Assembly (NCBI GenBank): GCA_039654915.1
Contig: CM077600.1
Coordinates: forward strand, 74,533,992-74,597,991
Direction of reading: 5' to 3'
From: Aquilaria yunnanensis
Lineage: Eukaryota > Streptophyta > Magnoliopsida > Malvales > Thymelaeaceae
DNA: 64,000 bases
The number at the start of each line of letters is the position of its first letter. Position 1 is the stretch's first letter. Shown here in pieces: positions 1 through 64,000 of this stretch. A program made the translations under genes and the position numbers. The notes beneath the pieces are model-generated. The model worked only from the letters and a program-made list of their open reading frames with translations. It was not told where the DNA came from and made no database searches.

Positions 1-797
1 AAGGTGGATCGCCCCAAGGAGAGTACCTGAAAAACTGGTAAACAGGGTTAGGAGGCCCCCGGAGTGTTTTTCCGGGGGGGGGAGCCTCCGACGCCCAAGT
101 CAGTGGTGGCCGGAAAAAGGAGAAAGTCACTAGCTCAAAGAGAAAGGCAGAAAAGTCTCGCCTGGTATTTTCTCAGAGTGTGGGAGCTGTATCTTCGGCC
201 TACCAACCTCCTGTCAAGTATTTATTTCCTGTATATATAGGAATACCTAGCCCGTTCAGATCATGACACGTGTGCGGTCGGATGCTCCTGAACTTCTGGG
301 CGTAGGGGACAGATAGTTGGTAACCAGCTCGCCTCGAGCCTTGTGCTGAGACGGGCCATGATGTGATTCTGATGGCGTCTGCGCGTCAGGGCGGCTTTTT
401 ACGTCTGTGGTGGGACGTGTCAGAGGCTTCCTTAAATGCTTCCTTAAATGCTCCTGCCGTACTCCCGAGGTCCCTGGGCGAGGTCGTCCTCTAGTTCGGA
501 CAGAGCCTCTTCGGGAAGCATACCCTCAGTTCGGGGGTTCCCAGTTCCAGGGAGTTCCGCCTTCGGGGATATCATGTTCGGGCAGCAATGTCTGGTGCCA
601 CTTTTCCGAAGGCGCGATGTTCACAACCTTGGGGGGCGAATAGAGTCCTCAAGTTTTACTGGCGTGCCGAGGCTCGGAGCTCTCCGGCTATCTCCCGAGG
701 TGCATGATTCCACCTGTTCCCGGGAAGCGCCAGTTCTTTTGGCCACTTGTTGTGGCAGGGTGTTCGGCCAGGTTGAGGCGATAGCCTTTGGCTATCA
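1..797 (-). repeat. 3' LTR of element A (truncated by window edge)
   Basis: It is a nearly identical copy of 10282-11077 and ends on the plus strand in CTATCA, so on the minus strand it begins TGATAGCC. It lacks the last 73 bp seen in the other LTR. Read on the minus strand it holds a CACGTG box (267-272) followed by a TATA-like TATATATA (about 231-239), the promoter layout shared by all Tat LTRs here. Short open frames inside it (for example 407-643) recur in the other LTR and are not genes. Confidence 0.95.
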
Positions 798-811
798 CAT
801 GCCCCCCTCTG
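798..811 (-). other. polypurine tract of element A
   Basis: On the minus strand a purine run with six consecutive G residues, ending GCATG, lies directly before the LTR start TGATAGCC. The same layout occurs before the 3' LTRs of elements B and C. This is the expected plus-strand DNA priming site. Confidence 0.85.
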
Positions 812-1633
812 GAAAGCCGAAGTGAAGACTTCGGTTTGCATCTCTTTCCGAGGTTGTCGTTGGGAGTCTTGTTGGAAGCATAACCTGTTCCGAGGTCGCA
901 CCTTTTGCCCGAGGGTCTGGGCTGTTTGGCCTTGGCCTATTCTTTGGTGTCTCCGAGGCAAAGCCTGTACCGAAGATACACCTCTTGCCCGAAAGTCATG
1001 GGCTGTTCAGCCATAGCCTGTCTCTTGGTGTCCTCGAGGTGGCCTGCTTTTTATTTCTGCAGGTCTGATGGCCAAGCGTGTCAGACTGAGCGGCGCGTCT
1101 CCACTTTTCAGGGATGTCAAACGACGTGTCCCAATCAGGAGGTGTGTCCCGGTTTTCCAGGGACGTTTGGGGAGGCGTGTCCCCTATTTCTGCTTAGCGG
1201 TTGACACGCGGCTTCTTGCCATTGGAAGAGAGACGCGTCATTTACAGAGGGCGTGCCTTTTCGGATGCAGTGGGCAGTTACGGCGACGGTTCGCCTCCAA
1301 TGGGTACTTATGATTTCTTTTCGGCTACCCACCTTTGGCCTATAAATAGCCCATTCCATCATAAGTCCCACTTACTGTTTTTCTGCTCTCTCTGCTTTGC
1401 CCTCTGTTCTTGCGTTTTATCTCGCTTTCTGTGGCGGAGCTTCTTTAGTTAGAGCTTTTCCTACCAACTTTCACGACGGCGTCCTCAGGCAAATCTTTTG
1501 GTGGGTTTTGATTTCCAGAGTACTCTGATTCCTCTGTTTTTCTGAGTTTTTCTGGAAAACTATTGTTTTTTCCAAACTTGTCTTCTGAGTTTTTTCTGGA
1601 AACTATTTTCTTTTCCATCTCAAACTCTTTTTC
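812..1633 (+). promoter_or_regulatory. promoter and leader of the antisense gene of element A
   Basis: A TATA box (TATAAATA, 1341-1348) lies 293 bp before the ATG at 1634. About 135 bp further upstream, near 1200-1212, is GGTTGACACGCGGC, which aligns with GGTTGACACGTGGC at the same place in element C. A diverged tandem pair of about 82 bp (881-962 and 963-1042) and several CGTGTC motifs (1076-1200) lie further upstream. Promoter function is inferred from position and conservation. I see no gene in this stretch. Confidence 0.6.
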
Positions 1634-3976
1634 ATGTCTACGATGCCTGTTCCCGAGAGCTGGAAACCTCTTCTGGCCCATCCTTGCTGTACCACCCCCG
1701 AAAAACTAGAGAGGTGGAAGAAAAAATTCTTTCTTCCCTCTTACGCTGTAACCAGGCTGCCTCGTTCTAGCCATTTTGCTTTTTCAAACCGCGGCGACGA
1801 GGTTACCGTCTTCCGAGCCCAACTGAAGGCCGGACTTCGGTATCCTCCCCCGAAGGTGGTTTGCGAGTTCTGCCAATTCCATGGCATTGCTGTGAACCAG
1901 CTTCCCCCGAACGCGTACTGCTATTTTAACGCCTACCTCTGCATGTGTGGCGTGTTCGGGATAGAGCCCCACTTCATCATTTTCATGCAGTACTACAAGC
2001 TCTACGTGGTCCCGAAGGGTGGCTTCTATTTCCTGCTGCCTCGGGGATCCGGGAGCAAAAAATTCACCTTCACCTTCGACACGAAGGATAGCTGGCGGGG
2101 GTGGCAGCCTAAGTTCTTCTTCCTGAAGGTGGATAAGAACTGGTCTGGTGTCCCGACCAGATGGGCTTAGGGAGTGCTGAACGCAGACGTCGTTGATCCG
2201 AGGATGCTGCTGACCCCACCGTTGGCTTCCGTGTTCGCGGATTTCGACGCCCGCATTCGGGCAGTCGCTGACTGGGCTCCCGAGGTCTCTCCTCGTGCTC
2301 TTTACCCTTTTCCTATCAACTGGAGGTTGATGACCGAAGAAGTCCTTCGGGAGCTGAAAGTGGTTAAGGAGCACGTGACTGACCTCATTATGCCCGCTCC
2401 CGCCATCGCCGGGAAGGACTCCTGGCTGGTCAAGCTCCTTAAGGGGGAGACTTCTTTCGAATCTTTTGCCGAAAGTGAGTAATCTTCCACCCCTTTATAT
2501 CTTTTCCTCGGACTCACGCTGATACTTCTTCTCTTTTTCAGAGATGGGCGATGGGGCTGCCGCCTATTACAAGGCCCTCTTTTCTGGCCAAGTGGAGAAG
2601 GGGGAGCAGACAAAGAAGGCGGCTTCCCGAAGAAGGAAGTTGACAGGGGCGGGGCCCTCGGCGAAGCGAGCTAGGAAGGCTCTCCAGCCTCCTCAGCCAG
2701 AGCTTTCGGAAGAAGAAGCTGGCGAAGAGGCTGCTCTTGTTGAAATTCCACCTGCCGAGGTCCCCGCTACTTCAGCCGAGGTGCCTCCTCCCGACCTCGA
2801 GGCCCCCAGAAACACTGTAGTGGTAGAAGTACCTACTGCCGAGGAGCGCTACCGGCAGAAGGGTAAGGGTCTTTCTTCCGAGGGGCCCGAGGATCCCGAG
2901 GACACTGTCTCCGAGGTTCCTCCAGGTATGCCTTCAGGCGAAATTCAGCTCCTTTACTTTTCGCGAATTTTTCTTCTGCTCCTAACTTCCTTCTCACTTT
3001 CAGAGGAGCCTCTTACTGCCGGCTGGAGGGCCATTCATGAGAGGAAACGGGCCCTTCGCGATGCCAAAATCCCTGAGGGGGAAATCCCTTTGGAGCCCTT
3101 TTGGACAATCACGGAGGATATGAATTTGTTCTCCGACGATTGTCCCAAGATGACGAAGGAGATTTGGAAGGGGATGACCACTGACGCCTCCTTCCGGGCC
3201 ATTGCGGCGGCTCACCCAAGGGATAATACCCTCGCCGCAAAAGTCACCGAGCACGCTGCTCAGGTATAGTCTTTACACTCTCTTTCCTCAATTTTCTAAG
3301 TGTTTAGACTTGTACTAACCTGGACTTTTGCCTTGCCGTAGCTGCTGGAGTACGCTGGTTACCTCCGAGTTCGGGTGGCCAGAGAGGCTGCCTCCAAGGA
3401 TGCGACTTCGCGAGAACTCAGTGAAGCGAAGGCTTCTCTTGCGAACCTGGTCGCCAGCAACCAGCAGCGGATTGTTCTCAGCAAATCGCCGCCGTTCGGG
3501 AGGAGTTCTCGAAGAAGAGAGAAGAACTTGAAAAGGAATCCTCCCTGAAGATTGCCGACCTCGGCGACCAAGTAAAGGGGCTGCTTGCCGCCAACGGAGA
3601 TCTTGTCAAGGACAAGGCTGTTTCTGACAGTCTTGCGGCGAGGTTGGCGGATGAGAACAATGCTCTCCGAGCCGAGGTTGAGGCTCTGAAGAAGGAGTCC
3701 GGAGAGACGCTGGAGATAAGCGAGCTGGAGGAGGAGATTGCTGAGCTGAGGGACGAGCTCAACGACCTTGGCGTTCAAAAACATATCTCTGATCAAATGG
3801 CCAAGGTCGCCTTTCAGGACGGCTTCTGCGTTGTTCGGCACCAAGTCCTACAGAGGTTCCCAGATTTGGACCTCTCTTTTCTGGAGGGCCTGAATATTCC
3901 TGAGGGACCTCGGTGGCAGTGGTCCAAGGTCGAGCATCTGAAGCTTCCTGGTCTTCGTCCGCCCGGCTCTCCCTAG
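1634..3976 (+). pseudogene. antisense accessory gene (aORF) of element A, four inferred exons, decayed
   Basis: Function unknown. The N-terminal ~280 residues match the plant 'putative gypsy type transposon' family (Pfam Transposase_28) as I recall it, with motifs such as FCQFHGIAVNQL, CMCGVFGIEPHF and YYKLYVVPKGGFYFLLPRG. The middle is Lys/Arg-rich (possible nuclear signal) and then acidic and Pro-rich; the C-terminal part is coiled-coil-like. Inferred exons are 1634-2474, 2542-2925, 3004-3263 and 3342-3976, with GT...AG introns and an ACTAAC branch-point-like motif at 3313-3318. The reading frame is kept across all three joints. Decay: an in-frame TAG at 2168-2170 where element B has a sense codon, and a frameshift near 3480. 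It is convergent with pol of the same element. Confidence 0.75.
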
Positions 3977-4104
3977 TTTGCTTTAGGGCTCCTATTATTT
4001 TTCTCCTTTGTGCTCCTTCTTTGGGCACTTCTTTTGTAAGGCAGCGTTTGCTCTAAATGAACAATCTTTTGGCTAAGTCCTTTCTTGCAAGTTTCTTCGT
4101 TTCC

Positions 4105-4625
4105 ACTGTCCCGAACATGTTTGCTCGAGAGACTTTCAGAAAACCTGCAACCAAAGAAACTTTTTACCTTCCTTTGTCCCGAGTGTGCTCGCTCAAGAGA
4201 TTTTCTGGAAAGTTTGTAAAAATTTGGCTAAGTCTTTTGCAGGCTTTTTGTTTCCTTTTATCCCGAACATGTTCGCTCAAGGGACTTCGGAAAACCTTCA
4301 GCCAAATTTTTCTGTCTTCCTATTGTCCCGAGCATATTCGCTCAAGGGACTTAGGAAGATTTTCACGAGATTGCTCATTTCCCTTTTTCCCGAGCACGAT
4401 CGCTCAAGGGTGTTCGGAAATTACCTCTGCTTTTGGCGTGTACTTTTGCGAGATTCTTGCTTTCTTTTTTTCCCGAGCATGTTCGCTCAAGGGTGTTCGG
4501 AAAATTTTCTCTGCATTGATTATGCCGAGTGCCTTCGCAAGATTCTTGTTTCCCATTTTTCCCGAGCATAGTGGCTCAAGGGACTTCGGAAAATCGCATC
4601 TGCTTTTTTCGTGGCGAGCACCTTC
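4105..4625 (+). repeat. seven-copy degenerate tandem repeat between pol and aORF of element A
   Basis: A core of the form CCCGAGCATGTTCGCTCAAG followed by GGacTTCGGAAAA starts at 4110, 4178, 4262, 4327, 4389, 4472 and 4561. Spacings are 62-89 bp. The core contains GAGC...GCTC, able to form a small hairpin. It sits where the 3' ends of pol and the aORF converge. No equivalent is visible in elements B or C. The 294-aa open frame at 4057-4941 runs through the repeat and the antisense of pol and is judged spurious. Confidence 0.8.
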
Positions 4626-4741
4626 GCGGAATTTTGTCTTGGACAATTTGGTGTTCTTAAAAATTTTTCTTAAGACCATTCTTCTCCAGACCATTCTGTA
4701 CTTAGAATATTTCTTGTACAATATATCTCTTCCGCTCAACC

Positions 4742-7700
4742 TTAGGCGTAGAATTTTTTCAAGGCGTCTGAGTGCCAAGTGTTTTTCAATTCTACGCCTT
4801 CGGCGTCGCCAAGCCTGTACACGCCTTTTCGTACTTCGGCGAGAACCAGATAAGGTCCTTCCCAATTTGCGCGAAGTACTCCGTGAGATGGCCTTCGGGG
4901 TGCAAAGTCGGCCTTTCGGAGAACGAGGTCTCCTTTTTTGATTCCTTTTGGCCTGGCTTTTAAGTTGATAGCCGCGGCCACTCTTTGCTGGAAAGCTTTT
5001 CTTCTCAGCTCGGCTATTTCTCTGTGTTCGGCCACAAGGTCGAGCTTAGTTCTCAGACCGAGGTCGTTTCCGCCTTCATCAAATACTTGCACCCGTACTG
5101 AAGGCTGAACTATCTCTATTGGGATAATGGCCTCTGTTCCGAAGACGAGTGAGAAGGGAGTTTCCCCTGTGGCTCTTCGTGGCGTCGTTCGGTAGCTCCA
5201 CAATACACTTTGGAGTTCTCCTGGCCATTTCCCCTTGGCTTCCCCAAGTCTCTTTTTTAGGCCATCTTTTATGGTCCTGTTTGATACTTCCACCTGCCCA
5301 TTGCTTTGGGGGTGAGCTACTGGGGCGAAGTGCATCTTTATTCCGAGGTCGCTGATGAATTCCTGGAATCCTTTGTCTATGAACTGGGATCCATTATCAG
5401 CTACTAGTACCCTCGGTATGCCAAATCTGCATACGATGTTCTTCCATACGAACTTCTGCACTTCTTTTGCCGAGATAGTTGCTAGTGGTTCTGCCTCTAC
5501 CCACTTTGAGAAATAGTCCACTGCTACCACGCAGAATTTCACGCCTCCGGGCGCTGTGGGGAGTGGCCCAATAAGGTCTATACCCCAGACTGCGAAGGGC
5601 CAAGGATAGTCTGCCGACGTTACCATTTCCGAGGGTATCCTCTGGATTTTTGCATGTCTCTGGAAACTACCGCACTTCTGGACGAACTGCCTTGCGTCCT
5701 TTCTCAGGGTAGGCCAGAAGTATCCTTGGCGGAGTATCACTGCTGCAAGGGCATCAGTTCCAATGTGCGAGCCGCACATGCCTTCGTGAACTTCTTCGAG
5801 GACCATCTCAGTATCCTCTTCGCCCACACATCTCTGCAGCGGATTTGCATATCCTTGCCGATATAACTCTTCACCAATCAGGAAGAATCTTCCGGCGCGT
5901 CTTCGCAGTCTTGCAGCATTGCCGGCGTCTTCGGGAAGCTCATTCTCTGCGAGGTATCTCTTTATGGGGTCCTTCCACCCTGTTCCCGAGGTCGTTACGC
6001 TTAGCACGGAGATGCTTGGATGGTCTAGCACCTCGGTGTATGTTTTGGACTTCGCTAAGCAATCTGCCTCAGTGTTATTCCGCCGGGGTACATTTTCGAT
6101 CCGCACGGCGTCAAACTCTTGGATGAGTTTTGTTACCAGCTCGTGGTATTTTGCCAAGATTGGGTCCTTCGCCCCATAATCTCCTGCTGTCTGCCGAACT
6201 ACCAGCTGGGAATCGCTGTGAGCCCTTAAGTTTCTCACGCCAATCTTTTTGGCCAAGCGTAATCCCGCTATGAGGGCTTCATACTCAGCCACATTATTGG
6301 TGACGTTGAAGCTGAACTTGATAGCCTTCATCACCTCTAGGCCTTCGGGTCCTCTGATAACTATTCCAGCTCCCTGGTGTTCGGACCCCGAGGCTCCGTC
6401 AACGTGCAAGGTCCGTTCTGGCTCACCTTCTTTCGGATCTGAGTGGTTCTCCTCAGTGGTGGGTATTTCGGCGATAAAATCTGCCAATGCTTGGGCTTTT
6501 ATGGCCTTCCGAGGCTCATACATGATTTCGTGTTCGCCAAGCTCTATGCACCACTTGGAGAGCCTTCCCGAATGATCCACTCTCTTCATAACATCCCGTA
6601 GTGGTAGACTACTTCGGACGATGATGGGGTGAGCCTGGAAATATGGTCGCAGTCTTCTTCCTGCAAGCACCAAGGCGTATATAGCTTTTTGAAGCAAAGG
6701 ATACCTGACTTCGGCGCCATGCAGGGACTTGCTGACGTAGTAGACCGGCCATTGTTTCGGCCCTTCTTCCTTCACCAGGACCGAGCTCACGGCCTTTTCT
6801 GTGACGGCGAGGTACAGTACGAGGGGTTCTCCCTCCCGAGGTTGTCGCAGGGTCGGCAGGCTGGCCAGGTAGACTTTGAGTTCTTCCCAGGCCTTTTGGC
6901 AATCTTCATCCCAAGGATGATTGTTTCTTCCGAGGTCGCCTTCCATCTTTGCTGCCTTTGTGAGGACTTTGAAGAAAGGTCTACACCTATCTCCGTACCT
7001 AGAAATAAACCTGCTCAGAGAGGTTATTCTTCCGGTTAGTCTCTGCACGTCTTTGAATGTGGCAGGAGTTCGGAACTCAAGCAGAGCCTTAATCTTCTCA
7101 GGATTGGCGTCGATGCCTCTTTCGGATACCATGTACCCAAGGAATTTTCCCGAGGTCACAGCGAAGATACACTTCTCGGGATTAAGGCGAATCCCGAAGG
7201 CTCTGAGCTTTTGGAAGGTTTCCTCCAAATCTGCAACGTGGTGGCCGGGCAGCTTGCTTTTGACTATCATATCATCAACATATACCTCCATGTTTCTCCC
7301 CATTTGGTCCTTGAAGACCTTGTTCATCAGTCTCTGGTAGGTGGCTCCTGCATTTTTGAGCCCGAAGGGCATTCTGACATAGCAGTACGTTCCTCCCTCG
7401 GTGATGAAGGCAGTTTTCTCTTCATCTTCGGGGTCCATCCTTATCTGATGGTAGCCGCTGAAGGCATCTAGGAAGCTCAGGAGCCCGTATTCGGCCGTTG
7501 AATCTACCAGTTGATCTATTGGCGGGAGGGGATATGAGTCTTTCGGGCAAGCATCGTTCAAGTTTCTGAAATCAATGCACATCCGGAGTTTGCTGCTACC
7601 TTCTTTTGTGGCGATGACCACGTTGCTTAACCATTCGGGGTATTTTACCTCCCTGATAACTTCAGCATCCAATAGGCGCTGGACTTCGATTTTCACGAAG

Positions 7701-8710
7701 TTGCTTTTGTGGGCTGAGATGCTTCGTTTCTTTTGCCTGATAGGTTTTGCTTCCGGGCTTACTTTGAGGCTGTGCTGTATTATGCCAGGGTTTACTCCTG
7801 GCATGTCTTTCGGCGAGTAGGCAAACAGATCTTTATTTTTCAGCAGAAAGGATACAAGATTTTCCTTATCACCTTTGGCCAAGCTCTTCCCTATTCGGGT
7901 AGATTGTCCTGGGACAAGATCTACTGCTTCCGTTTCTGCTTCTGCAGGATCTCCTTCTTTGCCTTTCTCCTGCGCCTTTGCCTCCATCGTTTGTGTAGAG
8001 TTGTTTGCCGGAGCCTTTCGTGCTTTTACAAACACCTTTCTTACCTCGGCTTGGTCGATGAAGACCTCTGCATCTCCATTCTTGGTGGCGAATGTGACAG
8101 TCAAGTACTTCACATAGGGGCGAATGTGCAGGTTCCCCTGAGTCTGCCTTCCAAGGATGGCGTTGTACGAAGACGGGACGTCCATGACGATGAATCTTGC
8201 CATTGTGGATGCGTACAACTCAGCTGCTCCGTCTACCGAAGTGCCTTTCATCATCAAGGGGAGGTCGATCCATCCGAGGACGGGTAGTTCGGATGGCCCA
8301 ACGCCAAAGGTGGGCGTGGTGACAGGTTTAAGCTCGCTGCTGGAGATGCCCAAGCTCGGCAGTAAGTGCGAGAATAGGACGTCAGCATTTGAGCCATCAT
8401 CAAGCAATACTCTCTTGACATCCCAGTTCCCTATTCTCGCCATTATCAGCAGCGGGTCGTCGTGGGGGAAGACGACGGTGGAGCCATCTTTGCGAGCCAG
8501 TTTCTTTGATGGACTTTGATACTCCATAACTGCAATTTCTCTGGCCTTCCGCTTTCTTTCCGAGGATGGGAGCCCCGTGGTGATGGTTTGGATGACCCCT
8601 ACTGGAGGTGGAAGGCGCCTTTTTGGACTTCGATTTCTCCGCCTATCGGAGTCATAGTCCTCGTTTTCGGCCCTCTCTTCCTCCTCTTTTCTACCTTTTG
8701 GGGAGGGCAT
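4742..8710 (-). CDS. pol: pol polyprotein of element A (protease, RT, RNase H, second RNase H, integrase)
   Basis: An uninterrupted 1322-residue frame. It holds a retropepsin-like motif VLLDDGSNADVLF (about residue 105); RT with MCIDFRNLNDACPKDSYPLP and the catalytic YVDD (about 490); an RNase H-like connection (about 660-780); a second RNase H with LHVDGASGSEHQGAG and the acidic positions expected of the family (about 800-925), the Tat hallmark; an integrase zinc region (about 1000-1050); and an integrase core with GIDLIGPLP, VADNGSQF and NGQVEVSNR. Oddity: the last Cys of the integrase HHCC finger is Phe (CGSFQRHA; element B has CDNCQKH), which may weaken integration. Upstream gag is in the same frame, separated only by a UAG codon. 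The start given is the first Met after that stop. Confidence 0.93.
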   Translation of the reverse strand: MPSPKGRKEEEERAENEDYDSDRRRNRSPKRRLPPPVGVIQTITTGLPSSERKRKAREIAVMEYQSPSKKLARKDGSTVVFPHDDPLLIMARIGNWDVKRVLLDDGSNADVLFSHLLPSLGISSSELKPVTTPTFGVGPSELPVLGWIDLPLMMKGTSVDGAAELYASTMARFIVMDVPSSYNAILGRQTQGNLHIRPYVKYLTVTFATKNGDAEVFIDQAEVRKVFVKARKAPANNSTQTMEAKAQEKGKEGDPAEAETEAVDLVPGQSTRIGKSLAKGDKENLVSFLLKNKDLFAYSPKDMPGVNPGIIQHSLKVSPEAKPIRQKKRSISAHKSNFVKIEVQRLLDAEVIREVKYPEWLSNVVIATKEGSSKLRMCIDFRNLNDACPKDSYPLPPIDQLVDSTAEYGLLSFLDAFSGYHQIRMDPEDEEKTAFITEGGTYCYVRMPFGLKNAGATYQRLMNKVFKDQMGRNMEVYVDDMIVKSKLPGHHVADLEETFQKLRAFGIRLNPEKCIFAVTSGKFLGYMVSERGIDANPEKIKALLEFRTPATFKDVQRLTGRITSLSRFISRYGDRCRPFFKVLTKAAKMEGDLGRNNHPWDEDCQKAWEELKVYLASLPTLRQPREGEPLVLYLAVTEKAVSSVLVKEEGPKQWPVYYVSKSLHGAEVRYPLLQKAIYALVLAGRRLRPYFQAHPIIVRSSLPLRDVMKRVDHSGRLSKWCIELGEHEIMYEPRKAIKAQALADFIAEIPTTEENHSDPKEGEPERTLHVDGASGSEHQGAGIVIRGPEGLEVMKAIKFSFNVTNNVAEYEALIAGLRLAKKIGVRNLRAHSDSQLVVRQTAGDYGAKDPILAKYHELVTKLIQEFDAVRIENVPRRNNTEADCLAKSKTYTEVLDHPSISVLSVTTSGTGWKDPIKRYLAENELPEDAGNAARLRRRAGRFFLIGEELYRQGYANPLQRCVGEEDTEMVLEEVHEGMCGSHIGTDALAAVILRQGYFWPTLRKDARQFVQKCGSFQRHAKIQRIPSEMVTSADYPWPFAVWGIDLIGPLPTAPGGVKFCVVAVDYFSKWVEAEPLATISAKEVQKFVWKNIVCRFGIPRVLVADNGSQFIDKGFQEFISDLGIKMHFAPVAHPQSNGQVEVSNRTIKDGLKKRLGEAKGKWPGELQSVLWSYRTTPRRATGETPFSLVFGTEAIIPIEIVQPSVRVQVFDEGGNDLGLRTKLDLVAEHREIAELRRKAFQQRVAAAINLKARPKGIKKGDLVLRKADFAPRRPSHGVLRANWEGPYLVLAEVRKGVYRLGDAEGVELKNTWHSDALKKFYA

Positions 8711-8734
8711 CCGCAGGTATTTGCGAAGTTGGCC

Positions 8735-10240
8735 CTATTTGATCAGCGACTCTATGTACTTCCTCAGCTGGAAGCAGTCTTCAGTGTCATGACCGTGGTC
8801 GCGATGAAACTGGCAGAACTTCTTAGCATTCTTCTTATTATCGGCAGCCATGGCCTTTGGCCGCCGAATCTGCGTCCCTTGCCTTTCCAGCGCCATGAGA
8901 ATGTTGGTCCGTGTCGTGCTCAAGGGCGTGAAACTTTGAGGTTTCCTTCCTCGCATTCGCCGTGGTCGGCCTGTGTGTTCAGAAAGATGCCGAGCTTGCT
9001 GACTGGACCCTTCGGCGCGGTGATGATCAGACTTCGGCCCCGCCATCCTCAATTCCTCGGCTGTCATGTGCTGCTCTGCCCTTCGGTAAAATTCTCCGAG
9101 GGTCTCCGGGTGGTCCTTTGAGAACTCGTAGAACAGCTGTGAGTCACGCCGAAGGCCCCGTATCATAGCGAGGATGCGGATTTCGGGCCGGAAATCCGGG
9201 ATGCTGAGTGCTTCCCTGTTGAATCGTTCGACATAGTCTCGGATTGTCTCTCCGTTTCTCTGCTCCATGTCGAACATCTGCACAGGCATTTTGGCCGTCG
9301 GCCTGCTCCCAATGAACTGCTGGGTGAATGCTCTGGACAACTCCTGGAACTCAGTAATAGTCCCTAGGGGCAAGGAATTGTACCATGCTGTTGCTGGGCC
9401 CGTGAGGGTGACTTCGAAGCATTTGCACATGGTAGCGTCATCAGCTCCGTGCATTATCATGCTCCGTCTGTACTTCGTCAGATGGGCCTGCGAATCAGTC
9501 CGGCCATCATAGATCTCCAGCCTAGGCACTCTGAAGTCGCCTGGCATAGCTGCTTCAACGACGGCGCGAATAAACGGGGAGTCATCTTCGCATAATGCCC
9601 CCGACAGCCTGTCCCAAACGGGTTTTCTGGCAACTTGCTTCTCCACTCTGTCCAGCCGTGCCAATATCCTTTCCATAAGCGCAGTGGCGCTAGGACCATT
9701 TTCGCGGGAGGGAGATCGACGGCCCCTCTTCGGGGGGCGAGTTCGGCGCGGAGGGGTCAGGGACCTCGCCTCGGGCGATGAACTGCTTCGCTGTGAGACT
9801 CTCGGTCGCTTGGACCCGGTTTGTCCCACAGGCCGTTTCCCGAGGGCTATATCTTCTGTGGATGATTCTCCGCGATGGTCTCCACTTCCTGAACTGCGGT
9901 ATGTAGACTTGGGGCTTCTCTCCCGAGGGCGTGCTGATGAGGAGGGTTTCTGGGCCTGTGACTGCTGTGGCCATCTTCGGTCGATCTGCTGAGTCATTTC
10001 AGCAACGACCGAGCGCTGAAAGTCCCTCAAGAAGCTCATGGTGATTACCAGAGGGCGGTCCTCCTCGGGCGTAGAAGTCTCTGGGAGTGTCTGCTCAGCG
10101 GCCGGTTGTATCTCAGGCGCGGACGAGGACCTTGGGAGTCCCTTGTCCATAAAACGCCGAGTCTCAACGACGGCGATTTGCGAGCGGGTTCCCACAGACG
10201 GCGCCAAATGATGGCCTGGGGCCTCATCGTTGTGAGTCAT
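8735..10240 (-). CDS. gag: gag polyprotein of element A
   Basis: A 501-residue capsid/nucleocapsid precursor that packages element RNA. Residues 1-200 are Ser/Arg/Pro-rich and disordered-looking. The retrotransposon gag domain lies at about 230-395, with AWYNSLPLGTI, QQFIGSRP and GETIRDYVERFNREALS. A zinc-knuckle-like CQFHRDHGHDTEDC lies near the C-terminus. The ATG is 32 bp inside the 5' LTR, and codons run through the primer-binding site (residues about 10-18, HHLAPSVGT). The same arrangement occurs in B and D, which supports this start. The frame ends in UAG at 8735-8737; B and D have CAG and C has CAA at this codon, and pol follows in the same frame 24 bases later. Confidence 0.9.
   Translation of the reverse strand: MTHNDEAPGHHLAPSVGTRSQIAVVETRRFMDKGLPRSSSAPEIQPAAEQTLPETSTPEEDRPLVITMSFLRDFQRSVVAEMTQQIDRRWPQQSQAQKPSSSARPRERSPKSTYRSSGSGDHRGESSTEDIALGKRPVGQTGSKRPRVSQRSSSSPEARSLTPPRRTRPPKRGRRSPSRENGPSATALMERILARLDRVEKQVARKPVWDRLSGALCEDDSPFIRAVVEAAMPGDFRVPRLEIYDGRTDSQAHLTKYRRSMIMHGADDATMCKCFEVTLTGPATAWYNSLPLGTITEFQELSRAFTQQFIGSRPTAKMPVQMFDMEQRNGETIRDYVERFNREALSIPDFRPEIRILAMIRGLRRDSQLFYEFSKDHPETLGEFYRRAEQHMTAEELRMAGPKSDHHRAEGSSQQARHLSEHTGRPRRMRGRKPQSFTPLSTTRTNILMALERQGTQIRRPKAMAADNKKNAKKFCQFHRDHGHDTEDCFQLRKYIESLIK
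10189..10208 (-). other. primer-binding site of element A
   Basis: On the minus strand TTTGGCGCCGTCTGTGGG follows the LTR end CATCA directly. The same site follows the LTR of B (with TGGCACC), C and D. It would pair with the 3' end of a host tRNA; I cannot name the tRNA with confidence without a tRNA set. Confidence 0.85.
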
Positions 10241-11077
10241 GAATGACTGTTGAGGAGACTTCTAGGAGGAAGAACGCCTGGAAGGTGGATCGCCCCAAGG
10301 AGAGTACCTGAAAAACTGGTAAACAAGGTTAGGAGGCCCCCGGAGTGTTTTTCCGGGGGGGGAGCCTCCGACGCCCAAGTCAGTGGTGGCCGGAAAAAGG
10401 AGAAAGTCACTAGCTCAAAGAGAAAGGCAGAAAAGTCTCGCCTGGTATTTTCTCAGAGTGTGGGAGCTGTATCTTCGGCCTACCAACCTCCTGTCAAGTA
10501 TTTATTTCCTGTATATATAGGAATACCTAGCCCGTTCAGATCATGACACGTGTGCGGTCGGATGCTCCTGAACTTCTGGGCGTAGGGGACAGATAGTTGG
10601 TAACCAGCTCGCCTCGAGCCTTGTGCTGAGACGGGCCATGATGTGATTCTGATGGCGTCTGCGCGTCAGGGCGGCTTTTTACGTCTGTGGTGGGACGTGT
10701 CAGAGGCTTCCTTAAATGCTTCCTTAAATGCTCCTGCCGTACTCCCGAGGTCCCTGGGCGAGGTCGTCCTCTAGTTCGGACAGAGCCTCTTCGGGAAGCA
10801 TACCCTCAGTTCGGGGGTTCCCAGTTCCAGGGAGTTCCGCCTTCGGGGATATCATGTTCGGGCAGCAATGTCTGGTGCCACTTTTCCGAAGGCGCGATGT
10901 TCACAACCTTGGGGGGCGAATAGAGTCCTCAAGTTTTACTGGCGTGCCGAGGCTCGGAGCTCTCCGGCTATCTCCCGAGGTGCATGATTCCACCTGTTCC
11001 CGGGAAGCGCCAGTTCTTCTGGCCATTTGTTGTGGCAGGGTGTTCGGCCAGGTTGAGGCGATAGCCTTTGGCTATCA
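10209..11077 (-). repeat. 5' LTR of element A (869 bp)
   Basis: Plus-strand ends are TGATGG and CTATCA, so on the minus strand it reads TGATAGCC ... GGCCATCA. On the minus strand a CACGTG box (10547-10552) precedes a TATATATA stretch (10511-10520), giving a plausible Pol II promoter. The first bases form a perfect hairpin, GATAGCC-AAA-GGCTATC. The gag ATG lies inside the 3' end of this LTR. Confidence 0.95.
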
Positions 11078-11150
11078 CCTAGCATCACATGTCAGTTTAC
11101 ACATAACTGTTGTTTGTTGTAATTTAATAAGTAAATGTTAAATTGTTTTT

Positions 11151-12050
11151 GGCCTAAAAGCGCCAGTGGTCCCTTAAATTTAGTGACTCGTACGAGTTAT
11201 TTCTTAAAGTGTGACTCATCGCAACTTAATTCTTTAAGTTTGATAAATGTGCGATTTAGTCCTTGAAGTTTGGAAGTGTATGGGACTTAGACCCTTAAGC
11301 GTCACGCGCCATCACATGACCATGACACCGCCAACCTATTCTATTCCATTGCCACCACCATCCTCTAGATCTCCTACTCCCTTGCCCTCACTGTTCGATT
11401 CTTCTGCTCCTTAGCCCATAGGATGCCTCTAGCTTGGGGCGGCAAGACTAGCAGTCTCTGGCTAGTCTCTCTTTCAAGAATTGCAACCGTTACGATGTTT
11501 TCGGTGATGTCCCTCGACACATACTTCATCAAACAACAATTGAATGGAGGGGTTTCACTCTTCAAGGGACAGTGAACACCAAGGAACCATTCACCTTTAT
11601 CAATTTCACACACATAATACTCAATTTCAAAAATTAATATTAGGGTTTATAAATAACTTTGAAAAGTCATATTTGATTGGAATCAGAATTAGACCAAACC
11701 ATGCAAAATTGAGGCTTGAAATTATAGGACTATTGTTATACGACCTGAATACTATATAATCGAGTTATACACTAGAGATTTTCGAGAACGGTTGTGCTCA
11801 GAGAGCTTCGAGAGCAATTTGGTTTCAAAGAAAAGTTTTCAAGTTTCATGGTTTCTGGTAACCCGCATCCTAACCTAATTCCTTCTGCCGTGTCCGAGTG
11901 GGCTAAGTAACGTCATCCACGGTGCCATCCAATTGGGGACTAAGTCGCAACATTTATCAAACTTAAAGGACTAAGTCGCAATGAGTCACACTTTAGAGAC
12001 TACCTCGTGCGAGTCAGCAAAATTAAGGGACCACAAGTGCATTTTAGGCC
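11151..12050. mobile_element. MULE-like MITE with ~115-bp terminal inverted repeats
   Basis: The left arm (11151-11262) begins GGCCTAAAAGCGCC and the right arm (about 11938-12050) is its diverged inverse, ending TTTTAGGCC. Both arms contain TGGTCCCTTAA-type and CGACTTAGTCC-type motifs. Flanks are ATTGTTTTT (11142-11150) and CTTGTTTTT (12051-12059), a 9-bp target duplication with one mismatch. Long inverted repeats and a 9-bp duplication fit Mutator-like elements. About 675 bp of interior carry no transposase, so it is non-autonomous. Confidence 0.72.
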
Positions 12051-12059
12051 CTTGTTTTT

Positions 12060-14869
12060 GTGTTATTTCATTATCCCATCAATGGGGCCCCTTTTTTATT
12101 CCATTACTAACCCACAATCCCATCTTATTAACACAAGTGTGTTCCAGCTGAATAAAGCAAAATGACACAGCTCAGCTCAATGATAAATATTGTGTTCTTT
12201 AAAGTTCAAACGGCATTTCTTTGAGCACATATGTCAGAGATAAGAGACTGTAGAAATCCATCAGGCCACCTGTTTTCATTTTTCTTTTATTGAATTTTAC
12301 AGAGGTCTATCGTAATTCCATTTTCGTTTTAATACCCTTGGTTTGATGAACAATTCAACGCACCACTGCTGCCTTCCTCCAACGGAACCATGATCCATTT
12401 TCTCCGAGGTCGTCCACTAGTGAATAGTGAGCTCCAGCTAACTAACACTCTTCCGTATTGGCTTCGTACGTCTAGTCTTCTTGCTCGAAGCGATGGATGA
12501 GATATCTTCCATCGACGCACACCTATTGCACCAACTTGCGTATTCAAAATTGCAACGATCTCCTTGCAGTTCCAACTTCACTGCAAACAGAGAAAAGAAG
12601 TTCCAATAAACAAATCTGTAGCAAATGCGTTAACGATATCCCAAAATTTACTCCAGCCAAAAGAAAATTGGGAGGGGGGAGAAAGCGCACATGAAACAGA
12701 GCTCGAAAAAACACACATGGAACCGAGCTCTAAGGAAAGTGGACTCAGTAAAATGGGAAGGAAGTTGTCAGAATTCAAGGGAGTGGCATGAGTGTAAGTT
12801 AAGTTGAACTTTAGGGGCAAATATAAATCCTGGCCAACACGCAAGTAAGCTAGAAGCCCTTGTCATGTTTGGATAGAGGAAATAGAATATACGTTTTTTT
12901 CACCTCTTCAAATTGGGTAAAATATTAACTCATCCCACCCTTTCTCTTCCCTGCTCTTCCCTTCAATTCCCTTTCTCTTTCCTTTATTAATTAAATCCAA
13001 GTAGAGCCTAAATCTACGTTATGCTGAATGAGAAGGACTTAAAGTCTCAATGGAATTGTGTCTGTGTTACTATAAATCAACCTAACTTTCACTAATTCGA
13101 TCACTTTTCAATCAAATAGAGCTAAAAAACAATGTCTACTACATTATTAGTAGACTACATAACGTTAAAGTAACACATTTATAGAGAGTCATGGCCATTG
13201 AGCCTCAAGAAAAGAGCTACATACATATATCATTACAAATCAATGAAAATAGTGCTGACCCTTGTTCGATCACTATTAAAGAGTTCAATCACCCTCCGGA
13301 ACATTGGGCATCCGTAACCAATTGGAAGGGTCACTTTGTGGTCGATAATGGATATGAATATTGCACGATTCATTCCTGTGTTTTAATCGAATAACACGCA
13401 GTGGACTTTTTTTTTTTTTTTGTCAAGCAACTAAAATCAAACTTGTGATTCCAGCAGAGTTAATAGAATGTTGAATTTGTTGGCTCAAATTAAAAAAGTT
13501 AAGAATTTTGGTTTTTTTTTTTATGATTTAGTTTTAATTTTTCTATTTGATAAGGTCTGTGTATATCCTATAGAAAGACATATTGTGATAGTGTTTTGAG
13601 CATATAAAAGAAAAATCAATATGATAAAGAGATAAGATGTAAGAATTTTAAAAGATCAAAGAGTCTGAAAGTGGGTAGGGGTGGGCAACAAGCCTTTTCT
13701 AATTCTTATTTTATAATAATGTGATGATAAGAAATTTGGGTTGTTAATAGTGTCTCAAGAATCTATAAGCCAGCATTAACGCTAAGAGCATAGTTATACT
13801 GTAATATCTATATTTTTTCCTAAAGATTTTCTTTCTTTCGTAAATATAAGTTAGTTAAGAATCAAACTAATCTTAACTTGTTTGTAGTTTTTTATTATAT
13901 TCATTTTTCCGCGCCCTAGGTTTTCCCAAAACAGTGAGGGTGCAATTGAAACAACCCTCAAATAAAAGTGCATGACAGGGCCGCCTCACTTTTAATCGAT
14001 CCAGGCACTTAACAGTATTAGTAGGTAAATGCAATTAGAGGCCCCATCTCTCGCATGACGCCTTTGCTACTGTCCAAATGACTTGTACTAATTATATTGA
14101 AAATCCTGTTGTACACCCATAGTTTATTAGTGTTAAGAAGGTTCGGTCCCTTTGTGTGCAAGTGTGACATATCATTTTCGTTTTAGAAAAATTAAACCAT
14201 TTTTATGCAACTTGTGGTCATACACGGGGCGGTTTGATTCAGGGTTGGTGTGTGCCAAATAGAACCCCAACATGTTTGCTTTTTCACTAGGGTTAGTCCA
14301 AATTGAACTATAAAATCTCTCATGAACTATATTTAAACTAAATTAAATGAAACCTATTTGGTGTGGTTTGGTTCGTTGGTTCAAGAATTATGGAGAAAGT
14401 GTGAAAAAAGGAAAATACAAATATATTCAGCTTGATCATACAACTAATTCAATTCCAAATTTTCTATAGATAAAAATAAATAAGAATCCAAGTTTCGGTA
14501 TAGTGACTGAGGGCTGTGGTTATTACCCAGAATGTTTAAGTTTTATTCCTCCACGGCTTTTGGTCTTCTTCCCATCCCCCGGTAAAAAGATTTTGGTATC
14601 AGGGAACAACCGGTGGAGGTTAAGGGTTAAAATCCTGTCTTCATCACTTTCCTCTTAAATATCAAACATGCAAGTTCATTAAATTTTCAGGTCCTAAAAA
14701 TGCATGCATTTTTTTCTCCTAGATATTTATATACTCTCAATCTTATATACTTGTATAGATGCTTTTGAGCAAGGAAAAAAAAAATTGCTCAATCGTCACT
14801 CATAGTTTTAGAACATGTCCAAATCAAAGAAAATGATGATGGAGCCAACAAAGAAATAGAAAAAAAATT
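12060..14869. other. unassigned AT-rich sequence, no supported gene
   Basis: Only short open frames without recognisable domains are present; the longest worth noting is 13191-13394 (67 codons). I see T-rich runs and MITE-like phrases (TGTTTGGATAGAGGAAA near 12867) but no paired inverted repeats. It probably represents older decayed repeats and intergenic DNA. Element B was inserted at its right end. Confidence 0.5.
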
Positions 14870-14874
14870 AAGAC

Positions 14875-15779
14875 TGATAGCCGAAGAGCAATCGCCCCTG
14901 AAGGACCTCACGCGTGCACACCATCCTTGACCAACGCATCACCTCCGGTCGGAAAAAGCGACCAAACCTCAGCAAAGAGAGAAGCATCCTTGTACAAGAC
15001 GGATAGGCGTTACCTTCAGGGAACCCGTAGGACCAACTTCGGTCAAAAGGGGTCATCACCCCTCCCGAGCGTAACATCGCGCCGACCTCACGCGCCCAAG
15101 ACCACCTTCGAATACTCTTTGGGCCGCCTTCGGGACACGTTCACAAAGTACCATTCTCAGGAGCCCGAGCCTAACCTCAGGAGGGCCCAACCGAAGGTGT
15201 CTCATATAAAACAGGGGACCTCCCTCGGAAGAAGCTTACCTCCCCGGATAAGCTCTGTAGCCCGAGGGAGTTTGGTCACCCGAAAGGCCACGTGGGCGTA
15301 CGACCAAACAGCTAAGGAGTCTCTGACACACCGTACTCATACGGCCCCCGACACGCCGCCCCCAAACACGCTCTGACACGCCGCCCTCGTGCTGCTTAGG
15401 CTTTCGGCCGGGCGGCCTATGCTCGGCTAAGAAGCTCCCCCTCTCTGAAGGTACGGGTTATATCCGACCGAACACGTGTCATGATCTGGGCAGGCTGTGT
15501 CAAATGAACCTCACCTCCCTATAAATATTCGGGAAACCCCCTAGGTAAGCGGGTGGGACTCTCCAAGGAAAAACCTCTCCACTCCTTACTTATCTCTGGT
15601 ACTAACTTGGGCGTCGGAGGCTCCTTCCCCGGAAAAACACTCCGAGGACCTCCTGACTTATGTCTTCTTGAATCCTTACAGTCCCTCTGTGTCGAAGGTT
15701 CTCCATCCAAACGTTCTCCTATCGTGAATTCCTGCTCTAGGCTCACCATGTCACACAACGATGATGCCGAAGGTCATCA
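14875..15779 (+). repeat. 5' LTR of element B (905 bp)
   Basis: It begins TGATAGCCGAAGAGC and ends GGTCATCA. Its partner is 53501-54422. Promoter signals are CACGTG at 15473-15478 and CTATAAATA at 15519-15527. The gag ATG (15748-15750) lies 30 bp before the LTR end. Confidence 0.93.
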
Positions 15780-16338
15780 TTTGGCACCGTCTGTGGGAAC
15801 CCTTTCCCAGGACGCCGTCGTAGAGACGCGGCGTTCAAAAGACAAAGGACTCCCGAAGTCCACCTCTGCATCGGAGGCTCAACTGGCAACCCAGTAGCCC
15901 ACGACAGGAACTTTTGTGCCGGAGGACGATCGCCTTCTAACAGTAACGACGGGCTTCTTGCGAGACTTCTAGCGCTCCATCGTCGCTGAAGTAACTCAGC
16001 AGCTTGACCGGAGGTGGCCTCACCCCCCACTGGTCCGAAGGGCCTCCTCCTCGGCAGCACCTCGGGAAAGAAGCTCGGGGTCCGCCCACCAGAGTTCCAG
16101 GAGTGAAGACTCTCTCGACACGTCCTCTATGGAGGACGCACTCCCCAGGGCGTGACCCACTGGAGAAAGGGCCCCAAAGGAAACTAGGACACCTCGCCGG
16201 CGGAGTCCATCACCGTGCCGGAGGTCCCAGTCTCCTTGCCACCGAAGTTATTCTCTGACAAGGAGAAGAAGTTCGCCACTGCCGGCGAACGCTAGGCAGC
16301 AAGGGGAAGCTAACACAACTGTCTTTATAGAGAGGATC
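15748..16338 (+). pseudogene. gag: gag of element B, N-terminal part
   Basis: It starts at the conserved ATG inside the LTR (MSHNDDAEGHHLAPSVGT) and runs through the primer-binding site. An in-frame TAG at about 15896 ends the first open stretch, and other stops follow. The Ser/Arg-rich region corresponding to residues 1-190 of element A gag is recognisable. The frame is cut at 16338 by the solo LTR insertion; the duplicated GGATC at 16334-16338 recurs at 32459, where gag resumes. Confidence 0.8.
15780..15800 (+). other. primer-binding site of element B
   Basis: TTTGGCACCGTCTGTGGG directly after the LTR end. It differs from A and C by G to A in the TGGCGCC core, a likely post-insertion transition. 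Confidence 0.8.
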
Positions 16339-17151
16339 TGTTAGGCACCTCCTGAGTGCTTGGCTTAGGCCAAGGAATATCAAGGAAAACGAAGGAAAAT
16401 GAGAGAAAACAGAAAGGGGAAGTAAGAGAAGCTCCGGAGACTAGTACAGTGACTTATGTGCAAAACTGGAGACTTTCAGGACTTAATTGCACATAGAAAA
16501 TGTACTATGGGAAAGCTGACAGAAAACAGAGAAAGGGGACTAAATTGTGCACTAAGTTAAGTGGTACAATTGAAACTACAAACTTAAGGATGGCATTGTT
16601 GGCCATGCAAAATTCTATGATGGCTAGTGCAAGACTAGACCATTTGTGGGAGACAACAATGATTACTAGTCAAAATCTTGTCTACCACTAGTGTACTATT
16701 CACTAGTTACTAGTTAAGCTAACTAGTCCTTATTTAGTTACATGGCCGGTTTTACAAGGGAGATTTTGTGGCCTTGGTACTTGTGTTACCTTGTGCTTGG
16801 CATAATGGGCCAAGAAATGACTTGATTGACATTTTGAACACAAGTTTTAAGGGCGGCATTGTACTTATATGGATTTGAGGGCCGTATTGCTACATGCAAA
16901 GAAGTAGAAGGCAAAAGTTAGCATTTAGCTAACTAAAACCCAAGTTAATTCGGCCGAAACTAGTCAACGCCTATTTGTTTCATTTCGGGCTTGCTTTGTT
17001 CATAGCTTAACCGAGAGTTGCTCTTGAGTTCTTTCACAAATTGGCTTTGAAATTCAAGAATCTTGAAGATACTTGAAGGGTTCAAGCTTGGAAGGCTTGT
17101 TTCGACATAAGCTCACTTGGAATCAAGCTTTGGTTCATGAAATTTCAAGAA

Positions 17152-18165
17152 GGCCGAAAGCTAATGAGCTAGGGTTTGAGGTAATGCTTATGTTCCTTGA
17201 ATACATGGTATTTTCTTCCATGAACAAGGGATTAAAGTGCTAAATTAGTATTGGATTGGGTTAATTGAACAAGCTTGATGTCGGTTTAAGAAGTTGTTGT
17301 TGGCCGAATGTGTTGGAAGATTTATCTTGGAGTTCTTCTTGATTTCCATGGAAATTAATCCATGACTAAGTGTGTTGTTGCCTAATTATACTTGTGCTAG
17401 GCGAAACTTGAGCAAAGAACATCAAGTTGAACAAGTGGAAGTTTGGCCGAAAGCTACACTTTGAGGTAATGGTGTGTTCCTTGTTGAATTGCATGGTATT
17501 AGTGCCATGGACATTGATTAATAATGCTTTGATGATCATATGTTGGATTGAATGGATGAGGAACATTGTAATGTGAAGTTTAGCTTTTAGGCCGAGGGCT
17601 TGAAGTGGCATAGATTAGTGCCCTTTGCTTGAATACATGGTAATGGTGCCATGAAACAATAGTCATTGATGTTTGATGCATATGTGTGGAGTTAGAGTGA
17701 TGAAGGACATTAGTATGTATAGTTGGGCAATGTGGCCGAGAACATGGGTTAAGGTATTTATATGTGTTTTGCTTGGTTACATGGTATTTGTGCCATGAGT
17801 AAGCTTACTGGATGTTTAGTTGCTCATATGGTGAAATGGAATGTTGAGTAGTGCAACTATGTGGAATTGGGCACTTTGGCCGAAAGCTTGATTTAGAGTG
17901 AAATGGTGCATTTCACTTGGTTACTTGGCAATAATGCCATGGATGATGTTCATTGATGATTAGAATATCATGTGGTATGTTAGAATGATGGGCAGCACAT
18001 GTATGGATATATTGGGCCTTTTGGCCGAGAGCTTAAATGTGTGCAGTGTAGTGTCCTTCATAGAAATCATGGTAGTTGATCCATGGGTTTGTGTTGTTAA
18101 TGCCTATGTATTGTTATGGTAGGCATTGTGGTTGAAGGGCACTGGCACTTGACTTTGCTTGGTAA
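17152..18165. repeat. tandem array of ~144-bp degenerate repeats inside the solo LTR
   Basis: The motif GGCCGAA/GGCCGAG recurs at 17152, 17302, 17445, 17590, 17734, 17878 and 18023. A second motif of the form TACATGGTA...TGCCATG recurs near 17201, 17345, 17491, 17633, 17778, 17922 and 18066. Both keep a period of 142-150 bp. Units are well diverged from one another. Similar GGCCGAGAGC phrases at 18415 and 19312 suggest the array once extended further. Confidence 0.75.
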
Positions 18166-19366
18166 TGTACACCATGATTCAAGTGTCTAGAGTGGCTAAG
18201 TGATGGTTAAATGTGCCATATGACCTTAGTTGCTTGATGGGCTTAATGCTTATACTTGGATGTTTTGCTGATTAGCTAATTAACTATGGTAAATGTACTA
18301 GAAATGCAAGTAAATGTGGCCTATTTGCTTGGCATTTTGGGAGCTCTAAATGGAAATGGTGTATTGGTAAGTTTGTGTGCAAGAAATGCACATGGGTACA
18401 TGTATGGCTTATATGGCCGAGAGCAACATTGTGGAGTGTGTGTGTGTCCTTGTGTGCTTTGGTGTTTCCTTGTGCATGCTAACCCCACTTATGAAATATT
18501 TGACTTATTTATCTGTCTTGTATATGTATATGCCTGTTTTTCTTGTCTTGGTGTTTGTTTTGCAGGTTGAGCTAACTAATGGGAGGTTAAGCTTTGAGTG
18601 ATTACTCAGCTTAACTAAATAGACTCAATATGAGTTGTATATGTTTTAAGTGAATCCTACTGAGTTATATGCTTACTGCCCATCCTTTATTTTTCAGGCA
18701 AGGATATTCGGCCTGAGTAGTGCTAAGCTGCCTTATGTGTGTGCTTAGTGTTTATTTGCTTAGTTACCAAGGTATGTGCCAATGTGTGCTTGGCGTAGCA
18801 TTTTGGTTTCATTACAAGTCTTATTTACCTATGGTTGGCCGACACTTATGTTTTAAGTTTGCAGGCTGTAGAGTGGGAACTGTCTAGGAGAGCATGGATA
18901 CTTGGACTTTAGCTCTGATTGTGGTATTCACCTTTATGACCATGAATATGGCCATAGGTTTGGTGTTGCAGTGTGTACTTCTGTATGGGATTCTCAAGGT
19001 TTTGTTTGACCATTAGGAGTATGGTCTCGGGTTGTATGTAACTTGGCATGAACAACTTATGGATGCTTGGCATTTATAGCCATGGTAGATACTAGGTAGA
19101 CTACCATTTTGATTTGTACATATATGTAGTCTTGGATACCTAGTTTGTGGATGTTTTGTGGATTTCGGATGCCAAGTTATGTATGGACTTATGGATGGCA
19201 TTATGCTTGCCTATGTATGCTGGATATTATGGGCCAAAGTTGCCACTTTTATGTGAATGGTTATGGACCTAGTTATGTGGAACTGTGGTGCATAATGGCA
19301 TGTACATTAGTAGGCCGAGAGCATCATGCATTTTTACTTGTTGTTTTCAGAAATCTAAACCAACCT

Positions 19367-20410
19367 TGTAATAACCCTAGAAATTAAGTAAAATAAAATC
19401 ACCAAATTATCCTAATTAATTAAATAAATAAAATAATAATAATATTATTAATAATAAAATATAAAATTAAGAATCTTGAGTCTTAGATGATTCCTTTAGT
19501 GGTTATTAAGTCAAATTCCAAACCGGAAGCTCAAAGTCATTTTCTTTAGGCTAGGGGCATTTTTGTCATTTACAACCGAGCATCGGATGAAAAATCAGGG
19601 AGCACCATTGGATTCTTCTCGAAAAAAATGAGTCAATAGAAATTTACCTCACTTAATTCTGAATTCGTTTGCTTAGGTTTCCCAAAATTAACCAACGCGC
19701 GTGTGGGGTTTAAACCCGGTTCGTGCTATCGCTACATAGGATTATTATTATCAAATTTTCTTCCCATGGCTTAGGCGGCTGTTGATGGGGGAGAAGAAGT
19801 GCTGAAATATTGAAAAGGTCTGCTAGGAAAATTGAGCTTCACGCCAAAAAGAAACGTAGGGTAGAATAAGTTATAATATAATAATATGGCAATTAATTAG
19901 GATAACTAAATTGGCAAGTTTTTGTTTCTTTTTTGTTTTTTTGTCTAAAGTTTCGAAAAACCTGTAGTTGCTTTGCGGCTGGGGAGTTTTAGAAGTAAGA
20001 AATTAGGGTTAGGGAAGAAAATTTAATAATAATAATCCTATGTAGCGATAGCACGAACCGGGTTTAAACCCCACACGCGCGTTGGTTAATTTTGGGAAAC
20101 CTAAGCAAACGAATTCAGAATTAAGTGAGGTAAATTTCTATTGACTCATTTTTTTCGAGAAGAATCCAATGGTGCTCCCAGATTTTTCATCCGATGCTCG
20201 GTTGTAAATGACAAAAATGCCCCTAGCCTAAAGAAAATGACTTTGAGCTTCCGGTTTGGAATTTGACTTAATAACCACTAAAGGAATCATCTAAGACTCA
20301 AGATTCTTAATTTTATATTTTATTATTAATAATATTATTATTATTTTATTTATTTAATTAATTAGGATAATTTGGTGATTTTATTTTACTTAATTTCTAG
20401 GGTTATTACA
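19367..20410. repeat. inverted repeat of chromovirus LTR start (arms ~399 bp, loop ~247 bp)
   Basis: 19367-19764 is the reverse complement of 20012-20410, with about one mismatch noted by eye. Both arms begin at the LTR terminus TGTAATAACCC. The turn falls in AAATTTTCTTCCC (13 bp), which occurs both at the end of the arm and in the LTR sequence that follows. The loop sequence around 19748-19820 recurs at 23761-23832, showing where the same LTR was cut. AT-rich with TAA/TTA microrepeats (19405-19465). Confidence 0.88.
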
Positions 20411-20806
20411 GCATCCTCCCCTTAAAAGAAATTTGTCCCCAAATTTGAAAGAGGGTGTTGAGAAGTACCTTAAAGCTGTGGATACTTCTTTCGAAGCTCA
20501 TCCTCAACTTCCCAGGTTGCTTCTTGCTCTCCATGATTATTCCAAATGACCTTTACCAGTTGAATGACTTTGTTGCGCAGAACCTTTTCTCTACGATCCA
20601 CAATGGCCAAAGGCTCCTCGACGTAAGTCAAATCCTCGTGTAACTGCAAGGGCTCCCACGGAATAACATGTACTGGATCTGGTTGATACTTTCGAATATT
20701 ACTCACGTGGAACACGTTATGAATTCTAGCCAAGTTCGGTGGTAAAGCCACTCTATAAGCCACCTCTCCAACCCGTTCTAAAATTTCAAAAGGTCCAACA
20801 AAGCGC
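20411..20806 (-). pseudogene. 3' end of chromovirus pol: integrase C-terminus with chromodomain, plus polypurine tract
   Basis: 20763-20470 encodes the C-terminal integrase region and a chromodomain-like tail (VIWNNHGEQEATWEVEDELR), the mark of Tekay/Del chromoviruses. The stop is at 20470. After it a purine-rich tract (AAGGGGAGGATGC on the minus strand) abuts the LTR start at 20410. Upstream, the frame breaks at 20801-20805 (AAGCG), where it joins TRIM sequence. A closer-to-complete copy lies at 30442-31070. Confidence 0.85.
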
Positions 20807-21091
20807 TAGGTGCTTATGTTCTGGAATTGGAGCCTATATATCTACATAAGGCTTCCCACAATTCAACCATGTGGGACATGGGGTGTTACAAACTCCCCCC
20901 CTTATGTACCCAACGTCCCCGTTGGGGTCAATCGGATTACTTGGTTTCCCGGACCAAGTAACCTCTCTAATCAGACTACTTAGCCCCTGGCCAAGTAGCC
21001 TCTCGAATCCAGGATCAGTCCCGGTAGACGATGCATGTGCATACCCACTATGTCACACCATCATGGTCCCGGGTCGGCTCTGATACCAAAC
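20801..21091 (-). mobile_element. TRIM segment (truncated LTR, polypurine tract, interior, primer site)
   Basis: On the minus strand, starting at 21091, the TRIM primer site GGTATCAGAGCC and interior are followed by a C-rich/G-rich polypurine tract (20891-20906) and a TRIM LTR start (TGTAACACC at 20890). That LTR is cut at 20801 after about 90 bp. Its upstream neighbour is not a TRIM LTR but the 3' end of the chromovirus LTR (from 21092), joined exactly at the shared primer-binding site. No target duplication flanks this segment. Confidence 0.85.
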
Positions 21092-23832
21092 TGTAACGCC
21101 CTCAATTTTATAAACCTTAATTTTAAAAGATATCTTAAACTCCCAGAATAATAAAGCATTTAATTAAAATAATTTAAGAAATGTGAGGTAAAACATTTTA
21201 TTTTAAATTATTTTCCAAACAATAAGAGTATTAAACGAAATCAGAGTAGTTAAGTGACAATCCCAGGAAAACTAATATGCGGATAAGCTGCCAATTTAAA
21301 CAAACCATATGTTTCTTTAGAAATCAAATAACACAAAGTTAAAACTCAGTCCCAGCCAGTTCTACTTTCGAGGGGCTACAGCGTACTCTCACTCAGTCTG
21401 CTCCACATCTTGAACCTCGTTATATGGTTCAGTGTACTCTGTCTCCTCATAGTACTCACCTAGAAAAACATGTTAAGAGGAGGGATGAGCACAACTTGCT
21501 CAGTAAGAGGGAAGTATCAGGCCCATCACGTGGGTCCTAATATTCCCGTAACAAACAACAACGAATAATAAACTTTAAGCTGTAGCAATTTACTTAAAGA
21601 ACAATTCCATACAACATCATAACAACAAAATCAAAATCCTACTAGCATGCTTGAACTACCATGCATATGCATAATTCTTTTTACCGATTAAATAATATGT
21701 TCTTGATCGATCACTTAATCCAATACTTAATTGCCGTCGGACGAACCTAGGGTGGTGAGTGTGTACATCACCCACTCTCGGGATAACTCTTAGGCAGTGC
21801 CACTAGGGATGCCACCAAGCCAGAGCCTCTCGGGATACCTACGCCGAGGTAGAGCCTCTCGTGATAACAGCCATAAGCATGGTCCCTCGCCAGCTATGGT
21901 CTGACAGCGCACAAATCATATCTCCATACTCCATGTCAATATCGGGTCATGACTAGGGACGGTCCGCCGCCACCCTAACATGCCTCTCGGGTTCAAATCG
22001 TCCGTTCCGAACCTCTCGTCTAAATTTACGGCTTGTTAAGTTATGTAGATATGGTTTGTCACCAACCTTGCATGCCTCGTATTTTATCTTACTCTTCAAA
22101 TCTTTTACTTAATGCAATATTGTGTATGACAAACATCAATCATATGCAACAACCAATTGATGCATAAACGTAGCTCATTTTATTTTAGCTCTTTTTAGTA
22201 GAATGCCATGATTCTAGTGCATCCTATTTCTTTTATCATGTTATCTTAGTTTAGTGTTACATGATGTCATGACAATCAATGATATCTTTTAAGTGTATTT
22301 GTGATAAATGTTCATCTCATTTCTCATGAATTCTTTCTAAATTGGTCATTTAGTATTTACGCTCCTAATCCTTTATCTATCGGCTTATAATAATTTATTA
22401 CGGCCCTAACATGCCACTAACGGTTCCTTCCAATCTCATCATGTTGCTAATGAGCTTGTCGGCCCTAAACATGGTACTAGCGGTGTTTGTCTCGCCGGCC
22501 CTAAACATGCTACTAGGGGTGTTTATTTAGGCGGTCCTAACATATTTCTAATTTAATTCTTGTTATAAGCGGTCCTAATATGATACTAGCGTCAAACATA
22601 CATCATACATCACATCATTACAACCATACAACCAACCAACCAAAATTACATCTCAAAGGAAGAGAACTAAAATAAAATATAATATAATAAAATAAAACTC
22701 TAGAAAAACTAATTAATTACCCTACCCATGTTGCCCACGCGTTTAAAGATTTTGTTTAGCCCAATTGTTTACTTAAAATTTATTATTCGGGTTGATGCTT
22801 ATTTTGGGCCTAAGAGGGCCCACGAGAACTAACCCGCTCTTCCCCCTTACCTAGTTCGGAATAATATGACGAAAGTGGGCGATTTTCCTAGGACGGTCCT
22901 ACAAAATGTTAGTAAGGTAGAAAATTAGAAAAATATGCTAAAATTTAGAAATTTTCCTAAAGGGTACTTGGAAAGTTCATGTTCTTAACAACTAGGCCGA
23001 AATTTTACCTAGTGGGCAAAAATGGGCTCGGGGCGTCTTCGGTGGCCTCGTGCCTATTCGGGATTGTGCCGGAAGCCTTCTTGATATTGATCCTAAAAAT
23101 TACAGCGGTTATACACTAACTTATAAGCTTATTTAATGGCTGTAAAAACGGATCTTGGAAGGAAAAAAATTTTATTTCAGTTACCGATGTGTTTTCGGGA
23201 TCTCTGACGCTCCGGGAGTCCAAAGAAACACCAAACCTTCAAGTAAGGATTTTCTAACCCTTTGTAACAACATGGACAGCAAGGAAAAAAGAATTATTAG
23301 GGCTGTAATATTCGAAATTGGCAGCCAAGATAATTTTTAAAAGAGGCTACGATGGCTTACCGGGCTTAGAACCAAGTATGGACAAGATTGCACCGGAAAC
23401 GAGTGGAAAAACCCAAAACTTGGATTAATGATAATCTACCAAATATTTACAGCAAAATATAAGGCCTTTAGCTGCTGGAAAAAAAAAATTAAAAGAGTAA
23501 TACCGAAGAACTTTGGCTCACACGAAGCAATTCGGGATCGTCGGTACTCGTAGGATTGGCTTTGGTGTCCGGATGGGGTTTCCCTTCAACTTAAAGAATC
23601 TAGGCAAAAATACAGAATTAAATTAATATTCTAATACTTTGGAAGAGCCAAGAATCAAAGTATGGATGGCTGAACTTACACAGTTTGCTGAAGCACTAAG
23701 TGGAGGCAAACAACCGGCATAGAAGGATGAAAGAATGGTGGACGATCTTCTTGCAGAAAAAATCAAATTTTCTTCCCATGGCTTAGGCGGCTGTTGATGG
23801 GGGAGAAGAAGTGCTGAAATATTGAAAAGGTC
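21092..23832 (-). repeat. 3' part of a chromovirus LTR
   Basis: It is a diverged copy of 27046-29700 in the same orientation, starting TGTAACGCCC (the minus-strand LTR end GGGCGTTACA). The rest of this LTR lies displaced at 19748-20410. Short repeated phrases of the type 'CGGCCCTAAACATG..ACTAG' occur at 22400-22590. Open frames such as 23155-23340 recur in the other LTR copy and are not genes. Confidence 0.88.
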
Positions 23833-24112
23833 CAGCACCCCCATATCCCACATGGGTGAATTGTGGGAAGCCTTATGTGGATATATAGGCTCCAATTCTA
23901 GAACACAAGCACCTAGCGCTTATCCTTTTCTAAAGGATAGCCCATGTGGTGTGGGCAGGTGTTCCGTTGACCGGTTCTGGACTTGGGTCATTACAGATGG
24001 TATCAGAGCCGACCCGGGACCACGATGGTGTGACATAGTGGGTATGCACATGCATCGTCTACCAGGACTGATCCTGGATTCGAGAGGCTACTTGGCCAGG
24101 GCCTAAGTAGTC
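23833..24112 (+). mobile_element. TRIM segment (LTR, primer site, part of interior)
   Basis: TRIM LTR from about its fifth base to 23995 (ends GTCATTACA), then GATGGTATCAGAGCC and interior up to AAGTAGTC, where minus-strand pol sequence starts. The matching complete TRIM is 31590-32119. It lacks its second LTR and has no target duplication. Confidence 0.85.
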
Positions 24113-24650
24113 TTCATGCCACTCCACCAAAAGCTTTTCTTCAAATCATGGTACATCTTGGTACCCCCCGGGTGGATGGTCAACCGAGATGCATGTGCCG
24201 CCGATAAAACATCATACTTTACCTCACTACCTTGGGGAACAACAATTCTATTTTGAAATTTTAGGGTACCATCCACATCCACACTGAATCCCTTTTGCCC
24301 TAGAACTGACCATTCTCGGCATTGTGGATCCTCCTTTTGCGCCTCCTTGACCCTTGCCACAAATGTAGGCTCCATATGCAAACTGGCCATGAGAACCTGG
24401 GGTCCCTTCACTTGAACTCCTAAGCTCATATGACTAAACTCCTCTAGTAGTTTCCACTCAGAAACCACCATAGCATTCAGTTTGGCACCCATTTTTCTAC
24501 TCAAAGCATCAGCCACTAGGTTGGCTTTACCTGGGTGATACTGAATAGTGCAATTATAATCGGAGAGATATTCAACCCAACGACGCTGTCGATTATTGAG
24601 TTCCCTCTGTGACAATAGATACTGTAGGCTTTTGTGATCAGTGAAGACCT
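24107..24650 (-). pseudogene. chromovirus pol fragment: RNase H end and integrase zinc region
   Basis: Minus-strand coding from [15 protein letters not shown] (RNase H) through [15 protein letters not shown] to the integrase zinc region ([18 protein letters not shown]). It is cut at both ends: at about 24650 it meets plus-strand gag and at about 24107 plus-strand TRIM. The first ~100 residues of RNase H and the integrase core are missing from this piece. Confidence 0.87.
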
Positions 24651-25778
24651 TGAGAATTCCAGAAGAGGACAAGGTGGACTTAGCTACCTTTAGCTTGGTT
24701 GAGGAGGCCCAGACATGGTGGGAGGCCACTCGACCAGGGGTTCCGAGAACTGAGGGTGGATATATCACTTGGGAGACATTCGTGCATACTTTTTATGGTC
24801 GATACTTCTCTGAGGCCATGAGGGACAGAAAAGAGCAGGAGTTTCTTGCACTGGTACAGGGGAGCATGACAGTAGATCAGTACACAGCCAGATTTAATGC
24901 CTTGGCCCGCTATGCTGAGCACATTGTGGCACATGAACCAAGGAAAATCAAGAGGTATGTTAATGGTTTGCGTGACGAGCTGGCAGATAGGCTGATTATG
25001 CAAGAGATTGATACCTTTGAGAAGGCAGTATCCTTAGCTCAACGGGGTGAGGCAAGGATGCGAGATAAGCAACTATCTAGACCGCTTGACACGAGTCGGA
25101 GTCGTATGCCATCACGACCTACACATGCAGGCAATTTCCGTCCTATACCACGACCGATGCCTGCCCAAGGGCGAGGACATTTTGGCAGAGGTCAGCCAAT
25201 CGATAGCAGAGCTACCCGACTACAGCTTAATGAGACAGGAGGGTCTACAGTGCGACCAGTTTTTCAGGGCCAGGAAGGGCCTAGATGTCAGACTTGTCAT
25301 TTCTTTCACCCGATTGGAGGGCGGTGTGTGACCTGTTTCTATTGCCAGGAGATAGGGCATCTATCCAGGCAATGTCCTAAGAGGGATGCTCCACTAACAG
25401 CACACGTTCCACCAGCAGCACTGGCAGAACCACCAACAAAGAAACCTCGTGTGGCAGGACGTGTTTACGCAGTGACAGCCGAGGAGGCAGAGGATGCTCC
25501 AGGTGTGGTGCAAGGTACGCTGTTTTTTTTTATAGTTTTTAATTATAGCCTTCAATTTCAAGTTCATGGTAGTGGCATGCTTAGGTTAGTGATTGTTTAA
25601 ATTGATCGTAGGTACTCTTTCTATTTTTGGGTTCCCTGCTAGAGTTCTTATAGACTCGGGGTCCACACATTCTTTCATATCTCCTAGACTAGCAAATCAG
25701 TTAGGCATGCCTGCTAAAGAGCTTCCTTTCATACTAGTGGTTTCTACACCATCAGACACTAGTATGAGTTCTACCGCT
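24641..25778 (+). pseudogene. gag: chromovirus gag and start of protease, with a candidate intron
   Basis: Gag domain ([41 protein letters not shown]), then a zinc knuckle CFYCQEIGHLSRQC (CX2CX4HX4C, about residue 230), then the retropepsin start with RVLIDSGSTHSFIS. Gag and protease open frames are separated by 25515-25611, a 97-base stretch starting GT, T-rich inside and ending CGTAG. Its removal would keep frame across the family's normal gag-protease link. It is truncated at both ends and inverted relative to the neighbouring pol pieces. Confidence 0.8.
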
Positions 25779-27039
25779 TCTTTAACTCATGAAAATTATT
25801 TTCGCATCGCTCGATCCACTGGAATGGTTGATCCTTATTAGTCAATTGGGTCAAAGGGCGTGCCAACTTTGAATAACCTTCCACTCTATAATACCCAGCC
25901 AAGCCCAAGAAACTCCGAATCTCTGACACGGTCTTCGGCTGTTGCCAATTCACCACAGCTTCAACCTTACTAGGATCCACTGAAATTCCTTCCTTAGTTA
26001 CCACATGGCCTAAAAAGGTGACACTGTCCAACCAAAACTCGCACTTGCTCAGCTTTGCATACAGCTTATGCTTCTTCAACGTCTGAAGTGCAATCCTCAA
26101 ATGTTCTCTATGGCTTTCAGCATCTGGTGAGTAAATCAGAATATCATCTATGAAAACAATGACAAACTGATCTAGGTATGGTTGGAACACCCTATTCATT
26201 AGGCCCATGAAAGCTGCGGGTGCATTTGTTAACCCGAAGGGCATCACTAAAAACTCATAATGCCCATAACGAGTCCTGAATGCTGTCTTTGACACATCTC
26301 CCTATTTGATTTTCAGTTGATAGTACCCAGACCTCAAATCGATCTTGGAGAACACTGATGACCCCCTTAGCTGATCAAACAGGTCATCAATCCGAGGTAA
26401 AGGGTACCTATTCTTTATCGTCACCAAATTCAGCTGTCGATAATCGATGCACATCCTCAAGCTACCATCCTTCTTCTTCACGAATAAAACAGGAGCACCC
26501 CAAGGTGAGGTACTTGGACGTATGAACCCCTTTTCAAGAAGCTCCTGTAATTGACTTTTTAGTTCCGCCATTTCTGAGGGAGCCATTCGATAAGGTGCTT
26601 GAGAGATAGGAGCCGTTCCTGGCAATAAATCAATGGTGAAGTCAACATCCCGGTTAGGTGGCATTCCAGGTAACTCCTCTGGAAACACTTCTGGAAATTC
26701 TTCCACAATGGGAATACCAGCTACTGATTCAGGCTTCTCTGACTCTGTCTGCACATAAGCCAAATAGCCAACACCACCTTGACGGAGATATCTATTAGCT
26801 TGCAAGCTAGAAATTATGATTGGAGTGAAGCTCTTTTTATCCCCAACAAATTGCACTTCTGACCCATCCGGTAAGGAGAAGGTAACTAGCTTCTGATAGC
26901 AATCCACTTTAGCATGGTGGCGATGTAGCCAATCCATGCCCAAAATACAATCAAATTCAGATATCCCAAGCACAAAGAGGTCAGAGTCTAAAGGTAGCCA
27001 AGGCATTAAATCTGGCTGTGTACTGATCTACTTCTGATA
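25771..27039 (-). pseudogene. chromovirus protease end and reverse transcriptase, with a gag sliver at its 5' end
   Basis: On the minus strand from 27006: protease C-terminus ([18 protein letters not shown]), then RT with [20 protein letters not shown], the Ty3-type catalytic FIDDILIYS, and [17 protein letters not shown]. One in-frame TAG (about 26302-26304) replaces a Glu codon typical of the family. 27000-27033 is a 34-bp gag sliver that duplicates part of 24871-24906 in the opposite orientation. It is joined to the primer-binding site on one side and to protease on the other. The RT piece ends near 25778. Confidence 0.87.
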
Positions 27040-27045
27040 CCAAAC
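27030..27045 (-). other. primer-binding site of the chromovirus (tRNA-Met type)
   Basis: Minus-strand TTTGGTATCAGA directly after the LTR end GCGTTACA. TGGTATCAGAGC is the classic complement of initiator tRNA-Met in plant LTR elements. The element's own downstream leader is missing; gag sequence follows at once. Confidence 0.8.
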
Positions 27046-30000
27046 TGTAACGCCCCTAATTTTATAAACCTTAATTTTAAAAGATAACTTAAATTCCCAG
27101 AATTATAAAGCATTTAATTAAAATAATTTAAGAAATGTGAGGTAAAACATTTTATTTTAAATTATTTTCCAAACAATAAGAGTATTAAACAAAATCAGAG
27201 TAGTTAAGTGACAATCCCAGGAAAACTAATATGCGGATAAGGTGCCAATTTAAACAAACCATATGTTTATTTAGAAATCAAATAACACAAAGTTAAAACT
27301 CAGTCCCAGCCAGTTCTACTTTCGAGGGGCTACAGCGTACTCTCACTCAGTCTGCTCCACATCTTGAACCTCGTTATATGGTTCAGTGTACTCTGTCTCC
27401 TCATAGTACTCACCTAGAAAAACATGTTAAGAGGAGGGATGAGCACAACTTGCTCAGTAAGAGGGAAGTATCAGGCCCATCACGTGGGTCCTAATATTCC
27501 CGTAACAAACAACAACGAATAATAAACTTTAAGCTGTAGCAAATTTACTTAAAGAACAATGCCATACAACATCATAACAACAAAATCAAAATCCTACTAG
27601 CATGCTTGAACTACCATGCATATGCATAATTCTTTTTACCGATTAAATAATATCTTCTTGATCGATCACTTAATCCAATACTTAATTGCCGTCGGAAGAA
27701 CCTAGGGTGGTGAGTGTGTACATCACCCACTCTCGGGATAACTCTTAGGCAGTGCCACTAGGGATGCCACCAAGCCAGAGCCTCTCGGGATACCTACGCC
27801 GAGGTAGAGCCTCTCGTGATAACAGCCATAAGCATGGTCCCTCGCCAGCTATGGTCTGACAGCGCACAAATCATATCTCCATACTCCGTGTCAATATCGG
27901 GTCATGACTAGGGACGGTCTGCCGCCACCCTAACATGCCTCTCGGGTTCGAATCGTCCGTTCCGAACCTCTCGTATAAATTTACGGCTTATTAGGTCATG
28001 TAGATATGGTTCATCACCAACCTTGCATGCCTCGTATTTTATCTTACTCTTCAAATCTTTTACTTAATGCAATCTTGTATATGAAAAACATCAATCATAT
28101 GCAACAACCAATTGATGCATGACCATAGCTCATTTTACTTTAGCTCTTTTTAGTATAATGCCATGATTCTAGTGCATCCTATTTCTTTTATCATGTTATC
28201 TTAGTTTAGTGTTACATGATGTCATGACAATCAGTGATATCTTTTAAGTGTATTTGTGATAAATGTTCATCTCATTTCTCATGAATTCTTTCTAAATTGG
28301 TCATTTAGTATTTACGCTCCTAATCCTTTATCTATCGGCTTATAATAATTTATTACGGCCCTAACATGCCACTAACGGTTCCTTCCAATCTTATCATGTT
28401 GCTAATGAGCTTGTCGGCCCTAAACATGGTACTAGCGGTGTTTGTCTCGCCGGCCCTAAACATGCTACTAGGGGTGTTTATTTAGGCGGTCCTAACATAT
28501 TTCTAATTTAATTCTTATTATAAGCGGTCCTAATATGATACTAGCGCCAAACATACATCATACATCAAATCATTACAACCATACAACCAACCAACCAAAA
28601 TTACATCTCAAAGGAAGAGAAATAAAATAAAATAAAATAAAATTCTAGAAAACTAATTAATTACCCTACCCATGTTGCCCACGCATTTAAAGATTTTATT
28701 TAGCCCAATTGTTTACTTAAAATTTATTATTCGGGTTGATGCTTATTTTGGGCCTAAGAGGGCCCACGAGAACTAACCCGCTCTTCCCCCTTACCTAGTT
28801 CGGAATAATACGGCGAAAGGGGCGGCTTCCTAGGACGGTCCTACAAAATGTTAGTAAGGTAGAAAATTAGAAAATGTGCTAAAATTTAGAAATTTTCCTA
28901 AATGGTACTTGGAAGGTTCATGTTCTTAACAACTAGGCCGAAATTTTACCTAGTGGCCAAAAAGGGTCTCGGGGTGCCTTCGGTGGCCTTGTGCCTATTC
29001 GGGATCGTGCCGGGAGCCTTCTTGATATCGATCCTAAAAATTACAGCAGCCATACACTAACTTATAAGCTTATTTAATGGCTGTAAAAAAAACGGATCTT
29101 GGAAGGAAAAAATTTTGTTTCAGTTACCGATGTGTTTTCGGGATCTCTGACGCTCCGGGAGTCCAAAGAAACACCAAACCTTCAAGTAAGGATTTTCTAA
29201 CCCTTTGTAACAACATGGACAGCAAGGAAAAGAGAATTATTAGGGCTGTAATATTCGAAATTGGCAGCCAAGATAATTTTTAAAAGAGGCTACGGTGGCT
29301 TACCGGGCTTAGAACCAAGTATGGACAAGATTGCACCGGAAACGAGTGGAAAAACCCAAACCTTGGATTAATGGTAATCTACCAAGAATTTACAGAAAAA
29401 ATATAAGGCCTTTAGGTGCTGGAAAAAAAAAATTAAAAGAGTGATATAGAAGGATTTGGGCTCACACAAATGAATCTGGGATCGTTGGTACGCGCAGGGT
29501 CGATTTTACTGTCCGGATGAGATTTCTCTTCAACCTAATGAACCTAGGTAAGATTAGGCAAAATTATTGTTCTAATAATCCAGAATAAAATTTAATCGTA
29601 GCATAAAGGGCTGTACTTACACTGTTTTGATGGAGGAATAAACGAGACAATAACCGGCGTGAAGAGGACCAAAGGATGCTGGGCTGCCTTTTTCCCAAAA
29701 TCTGATTTTTTTTTTTTTTTTCTTATGGTGGTGTGCTGTTGAAGGAGGAGAGAATAATAAGCGGCAGCTGTTTGTGAGAGGAAAAAAAATAGGTTTAATT
29801 TCTAACCCACTTCAGATGCTTGATCGCATAGAAACAAGGAATAAAAAAAAATGAAAGGAAAAACGTATTAGTGTGCGTGTTTAATTAAGGAAAAATGGAG
29901 ATAAGGAAATAATTAGTTTTTTTTTTTTTTTTAACTCCAGGGGGTGTTGCGGCTGGATAGTTTTAGAAGAGAGAAATTAGGGTTTGGGGAAAATAAATAA

Positions 30001-30382
30001 ATAATAATCCTATGTAGCAGTAGCACGAACCCGATTTAAACCCTACACACGCGTAGGCTAAATTTTTGGAAATCTAAGCAAACGGATTCAGAATTAAGTG
30101 AGGTAAATTTCTCTTGACTCATTTTTTTTAGAAGAATCCAATGGTGATCCCAGATTTTTCATCCGATGCTCGGTTGTAAATGACAAAAATGCCCCTAGCC
30201 TAAAGAAAATGACTTTGAGCTTCCGGTTTGGAATTTGACTTAATAACCACCAAAGGAATCATCTAAGACTCAAGATTCTTAATTTTATATTTTATTATTA
30301 ATAAAATTATTATTATTTTATTTATTTAATTAATTAGGATAATTTGGTGATTTTATTTTACTTAATTTCTAGGGTTATTACA
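27046..30382 (-). repeat. full chromovirus LTR (3337 bp)
   Basis: Minus-strand start TGTAATAACCC at 30382 and end GGGGCGTTACA at 27046. It is bordered by a polypurine tract and pol end on its 5' side (30383 onward) and by a primer-binding site on its 3' side, so it lies between two internal regions rather than at an element end. The length fits Tekay/Del-type LTRs. Poly-T runs occur near 29707 and 29920. Confidence 0.9.
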
Positions 30383-31070
30383 GCATCCTCCCCTTAAAAG
30401 AAATTTGTCCCCAAATTTGAAAGAGGGTGTTGAGAAGTACCTTAAAGCTGTGGATACTTCTTTCGAAGCTCATCCTCAACTTCCCAGGTTGCTTCTTGCA
30501 CTCCATGATTATTCCAAATGACCTTTACCAGTTGAATGACTTTGTTGCGCAGAACCTTTTCTTTACGATCCACAATGGCCAAAGGCTCCTCGACGTAAGT
30601 CAAATCCTCGTGTAACTGCAAGGGCTCCCACGGAATAACATGTACTGGATCTGGTTGATACTTTCGAATATTACTCACGTGGAACACGTTATGAATTCTA
30701 GCCAAGTTCGGTGGTAAAGCCACTCTATAAGCCACCTCTCCAACCCGTTCTAAAATTTCAAAAGGTCCAACAAAGCGTGGGGCTAACTTTCCTCTCACTC
30801 CAAAACGTTGAACTCCCTTGGTCGGTGACACCTTTAGGAACACATGATCACCAACAGAAAACTCCAAAGGACGACGTCTCTGGTTTGCATAACTTCGCTG
30901 CCTATCTTGAGCCGCTACCAATCGTTGTTTGATTATTTTGACCTTATCTGAAGTTTGTTGTACCAAATCTGGTCCTAATAAAGGCCTGTCGCCTACTTCT
31001 TCCCAACACACCGGAGTACGACAACTACGTCCATACAAAGCCTCATATGGGGCCATCTGAATGCTGGAGT
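30383..31070 (-). pseudogene. chromovirus integrase C-terminal region with chromodomain, and polypurine tract
   Basis: Minus-strand coding from 31070 to 30442: integrase core end ([18 protein letters not shown]), [20 protein letters not shown], then the FVGPFEILERVGEVAYR region and the chromodomain tail ending KKYPQL. The stop is followed by the polypurine tract and the LTR start at 30382. It turns at 31070 into an inverted copy of itself on the plus strand. Confidence 0.88.
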
Positions 31071-31590
31071 TAGCTACCTTTTCTGATAGGGATCCACGAT
31101 TCACATCACAGTTTTGGCAGGCTTTACAAGAACAATTGGGCACTGTGACATTAATGAGCACCGCTTATCATCCACAGACAGATGGGCAGTCGGAGAGGAC
31201 TATACAAACTATTGAGGATATGCTTAGAGCTTGTGCACTGGATTACAAGAACTCCTGGGATAATGACCTGCCACTAGTGGAGTTTGCTTATAATAATAGC
31301 TATCACTCCAGCATTCAGATGGCCCCATATGAGGCTTTGTATGGACGTAGTTGTCGTACTCCGGTGTGTTGGGAAGAAGTAGGCGACAGGCCTTTATTAG
31401 GACCAGATTTGGTACAACAAACTTCAGATAAGGTCAAAATAATCAAACAACGATTGGTAGCGGCTCAAGATAGGCAGCGAAGTTATTCAAACCAGAGACG
31501 TCGTCCTTTGGAGTTTTCTGTTGGTGATCATGTGTTCCTAAAGGTGTCACCGACCAAGGGAGTTCAACGTTTTGGAGTGAGAGGAAAGTT
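30785..31590. repeat. palindrome of integrase sequence (286-bp arms, 234-bp spacer)
   Basis: 30785-31070 and 31305-31590 are inverted copies of equal length, with one mismatch noted by eye. The spacer is the integrase sequence that normally lies upstream of the arm, so the plus strand reads on continuously from spacer to right arm. This is what a strand switch that copies back along the same template leaves behind. Confidence 0.9.
31071..31589 (+). pseudogene. chromovirus integrase core fragment, inverted
   Basis: Plus-strand coding with [36 protein letters not shown] and the core end up to GVRGK. It is cut at 31589 by the TRIM LTR start. The N-terminal integrase half is absent. Confidence 0.87.
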
Positions 31591-32119
31591 GTAACACCCC
31601 CATGTCCCACATGGGTGAATTGTGGGAAACCTTATGTGGATATATAGGCTCCAGCTCTAGAACATAAGCACCTAGCGCTTATCCTTTTCTAAAGGTTAGC
31701 CCATGTGGTGTGGGCAGGTGTTCCGTTGACCGGTTCTGGACTTGGGTCGCCACAGATGGTATCAGAGCTGACCCGGGACCACGATGGTGTGGCATAGTGG
31801 GTATGCACATGCATTGTCTACCGGGGCTGATCCTGGATTCGAGGGGCTACTTGGCCAGGGGCTAAGTAGTCCGATTAGAGAGGTTACTTGGTCCGGGGAA
31901 CCAAGTAATCCGATTGACCCCAACGGGGACGTTGGGTACATAAGGGGGGGAGTTTGTAACACCCCCATGTCCCACATGGGTGAATTGTGGGAAACCTTAT
32001 GTGGATATATAGGCTCCAGCTCTAGAACATAAGCACCTAGCGCTTATCCTTTTCTAAAGGTTAGCCCATGTGGTGTGGGCAGGTGTTCCGTTGACCGGTT
32101 CTGGACTTGGGTCGCCACA
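31590..32119 (+). mobile_element. complete TRIM (terminal-repeat retrotransposon in miniature), 530 bp
   Basis: Two identical 165-bp LTRs (31590-31754, 31955-32119; TGTAACACCCC ... GTCGCCACA) flank a 200-bp interior. The interior starts with the tRNA-Met-type primer site GATGGTATCAGAGC (31755-31768) and ends in a polypurine tract with seven or more Gs (about 31940-31954). The LTR has a TATA-like GGATATATAGG and a palindrome CCATGTCCCACATGG. There is no coding capacity. The bases on its two sides (AAAGT and AACCT) do not match, so it has no duplication of its own; its right end is the right end of the whole chimera. It carries no 5S rRNA sequence, so it is not Cassandra. Confidence 0.92.
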
Positions 32120-32463
32120 AACCTTGTGGGCTTCTTGGTTGCCATATAGTTAGTACACTTGATGCACACCATGTATGCACTTAAATTGCATTTAAGTGTT
32201 GCCTTGCTTGTTATGCAAGTTATTAATTGAAACCTTGCTTGTTGTGCAAGTTAGGGGTTTTGGGCCTTGCCCTTGCTGCAAGTTGTTAATGGGTCTTGTT
32301 AAAGCCACCTGGGCCACCTCCCAGGCCTCTTAACTTAAGAAAATAAGACTTAAAAGTTGCCATTACTTGCTTGGCCGAACCAAACACTTTGAGATTAAAT
32401 ATTGGGTTTGGGAGTTAAAGTAGTAAATGATAGGCCAGGGCCTGAGTGAGGTGTGACAGGATC

Positions 32464-33412
32464 CTTGGAAGACTGGAAAAGGTTGAGAGGAAAATCACCC
32501 GAAAACCAGTCTGGTTAAGGCTGTCCGACACTTATATCGGAGAATAGTCACCCTTTGTACGGGAGGTGGTGGAGGCGCCCATGCCTAGTGATTTCAGGAT
32601 GCCACGCTTGGAAACCTACGACGGATTAGTGACCCCCAGGCACATCTGAAAAAATATAAGCGAAGCATGGTGCTCCACGGCATAGATGACGTTACTCTCT
32701 GCAAATGTTTTGAGGTAAACCTCTCCGGACCAATAACAGCCTAGTATAACTCTTTGGTCCACCGGACCTTGCTAAGTTTCCAGGAGCTATCCACTGTCTT
32801 GACCCAGCAGTTCATTAGCAGTCGGCCAACAGCCAAGATGCCGGTACAGATGTTCAATATAGCACAGCGAAGTGGGGAGACCATTCGCAACTACGTCGAA
32901 AGGTTCAACCGAGAGGCGCTAAGTGTACCCAATTTTTGACCAGAGATTCGCATTCTCGCGATAATTAGAGGACTTCAGAGGGACTCCCAACTCTTTTATG
33001 AGTTCTCCAAGGCCCCCCTAGACACCCTCCGGAGGTTCTATAGAAGGGCCGAACAGCATATGACAGTCAAGGAGCTTAGAATGGGAGGACCAAAGGGGGA
33101 ACTCCCACGCCCCGAAGGACTCAACCACTAGCCTCGACACTAGAACGAGGGAGGAAGGCCTCGAAAATCAGGGGGTAAAAGACCAATGAAGTTCACTCCC
33201 CTAAACGTCACAAGAGCTAGCATTCTTATGGCCTTAGAAAGGCAAGGGACTACAGTCCCAAGGCCAAAGGCCATGACCTCGGAAAATAAAAAAAACATGA
33301 AAAAATTTTACCAATTCCACCAAGATCATGGCCACGACACTGAAGACTGCTTCCAGTTAAGAAAGTACATCGAGTCCCTGATAAAGCAGGGCCAACTTTG
33401 CCAGTACCTGCA
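32464..33412 (+). pseudogene. gag: gag of element B, C-terminal part
   Basis: Resumes after the solo LTR. The gag domain is recognisable (PRLETYD, QQFISSRPTAKMPVQMF, GETIRNYVERFNREALSVPNF), and the zinc-knuckle-like YQFHQDHGHDTEDC sits near the end. Stops at several points (for example about 32937) and frame changes break it. It leads into pol in the same frame, with CAG where element A has UAG. Confidence 0.82.
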
Positions 33413-36400
33413 GATGCCTTCTCCGAAAGGAAGAGAAGAAGAACAAAGAAAGGGGGACAAAGAGGACTATGATTCTGACAGGCGTCGAGACCAAAGTCCT
33501 CGAAAGAATCTGCCACCATCGACAGGGGTCATCCAGACCATCACCACAGGGATACCCTCGGCTAAAAGGAAATGGAAGATAAGAGAAATATCCATGATGG
33601 AGTACGGCAACTCGCCGAAAAGGCTCGTGCGGAAAGAATGGTGTACGGTAAAGTTCCCCCATGATGACCCACTCCTGGTCACGGCAAGGATAGGGAGTTA
33701 AGACGTCAAAAGAGTACTCCTGGACGACGGCTCCAACACTGACGTCATCTTCTCGCACCTACTGCCTAAATTAGGCATCTCAAAAGGCGACCTCAACACA
33801 GTCAATTCCCCCACCTTCGGGGTTGGGCCATCCGAACTCCCAGTTCTTGGGTGCATCGATCTACCCCTAATGTTGAAGGGGACCTCGCCTCAGAATCAGG
33901 AAGAACTATTTGCCTTCATCATGACGAGGTTCATCGTCATTGATGTTCCCTCATCATACAACGCCATCCTCGGGAGGCAAACTCAAGGCAATCTCCACGT
34001 TCTCGCGGATGTAAAGTACTTAACGGTCACCTTCGTAACCAAAGAAGGAGATGCGGAGATCTTTATTGACCAAGCCGAAGTCAGGAAGGTCTTCACCAGG
34101 GCTAGACAAAGCCCGGCCAAGCTCCAAGTACAGACTTCGGCTACGGAAAAAGTAGTCATAACAGGCGAAACAACCACAAAGGAGGAAACAGGAAAGTTGG
34201 AGAAAGTAGAAACAGAAGATGTAGAGCTGTTCCCCGGCCGAAACACTCGAGTAGGGAAAAAGTTGGCCAAAGGTGACAAAGACAGGCTTGTGTCTTTCTT
34301 GTTAATAAACAAAGATCTATTCACCTACTCTCCGAAAGACATGCCTAGGGTCGACCCCAACATAATCCACCATAGTCTCAAAGTTCGCCCGAACCCTAGG
34401 CCGGTTCGGCAGAAAAAATGGAACCTATCGTCTCATAAGAATTCCTTCATTAAAGCTGAGGTTAGGAGCCTGATTGAGGCAGGGGTAATAAGAGAGGTTA
34501 AATACCCTGAATGGCTTAGCAATGTGGTTATCGCCACAAAGGAAGGGAGTGAAAAGCTCCGAATGTGCATCGATTTTCAGAATCTGAATGATGCCTGTCC
34601 AAAGGACTCCTAACCTTTGCCAGCCATAGACCAATTGGTGGATTCAACGGCCGAGTACGGTCTTCTCAGTTTCCTCGACGCCTTTAGCGGGTATCATCAA
34701 ATTCGGATGAACCCCGAAGATGAAGAAAAAACCGCCTTCATCACCGAGGTTGGTACCTACTATTACGTCAGAATGCCCTTCGGGCTTAAAAACGCAGGGG
34801 CTACCTATCAGAGGTTGATGAATAAGGTATTCAACTCCCAGATTAGGAGGAATATGGAAGTGTATATCGATGATATGATAGTTAAGAGCAAAATGCCTAG
34901 TAATCATATCTTGGACTTGGATGAAACCTTCCAACGATTTCGGGAGTTCAGAATTCACCTCAACCCCGAAAAGTGCATCTTCGGAGTGGGCACAGGTAAG
35001 TTCCTCAGGTTCATGGTGTTAGAAAGGGGAATAGACGCCAACCCCAAAAAGGTCGAAGCCTTGCTAGGGGTCCGAATACCTACAACCATTAAAGATATAC
35101 AAAGTCTTACCGGAAGAATCACTTCACTTAATAGATTTATTTCCAGGTACGATGACTGATGTCAACCATTCTTCAAAGTGCTCATCAAAGCAGCCAAGAG
35201 CGAGGGCAGTTCTGGAACAGAGGAGCACCCTTGGAACCTGAAATGTCAGAGAGCTTGGGATGAGCTTAAAAGTTACCTAACCCGCCTGCCAACACTTCGA
35301 CAACCGCGGGAAGGGGAACCTCTCATCCTTTACCTCGCCGTCACTAAAAAAGCCATGAGCTCAGTCCTAGTGAAAAAAGAGGGTGGGAGCCAGTGGCCAG
35401 TATATTATGTAAACAAGTCTCTACATGGCGCCGAGGTCAGATACCCATTGCTCCAAAAGGCTATCTATGCCTTAATATTCTCGGGCAGGAGATTACGACC
35501 CTACTTTCAAGGGCACGCTATCATTTTCCGAAGCAACCTGCTTCTACGCGATATAATGAAAAAAGTAAAGCATTCAGGAAGGCTATCAAAATGGTGTATC
35601 GAGCTCGGGGAGTATGACATCACTTATGAGCCAGTAAAAAAGAGGGTCGGAGCCAGTGGCCAGTATATTATGTAAGCAAGTCTCTACATGGCGCCGAGGT
35701 CAAATACCCATTGCTCCAAAAGGCTATCTATGCCTTAATACTCGCGGGCAGGAGATTACGACCCTACTTTCAAGGACACGTTATCATTGTCCGAAGCAAC
35801 CTGCCTCTACGCGATATAATGAAAAAAGTAGAGCATTTGGGAAGGTTGTCAAAATGGTGTATCGGGCTCGGGGAGTATGACATCACTTATGAGCCAAGAA
35901 GGGCAATAAAAGCTCAAGCATTGGCAGACTTCATCGTCAAAATTCCAGAAATCGAGAATGCTGAAGCTACCTCGGAAGACTTAACAAAGGTTGAGCCAGA
36001 GTGGAAGCTCTTCGTCGATAAAGCCTCAGGGGCCGAGCATCAAGGCGCCGGGATAGTTCTTCAAGGACCCGAAGGCATAGAAGCCACCAAAGCCATCAAA
36101 TTCGGTTTTGATGTTACCAATAACATCACCGAATACGAAGCCCTCATAGCATGACTAAAACTAGCCAGAAAAGTTGGTGTAAAAAACCTTATGGCCCACA
36201 GTGACTCACAATTAGTAGTCCGGTAGACGAAAGGAGATTACGCTACAAAGGATCCAACCTTGGCGAAGTATCATGACCTTGTCAAAAAACTCATTGAAGA
36301 GTTTGACTCGGTACGGATAGAAAACATGCCCCGAAAAGATAATACTCAAGCTGATACCTTAGCCAAATCCAAGGAACCCACCAAGGTACTAAGGCAACCT

Positions 36401-37673
36401 AGCACGAAATTAATGTGCGTAGCAACCTCGTGGGAAGGATGGCAAGACCTTAACAAGAAATATCTGGCAACTTCGGCACTCCCTGAGGATCCCAAAGAGG
36501 CCGTAAAAGTACGAAAATGCTCTGGAAGATACTTCCTCATCGGGGATGAACTATACAGACAAGGGTATGCAAGTCCCCGCATAAGTGCATAGGTGAAAAC
36601 GATGTCAGAACGATCCTCGAAGAAGTGCATGAGGCGGCCTGCAGTTCCCACATAGGAACGGACGCCCTCGCTGGAGTACTACTTCGCCAAGGTTACTTTT
36701 GGCCTACCTTAAGAAAGGATGCAAGGCAATTTGTCCGAAAATGTGACAATTGCCAAAAGCACGTTAACATCCAGAAATTACCTTTGAAAAAAATAACTTC
36801 AGCAGACTACCCTGCCCTTTTGCCGTCTGGGGTATTGACCTCATCGGACCTCTCCCAAGCACCCCCGGTGGGGTGAAGTTCTGTATAGTTGCGGTGAACT
36901 ACTTCACTAAGTGGATTGAAGCATAGCCGTTGGCATTAGTCTCGGTGAAAGATACCCAAAAGTTCGTCTGGAAAAATATCATATGCCGATTTGGCATACC
37001 AAGGGTAATAATAACCGACAATGGTACCCAGTTTGCTGATAAGGGGTTTCGAGAATTTGTAGCTAACCTTGGCATAAAATTACATTTCACCCCGGTAGCC
37101 CATCCTCAAACCAATGGGCAAGTCGAGGTATCCAATAGGACGATAAAAGGTGGCTTGAAGAAGAGGCTAAAGGAGGCAAAAGGGAAATGGCCAGGAGAGC
37201 TCCCAAGTGTACTATGGAGTTATCGCACGACTCCCCGAAGGGCCACCGGAGAAACTCCTTTCTCGCTCGTACACGGGATAGAAGCCATTATTCCAATTGA
37301 GGTCATACGACCTTCGATAAGAATATAGGTGTTCGATGAAGGAGGAAGCAACCTTGGCTTGAGTGCAAAACTAGACCTCGCCGAAGAACATCGCGAAATG
37401 GCCGAACTCAGGAGGAAGGCTTTCCAACAAAGAGTAGCCGATGCTGCTAACTTGCACGTGAGGAGAAAAGAAATCAAAAAAGGAGACCTCGTCCTACGAA
37501 AGGCCGAATTTGAGCATCGCAGGCCATCAGATGGGGTACTTCGGGCAAAATGGGGCGGACCTTATTTGGTCCGCGACGAAGTCCACCTAGGGGTCTACAA
37601 ATTGGGCAATACCGAGGGAGTAGAGTTGAAAAACACTTGGCACTCAGATTCTCTGAAAAAATTCTATACTTAG
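33413..37673 (+). pseudogene. pol: pol of element B, decayed
   Basis: Domain order matches element A: protease (DDGSNTDVIF region near 33725), RT with YIDDMIVKSK, RNase H, second RNase H (FVDKASGAEHQGAG), integrase zinc region with an intact CDNCQKH, core with ITDNGTQF and NGQVEVSNR, and the end at 37673 (SLKKFYT). Nonsense codons occur near 33702, 34611, 35157 and 36152, among others. A 263-bp tandem duplication lies in the RNase H part (35370-35895). It is not functional as it stands. Confidence 0.88.
35370..35895 (+). repeat. 263-bp tandem duplication within B pol
   Basis: 35370-35632 is repeated at 35633-35895 with a constant offset of 263 bp. Both units begin with a GT(G)AAAAAAGAGGGT phrase and contain YYVNKSLHGAEVRYPLLQ or its TAA-bearing equivalent. 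The two copies differ at several bases, so the event is not recent. Elements A and C have one copy. Confidence 0.88.
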
Positions 37674-37788
37674 AAGAAAAGCTTGTGATTACTCCTCCCT
37701 GAAGTCACCAATAAAAATGAGGATTATAAATCGAACATGGTCACGTTACTGAAAAGGGCTTCTAGCACGTTGGCTTTCTTTTGAAGGT

Positions 37789-38670
37789 TGATAGCCGAAG
37801 GACTGTCGCCCTTGTAGCCCGCGAACTGAGGTCAAGTACCGCATTCGGTAAATCAAGTGTCACCCACAAGGAGTACTTGTGCAGACCTTGGAAAGGACGA
37901 AGTCGGGCGCCTCGAGCATACTACTTCGGTGGCCAGTCAGCACCCCTGAGGATGGTAGCTACGACCTCGGAAAGATAGCGCGTCGCCCCCTTTGGAAGGG
38001 TGGCTTAATCACCTTTGGGGAGAAGGACCAGCCACCATTGGCAGGAGAAAATCCCCCGAACAAGGAGCCTCAGTGCTAGGGAATCTCCCGAACTACTAGC
38101 ACGACTCTGGAAGAAGGGTCCTTGTTCCGAGGGACGACCTCGAGTAAAGAGACCTCGATGGTACGGTGAAAACATTTAAGGAGCCTCTGACATGTCGCCC
38201 GCACACACTACACGCCGCCCTCATATGCGCTCTGACACGCCGGGACTGTCCACATCCTATCATGTAGGACTATGCCTACCCTAGCCCATGGCCCGAGGAG
38301 CCTACAAACGGCTGAAGGCCCTCATGCCCAGAAGGTACAAATTACATTTGACCGAACACGTGTCGCGATCTGAGCGGGCCACATCCTCCTATATATATAC
38401 TCAAAAAATGGCCTCATGGGAAAAAACTCCCACAAAAAGGGGATAACAGGCAAGAATCTTTGGCACTTGGGACTTCCCCTCCACCTCCAAAAAACTAACT
38501 TGGGCGTCGGAGGCTTCTCCCCGGAAAAAGACTCCGGGGACCTCCTAACCCCTGTTTTCTGAGTGTTTCAGGCAGGTCCTCCTGGGAAACATACACTTTA
38601 GGTGTTCTCCTTCACTGGAAGTCCCTCCCAGTCTCTCTATCTCACACAACGAAGATGCTGCAGGGCATCA
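37789..38670 (+). repeat. 5' LTR of element C (882 bp)
   Basis: Starts TGATAGCCGAAGGACTGTCG and ends CAGGGCATCA. CACGTG at 38357-38362 and TATATATATA at about 38390-38399 form the shared promoter layout. The ATG seen in the 3' LTR (50068-50070) is changed here (CTATCTCAC in place of CCATGTCAC), so this copy lost the gag start. The primer site TATGGCGCCGTCTGTGGG follows at 38671. Confidence 0.93.
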
Positions 38671-40186
38671 TATGGCGCCGTCTGTGGGAAACCACTCCCA
38701 GGTCGCTGTCGTCGAAACTCGGCGTTCTAAGGACAAGGGACTTTCGAAGTCCCCGTCTGTGCTAGAGGTTCAGCTGGTAATCGAACAAACTGCAGCAGGG
38801 ACTTCCTTGCCTGAGGATGAATGTCCTCTGACCATCGCTATGGGTTTCCTGTGAGAGTTCCAACGCTCTGTTATGGCCGAAATGACGCAGCGGTTAGATC
38901 AAAGATGGCCACAGCCAACTCCGGGTCGAAGGCCCTCTTCATTAGCATCTCGACGGGAGAAGAGCCCCAGATCAACTCACCGAAGTTCGGGAAATGGGGA
39001 TCAGTGTGATGAGTCCTCAACGAAAAATATACCCTTCAGGGCGCGACCTATGGGAGAAACGGGGTCAAAACGACCCAAAACTCACCGTCGAAGGAGTTCT
39101 TCACCTGAAGAGAAGTCGCTATCTCCTCGGTACTGGAGTCACTCCCCGAACAAGAGATGTCAGTCTCCATTCCTGGAAACCTGTAGGCAGCAGGGGGAAG
39201 AGCCCAGTGCCACACTCCTTGTAGAGAAAATCTTAAAAAGGCTAGAAAGAGTGGAGAGGCAGGTAGCTCGGAAGCCCGTCTGGGCTAGGTTGTCAGAAAC
39301 TTTCAATGGAGACGAATCACCATTCACTTGAGCAGTGGTCGAGGCACCTATACCGAGTGACTTCCGAGTACCTCGGTTGGAGAGCTACGATGGCCGAACT
39401 GACCCCCAAGCTCATCTGACCAAATACAAGCGCAGCATGGTGTTGCACGGTGCTGATGACGCCACCCTGTGCAAGTGTTTTGAGGTCACCCTTGTGGGGC
39501 CAGCAATGGCGTGGTATAACTCATTGACTCCTGGAACCATCATGGAGTTCCAAGAGTTGTCTACTGCCTTCACACAGTAGTTCATTGGGAGCCGGCCAAC
39601 GGCGAAGATGCCTGTCCAAATGTTCGACATAGTGCAGAAAAATGGGGAAACCATTCGCGACTATGTTGAAAGGTTCAACAGGGAAGCCTTAAGTGTTCCA
39701 AACTTTAGGCCAGAAATACATATCTTGGCCATGACGCGAGGACTTCGTAGAGACTCCCAGCTGTTCTATGAGTTCTCCAAGGATCCCCCCGACACACTCG
39801 GTGAATTTTACCAAAGAGCTGAGTAGCATATGACTGCAGAAGAGCTGAGAATGGGAGGGCCAAGACCTGATCACATTCGCACTGAAAGGACCAAGCCAGC
39901 AAGCTCGCCACCCAGCTGAACTAGGGGGACGACCTCGGAAGTTTAAGGGAAGGAAGCCAATGGCCTTCACTCCCTTGAACACCACGAGGACGAACATCCT
40001 CATGGCAATGGAAAGGCAAGGAGCTCAGATCCAACGACTGAAGGCCATCACCTTGGACAACAAAAAGAACATGAAAAAGTTATGCCAGTTCCATCGGGAC
40101 CACAGGCATGATACTGAGGACTGCTTATAACTGAGAAAATACATAGAATCGCTAATAAAGCAAGATCAGCTCCGACGTTACCTGTG
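38671..40186 (+). pseudogene. gag: gag of element C
   Basis: Same organisation as A gag: Ser/Arg-rich N-terminal half, gag domain (AWYNSLTPGTIMEFQELST, ETIRDYVERFNREALS), zinc-knuckle-like FHRDHRHDTEDC. Stops: TGA near 38852 (Arg in A), TGA near 39329, TAG near 39578 (Gln in A and B), TAG near 39824 (Gln in A and D) and TAA near 40128. Most are one C-to-T change away from the sibling codon. Confidence 0.85.
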
Positions 40187-43100
40187 GATTCCCTCCCCAA
40201 AAGGAAGGAGGGAGGAGGAGGGAAAAGGAGATGACGAGGAGTACGACTCCGACAGGTGTCAGAACCAAAGTCTGAAAAGGCGTCCGTCACCCTCGGCGGG
40301 AGTGATACAGATGATCACAACAGGACTACCATCGGCAAAAAGGAAAAGGAAGGCTAGAGAGATTTCAGTGATGGAGTATGGGAACCCCTCAAAGAAACTT
40401 GTTCAGAAAGATGGGTCCACCGTCATTTTCCCTCATGATGATCCACTGCTGATTATGGCAAGGATAGGAAGCTGGGACCTCAAGAGAGTACTGCTTGATG
40501 ATGGTTCAAACGCGGACGTCCTATTTTCACACCTGCGATCGAGTTTGGGTATATCAAGAAGCGACCTCAAGACCGTCACTTCTCCTACTTTTAGGGTAGG
40601 ACCATCCGAACTCCCCGTCCTCAGTTGGATGGATCTTCCTCTGATGCTAAGGGGAACTTCAATAAACAACAAAGATGAACTGTTTGCCTCTGTAATGACA
40701 AGGTTCATCGTCATAGATGTCCCTTCATCATACAACGCCATTCTTGGAAGGTAGACGCAAGGAAATCTCCACATTCGCCCGAAAGTGAAGTACCTAACCG
40801 TCACCTTCGCCACCAAGGATGGAGATGCTCAGATCTTCATCGACCAGGGGGAGGTGAGAAAGGTGTTCGTTAAAGCAAGGAAAGCCCCAGTGACGAACTG
40901 CGCACAGACCAAGGAAACGAAGGTCCTACCCGTGCAAGAGTCAAAAGAAGAGGGAACAGAAAATCCCGAGAAAATAGAAACAGAAAAAGTAGAGCTTGTC
41001 CCAAGTCGAAATACCCGAATAGGGAAAAAATTGGCTGAAGATGGCAAGGAAAAACTTGTATCTTTCCTACTAATGAATAAAGATCTGTTCGCCTACTCGC
41101 CGAAAGACATGCCGGAGGTAGACCCTCGCATAATACAACATAACCTTAAAGTGAGCCCAGAGGCAAAACTTGTCCGCCAAAAGAAGCGAAGCCTCTCAGC
41201 ACACAAAAACAACTTCGTCAAAACTGAAGTCCAGCACTTGGTAGATGCAGGCGTAATCAGGGAAGTCAAATACCCCGAATGGCTAAGCAATGTGGTCATC
41301 ACCACAAAAGAAGGGAGCAACAAGCTCCAAATGTGCATTGACTTCCGAAATGTAAACGATGCTTGCCCTAAGGACTCGTATCCCTTCCCACAAATAGATC
41401 AATTGGTAGACTTAACCGCCGAATATGGACTCTTGAGCTTCCTCGATGCTTTCAGTGGGTATCACCAAATCAGGATGGACCCCGAAGATGAGGAAAAAAC
41501 TGCCTTCATCACTGAAGTTGGTACGTATTGCTACGTCAGAATGCCCTTCGGGCTTAAAAATGCAGGAGCCACCTACCAGAGGCTGATGAACAAGGTCTTC
41601 AATGGCCAAGTAGGGAGAAACATAGAAGTCTATGTGTATGATATGATAGTCAAAAGTAAGTTGCCCGGCAGTCATATGGCCGACTTGGAGGAAACTTTCC
41701 ACCAGCTTAGAGCTTTCAGAATTCATCTCAATCATGAAAAGTGCGCCTTCGGCGTAAGTTCGGGCAAGTTCTTCAGGTTTGTGGTATCGGAAAGGGGTAT
41801 TGATGCCAACCCAGAAAAATGTTAGTGTTGTGCCCAAAAAGCCAATCATCAGATGATTGTATTTTTGCACATTGAGTCATGATATTTTATTGAGGCATTA
41901 ATCCAGCAATTATGTTTGTTGTTTTGTTTCTGCGTAATGTAATAAACATAATTGTAACCCTAGAATAATGATATTCTTAAACGTCCCTAGTGTAGTGTTA
42001 TTGTGGAGTGGGTTGCAATAATACATAATGACTAGCATATGTGGAGACTAATATGAGATATGTAGTCGACATATGGGTATAAGTTGGAGAACTTGTGTAC
42101 TGGACCGACCCACCATGAGAATACTTCATGGATCATTATATGAGTGTCATAAGTGATTCTAATAGTGATCATGGTATATGTAGTCCTTCGACCTAAGATC
42201 ATCAAGGTTTCCTAAATGTGAGTCACATACTTTGATACTTTTCTTTGTTGCTCGTAATTGAGTGAACTTGAAGGAGGTCATTGGGTATGTCACATATCAT
42301 GCGGAGGGATTTGTATAATCAAGATGGGATTTGTCCCTCCTATGTAACGGGAGTGATATCTTCGGGCCCCTTGATAGAGTGAGACTTAGAAAATGCATGG
42401 CCATGCTCGGATGGGTTGATATACGATATCAATGTCATCAGCTTAAGTTAGTCTACTCGGTAATCAGGAAACCAAAGATTGGGCTATACGAGAGTGACAC
42501 ATTCCATGTCTCGTGCTTAGTCTTGATATCTTGGATAAAGGGACAATGGCATATATCGGTGATGATCATAAAGGTTTAGTCGAATCACCGACAATCTTGT
42601 CACTTGGGTAGCAATGATGTGTTGGTAGACACCGCTCATTGCTTATGATCATAAATGTGATTTATGATCATTGCCAACGTGGCAAGAGCCTATTGGGTCG
42701 CACACATAGAGCTATTTGGATCATTATAGTGCATGGGCTAATTATTTGGGTTATGGTTTCACTTTAATTTCGTATTAATAATGGGCCCAGGAGTTGAGCC
42801 ATTATTAAGCCCGAAATTAAAGCCTAATTGGATTAGGGCTTTGAAACCCATTAGGCCTAAAAGTTGAGTCTCACTATAAATACAACTTTTAGTGAGAAAT
42901 TCGGAGGTCTCCTTGCCCTAACCTCTCAAAAGGACAGTCGCACTCTTTTCTTGCAATTCCTTGGAGGACGCAAGCTAGCACTGCGAGCGCAAGATAAACG
43001 CATCTGCCGGGACGTGGTGGAAGCATGGTGATCTCGAGAGGCTCGTGTGGATACCATAGAGAGCTTGAACACGTCAATTGGTCAGGTTTTGTGATTCGAC

Positions 43101-45591
43101 TCTATAGTTGAGTGAGAGATCTTAACCAAAAATTAGGTATGAAAATTTTTGAATACCCGGTTTACCCCGTTTCACTTGGATCCTGGAGGATTTCGGTTAA
43201 ATTCCGCTGCGCTGTTTGGCTCCCGAAACCCAACAAAAAAGTCAAAGTGCTACTTGAATTCTGAACTCTTGTTACAACAAAGGATGTGCAAAGGCTCACT
43301 GGGAGAATAACCTCCCTTAGCAGATTCATTTCCAGGTACGGGGATCATTGCCGAGCATTCTTTAAGGTCCTCACCAAAGCAGCAAAAAATGGTGGCAACC
43401 TCGGAAACGATGAGCATCCTTGGAACGAAGATTGCCAAAAAGCTTGGGAAGAGCTCAAAGTTTATCTGGCTCGTCTCCCACCCTTCGGCAATCGCGAGAA
43501 GGAGAACCTCTTGTGCTATACCTCGTCGTTACTCAAAAGGCACTAAGTTCGGTTCTTGTGAAGGAAAAGGGGGCAGTGCAATGGCTAGTATATTACGTGA
43601 GCAAATCCCTGCATGGCGCTGAAATCAGGTATCCCCTACTGCAAAAAGCTATCTATGCCCTGGTGTTAGCACGCAGAAGATTGCGTGTGTATTTTCAAGC
43701 TCACCCCATTATTATCCGAAGTAACCTACCTCTTCGGGATGTCATGAAGAGAGTTGACCATTCGAGGAGACTCTCCAAGTGGTGCATAGAGCTCGGCGAG
43801 TATGATATTACTTATAAACCAAGGAAAGCGATAAAAGCCCAAGCTCTAGCAGACTTCATTGCCGAGGTATCTTTCACCGAAGGTGATTAGTCAGATCTCG
43901 GCAAAAGTGAGCCAGAATGGACTCTGTTTGTAGATGGGGCCTCCGGCTCCGAGCACCAGGGAGCTGGGGTAGTCATTCGTGGCCCCGAAGGCATGGAAGT
44001 AGTGAAAGCCATCAAATTCGGGTTTAATCTCACCAACAATGTGGTAGAATACGAAGCTGTCATAGCAGGGTTGCGCATTGCTAGAAAGATCGGTGTGAGA
44101 AACCTAAAGGCCCACAGTGATTCTCAACTGGTGGTTCGACAGATTGCGGGAGATTATAGTGCAAAAGATCCAACTTTGGCAAAATACCATGAGCTTGTAT
44201 CAAAGCTCATCCAGGAGTTCGACGCGGTGCATATAAAAAATGTGCCTCGTCGAGACAATGCCGAAGCGGACAGTCTGGCCAAATAAAAAAGGTTCACCAA
44301 AGTGCTGAGCCACCCGAGCATTGTGATAATGAGCATAGCAGCCTCGGAAGAATGATGGCAAAATCCTATAAAGAGGTACCTTGAAACCTCAGAGCTCCCT
44401 GATGACCCTTGCGAAGCGGCAAAAGTGTGAAGACGTTCTGGACGATATTTCCTAATCGGGGAAGAACTGTACTGACAGGGATACGCAAGTCCATTGCAAA
44501 GGTGTGTCAATGAAGAGGATACTCAGACAATTCTCGAGGAGGTCCACGAGGGAATTTGTGGTTCCCACGTTGGAACTGACGCTTTGGCAGGAGTGATAGT
44601 CCGCCAAGGGTACTTTTGGCCCACATTAAGAAAGGATACAAGACAGTTCGTCCAAAAATATGACAGTTGCCAAAGACATGCCAACGTTCAAAGGTTGCCT
44701 TCGGAATTAATAACCTCGGCCAATTACTCCTGTCCCTTTGTAGTATGGGGCATTGACCTCATCGGGCCACTCCCGACAGCACTCGGAGGAGTGAAATTCT
44801 GTGTGGTTGCAGTAGATTACTTCACCAAATGGGTTGAGGCAGAGCCCCTGGCAACTATTTCAGCAAAAGACATACAAAAATTTGTCTGGAGAAGCATCAT
44901 ATGCAGATTCGGCATACCAAGGGTGATAGTGGCCAACAATGGTTCCCAGTTTATTGACAAAGGGTTCCAAGAATTCATCACCGATCTCGGAATAAAAATG
45001 CACTTCGGCCCAGTAGCTCATCCTCAAAGCAACGGACAAGTAGAGGTATCCAACAGAACCATAAAAGATGGTCTGAAAAAGAGATTGGGAGAAGCAAAGG
45101 GAAAATGGCCAGGAGAACTTCCTAGTGTGTTGTTGAGCTATCGGGCAACACCCCAAAGGGCCACGGGCGAGACACCTTTTTCGCTCGTCTTCGGCACAGA
45201 GGCCATTATCCCTATCGAGGTAGTTCGGCCGTCAGTCAGAGTACAAGTGTTCAACGAAAGGGGGAATGACCTCGGATTGAGAACTAAGCTCGACCTGATT
45301 GACGAACACAGAGAGGTGGCCGAGCTCAGAAGGAAGCCCTTTCAGCAAAGAGTGGCCATAGCCACAAATTTGCACGTTAGGCCAAAAGGAATAAAGAAAG
45401 GAGACCTCATCCTCGGAAAGGCTGAGTTTGAACCCCGAAGACCGTCCCATGGGGTACTCTGGTCGAATTGGAAAGGGCCTTACTTGGTCCTTGACGAGGT
45501 CCGAAAGGGAGTATACAAGCTTGGCGACACTGAAGGAGGAGAACTGAAAAATACATGGCACTCGGATGCCTTAAAGAAATTCTATACTTAG
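40187..45591 (+). pseudogene. pol: pol of element C, interrupted by a solo LTR and by stops
   Basis: Protease (LLDDGSNADVLFSHL) and RT are in 40187-41819; the coding resumes at 43241 after the 41820-43235 insertion with QRLTGRITSLSRF, then RNase H, second RNase H (FVDGASGSEHQGAGVVI) and integrase (GIDLIGPLP, VANNGSQF, NGQVEVSNR), ending at 45591. The RT catalytic YVDD reads YVYD (about 41632-41643), which removes an essential Asp. The integrase core Asp in DNGSQF is Asn, and the first Cys of the CxxC pair is Tyr. TAG near 40752, TGA near 43272 and others break the frame. Confidence 0.88.
41820..43235 (+). mobile_element. copia-like solo LTR (1416 bp) inside C pol
   Basis: It begins TGTTAGTGTTGTGCCC and ends CGAAACCCAACA, flanked by AAAAA on both sides (41815-41819, 43236-43240). 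A TATA box (CTATAAATA, about 42874) lies in the right part. No internal coding region, primer site or polypurine tract is present. TGTT...AACA ends suggest Ty1/copia, but I cannot assign the lineage. The A-run target makes the 5-bp duplication less decisive than usual, though removing it restores the continuity of RT. Confidence 0.85.
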
Positions 45592-46023
45592 AATTTTTAA
45601 TGAGAAATTGTTCAAATTTTTTCTAAGTACAGAAGTTTTCTCCCATCTGAGAGTACTTGCCGAACAAAGCTGAAACATGCACTCCCGAAAGTCACATTTT
45701 CCTTCCGAAGTTGATGGGGTTATATGCCAAAAAAAGGTGAAGTCTATCAAGTACGACCGACAAAGGCAGACTAAAATCTGCCTAAGGGAATTCGTCGACA
45801 ACGAACGTTTACCCGAAGGTTGGTTAATGAAACAAGCAAAACATACCTTTCCGAAGTCCCCTGACTGAAAGTGGTTGGGACAACTGGGAAAAAAAATATT
45901 GCTCAAAAGACTTAACCAAATTATGAAGGAAGGAAAATTTATTGAAGAAGGCCTTGGTACAAGGAGAAGGTTACAAGAAGAAAAATTACAAGGAAAAAGA
46001 AGAAGGCAAAGGCCCTAGAATAT
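45592..46023. other. convergent gap between pol and antisense gene of element C
   Basis: A 432-bp spacer between the 3' ends of pol (plus) and the antisense gene (minus). I see no gene, and no repeat like the one at 4105-4625 in element A. Confidence 0.6.
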
Positions 46024-48512
46024 CTAAGGAACCTCGGCGTCATGGGAAGCTCTCGCTCCTATGTCTTTAGCCACCACCTTCGGTGCAGGAGGAGGGGCAA
46101 ACGACAAGTTGAGGAGCTCGATTTTTGACCAAGTCCACTGAGGCCCCTCGGGAATATCCAGGGCAGCCAGGAAGGAAAGGTCGACATCCGGATATTTCTT
46201 CAGAACTTGATGGCGAGCTAGGCAGAAACCGTCCTGAAAGGCAACCTTGGTTGCCTGAACGGCCTTGTCTTTCTCTACGCCCAAGTCGTTTACCTTGTTC
46301 TAAAGATCTGCAACCTCCTTCTCCAGCTCCTTTATCTTCTTCTTCTTTTTTGAACCCTTCTTCAGCGAATCGACCTTGGCTTGAAGTTCAGCATTGTCAG
46401 CAAGCGCCTTCACCAGGAGAGCATAATCTTTTTCTTTCTCCTTTTGAATGGCCTCGTTGGCCGAGGTCAGACTCACAACCTTTTCACCAAGGTCGGACAT
46501 CTTCTTAGAGAAATCCTTCAAGAGCTCCTCCTGGCCCTTCAAGAATTCCTCCCGAAGCTTGGCAACCTCCCCCTTGGCTATCCGGTTCAACTCGGCATTC
46601 TTCACAACCGAGCTAGCACAGAAGACCCTGGCCTTCTCCAGTTTATCTTCGGCCCAAGGTCGGACCGAAGCTTGCTTCACTGCCCAAGCTCGGAGGTATC
46701 CACTATACCCCAGAAGCTGCAAACAAAGAGAGGGTACTCAATCAAATTTGCATAAGGAAAGCCAAAACACTTAGACAAAAAAGCGGGAGGGAAAATGAAG
46801 AGGCCTGAAGAACTACCTTGGCAGCATGCTCGGACACTTTGGCGGCAAGGGCATCCTCGATGGTGCACTCCTCGGCAACTGCCTTGAAAGAAGCCTGAGT
46901 GAGCACGCCCTTCGCCACCTGGGGAGCCATTTCCCGGCAATCTTTGGAGAACAGATTCATGTCCTCCGTGAAAGACCAGAACGGCTCCCTTGGAACCTTG
47001 TCCTTCAGGATGTTGGAATCTCGAAGAGCCCGCCTTTAGGCATGCTCAGTCATCCAAGCTAAGGGCGCCAGTTCCTCTGAAAAGTTAAAAGCATACGTCT
47101 CAGACAAAAACACTTAGCTATGAAAGGTATAAGGTTGCGAATACTAAAAAAGGGATAAGAGACAAACTTGGCGCAACCTCAGCAATGTCATCATCGGAGT
47201 CCCGGACCTCCTCCACGTCGGTAGGGATGTTTTTTCCCTTGTCCTTTCGACGCTTTTCCAATTCCTCAGCAGAGGGACCCCCCGCCAAAGAGCCCAAAAG
47301 ATCCGCCGAAATGGCGGGACTCAAAGAAGCAGTAATGGTGATACCCCCGGCAGGAAGCTCGGTGGGAGCTTCAGGCTCGGCGGGAATTTCAGGCTCACCG
47401 ACGACCTCCGCCACATGTCCCGGGGGTGGAAGAAGGATGTCCTTCTTCGCCTTCTTGGCCGAAGACGATCCGCTCCTAGTAATCTTGCGCCTCTTGGAGA
47501 TGCCCTTCTTCGTTTGTTCCCCCTTCTCAGCCTGGCCGAGGAAGAAGGACTTATAGTAGGCAGCAGACTCATCGCCCATCTCTGAAAAAGAAGGAAAACA
47601 TCAGTGTGAGTCCAAACAGGTACTTATACTGAAAACTTTGAAAGGAAACTTACTTTCGAAAAAGGCTTCATACGTCAGCTCCCCCCGAAGGAGCTTCACT
47701 AGCCAAGACTCCTTTCCGTCAATGGCAGGAGCTGGCATGTCGAGGTCCGTCTTGTGCTCCTTAACTACCCCCAACTCCTGAAGGACCTCCTCTGTCATAA
47801 GTCTCCACATGGGGAAGGGGTAGAGGGAGCGAGGAGGGACCTTGGCATCCCAGTTGGCGACAGCACGGATACGTTTGTTGAAATCCGCAAACCTCGTCGC
47901 CAACTCAGGAGTTAGCAGCTTTTTGGGGTTCACGACATCCGTCTCAAACTTTCCTCGAGCCCACTTAGTCGGAACGTGCGACCAAGCCTTCGCCACCTTC
48001 AGGAAGAAGTACTTCCTTTGCCACCCTCGCCAGCTATCTTTGGTAGTGAAAGTGAACATGTATTTTTTGTTCCCAGATGCCCGGGGTAGCATAAAATAGA
48101 AGCCACCCTTCGGGACTGGATAGAGCTTGTAATACTGCATGAACAGGATGAAGTGGGGTTCTATTCGAAAGACTCCACACATGCACAGGAAGGCGTTAAA
48201 ATAGCAGTATGAGTTCGGAGGAAGCTGATTCACGGCTATGCCATGAACTTGGCAAAAGTCACAAATCATCTTCGGAGGAAGGAACCGAAGTCCAGCCTTC
48301 AGTTGTGCACGGAAAACGGTAACCTCATCCTTATTGTTCATGAAACTAAAATGGCCAAGGTGAGGAAGTCGGGTGGTGGCATAGGAGGGAAGAAAAAATT
48401 TGGTTGTCCACTTCCTTAATTTTTTCGAAGTGGAGCAGCAAGGGTGAGACATGAGAGGCTACCAGCTCTCAGGGATAGGTGCGACAGACATAATTGGAAC
48501 AGGCGAAGACAT
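46024..48512 (-). pseudogene. antisense accessory gene (aORF) of element C, four inferred exons, decayed
   Basis: Same gene as in A and B, on the strand opposite to C gag-pol. Inferred exons on the minus strand: 48512-47654, 47581-47168, 47076-46817 and 46716-46024. All introns are GT...AG, at the same positions and phases as in A and B; exon 3 is 260 nt, as in A. Exon 1 carries the Transposase_28-like domain (FCQVHGIAVNQLPPNS, CMCGVFRIEPHF). Exon 2 is Lys/Arg-rich then acidic. Exon 4 is coiled-coil-rich and ends with the conserved VAFQDGFCLARHQVL and DLSFL...WTWSKIELLNL. Nonsense codons: TAG at 48459-48461 in exon 1 (Lys in A) and one near 46300 in exon 4. Confidence 0.78.
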
Positions 48513-48782
48513 GGCTGGCCAAAAAGTGACTTCGGAAAAAAGTATTGAGGGACTTCGGAAAGAAGAAAAGTGACTTTGGGAAGCTAGAAAAAAGTAAGAA
48601 AACTGAAGGACCCTCAGAATCAAAACCCACAGAAAGTTTTGCCGAAATCAGGGTTTAAAGACGCCATCGTGAATCGTGACCGGAAATCGCTCTGCCATGA
48701 ATGCCGCCGCAAAGAAAAAGGAGAAAGGATGAAAATAGACAAGAGCAAAGAGAAAGCAGGAGAAGATTATGAGGGGCGAAGG

Positions 48783-48926
48783 TTTATATAGACCGAGGAA
48801 GGGTAACCGAATCGACGTCATAATCGCTCCGTGAAGACGAACCGTCGCCATAACTACTCCTCGCACGTGAAAAGAGGCGGCTGGTCTAACCGACGTGACC
48901 ACCCCCCAACCAGTACCTGCCACGTG
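48783..48926 (-). promoter_or_regulatory. promoter of the element C antisense gene
   Basis: TATATAAA on the minus strand (48783-48790) lies 278 bp before the ATG at 48512. A G-box, CACGTG (48921-48926), within GGTTGACACGTGGC, lies about 131 bp upstream of the TATA box. The same arrangement is seen in A (degenerate) and B. Confidence 0.6.
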
Positions 48927-49204
48927 TCAACCAGTGCGATAAATTAGGCCACGCTTTCTGACACCCTGAAAATCCGAGCACATCGCTCCAGACTGACACG
49001 CCTAGTTACGAGGCACGACGGTTCACTGAACAGCAGAGAAAGTAAAGAGTTTGGTCACCTTGAGGACACCAAAGGGTAGACAGTGACACCTAACTGGAAA
49101 AGGTGCGCCTTCGGAGAACGAAGTGCCTTTTCCGTGAATGTCACACTCCGAGTCCTGAGAAGTGCCCCCAGAAGGTCTACAAGCTGAAGTCTCCACTTCA
49201 GCTT

Positions 49205-49220
49205 CCTGAGGGGGGGCATG
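49205..49220 (+). other. polypurine tract of element C
   Basis: CTGAGGGGGGGCATG directly before the 3' LTR start TGATAGCC at 49221. Confidence 0.85.
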
Positions 49221-50099
49221 TGATAGCCGAAGGACTGTCGCCTTTGTAGCCCGCGAACTGAGGTCAAGTACCGCATTCGGTAAATTGAGTGTCACCCACA
49301 AGGAGTACCTGTGCAGACCTCGGAAAGGATGAAGTCAGGCGCCTCAAGCATACTACTTCGGTGGGCAGCCAGCACCCCTGAGGACAGTAGCTACGAACTC
49401 GGAAAGATAGCGCGTCGCCCCCTTTGGAAGGGTGGATGAATCACCTTTGGGGAAGACCAGCCACTATTGGTAGGAGAAAATCCCCCGAACAAGGAGCCTC
49501 AGTGCTAGGGAATCTCCCAAACTACTGGCACGACACCGGAAGAAGGGTCCTCGCTTCGAGGGACGACCTCGAGTAAAGAGACCTCGATGGTACTGCAGAA
49601 ACATTTAAGGAGCCTCTGACATGTCGCCCGCACACACTACACGCCGCCCTCATATGCGCTCTGACACGCCGGAATTGTCCACGTCCTATCATGTAGGACT
49701 ATGCCTACCCTAACCCGTGGCCCGAGAAGCCTACAAGCGGCTAGAGGCCCCCACGCCCAGAAGGTACAAATTACATCCGACCGAACACGTGTCGCGATCT
49801 GAGCAGGACACATCCTCCTATATATATACTCAGGAAATGGCCTCACGGGAAAAAACTCCCACAAAAAGGGGATGACAGGCAAGAATCTTTGGCACTTGGG
49901 ACTTCCCCTTCACCTCCAAAAAACTAACTTGGGTGTCGGAGGCTCCTCCCCAGAAAAAGACTATGGGGACCTCCTAACCCTTGTTTTCTAAGTGTTTCAA
50001 GCAGGTCCTCCTGGGAAACATACACTTTAGGCGTTCTCCTTCACTGGAAGTCCCTCCCGGTCTCTCCATGTCACACAACGAAGATGCTGCAGGGCATCA
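49221..50099 (+). repeat. 3' LTR of element C (879 bp)
   Basis: Partner of 37789-38670; CACGTG at 49786-49791, followed by a TATATATATA box at about 49818. It keeps the in-LTR gag-type ATG (50068-50070). It is followed by the target duplication AAGGT and the continuation of element B. Confidence 0.93.
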
Positions 50100-50371
50100 A
50101 AGGTGCTAAGCCCTTAGCAGAGCCTAACACTCGATGAAATATGTTCAAAAAAGATATCGGGAAAGTCTCACTAAAGGAAGAACAGTACGATACTTCTCAA
50201 AAGCGTGGTCTCAAACATTCGCCGAAGATACGCACATAGAATTACACAAACTTCTGAAGAATCGTATTCGAAGGAAAGAATGGAGACTTAAGAAAAAATC
50301 TTCGCTATAAATTTTGAGGCAACGCTACAGAAGAGCAAGGTTACAAGAGAAAGAAAGAAGAAAAAAGTCTA

Positions 50372-52858
50372 TTACTGAGCAGGAGCGTCCTGTGCTTCCT
50401 CGGCATCGGCGTCTTCTTGGGTAGGTTCATCCGGAGGCACAAGCACAGCAGAAGGAAGGTTAAGGAACTCCAGCTTCGACCATGTCCACCTGGGCTCCTT
50501 GGGAAAATCCAGAGTAGACAGGAAGGAGAGGTCGAGCTCGGGGAACCGAGAGAGGACCTGATGTCGCGCTAAACAAAAGCCATCTTGATAGGACACCTTC
50601 GTCATTTGGTCTGACTGGTCCTTCTTGGCACTCAGAGCCGACAGCTCGGCAGTAAGCTCAGCAACCTCCTTCTCAAGCTTTTTCTTCTTCTTCTTACTCT
50701 TGGCCTCCTTCCTCAACAAGTCAACTTCGGCCTGGAGATCAGCATTGAAAGCAAGCACCTTCGTGAGGTTCTCACCATCTTCTGCCTTTTCCCTCCGAAG
50801 GGCTTTGTTCTCCGAGGAGAGAACTGCGCACTTTGAGCCGAGGTCCTCAACCTTGGCCGAAAAGTCGAGGAGGAGCTCCTTCTTGCTCTCCCGAAGCTCG
50901 GTCCAAAGATTCTCCACGTCCTCCTTCACAATTTTATTCAGTTTGCCATACTTGAGGACGTATTTGGCGCAAAACTCCTTCGTCTTCCTTAGAGAATCCT
51001 CGGACCAAGAACAAGCCTCAGTCTGCTTCGCCGCCCAGGAGCGAAAATATCCGCTGTATGCCAAGAGCTACAGAAAAGAAGGCCCCGAATAAAGGGTCAA
51101 AAGGCAAAAAAAACTCAGAAGGAAATTTTTCTAAGGAAGAAAGAAGAAAAACCTACCTGGGCAGCGTGTTCAGTCATCCTCGTTGCAAGGATCTCCTCGT
51201 TTAGACATTCGGCGATAAGCAACTAGAAGGTGGTGTTCGTCAGCACAGCCGTTGCCATTTAGGGAGCCATCAACTGGCTATCCTCGGAGAACAAATTCAT
51301 GTCCTCCGTGAATGTCCAGAAGGGCTCCCTTGGTACTTTATCCTTTGGGATACGCCTATCCCGAAGAGCCTTCTTTCGGGCATGAGCTTCCAACCGGGGA
51401 GCATGAGTCACATCCTCTGCGAGATCACGCCGAAGTTTCGTCAGTACGTTATCCCTTAGCCATTCTTCTAAAAAATCGTAGATACTGAAAACGTTAAGAT
51501 TCGTAGAGGAACGGCTAAGGAACCAACTTGGTGGAACTTCGGCCACATCGTCCTCAAGCTCGTCCACTTCTTGGACTTCGCCAGGAATGTTCTTGCCCTT
51601 CTTTCTCCTACTTTCTTCGAGCTCTCGAACTGAAGTCTGTTCGACCGAGGTCTCAGTGGCGATATTCAGACTCAGGGCTGCCACGAGAGTAACAGGATCC
51701 AAGGGAGGATCGGCATGGGCAGGAGAATGGGCAGGCAATTGATCCTGCACTTCAACAATATCTTCGGGGGGAGGAGGAAGGGTACCCGCCTTGGCTTTCT
51801 TCGCCTTAGATGGCCCTTCGGTAGTCTTCTTCCTCTTGGCAGTCGCCTTCTTTCGCGTTTGCTCCCCCTTCTTGGCCTGACCGAGAAAAAGGGATTTGTA
51901 AAAGTCAGCAAATTGATCGCCCATCTCTGTAAAAGGAAAAAACATCAGTGTAAATCCAAAAGGGATATAGGTAGCAAATCCTGGAAAATAACTTACTCTT
52001 GGCAAAAGCCCCGTACGAAATCTCAGCCCGGAGAAGCATCACCAACCATGCCTTCTTCCCCGGGAGAACAGGCACAGGCATTTTCGGGTCAGACTTGTGT
52101 TCATGAATTACCCCCAGTTCCCGAAGGACCTCTTCAGACATGAGGTCCCATTTAATGGGAAAAGGATACAAGGAACGCGAAGGGGCTTTGGGGTCCCAAT
52201 CTGCAACTACCCGAATACGTTGGTCGAATTCGTCAAACTCGGCAGCCAACCCCGAGTTCAGAAGCTTCCGAGGGTCAACAACGTTGATCTTCAATGTCCC
52301 CGAAGCCCATCTGGTCGGTACGTAGCTCCACTGTTCGGGAACTGACAGGAAGAAGAACTTCTTCTGCCACCCCCGCCAGCTATCCCTATTGTCGAAGGTG
52401 AAAGTGAATTTTTTGCTCCCGGACCCTCGGGGAAGCAAGAAGTAGAAGCCACCCTTCGGGACCTGGTGGAGCTTGTAGTATTGCATAAAGAAAAGAAAGT
52501 GGGGCTTTATCTTAAAAACCCCACACATGCAAAGAAAAGAGTTGAAGTAAGAATAAGAATTAGGAGTGAGCTGGTTCACGGCAATCCCATGAAACCTGCA
52601 GAACTCGCATACCATCCGTAGGGGAGGGTACCGAAGACCGGCTTTCAATTGGGCCCGGTAAACAGTGACCTCACTTGAATGGGCCATGTAACCGTACGCG
52701 CCCAGGATAGGTAACGTCGGGACGGCGTAAAAAGGGAGATAGAATTTTGCTATCCACTTCGTCATTTTCTCCGAGGAAGTGCTGCATGGATGAGACTCAA
52801 GGGGGAGAAAGCTTTCAGGGATAAGATGGACGGACATTAGCGGAGTTGGACTCGACAT
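50372..52858 (-). CDS. antisense accessory gene (aORF) of element B, four inferred exons
   Basis: The best preserved of the three copies. Inferred exons on the minus strand: 52858-51997, 51926-51528, 51467-51157 and 51067-50372, giving roughly 755 codons. Exon 1 is a fully open Transposase_28-like domain (FCRFHGIAVNQLTPNS, CMCGVFKIKPHF, KGGFYFLLPRG). Exon 2 has a basic cluster (KKATAKRKKTTEG...) that could be a nuclear signal, then acidic and Pro-rich stretches. Exon 3 has EPFWTFTEDMNLFSED and one in-frame TAA near 51259. Exon 4 is a long Lys/Glu coiled coil followed by VSYQDGFCLARHQVL, and ends at 50372. Donors are GTAAGT, GTTGGT and GTAGGT. Role unknown; it could act on the element's own expression or on other factors. 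Confidence 0.72.
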
Positions 52859-53146
52859 CTCTCAAAAAGGAAAAAAGGCAACCTCGGGAAAAATGAAGGA
52901 AGAGAATCGAAGGACTTCAGAAAAACAAAACTTCGGAAAAACAACCTCGGAAGAAAGGAAGAACTATGGAAGGAAAGACCCACCGAAAGTTTTACCGAAA
53001 TCTGGATTCCTGGACGTCGTTGTGAGGGGTTGTCGGAAATCGCTCCGCTGCTAGAACCGCTGCTGGAAGGAGAAAAAAGACGAGAGAGAGCTCTAGAGCA
53101 AACGAAAGGAAAAGAGAAGAGTGTGAAGGTCTGAGGCGAGAGGTGC

Positions 53147-53258
53147 TTATATAGGTCGAAGGGGGTAAGCGAAATGTCACCATTATTACTCCTCGAAGTC
53201 GAAGAGACGCAATTAACATAACTGATGTATTTATTCACCATCCATCAGTAGCCACGTG
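53147..53258 (-). promoter_or_regulatory. promoter of the element B antisense gene
   Basis: TATATAAG on the minus strand (53147-53154) lies 296 bp before the ATG at 52858, and CACGTG (53253-53258) about 100 bp upstream of it. The stretch 52859-53146 is the presumed leader and 53259-53487 holds nothing I recognise. Confidence 0.6.
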
Positions 53259-53487
53259 TAAGCCAACGTGAGAAATAAGGGCACGCTCCTGAAAACTGGC
53301 AGACCTATATAACACTACCCAAAGCAACACGCCCGTCTGTATGGGAAGACGAAACGATTCACTAACAGGAAGGTCAGTGGAACCACGCACCTCTGCCAAT
53401 AACCTCAGCAGAAGAGCCAGGAACATCACCCGAACTCCGGGAAGTTCCCAAGACTCCCCCAAACCGAAAAGACATCCTCGGTTTTCT

Positions 53488-53500
53488 GAGGAGGGGCATG
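53488..53500 (+). other. polypurine tract of element B
   Basis: GAGGAGGGGCATG directly before the 3' LTR start TGATAGCC at 53501. Confidence 0.85.
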
Positions 53501-54422
53501 TGATAGCCGAAGGGCAATCACCCCTGAAGGACCTCACGCGTGCACACCATCCTTGACCAACGCATCACCTCCGGTCGGAACAAGTGACCAAACCTCGGCA
53601 AAGAGAGAGCCTCAAGCATCCTTGGACAAGCCAGATAGGCGTTACCTTTAGGGAACCCGTGGGACCAACTTCGGTCCAAAGGGGTCATCACCCCTCCTGA
53701 GGGTAACGTCGCACTGACCTCACACGCCCAAGACGACCTTCGGATACTCTTTGGGCCGCCTTCGGGACACGTTCACAAAGTACCATTCTCATGAGCCCGA
53801 GCCTAACCTCAGGAGGGCCCAACCGAAGGTGTCACGTATAAAACAGGGACCTCCCTCGGAAGAAGCTTACCTCCCCGGATAAGCTCTGTAGCCCGAGGGA
53901 GTTCGGTCACCCGAAAAGGCCATGTGGGCATACGACCAAATAGATAAGGAGTCTTTGACACACCGTACTCATACGACCCCCGACACGCCACCCCCAGACA
54001 AGCTCTGACACGCCGCCCTCGTGCTGCTTAGGCTTTCGGCCGGGCAGCCTATGGTCGGCTAAGAAGCTCCCCTCTCTCTCTGAAGATACGGGTTATATCT
54101 GACCGAACACGTGTCATGATCTGGGTGGGCTGTGTCAAACGAACCTCTACTGTTCACCTCCCTATAAAAATTTGGGAAACCCCCCAGATTAGCGGGTGGG
54201 ACTCTCCAAGGAAAAACCTCTCCACTCCTTACTTATCTCTGGTACTAACTTGGGCATCGGAGGCTCCTTGCTCGGAAAAACACTTCGGGGACCTCCTGAC
54301 CTCTGTCTTCTTGAATCCTTGCAGTCCCTCTGTGTCGAAGGTTCTCCATCCAGACGTTCTCCTATCGCGAATTCCTACTCCAGGCTCACCATGTCACACA
54401 ACGATGATGCCGAAGGTCATCA
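53501..54422 (+). repeat. 3' LTR of element B (922 bp)
   Basis: Partner of 14875-15779, ends GGTCATCA, followed by the target duplication AAGAC. CACGTG at 54108-54113. Slightly longer than the 5' LTR because of small insertions. Confidence 0.93.
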
Positions 54423-54427
54423 AAGAC

Positions 54428-55238
54428 CAAGCCGAAACTAAGAGACGCAAACATGATTTTTTTTCTGCCGGTGCATCGAACTTTTTCTTACATGGAGTTG
54501 TGAATGAAATTTTGGCCAGAAAAAGTTGTGAACAAGAAAGGACAGAATTTTCGGGGAACAAAAGAAAATGCAAGAGGCAGAAAAAGAAAAAAAAAGTTGT
54601 GGTTGCTTCTTGTTTCCTTTTTATTTTGATAAGATTCAAAGAGGCAATAATAGTGGTCACCATGGATGTTCCTCAAAAATGGCAGTAGTATCTATGTCCT
54701 TTAGTAATCGGGTGGCTAACAAGAATTGTTATCCTACCCGATAAATATTTGTTGTATTTGTCTAACTAAGTGAAATTGGGGAAGATATAAATTTGGTTAT
54801 GAGAAAATATGTTGTACGAGTAAGATGAGTTCACATCAGTTTACCCTATCCGAGTTTAATTTGAATATAAGATGATTGTAAAGTTTTTTTCTAAGGAGCA
54901 TCAAATTAATTTCATTAGACCATACAGTCAGAGGCTATAGCGGCCATAAACTGAGGCAGAAAATTATCTGTCCAGAAAAGAAAGTCATCACAAGCTAAAG
55001 TAAGATGCGCGAGATGGTATGCAACCCAGTTCAAGTCTTGCGGAGTTCAAATTTTGCTAGCCTTCGTCAAATCTCCCCTATGCAGCTGAAGACCTCTGAA
55101 CCCCCTATGCTAGCTATGAAAAATATAAATAAATAAATAAATAAAATCAAATAAAATCTGACCTAACCTAAGCATGCAATTTTATGTAACATTAATCACC
55201 AAACTAATTCATGGTCCTCAAAGTAATAAAACGAGCAA
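54428..55238. other. unassigned sequence right of element B
   Basis: This is the continuation of the pre-B locus. I see no gene. It contains an A-rich stretch (54570-54600) and an (AAAT)n microsatellite near 55126-55146. Confidence 0.5.
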
Positions 55239-56462
55239 TCAGAAAAAGAAAACAAACAAGAAAACAATGCTGTCAGTGGTTGACTTGTCAAATAGAAAAT
55301 AAGTGGTATTCAATTGAACAAGAAAAAAAGATGAGGGGCTAAACGAGTGTTGTACCAAAGTTGAATCTGGCTGGTGGATCGAATTCGGTTCGGGTCGCGG
55401 GTCTGTTGATGATTTCGCCTTCGATTCAACTGACGGCTGCGTCTTCGGAGTGATCGGCGACTTGGGACTTGATGGCGCGATTGGAGGCAAGGATGGCACG
55501 ATCGGAAGCGGCGATGGGAGCGTGATCCTTATCTTACTGAGGAACCGTCGGCGGCAGCTTTGGTGGCAGAGCCAGCGCGGGGCTAGGGTCGGAGATCGGT
55601 GGTGACGGCGGGACGGCGGAGGAGAGAAGACGAAGGCTTGGAGGGAGACGAACCGTCGGGCAGCTGGGGGAAGGCGAAGTGTCACCTGGAAAGTGACGGC
55701 GATGGAAAAAGTTTAGGGCTTTTCGGTGAGATTCCGAGAAACCAAGGACCAAAACTGTTGTTTCAGACTTTTCCTTGTTGGAGCTTAGGGTTTGCGAATT
55801 CTCCTCCTTTCTTCCAAGTGTCACTTATATTTATACTAAAGGAGGTTTAAAACGTGATTAATAAGGTTTAGAGAGTTTAAATTTCATCCAAATCAGATTT
55901 GAAGAGGTTTAAGTCAATTAGGATATAATATGGTAAAAACGCTAGTTTAAGTCCAACAAAACTGTCAATCTGCTGATTTAGCCCTAAATTCTGTTCGAAT
56001 TTCAATTTGACCCAAAATTTACAGGATTTATCAAATTAGCCCAAAATTTCACAAATTTGCGTGGACTTTCCCCAAATTTCATAATTTTGTCAAATTTACC
56101 TCAAACTTTTCAATTTTACCTAGAACTTTCTAAGAAAACCTCGGCTTCCACCTAAACTTTTCCTTTTTGCATAAATTGACCCTACAAAACCTTTAAGACT
56201 CCAAATTAGTACCTAAACTAAATTAACTCCTATTTTGAACCTAAATAACCAGTCAAATTCCTAAAAACTCATAACACGAACAATAATGTAACCTAAATGT
56301 GACTAGACCAAGCAACTAGGCAAAACCCTAAAATGACAAAAATGACCCAAACTCCTAAGAAATGACCAAATAGCCTCTAAAAATGAGAATGCCCCCTAAA
56401 ATAATTTTTTTAACTTAAACCTTAAATAAAAGCCAATGCCTGGGTAAAATTGGGTGTCAACA
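55239..56462 (-). repeat. LTR-like fragment, minus orientation
   Basis: The right boundary reads GGGTGTCAACA on the plus strand (minus-strand start TGTTGACACCC, a frequent plant LTR start). On the minus strand a TATA-like TAGTATAAATATA (about 55826-55838) lies downstream, followed by a GC-rich leader. Two overlapping Pro/Ser-rich open frames (55239-55824) fall in that leader and have no recognisable domain. The left boundary and any target duplication could not be found, so this may be a solo or truncated LTR. Confidence 0.45.
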
Positions 56463-58489
56463 CATGCCAAGATACAAGTCCATGTTAAAAAGAAAGGCCA
56501 TGATACTTGTGAAGGTCTTAGAGTCCACCTACAAGCCCTCATGGTGCAAGTTCAAGCTTAAAGGATCCATGGCCACTCAAAAGGAGCTCTTCCTAGGAAA
56601 TATGTATTTCTTATGATATTTCCTGGCTATTCAGGCCATGATGCGGCAACATACTTGAAGGGAAATCAAATGGCTAAGTTTTTGTTCTATCATACTCAAA
56701 GGAAGCCCAAAAAGGAGTTAGTCAATAGAATAATGACTTTGTAGCATCCAAAAGGTGTTCAAGACCTAAATTCAGTCATTTTTATCAATTTAATGAAAAC
56801 CCAAGCTGGAGGAGGCAAGAGAACATGTTCGTACATTAAAGGACATGTGCAAGCCCTCAAGACCCTGAAAGGCGCACCCGGGAAGCCCCTTGGAGCCCCT
56901 ACCCACACATTTTAGTGCTTCAGCCTTTTCCTGCTACTTTTTCTTGATTATTTCATGTTTTCTACATGTTTTTAGGATTAGGAATATATTTTTGGCACAT
57001 GACTAGAACTTATCTTTTGAGTGGTTTAGGACGTACAATTCTTCTTGGATTTGTTTAAATTGACTACCCTAGCTTAGAATACTGTAAATAAGACTTGTAA
57101 TTTGTGGATTACACAAAAATTTCAAAATATACAATATTGCTTGAGAAAGTTCTTCTCTTCTGTTCTTTGTGAACTTATCTTGGTGCATAAGGAAGCTAGG
57201 TTTCTTTGTGTTCCTTCTATACTTTTCATTTCTAGCCATAAGTTGGTTAGGGGTGAGGATCAAATCTAGTCCATTGGAGTGTTTTCTATGGAGCTTCTAT
57301 CATCTTTGGTGTATTTCTTGGTCATATACAAATAGGGTTTGCATCAAGTGAAATCAAAACCACAAGTTCCAAGCTAAGGACATATCTAGTGTTTCTTGTT
57401 TCTTTCTTTATTTCTTCAAATTTTTCCAGTTGTTTTCTTTCTGCCTTCATTAATTCTAATTTTTCCCTTTGTGTTTTATATCCTTCTCTATTTTTTCTAG
57501 CCATTGTCTTGCGTCCTTATCAAGAAAAACACCAAAAAATAACCCAATTAATGGCTTCTGAATCTTCATTGTTTCTTTCAGTTTTTCTTTGTGTCCAGTA
57601 GCATTTTCTTTCCTTCTTTTCATTCAAATTCCTTTGTTTCCATAGTACTTATTTAGTTCTAATCTGTTTCCTTTTGTTCTAGGCCATTCCAAGTTTTTTC
57701 TAGCCTTGAACAACTAAAAACATCAATTCCTACACTCATTTAGTTTCCTTGAGTTTCTTGAACTATGGTCTTGTTTTCTTTCATTCTTTTCATCCAAACC
57801 TCTGTGTTTCTTTCATAAATTTTCAATTTTAATTCATTTTTATTTTTATCTAATCCATTCCATTCTGTTCTTGATTGTTTTAGGCCAAAGTGTGCAAATT
57901 CAACAAGATAAGCACATTTGAATGCAAATGTGGATCAACATCCCAAACTTGTTCCAAAGCATCCAGAATGTGTTTTGTTTTGTTTTGTCATAGTTTCCTA
58001 CATCCAAAACCCATAAAAATAAAAAAAAAATCTCTAAAATAGGTTGTTTCAGTTTTATAAAGATTATTTTAAATTGTCAAGAATTAGGGTTTCTTGAACA
58101 TTTGCTGCAATTAATCAAATCTTTTGCTTCTTTTGCAGCAAAAAACATCTTGGACATATTTCTAGAAACATAAAATCAAATAAAAATATCTTTTTGGGAA
58201 AAATATTACATTCTTACACAAAATTTGCCTCAGTTTTGCATCAAAACAAGCGTTTAGCCAGTTTTGCATCTTTGTGCCTTTTCTTGTAGTTCTTGCAATC
58301 TTTCATTATGAGAGCTTCCAATACCCTTCAAATTTCAATACCCCACCTCTATTTTGATTCAAAATTTTTTTTTTCAAAGAAATTTAAGTTTTCTTATGTT
58401 CTTTGAGACCAATTCGCTTAGAACTTTTGAGGATGATTTGATAGCAATTTTCTCACTAAGAAAAATGAGAGTTTAAGTGTTGTGAGATA
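56463..58489 (+). repeat. decayed LTR and leader of a gypsy-like element
   Basis: The text around 57080-57360 (GTAAATAAGACTTGTAATTTGTGG, CTTGTGCATAAGG-like) resembles the 3' half of a plant gypsy LTR, and T-rich leader-like sequence follows to 58490. I could not define LTR ends or a primer site. It is placed as the upstream part of the gag-protease remnant at 58490-59155. Confidence 0.35.
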
Positions 58490-59155
58490 AAACTCTTTAT
58501 TCCATACAGCATGGTGGAAATTTTAGAGAGGAAATAAGATCCCAAGCTAGAGTTTAATTCGATGCATTCCACGATGGAACATTTGATGGCCATGATGGAT
58601 GCTAATGATCGAAAGCTAGAAGAAATTTGTTCCCAATTTACCAGCAAGTAGGGTTCATCAACTAAGGTGCAACAAACTATTGATGAGTTTGGGGAGAGAA
58701 GGAGTTCTTTATTTTCCAGTACAATGGCAAGGAGATATGAAAGTGTTGAGATGGAGGTTCCACACCAGAATCTTTTCCATTCAAGGGGTAAGGTTTAGGG
58801 CCAAGTTTGTAGTTTGATCATTGATGGAGAAAGTTGTGCAAATTTGGCAAGCACATACATGGTGGAAAAAAACTTTAGTTGCCAACCTTCGCATGTTCAT
58901 GACCATGCAAGTTACATTGACTCAACCTTGATGAAGTGGAGGTAATCGAGAGTATTTCTTCCTTTTATTTTGGGCAAATATGAGGATGACATATTTTGTG
59001 ATATCATGCCTATACCGGTTGGACATGTTATTCTTGGACATCCATGGTGCAAAGAAAATAAGGTTATTTATAATACATGCACTAGAAAAGTTTCTCTTGT
59101 ACAACATGGAAGAAGCATTACACTTGTACCTTTGAATTTTAGTGAAGTGGCTTGA
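58490..59155 (+). pseudogene. decayed gypsy gag end and protease
   Basis: 58810-59155 encodes a retropepsin-like remnant: VCSLIIDGESCANLASTYMV (normally DGGS-type), then GKYEDDIFCDIMPIPVGHVI, LGHPWCKENK and RKVSLVQHGRSITLVPLN. This order is typical of plant chromovirus proteases. The upstream part (58490-58800) looks like a gag C-terminus, with several stops. RT and integrase do not follow; they are deleted. Confidence 0.65.
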
Positions 59156-60704
59156 GAGAAAAAGAATTGAGAGGAAAGTTGAGAACTTGAGAGAAAATCA
59201 AGAGATGAAAGATAAGAGAAAATTAAAGTGTTGTAAAAAGAGTTAAATCGAGTGGGAATTGAGTGTTGGAGAATTCTTGAGAGAAAAACTTGAGAGGGAA
59301 GTTGAAAGAAGACAAGAGTGTAATGAATTTAAGTTGAGTGAAGAAAAGAAGACTTTCAAAGAAGCCTTGCTTTTAACTAATATAATGGAATATTCTTCTA
59401 GTGTAGTGTTGTCTTCTATTTAATAATCTAGAGAAATTGAGCTCAAAGGAAAAGTTTTTGAGGAAAAAGAAGTTTCAAGTAAAGAAATTGTGACCTGGAC
59501 CCAATCTGAGTTTATTAAAGATCCATGTGACGAGAAAATGGAAGTGCAATAAGAAATTGTACCTAAAGAGTTCAAAAATGAAACCTTGAACAATGGCTTA
59601 CCTATGCACAAAAAAAGGATACATGCCATTTTGCAATGTATTTTTCTCTTCTAAATAGGCTTGATATCATCTTGAATGGCTTTGATATGTTAAAATCATG
59701 TTTTGCTTCTAACTTTGATTTGCAAAGTGGATATCATCATCCTAGAATAAGAGAAGGAAGTAAGCATGAAATTTTGAAAAAAATCTTGTTTTGGATCTTC
59801 TAATTATTTCGTTTTGTCAAATTTCTTTTTGAATCCCATGAGCTTTTTTGATGAAAAATCTGTTTTGGAATTCATTGTTTCTAAGTTTATTTTATCTGCA
59901 TCCATTTTTTTTTGTTTTACCTCAAGTTAAATTTATTTTCTATAAATTTTTCATGCATGACGATATGCTCATATTTAGTTATGTTTTTTCTAAGTTTTCG
60001 CCTTGTATTTACTTGTCTTTTGATGTGTTTTTACTAGAATATGGTGCTTAATTGATTCATTTTTTTTTTTCAGATTATATTTCAGCTTCATGTGACCGAG
60101 GAAGAATTTTGATGAAGTTTTGGAGTTGAATTGTAAGTTTTGGCAAATTTTTAAAGCTTCCACACCCTTGTACACACCTATATAGTGTCTTACACACCAA
60201 TGTTCTAAACTGTATTGTAATGAGAAGGATTTTAAGTTTTAGAAGGGTAACACGGCCTCTTACATGACTGTGTATCAATCCATGTTTTTCCAAATTTTAA
60301 AGTTTCTTAGGTTATTTTAGAAAAGAAAAAAAAGAGAAAAGAGAAAGGCGGAAATTGACAACAAAAACAAAATTTTTTCATGGAGGAAGGTTGTCGAAGG
60401 CAATTCTGATGATCAACACCATTTTATGGGCACTGGATTGAAGATTTCTTGGAAAAGAAGAAATTCAGCCATGGATCATTCTTTTCTTAGTTTACTTTTG
60501 ATTTTTTGGTGTTTATTTTACGACCCTATAAGCTAAGTTTTTCCTATTCATGCTTAGAGTAGATGAACCATATGATGATTTTGTGTTATGATTATTTCTA
60601 GTTTAATATGATTATGTATTTTTTCTTGCAATTTATCTAATGTGCTTTGTTACATTGATTAATAGTAGCTAGTCTATTAATTCAATGTGAGATGATGAAC
60701 ATGC
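59156..60704. other. decayed retroelement sequence, no gene
   Basis: Degenerate Glu/Lys-coding-like stretches (59160-59640) and AT-rich sequence. 60060-60300 (CACACCTATATAGTGTCTTACACACC) resembles 3' untranslated and LTR-proximal parts of gypsy elements. I see no intact open frame or boundary. Confidence 0.4.
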
Positions 60705-61524
60705 TAATAGCCAAAGGGCTATTACCCTCTAAACTCCCAAGTTCTGACGAAGCACCGCCCTCAGAGAATAAGAGTACCAACCTCGGGAAAATAGGGTCCG
60801 CAGTCCTTGACCCCCTGACCTTGGTTATCTAGCATCACCCTAACGGAATAATGGGACTGACCTCGGGAACATGGTACACTACCACCATCGGTAAGATGAC
60901 TTGACCAACTTCGGGAGGAGTAGACTCCTCGGCAGGGGAAACATCCTCCGAAGGGGATCCTCTATTCTAAGGGGCCTTTCGAGTAACGGGCATCACAACC
61001 TCAGCCAGAAGCTCTCATATCCCCAAGAGGTCTCTTTCACCGAAGGGGTCTTGTGAACACGACAAAAATGGCTAAGGAGCCTCTAACACAAACACCTCAC
61101 ACACGCCCCTGACACACAGGCCTCACACGGCCCTAACTTCTGGCCAGAATGGCCTATGGATAGTTGGATTTCCCCATTCCCGAAGGTACGGACCACATCT
61201 GGCCGAACACGTGTCATGATCTAAGTGGGCTGTGTCAAACGGACTTCTCCTAATGTCCTCCTATAAATGCTTGGGGAAACGACCTTGGTAAGCACACAGG
61301 CTGAACTCTCAAGAGAACTCTACTCTTTACTCTCCATTCACCACTCTTCACTTGCCAAATATTGACTTGGGCGTCGGAGGCTCCTCCCCCGGAAACACAC
61401 TCTGGGGACCTCCTAACCCCTATTCTTTTGAGCATTTCAGGCAATCTCATGACGGAAGTCTCTTCATACCAGAAGTCCCTCTCAACCTTACCATGTCGTA
61501 CAACGAAGATGCCAGTGGGTATCA
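60705..61524 (+). repeat. 5' LTR of element D (~820 bp)
   Basis: Starts TAATAGCCAAAGGGCTATTA, apparently a TG-to-TA variant of the family start TGATAGCC; a start at the TG of 60702 is the alternative. Ends GGGTATCA. CACGTG at 61208-61213 and CTATAAATG at about 61261-61269. The primer site TTTGGCGCTATCTGTGGG follows at 61525. Confidence 0.82.
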
Positions 61525-63038
61525 TTTGGCGCTATCTGTGGGAACTCACCCTCTGGTAGCCGTTGTTAAGACTCGGCATTCTAAGGATAAGGGACTCCAG
61601 ATGTCCCCATCCACGCCAGAGAATCAACCGGCGACCAAAGAACCCACCATAGGGACTTCATCGCCTAAGGACGAACGTCCTCTAATGATCATGATGAGCT
61701 TCCTACGTGATTTTCAGCACTCTCTTGTGGCTAAAATGACGCAACAATTGGACCAAAGGTGGTCACAACCACCTTCGAGCCTAGGGGCCTTTTCACCAAC
61801 TCCTCGTCGGGAGAGAAGCCCGAAGTCCACTCACCGAAGTTCAGGGAGTGGGGACTTTCGTGACGAGTCCCCAATGGAGGACGTACCCCCCAGAGGCCGA
61901 TGTACTGGAGAAACGGGGTCCAAAGGGGCTACGGCTTCCCGTCGGTTGAGTTTTTCACTAGAAGAGAGATCACAATCCCTCCGTCGCCGAAGTTACTCCC
62001 CAAAAAGGAGGCATCGTTCTCCATTGCCAGAGGCCTCCAGGCAGTGAGAAGAGCCCAGCGCCACCATCCTCATGGAAAAGATCCTAGAGAGGTTAGAAAA
62101 AGTGGAGAGGCAGATCACCAGAAAGCCTGTCTGGTCAAGGTTATCTGAAACCTTCACCGGAGAAGAGTCACCCTTCGTCCGGACGGTAGTGGAAGCACCA
62201 ATGCTAAGCGATTTTCGGGTGCCTCGCTTGGAAACCTATGATGGGCGTAGCGACCCTCAAGCCCACCTAACCAAGCACAGGCGTAGTATGGTGCTACACG
62301 GTGTCGATGACGCTACCTTTTGCAAGTGCTTTGAGGCCACCGTCTTCGGCTCGGCAACCGCGTGGTACAACTCCCTCGCCCCTGGAACTATAATGAGTTT
62401 CCAAGAGCTGTCCACGGCATTCACGTAGCAGTTCATCGGCAGTAGGCCGACGGTGAAGATGCCCATTCAGATGTTCGATTTAGCACAAAGGAATGGGGAG
62501 ACTATTCGCGACTATGTCGAAAGGTTCAATCATGAAGCCCTGAGTGTGCCGGACTTCAGTCCCGAAATACGCATCCTCGTCATGATAAGGGGACTTCGGA
62601 GAGACTCACAACTCTTCTACGAGTTCTCTAAAGACCCCCCAGACACCCTCGGGGAATTCTACCGAAGGGCGGAACAACACATGACGGTTGAGGAGCTGAG
62701 GATGAGGGGGCCAAAGTCTGAGCACATGCGCCCCGAAGGACACAACAGCCAGCCTCGATATCCAACCGAAGGATGGAAGGAGACCTTGGAAGCAGAGAAG
62801 GAAAAATCCAATGACGTTCAGCCCCTTGAACACCACAAGAACGAACATACTGCTGGCAATGGAAAGGCAAAGCACCTAGATCCAGTGACTGAAGGGCATG
62901 ACCTCGAAAAACAAGAAAAATATGAAGAAATTCTATCAATTCCATCGGGATCACGGTCATGACACTAAGGATTGCTTCCAACTCAGGAAGTACATCAAGT
63001 CCCTGATCAAGCAGGGCCAACTTCGTCGGTACCTATGG
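61493..63038 (+). pseudogene. gag: gag of element D
   Basis: The ATG at 61493, 32 bp before the LTR end, starts MSYNEDASGYHLALSVGT and reads through the primer site. Gag domain: PRLETYDGRSDPQAHLTKH, AWYNSLAPGTI, ETIRDYVERFNHEALSVPDF. Zinc-knuckle-like FHRDHGHDTKDC near 62950. Stops near 62045 and 62429 (TAG for Gln) and a frameshift around 62800-62890. Confidence 0.83.
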
Positions 63039-64000
63039 ATGCCCTCTCCGAGGGAAATGAGGGAGGAGGAAAGAAAGGAAGATGAGGACTACGATTCTGA
63101 CCGACGTTGAAACCAAAGTCCCAAGAAGAATCCTCCACCATTGGCTAGAGTAATCCAGACAATCACCACAGGACTACCTTCGGCAAAGAGGAAGAGGAAA
63201 GCCAGGGAGATCTTGGTGATGGAATTCGGTGACCCATCGAACAAGCTCGTTCGGAAAGATGGGTCTACTGTAGTATTCCCACATGATGACCCACTCCTTA
63301 TTATGGCAAGGATCGGGAGTTGAGACGTAAAAAGGGTGATCCTGGATGACGAGTCCAACGCCGATGTCCTATTCTCCCACCTGTTGCCAAGCTTGGGCAT
63401 CGGAAAAAATGACCTCAAACCTGTCACATCCCTTACCTTCGGGGTAGGTCCTTCCGAACTCCCTGTCCTCGGGTGGATTGACCTACCTCTGATGATAAGG
63501 GGAACTGTAGTTTAGAACAATGGAGAGCTCTTCACCTCAGCCATGACCAGGTTCATAGTCATTGATGTCCCCTCTTCGTACAATACAATCCTCGGAAGGC
63601 AAACTTAAGGGAACTTTCACATCCAACCAGATGTGAAGTACCTGACAGTCACCTTCGGGACAAATGAGGGGGACGCAGAAGTACTTATTGATCAAATGGA
63701 GGTTTGGAAGGTCTTCGTAAGGGCGAGGCAGAGCCCGATGAAAGTGCACATGCAAACCTCGGAAGAGAAGGGCATACTGACCAAAGAGGTTACAAAGGGA
63801 GAGAGAAGTGAGTCAGAGAAAATCGAAACCGAGAATGTAGAGCTTGTCTTGGGCCGAAGTACTCGTGTAGGGAAACGGTTGGCTGAAGGTGACAAGCAAA
63901 AGCTTGTATCTTTCTTTTTAATGAACAAAGATCTATTTGCCTACTTGCCGAAGGACATGCCTGGGGTAGACCCTCACATAATTCAACATAGTCTTAAGAT
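63039..64000 (+). pseudogene. pol: pol of element D, N-terminal part
   Basis: In frame after gag with CAG at the position of A's UAG. Includes the KDGSTVVFPHDDPLL region, then a TGA near 63321 (Trp in A), then protease with ILDDESNADVLFSHL (Gly to Glu in the DDGS motif, probably inactivating) and the linker to RT. Further TAG/TAA codons near 63513 and 63606. Truncated by the window end. Confidence 0.83.

Follow-up and report, generated by a model that had tools for sequence, protein, structure and literature searches.

The block described here occupies positions 19367-32119 (12,753 bp) of the window, i.e., the whole 64,000-nucleotide stretch of Aquilaria yunnanensis DNA that was analysed, and is flanked on either side by AACCT, the left and right copies of a target-site duplication (TSD; 19362-19366 and 32120-32124). 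On the left, it opens with the first base of a chromovirus long terminal repeat (LTR) in sense orientation, whose first 20 nt are identical to two minus-strand LTR starts, at 30382 and 20410. On the right, it closes with the final base of a TRIM LTR, where a complete TRIM of 530 bp (31590-32119) has its 3' end. By chance, two fixed ends would carry the same 5-mer with a probability of about 0.001 (0.00115 as calculated from local base composition, 0.00144 as estimated with random pairs drawn from the surrounding element). The complete TRIM lacks its own TSD, being preceded by AAAGT and followed by AACCT. Two LTR-like repeats (14875-15779 and 53501-54422; 91.9% identical) bracket the block and are taken for the putative LTRs of an older host element. 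Sequence comparison within the window found no surrounding host DNA inside the block. A search of the window for an empty site, using the joined flanks as query, returned the two flanks themselves and, for the part of the query from ~336 bp right of the flank joint, a 76% match at 62080-62244. The left flank of the block also matches its own tandem repeats.

Except for a few bases at the joints, the whole block could be assigned to chromovirus or TRIM. Its 16 segments include two variants of the chromovirus LTR (A and B), three TRIM segments and pieces of gag, protease, reverse transcriptase (RT), RNase H, integrase and chromodomain in both orientations. The outer left terminus is formed by the first 383 nt (U3) of LTR B in sense (19367-19749), followed on the minus strand by positions 1-661 of LTR B (19750-20410) with its TG start at 20410; the strand-switch joint near 19750 adjoins a shared AAATTTTCTTCCC. 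The next piece (20411-20805, minus strand) spans the integrase C-terminus, chromodomain, 3' UTR and polypurine tract (PPT) and is identical to 30777-30383 at 393 of 395 positions. It meets TRIM segment T3 (20801-21088, minus strand), which contains the primer-binding site (PBS), the internal region, the PPT and the first part of the 3' LTR, at a shared CGCTT. LTR B then runs on the minus strand from its position 591 to its end and is broken off at the PBS (21089-23832); within this segment, 23762-23832 is an exact repeat of 19750-19820 (71 nt). TRIM segment T2 (23833-24112, plus strand) consists of the 5' LTR from ~position 3-5, the PBS and part of the internal region, with its first 3 nt being uncertain.

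The centre of the block is formed by three coding pieces with approximate ends, all identified by Pfam: RNase H (from profile position 61) to the integrase zinc domain (to position 41) on the minus strand (24107-24655), gag with its CCHC knuckle and the first half of the protease on the plus strand (24651-25775), and the second half of the protease, RT and the start of RNase H on the minus strand (25776-26998). A stop codon at 26302-26304 splits RT into two open reading frames (ORFs). An interpretation of 25770-25842 as foreign filler was dropped, since this stretch corresponds on its minus strand to the RT-RNase H link. On the minus strand follow a 36-nt gag scrap (26997-27032), which is a second copy of 24871-24906, the broken-off chromovirus PBS (27033-27043; TGGTATCAGA) and the complete LTR A of 3,339 bp (27044-30382; TGTAATAACC...GGCGTTACA), whose middle (29683-29946) was assigned because of where it lies within the LTR. 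Integrase C-terminus, chromodomain, 3' UTR and PPT occur again at 30383-31069 (minus strand; Pfam and homologue alignment). A 12-nt gag scrap (31070-31081, plus strand; TTAGCTACCTTT, also at 24680) lies at the integrase strand-switch joint and precedes the integrase core in sense from ~SDRDPRF onward (31082-31589; homologue alignment), which borders the complete TRIM (plus strand) at the outer right terminus. For the leader after the PBS and the N-terminal part of gag, no assignable stretch was found in the block.

Read along the minus strand from its right end, the block starts with the complete TRIM and integrase, both antisense, and passes through a strand switch with the 12-nt gag scrap into integrase-chromodomain-PPT, LTR A (30382 to 27044), the PBS broken after TGGTATCAGA and the 36-nt gag scrap. 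It continues with protease-RT, a strand switch, protease-gag (antisense), another strand switch and RNase H-integrase zinc domain. TRIM T2 (antisense), LTR B from 591 to its end, the PBS, TRIM T3 (sense) and chromodomain-PPT come next, and LTR B positions 1-661, a strand switch and the antisense U3 of LTR B lead to the left end. A preliminary description of this DNA had claimed AACCT at both outer ends, a chromovirus LTR start on the left and a TRIM LTR end on the right, scrambled chromovirus pieces in mixed order and orientation, and three TRIM segments inside. Both termini are exact, all three TRIM segments (T3, T2 and the complete copy) were found, and the scrambling is borne out by Pfam and, for the plus-strand integrase, by homologue alignment. 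The two LTR variants, the two gag scraps at joints and the split of RT by a stop codon go beyond that description.

Pfam matches comprised gag with its CCHC knuckle, the protease as two pieces that lie on opposite strands, RT spread over two ORFs, RNase H together with the integrase zinc domain, and the integrase C-terminus. The plus-strand integrase ORF (31061-31594) gave no Pfam match at E 0.01, yet aligns to integrase homologues. The chromodomain matches (E 0.0006 and 0.0076) lie below Pfam's cut-off; the chromodomain piece aligns at 58% identity to P0017, a protein with a chromodomain according to Pfam, and the scrambled copy leaves the RT-integrase order unreadable. Among the best 120 of 7,997 integrase matches the highest identity was 72%, and among the best 120 of 7,999 protease-RT matches it was 77%, with the named homologues being mostly from plants. 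For gag, one of 1,326 candidates matched (98% identity over 76%), a protein on a 1,899-nt contig. A search for the gag protein in viral contigs returned 38 stretches that fit the pattern, none of which was confirmed. As judged from Pfam and homologue positions, none of the gag-protease, protease-RT, RNase H-integrase and integrase pieces overlaps another; four pieces placed at random over an assumed length of 4,500 nt would stay clear of each other with a probability of 0.009. Such a tiling would be given by one RNA degraded while being copied, and equally by breakage of one cDNA.

The complete TRIM shows the features by which TRIMs are defined, i.e., a short LTR pair, PBS, PPT and small size: its 165-bp LTRs (31590-31754 and 31955-32119) are identical (165/165), its PBS lies at 31757 and a G-rich tract precedes 31955. 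The three TRIM segments of the window are diverged. Between T2 and T3, 3 of the 115 sites compared are different, which implies at least two, and probably three, TRIM templates. The 19-nt pattern of the TRIM had no match in viral contigs. Rfam gave no match over 19300-32200 at E 1, and thus a 5S-like (Cassandra) promoter was not seen in the TRIM; a tRNA scan of the whole window returned none.

Repeats within the block fall into two classes of identity. Copies that the event itself would have made are nearly identical. The left inverted arms (19367-19765/20012-20410) carry two mismatches over 399 positions; the one at 19752 falls at the joint, so that the U3 arms proper (19367-19749/20410-20012) are identical at 382 of 383 positions, and the integrase arms (30785-31070/31305-31590) carry 1 in 286 (1/283 in the pooled count). 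Pooled with the TRIM LTRs (0/165), the U3 arms (1/383), the chromodomain-3' UTR copies (2/395) and the 71-nt redundancy (0/71), the event-made duplicates show 4 differences in 1,297 sites. Pieces expected to come from different templates are considerably further apart: LTR A and B differ on the U5 side, beyond the first 400 alignment columns, at 60 of ~2,233 sites (Fisher p 2e-8 versus the duplicates), and the complete TRIM differs from the two other segments at 32 of 568, some of which lie at the edges of joints (Fisher p 2.5e-13). The duplicates are thus ~nine-fold closer than the U5 pieces and ~eighteen-fold closer than the TRIM pieces. The preliminary description had proposed identical TRIM LTRs, about one mismatch in each inverted arm and, from these, a single recent event. 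The TRIM LTRs and the integrase arms agree with this, and the U3 arms have the second mismatch at the joint; the near-identical duplicates fit a single recent event, and the templates themselves had diverged by ~3-6%.

The divergence between LTR A and B is uneven. Across the chromodomain copies and approximately the first 250 nt of U3, we counted 5 differences in ~650 nt, followed by sharp divergence; this step may mark one more template switch or an older boundary between LTR subtypes. In R-U5, 91 of the 151 mismatches fall within the first 400 columns, and A and B, differing mostly in one stretch, may perhaps be mere LTR subtypes. The unit of LTR B, TRIM and chromodomain could also be an older, pre-existing element, which would count against the single-event model.

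Seven joints are readable against parents inside the window; those at 24107, 24651, 25776, 26998 and 31082 lack one parent and were not counted. Strictly shared sequence amounts to 10 nt at the PBS (21079), 5 nt at 20801, 2 nt at 19750 (extending to 16 with one mismatch), 1-2 nt at 31590 and 1 nt at 31070. It is zero at 23833, where up to 3 bases are unassigned, and at 27033, where we take the usual primer-site base to follow TCAGA. Random place pairs in the same sequences give probabilities of 0.006 for at least 5 nt, 5.5e-5 for at least 10 nt and 2.3e-5 for at least 16 nt with one mismatch; for two of seven joints at 5 nt or more, the probability is ~7e-4. Sharing exceeds chance at three of the seven joints, counting 19750 with its one mismatch, and does not at the other four. 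Such a mixed picture agrees with a reverse transcriptase that changes template at shared sequence as well as at template ends; at the same time, it provides the strongest case for a contribution of end joining. Both gag scraps (36 and 12 nt) are additional copies, which argues for copying rather than cut and paste.

Further marks of reverse transcription lie at the LTR ends. Plus-strand strong-stop DNA ends at the PBS during replication of LTR elements, and both chromovirus LTRs of the block stop there, ending TGGTATCAGA. After one of these breaks, the TRIM's own PBS and interior come next. Moreover, the LTR B unit (23832 to 19750) extends from LTR position 591 to position 661 of the next LTR copy and hence has a 71-nt terminal redundancy; position 591 lies ~50 nt past a TATA-like stretch. 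This unit looks like an RNA with a terminal repeat, starting from a predicted site near 591.

The exact TG/CA ends of two families together with one 5-bp duplication support a one-step integration of a chimeric cDNA. The PBS breaks, the joints at shared sequence, the close duplicates and the assignment of the interior to chromovirus and TRIM alone support its origin by reverse transcription. We consider it likely that the block represents one aberrant chimeric cDNA, made by repeated template and strand switching and integrated once, as the preliminary description had suggested and as the PBS breaks, the sharing at some joints, the identity classes and the failure to find surrounding host DNA inside now support. 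In such a scenario, reverse transcriptase would switch among chromovirus templates, which carried one or the other LTR variant, and two or three TRIM templates. The LTR-PBS ends would correspond to plus-strand strong-stop DNA, and the joint at 21079-21088 to a second strand transfer onto the PBS in TRIM minus-strand DNA. The two inverted arms would be strand-switch fold-backs, and the left outer end would stem from a polypurine-primed plus strand. The right-hand TRIM may have been attached through end-to-end joining or through one-ended integration. Integration of the chimeric cDNA would have been carried out by an LTR integrase in a single step.

An alternative, which we regard as unlikely, is that linear cDNAs and fragments were fused by end joining or mutual one-ended integration and that the resulting concatemer was then integrated. 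This would account for the TRIM at 31590 abutting the integrase piece exactly with its TG end, for the 0-2 nt shared at 23833, 27033, 31070 and 31590 (and strictly only 2 nt at 19750), and for internal coding pieces that tile without overlap. The 10-nt and 5-nt joints and the 16-nt joint with one mismatch point to copying instead, as do the fold-backs of ~290 and ~390 nt and both gag scraps. An assembly artefact that merged repeats of several loci appears quite improbable to us: the sequence, as given by the assembly, is repetitive throughout, but a mis-join is not expected to yield exact LTR ends, a matching TSD and breaks at the PBS. We give slightly less credence still to nested chromovirus and TRIM insertions followed by chromosomal inversions, deletions or microhomology-mediated replication. 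The order of PBS, protease-RT, inverted gag-protease and RNase H would indeed result from two nested inversions with small losses; however, no surrounding host DNA was found inside the block, outer ends of different families have one TSD in common, the complete TRIM has none of its own (AAAGT versus AACCT) and the gag scraps are duplicated. Helitron capture and break repair with cDNA filler were set aside by reasoning, given the exact LTR ends and the TSD.

Complex LTR elements attributed to abnormal template switching between co-packaged RNAs and one integration were described in Triticeae, rice and maize by Sabot and Schulman 2007 (PMC1950507). As in these, one 5-bp TSD (AACCT) surrounds our composite element. 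The elements of that study consist of two copies of one family, arranged head to tail, with a common third LTR and near-identical outer LTRs. In contrast, our block combines two families with pieces in both orientations, its outer ends belong to a chromovirus LTR and a TRIM LTR, and in place of a third LTR between two complete cores it has an internal LTR A with fragmentary and scrambled cores. Recombinants of ONSEN (PMC5668417) and mini-Tnt1 (PMC2923131) likewise reflect template switching of plant LTR retrotransposons between co-packaged RNAs; the switches reported there lie within one family, and inversion terms do not occur in either main text. In the accessible parts of the open-access literature, we found no two-family, inverted complex with one TSD, and subscription or other papers may hold one. 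Template-switching complexes were known before, and the two-family form in both orientations with unlike outer ends appears to differ from this precedent, judging from sequence.

A more specific proposal, which we advance tentatively, is that a single particle contained chromovirus RNAs of two variants and two or three TRIM RNAs, that the TRIM PBS served as a target of strand transfer, and that one integrase took both ends. If true, the locus would be physical evidence of a Ty3/gypsy chromovirus packaging and mobilising a TRIM with unrelated LTRs; its sequence appears to tie the two to one reverse-transcription reaction. The block also shows the extent of reverse-transcription error that is still compatible with an integrable molecule, and intermediates such as LTR-PBS ends and strand-switch fold-backs seem to be kept in one readable record. 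According to the portions of Gao et al. 2016 (PMC4717578) used here, 278 of 289 TRIM subfamilies lack a longer, coding relative, and candidate helpers share LTR sequence with their TRIM (79-98% identity), those in flowering plants all being Ty1-copia. Our TRIM resembles theirs as a small LTR element that needs a helper, and theirs have 5-bp TSDs; the element associated here is instead a Ty3/gypsy chromovirus that shares only the PBS and terminal bases with the TRIM. Most TRIMs are without a known helper, and chimeric cDNAs of this kind would offer a route to helpers that is independent of LTR sequence sharing.

For a non-autonomous element and its partner, we took the criteria from the available part of PMC11302176, where RLG_Quinta is thought to use the enzymes of the centromeric Ty3/gypsy element RLG_Cereba and both have a common PBS. 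Quinta shares LTR sequence with its partner, and the TRIM does not: a conserved second LTR half was not seen, as the chromovirus and TRIM LTRs gave no match at E 1e-8. The PBS is identical in TRIM and chromovirus (TGGTATCAGA), with the bases beyond it being lost from the chromovirus copies. The LTR termini share the TGTAA start, and the TTACA end is common to the chromovirus and T2, with CCACA in the complete TRIM.

Comparison of the two chromovirus LTR variants within the complex, namely the complete LTR A (27044-30382, minus strand) and LTR B (pieces at 19367-20410 and 21089-23832), revealed that both ends are closely alike, with strong divergence around the presumed promoter. The divergent stretch covers ~30130-29280 in LTR A and ~20158-19750 and ~23832-23340 in LTR B. 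From this alignment, it appears as if the presumed-promoter module had been exchanged.

For the gag piece of the complex (24641-25600), comparison with the protein database returned a single protein, P0121, which is 98% identical and encoded on a 1,899-nt contig, and no other match, whereas the protease-RT and integrase pieces each obtained at least ~8,000 matches. Judging from this disparity, the gag of the complex is unusual or poorly annotated.

The complex looks to be located inside an older element, the LTRs of which would be a repeat pair at 14875-15779 and 53501-54422 (91.9% identity in a repeat comparison within the window). To the right of the complex, and seemingly also within the older element, lies another element with LTR-like repeats at 37789-38670 and 49221-50099 (92.7% identity). 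Tandem repeats flank the complex, being diverged on its left (17442-18085; ~66% identity, spacing ~145 nt) and forming a 261-bp duplication of 94% identity on its right (35373-35896).

A young-looking LTR element occupies the left edge of the window on the minus strand (1-11078), and its repeats (1-798 and 10282-11078) share 99.5% identity. Two regions of its pol ORF (4742-8710, minus strand, 1,322 aa) are RNase H-like, namely RT_RNaseH_2 and RVT_3.
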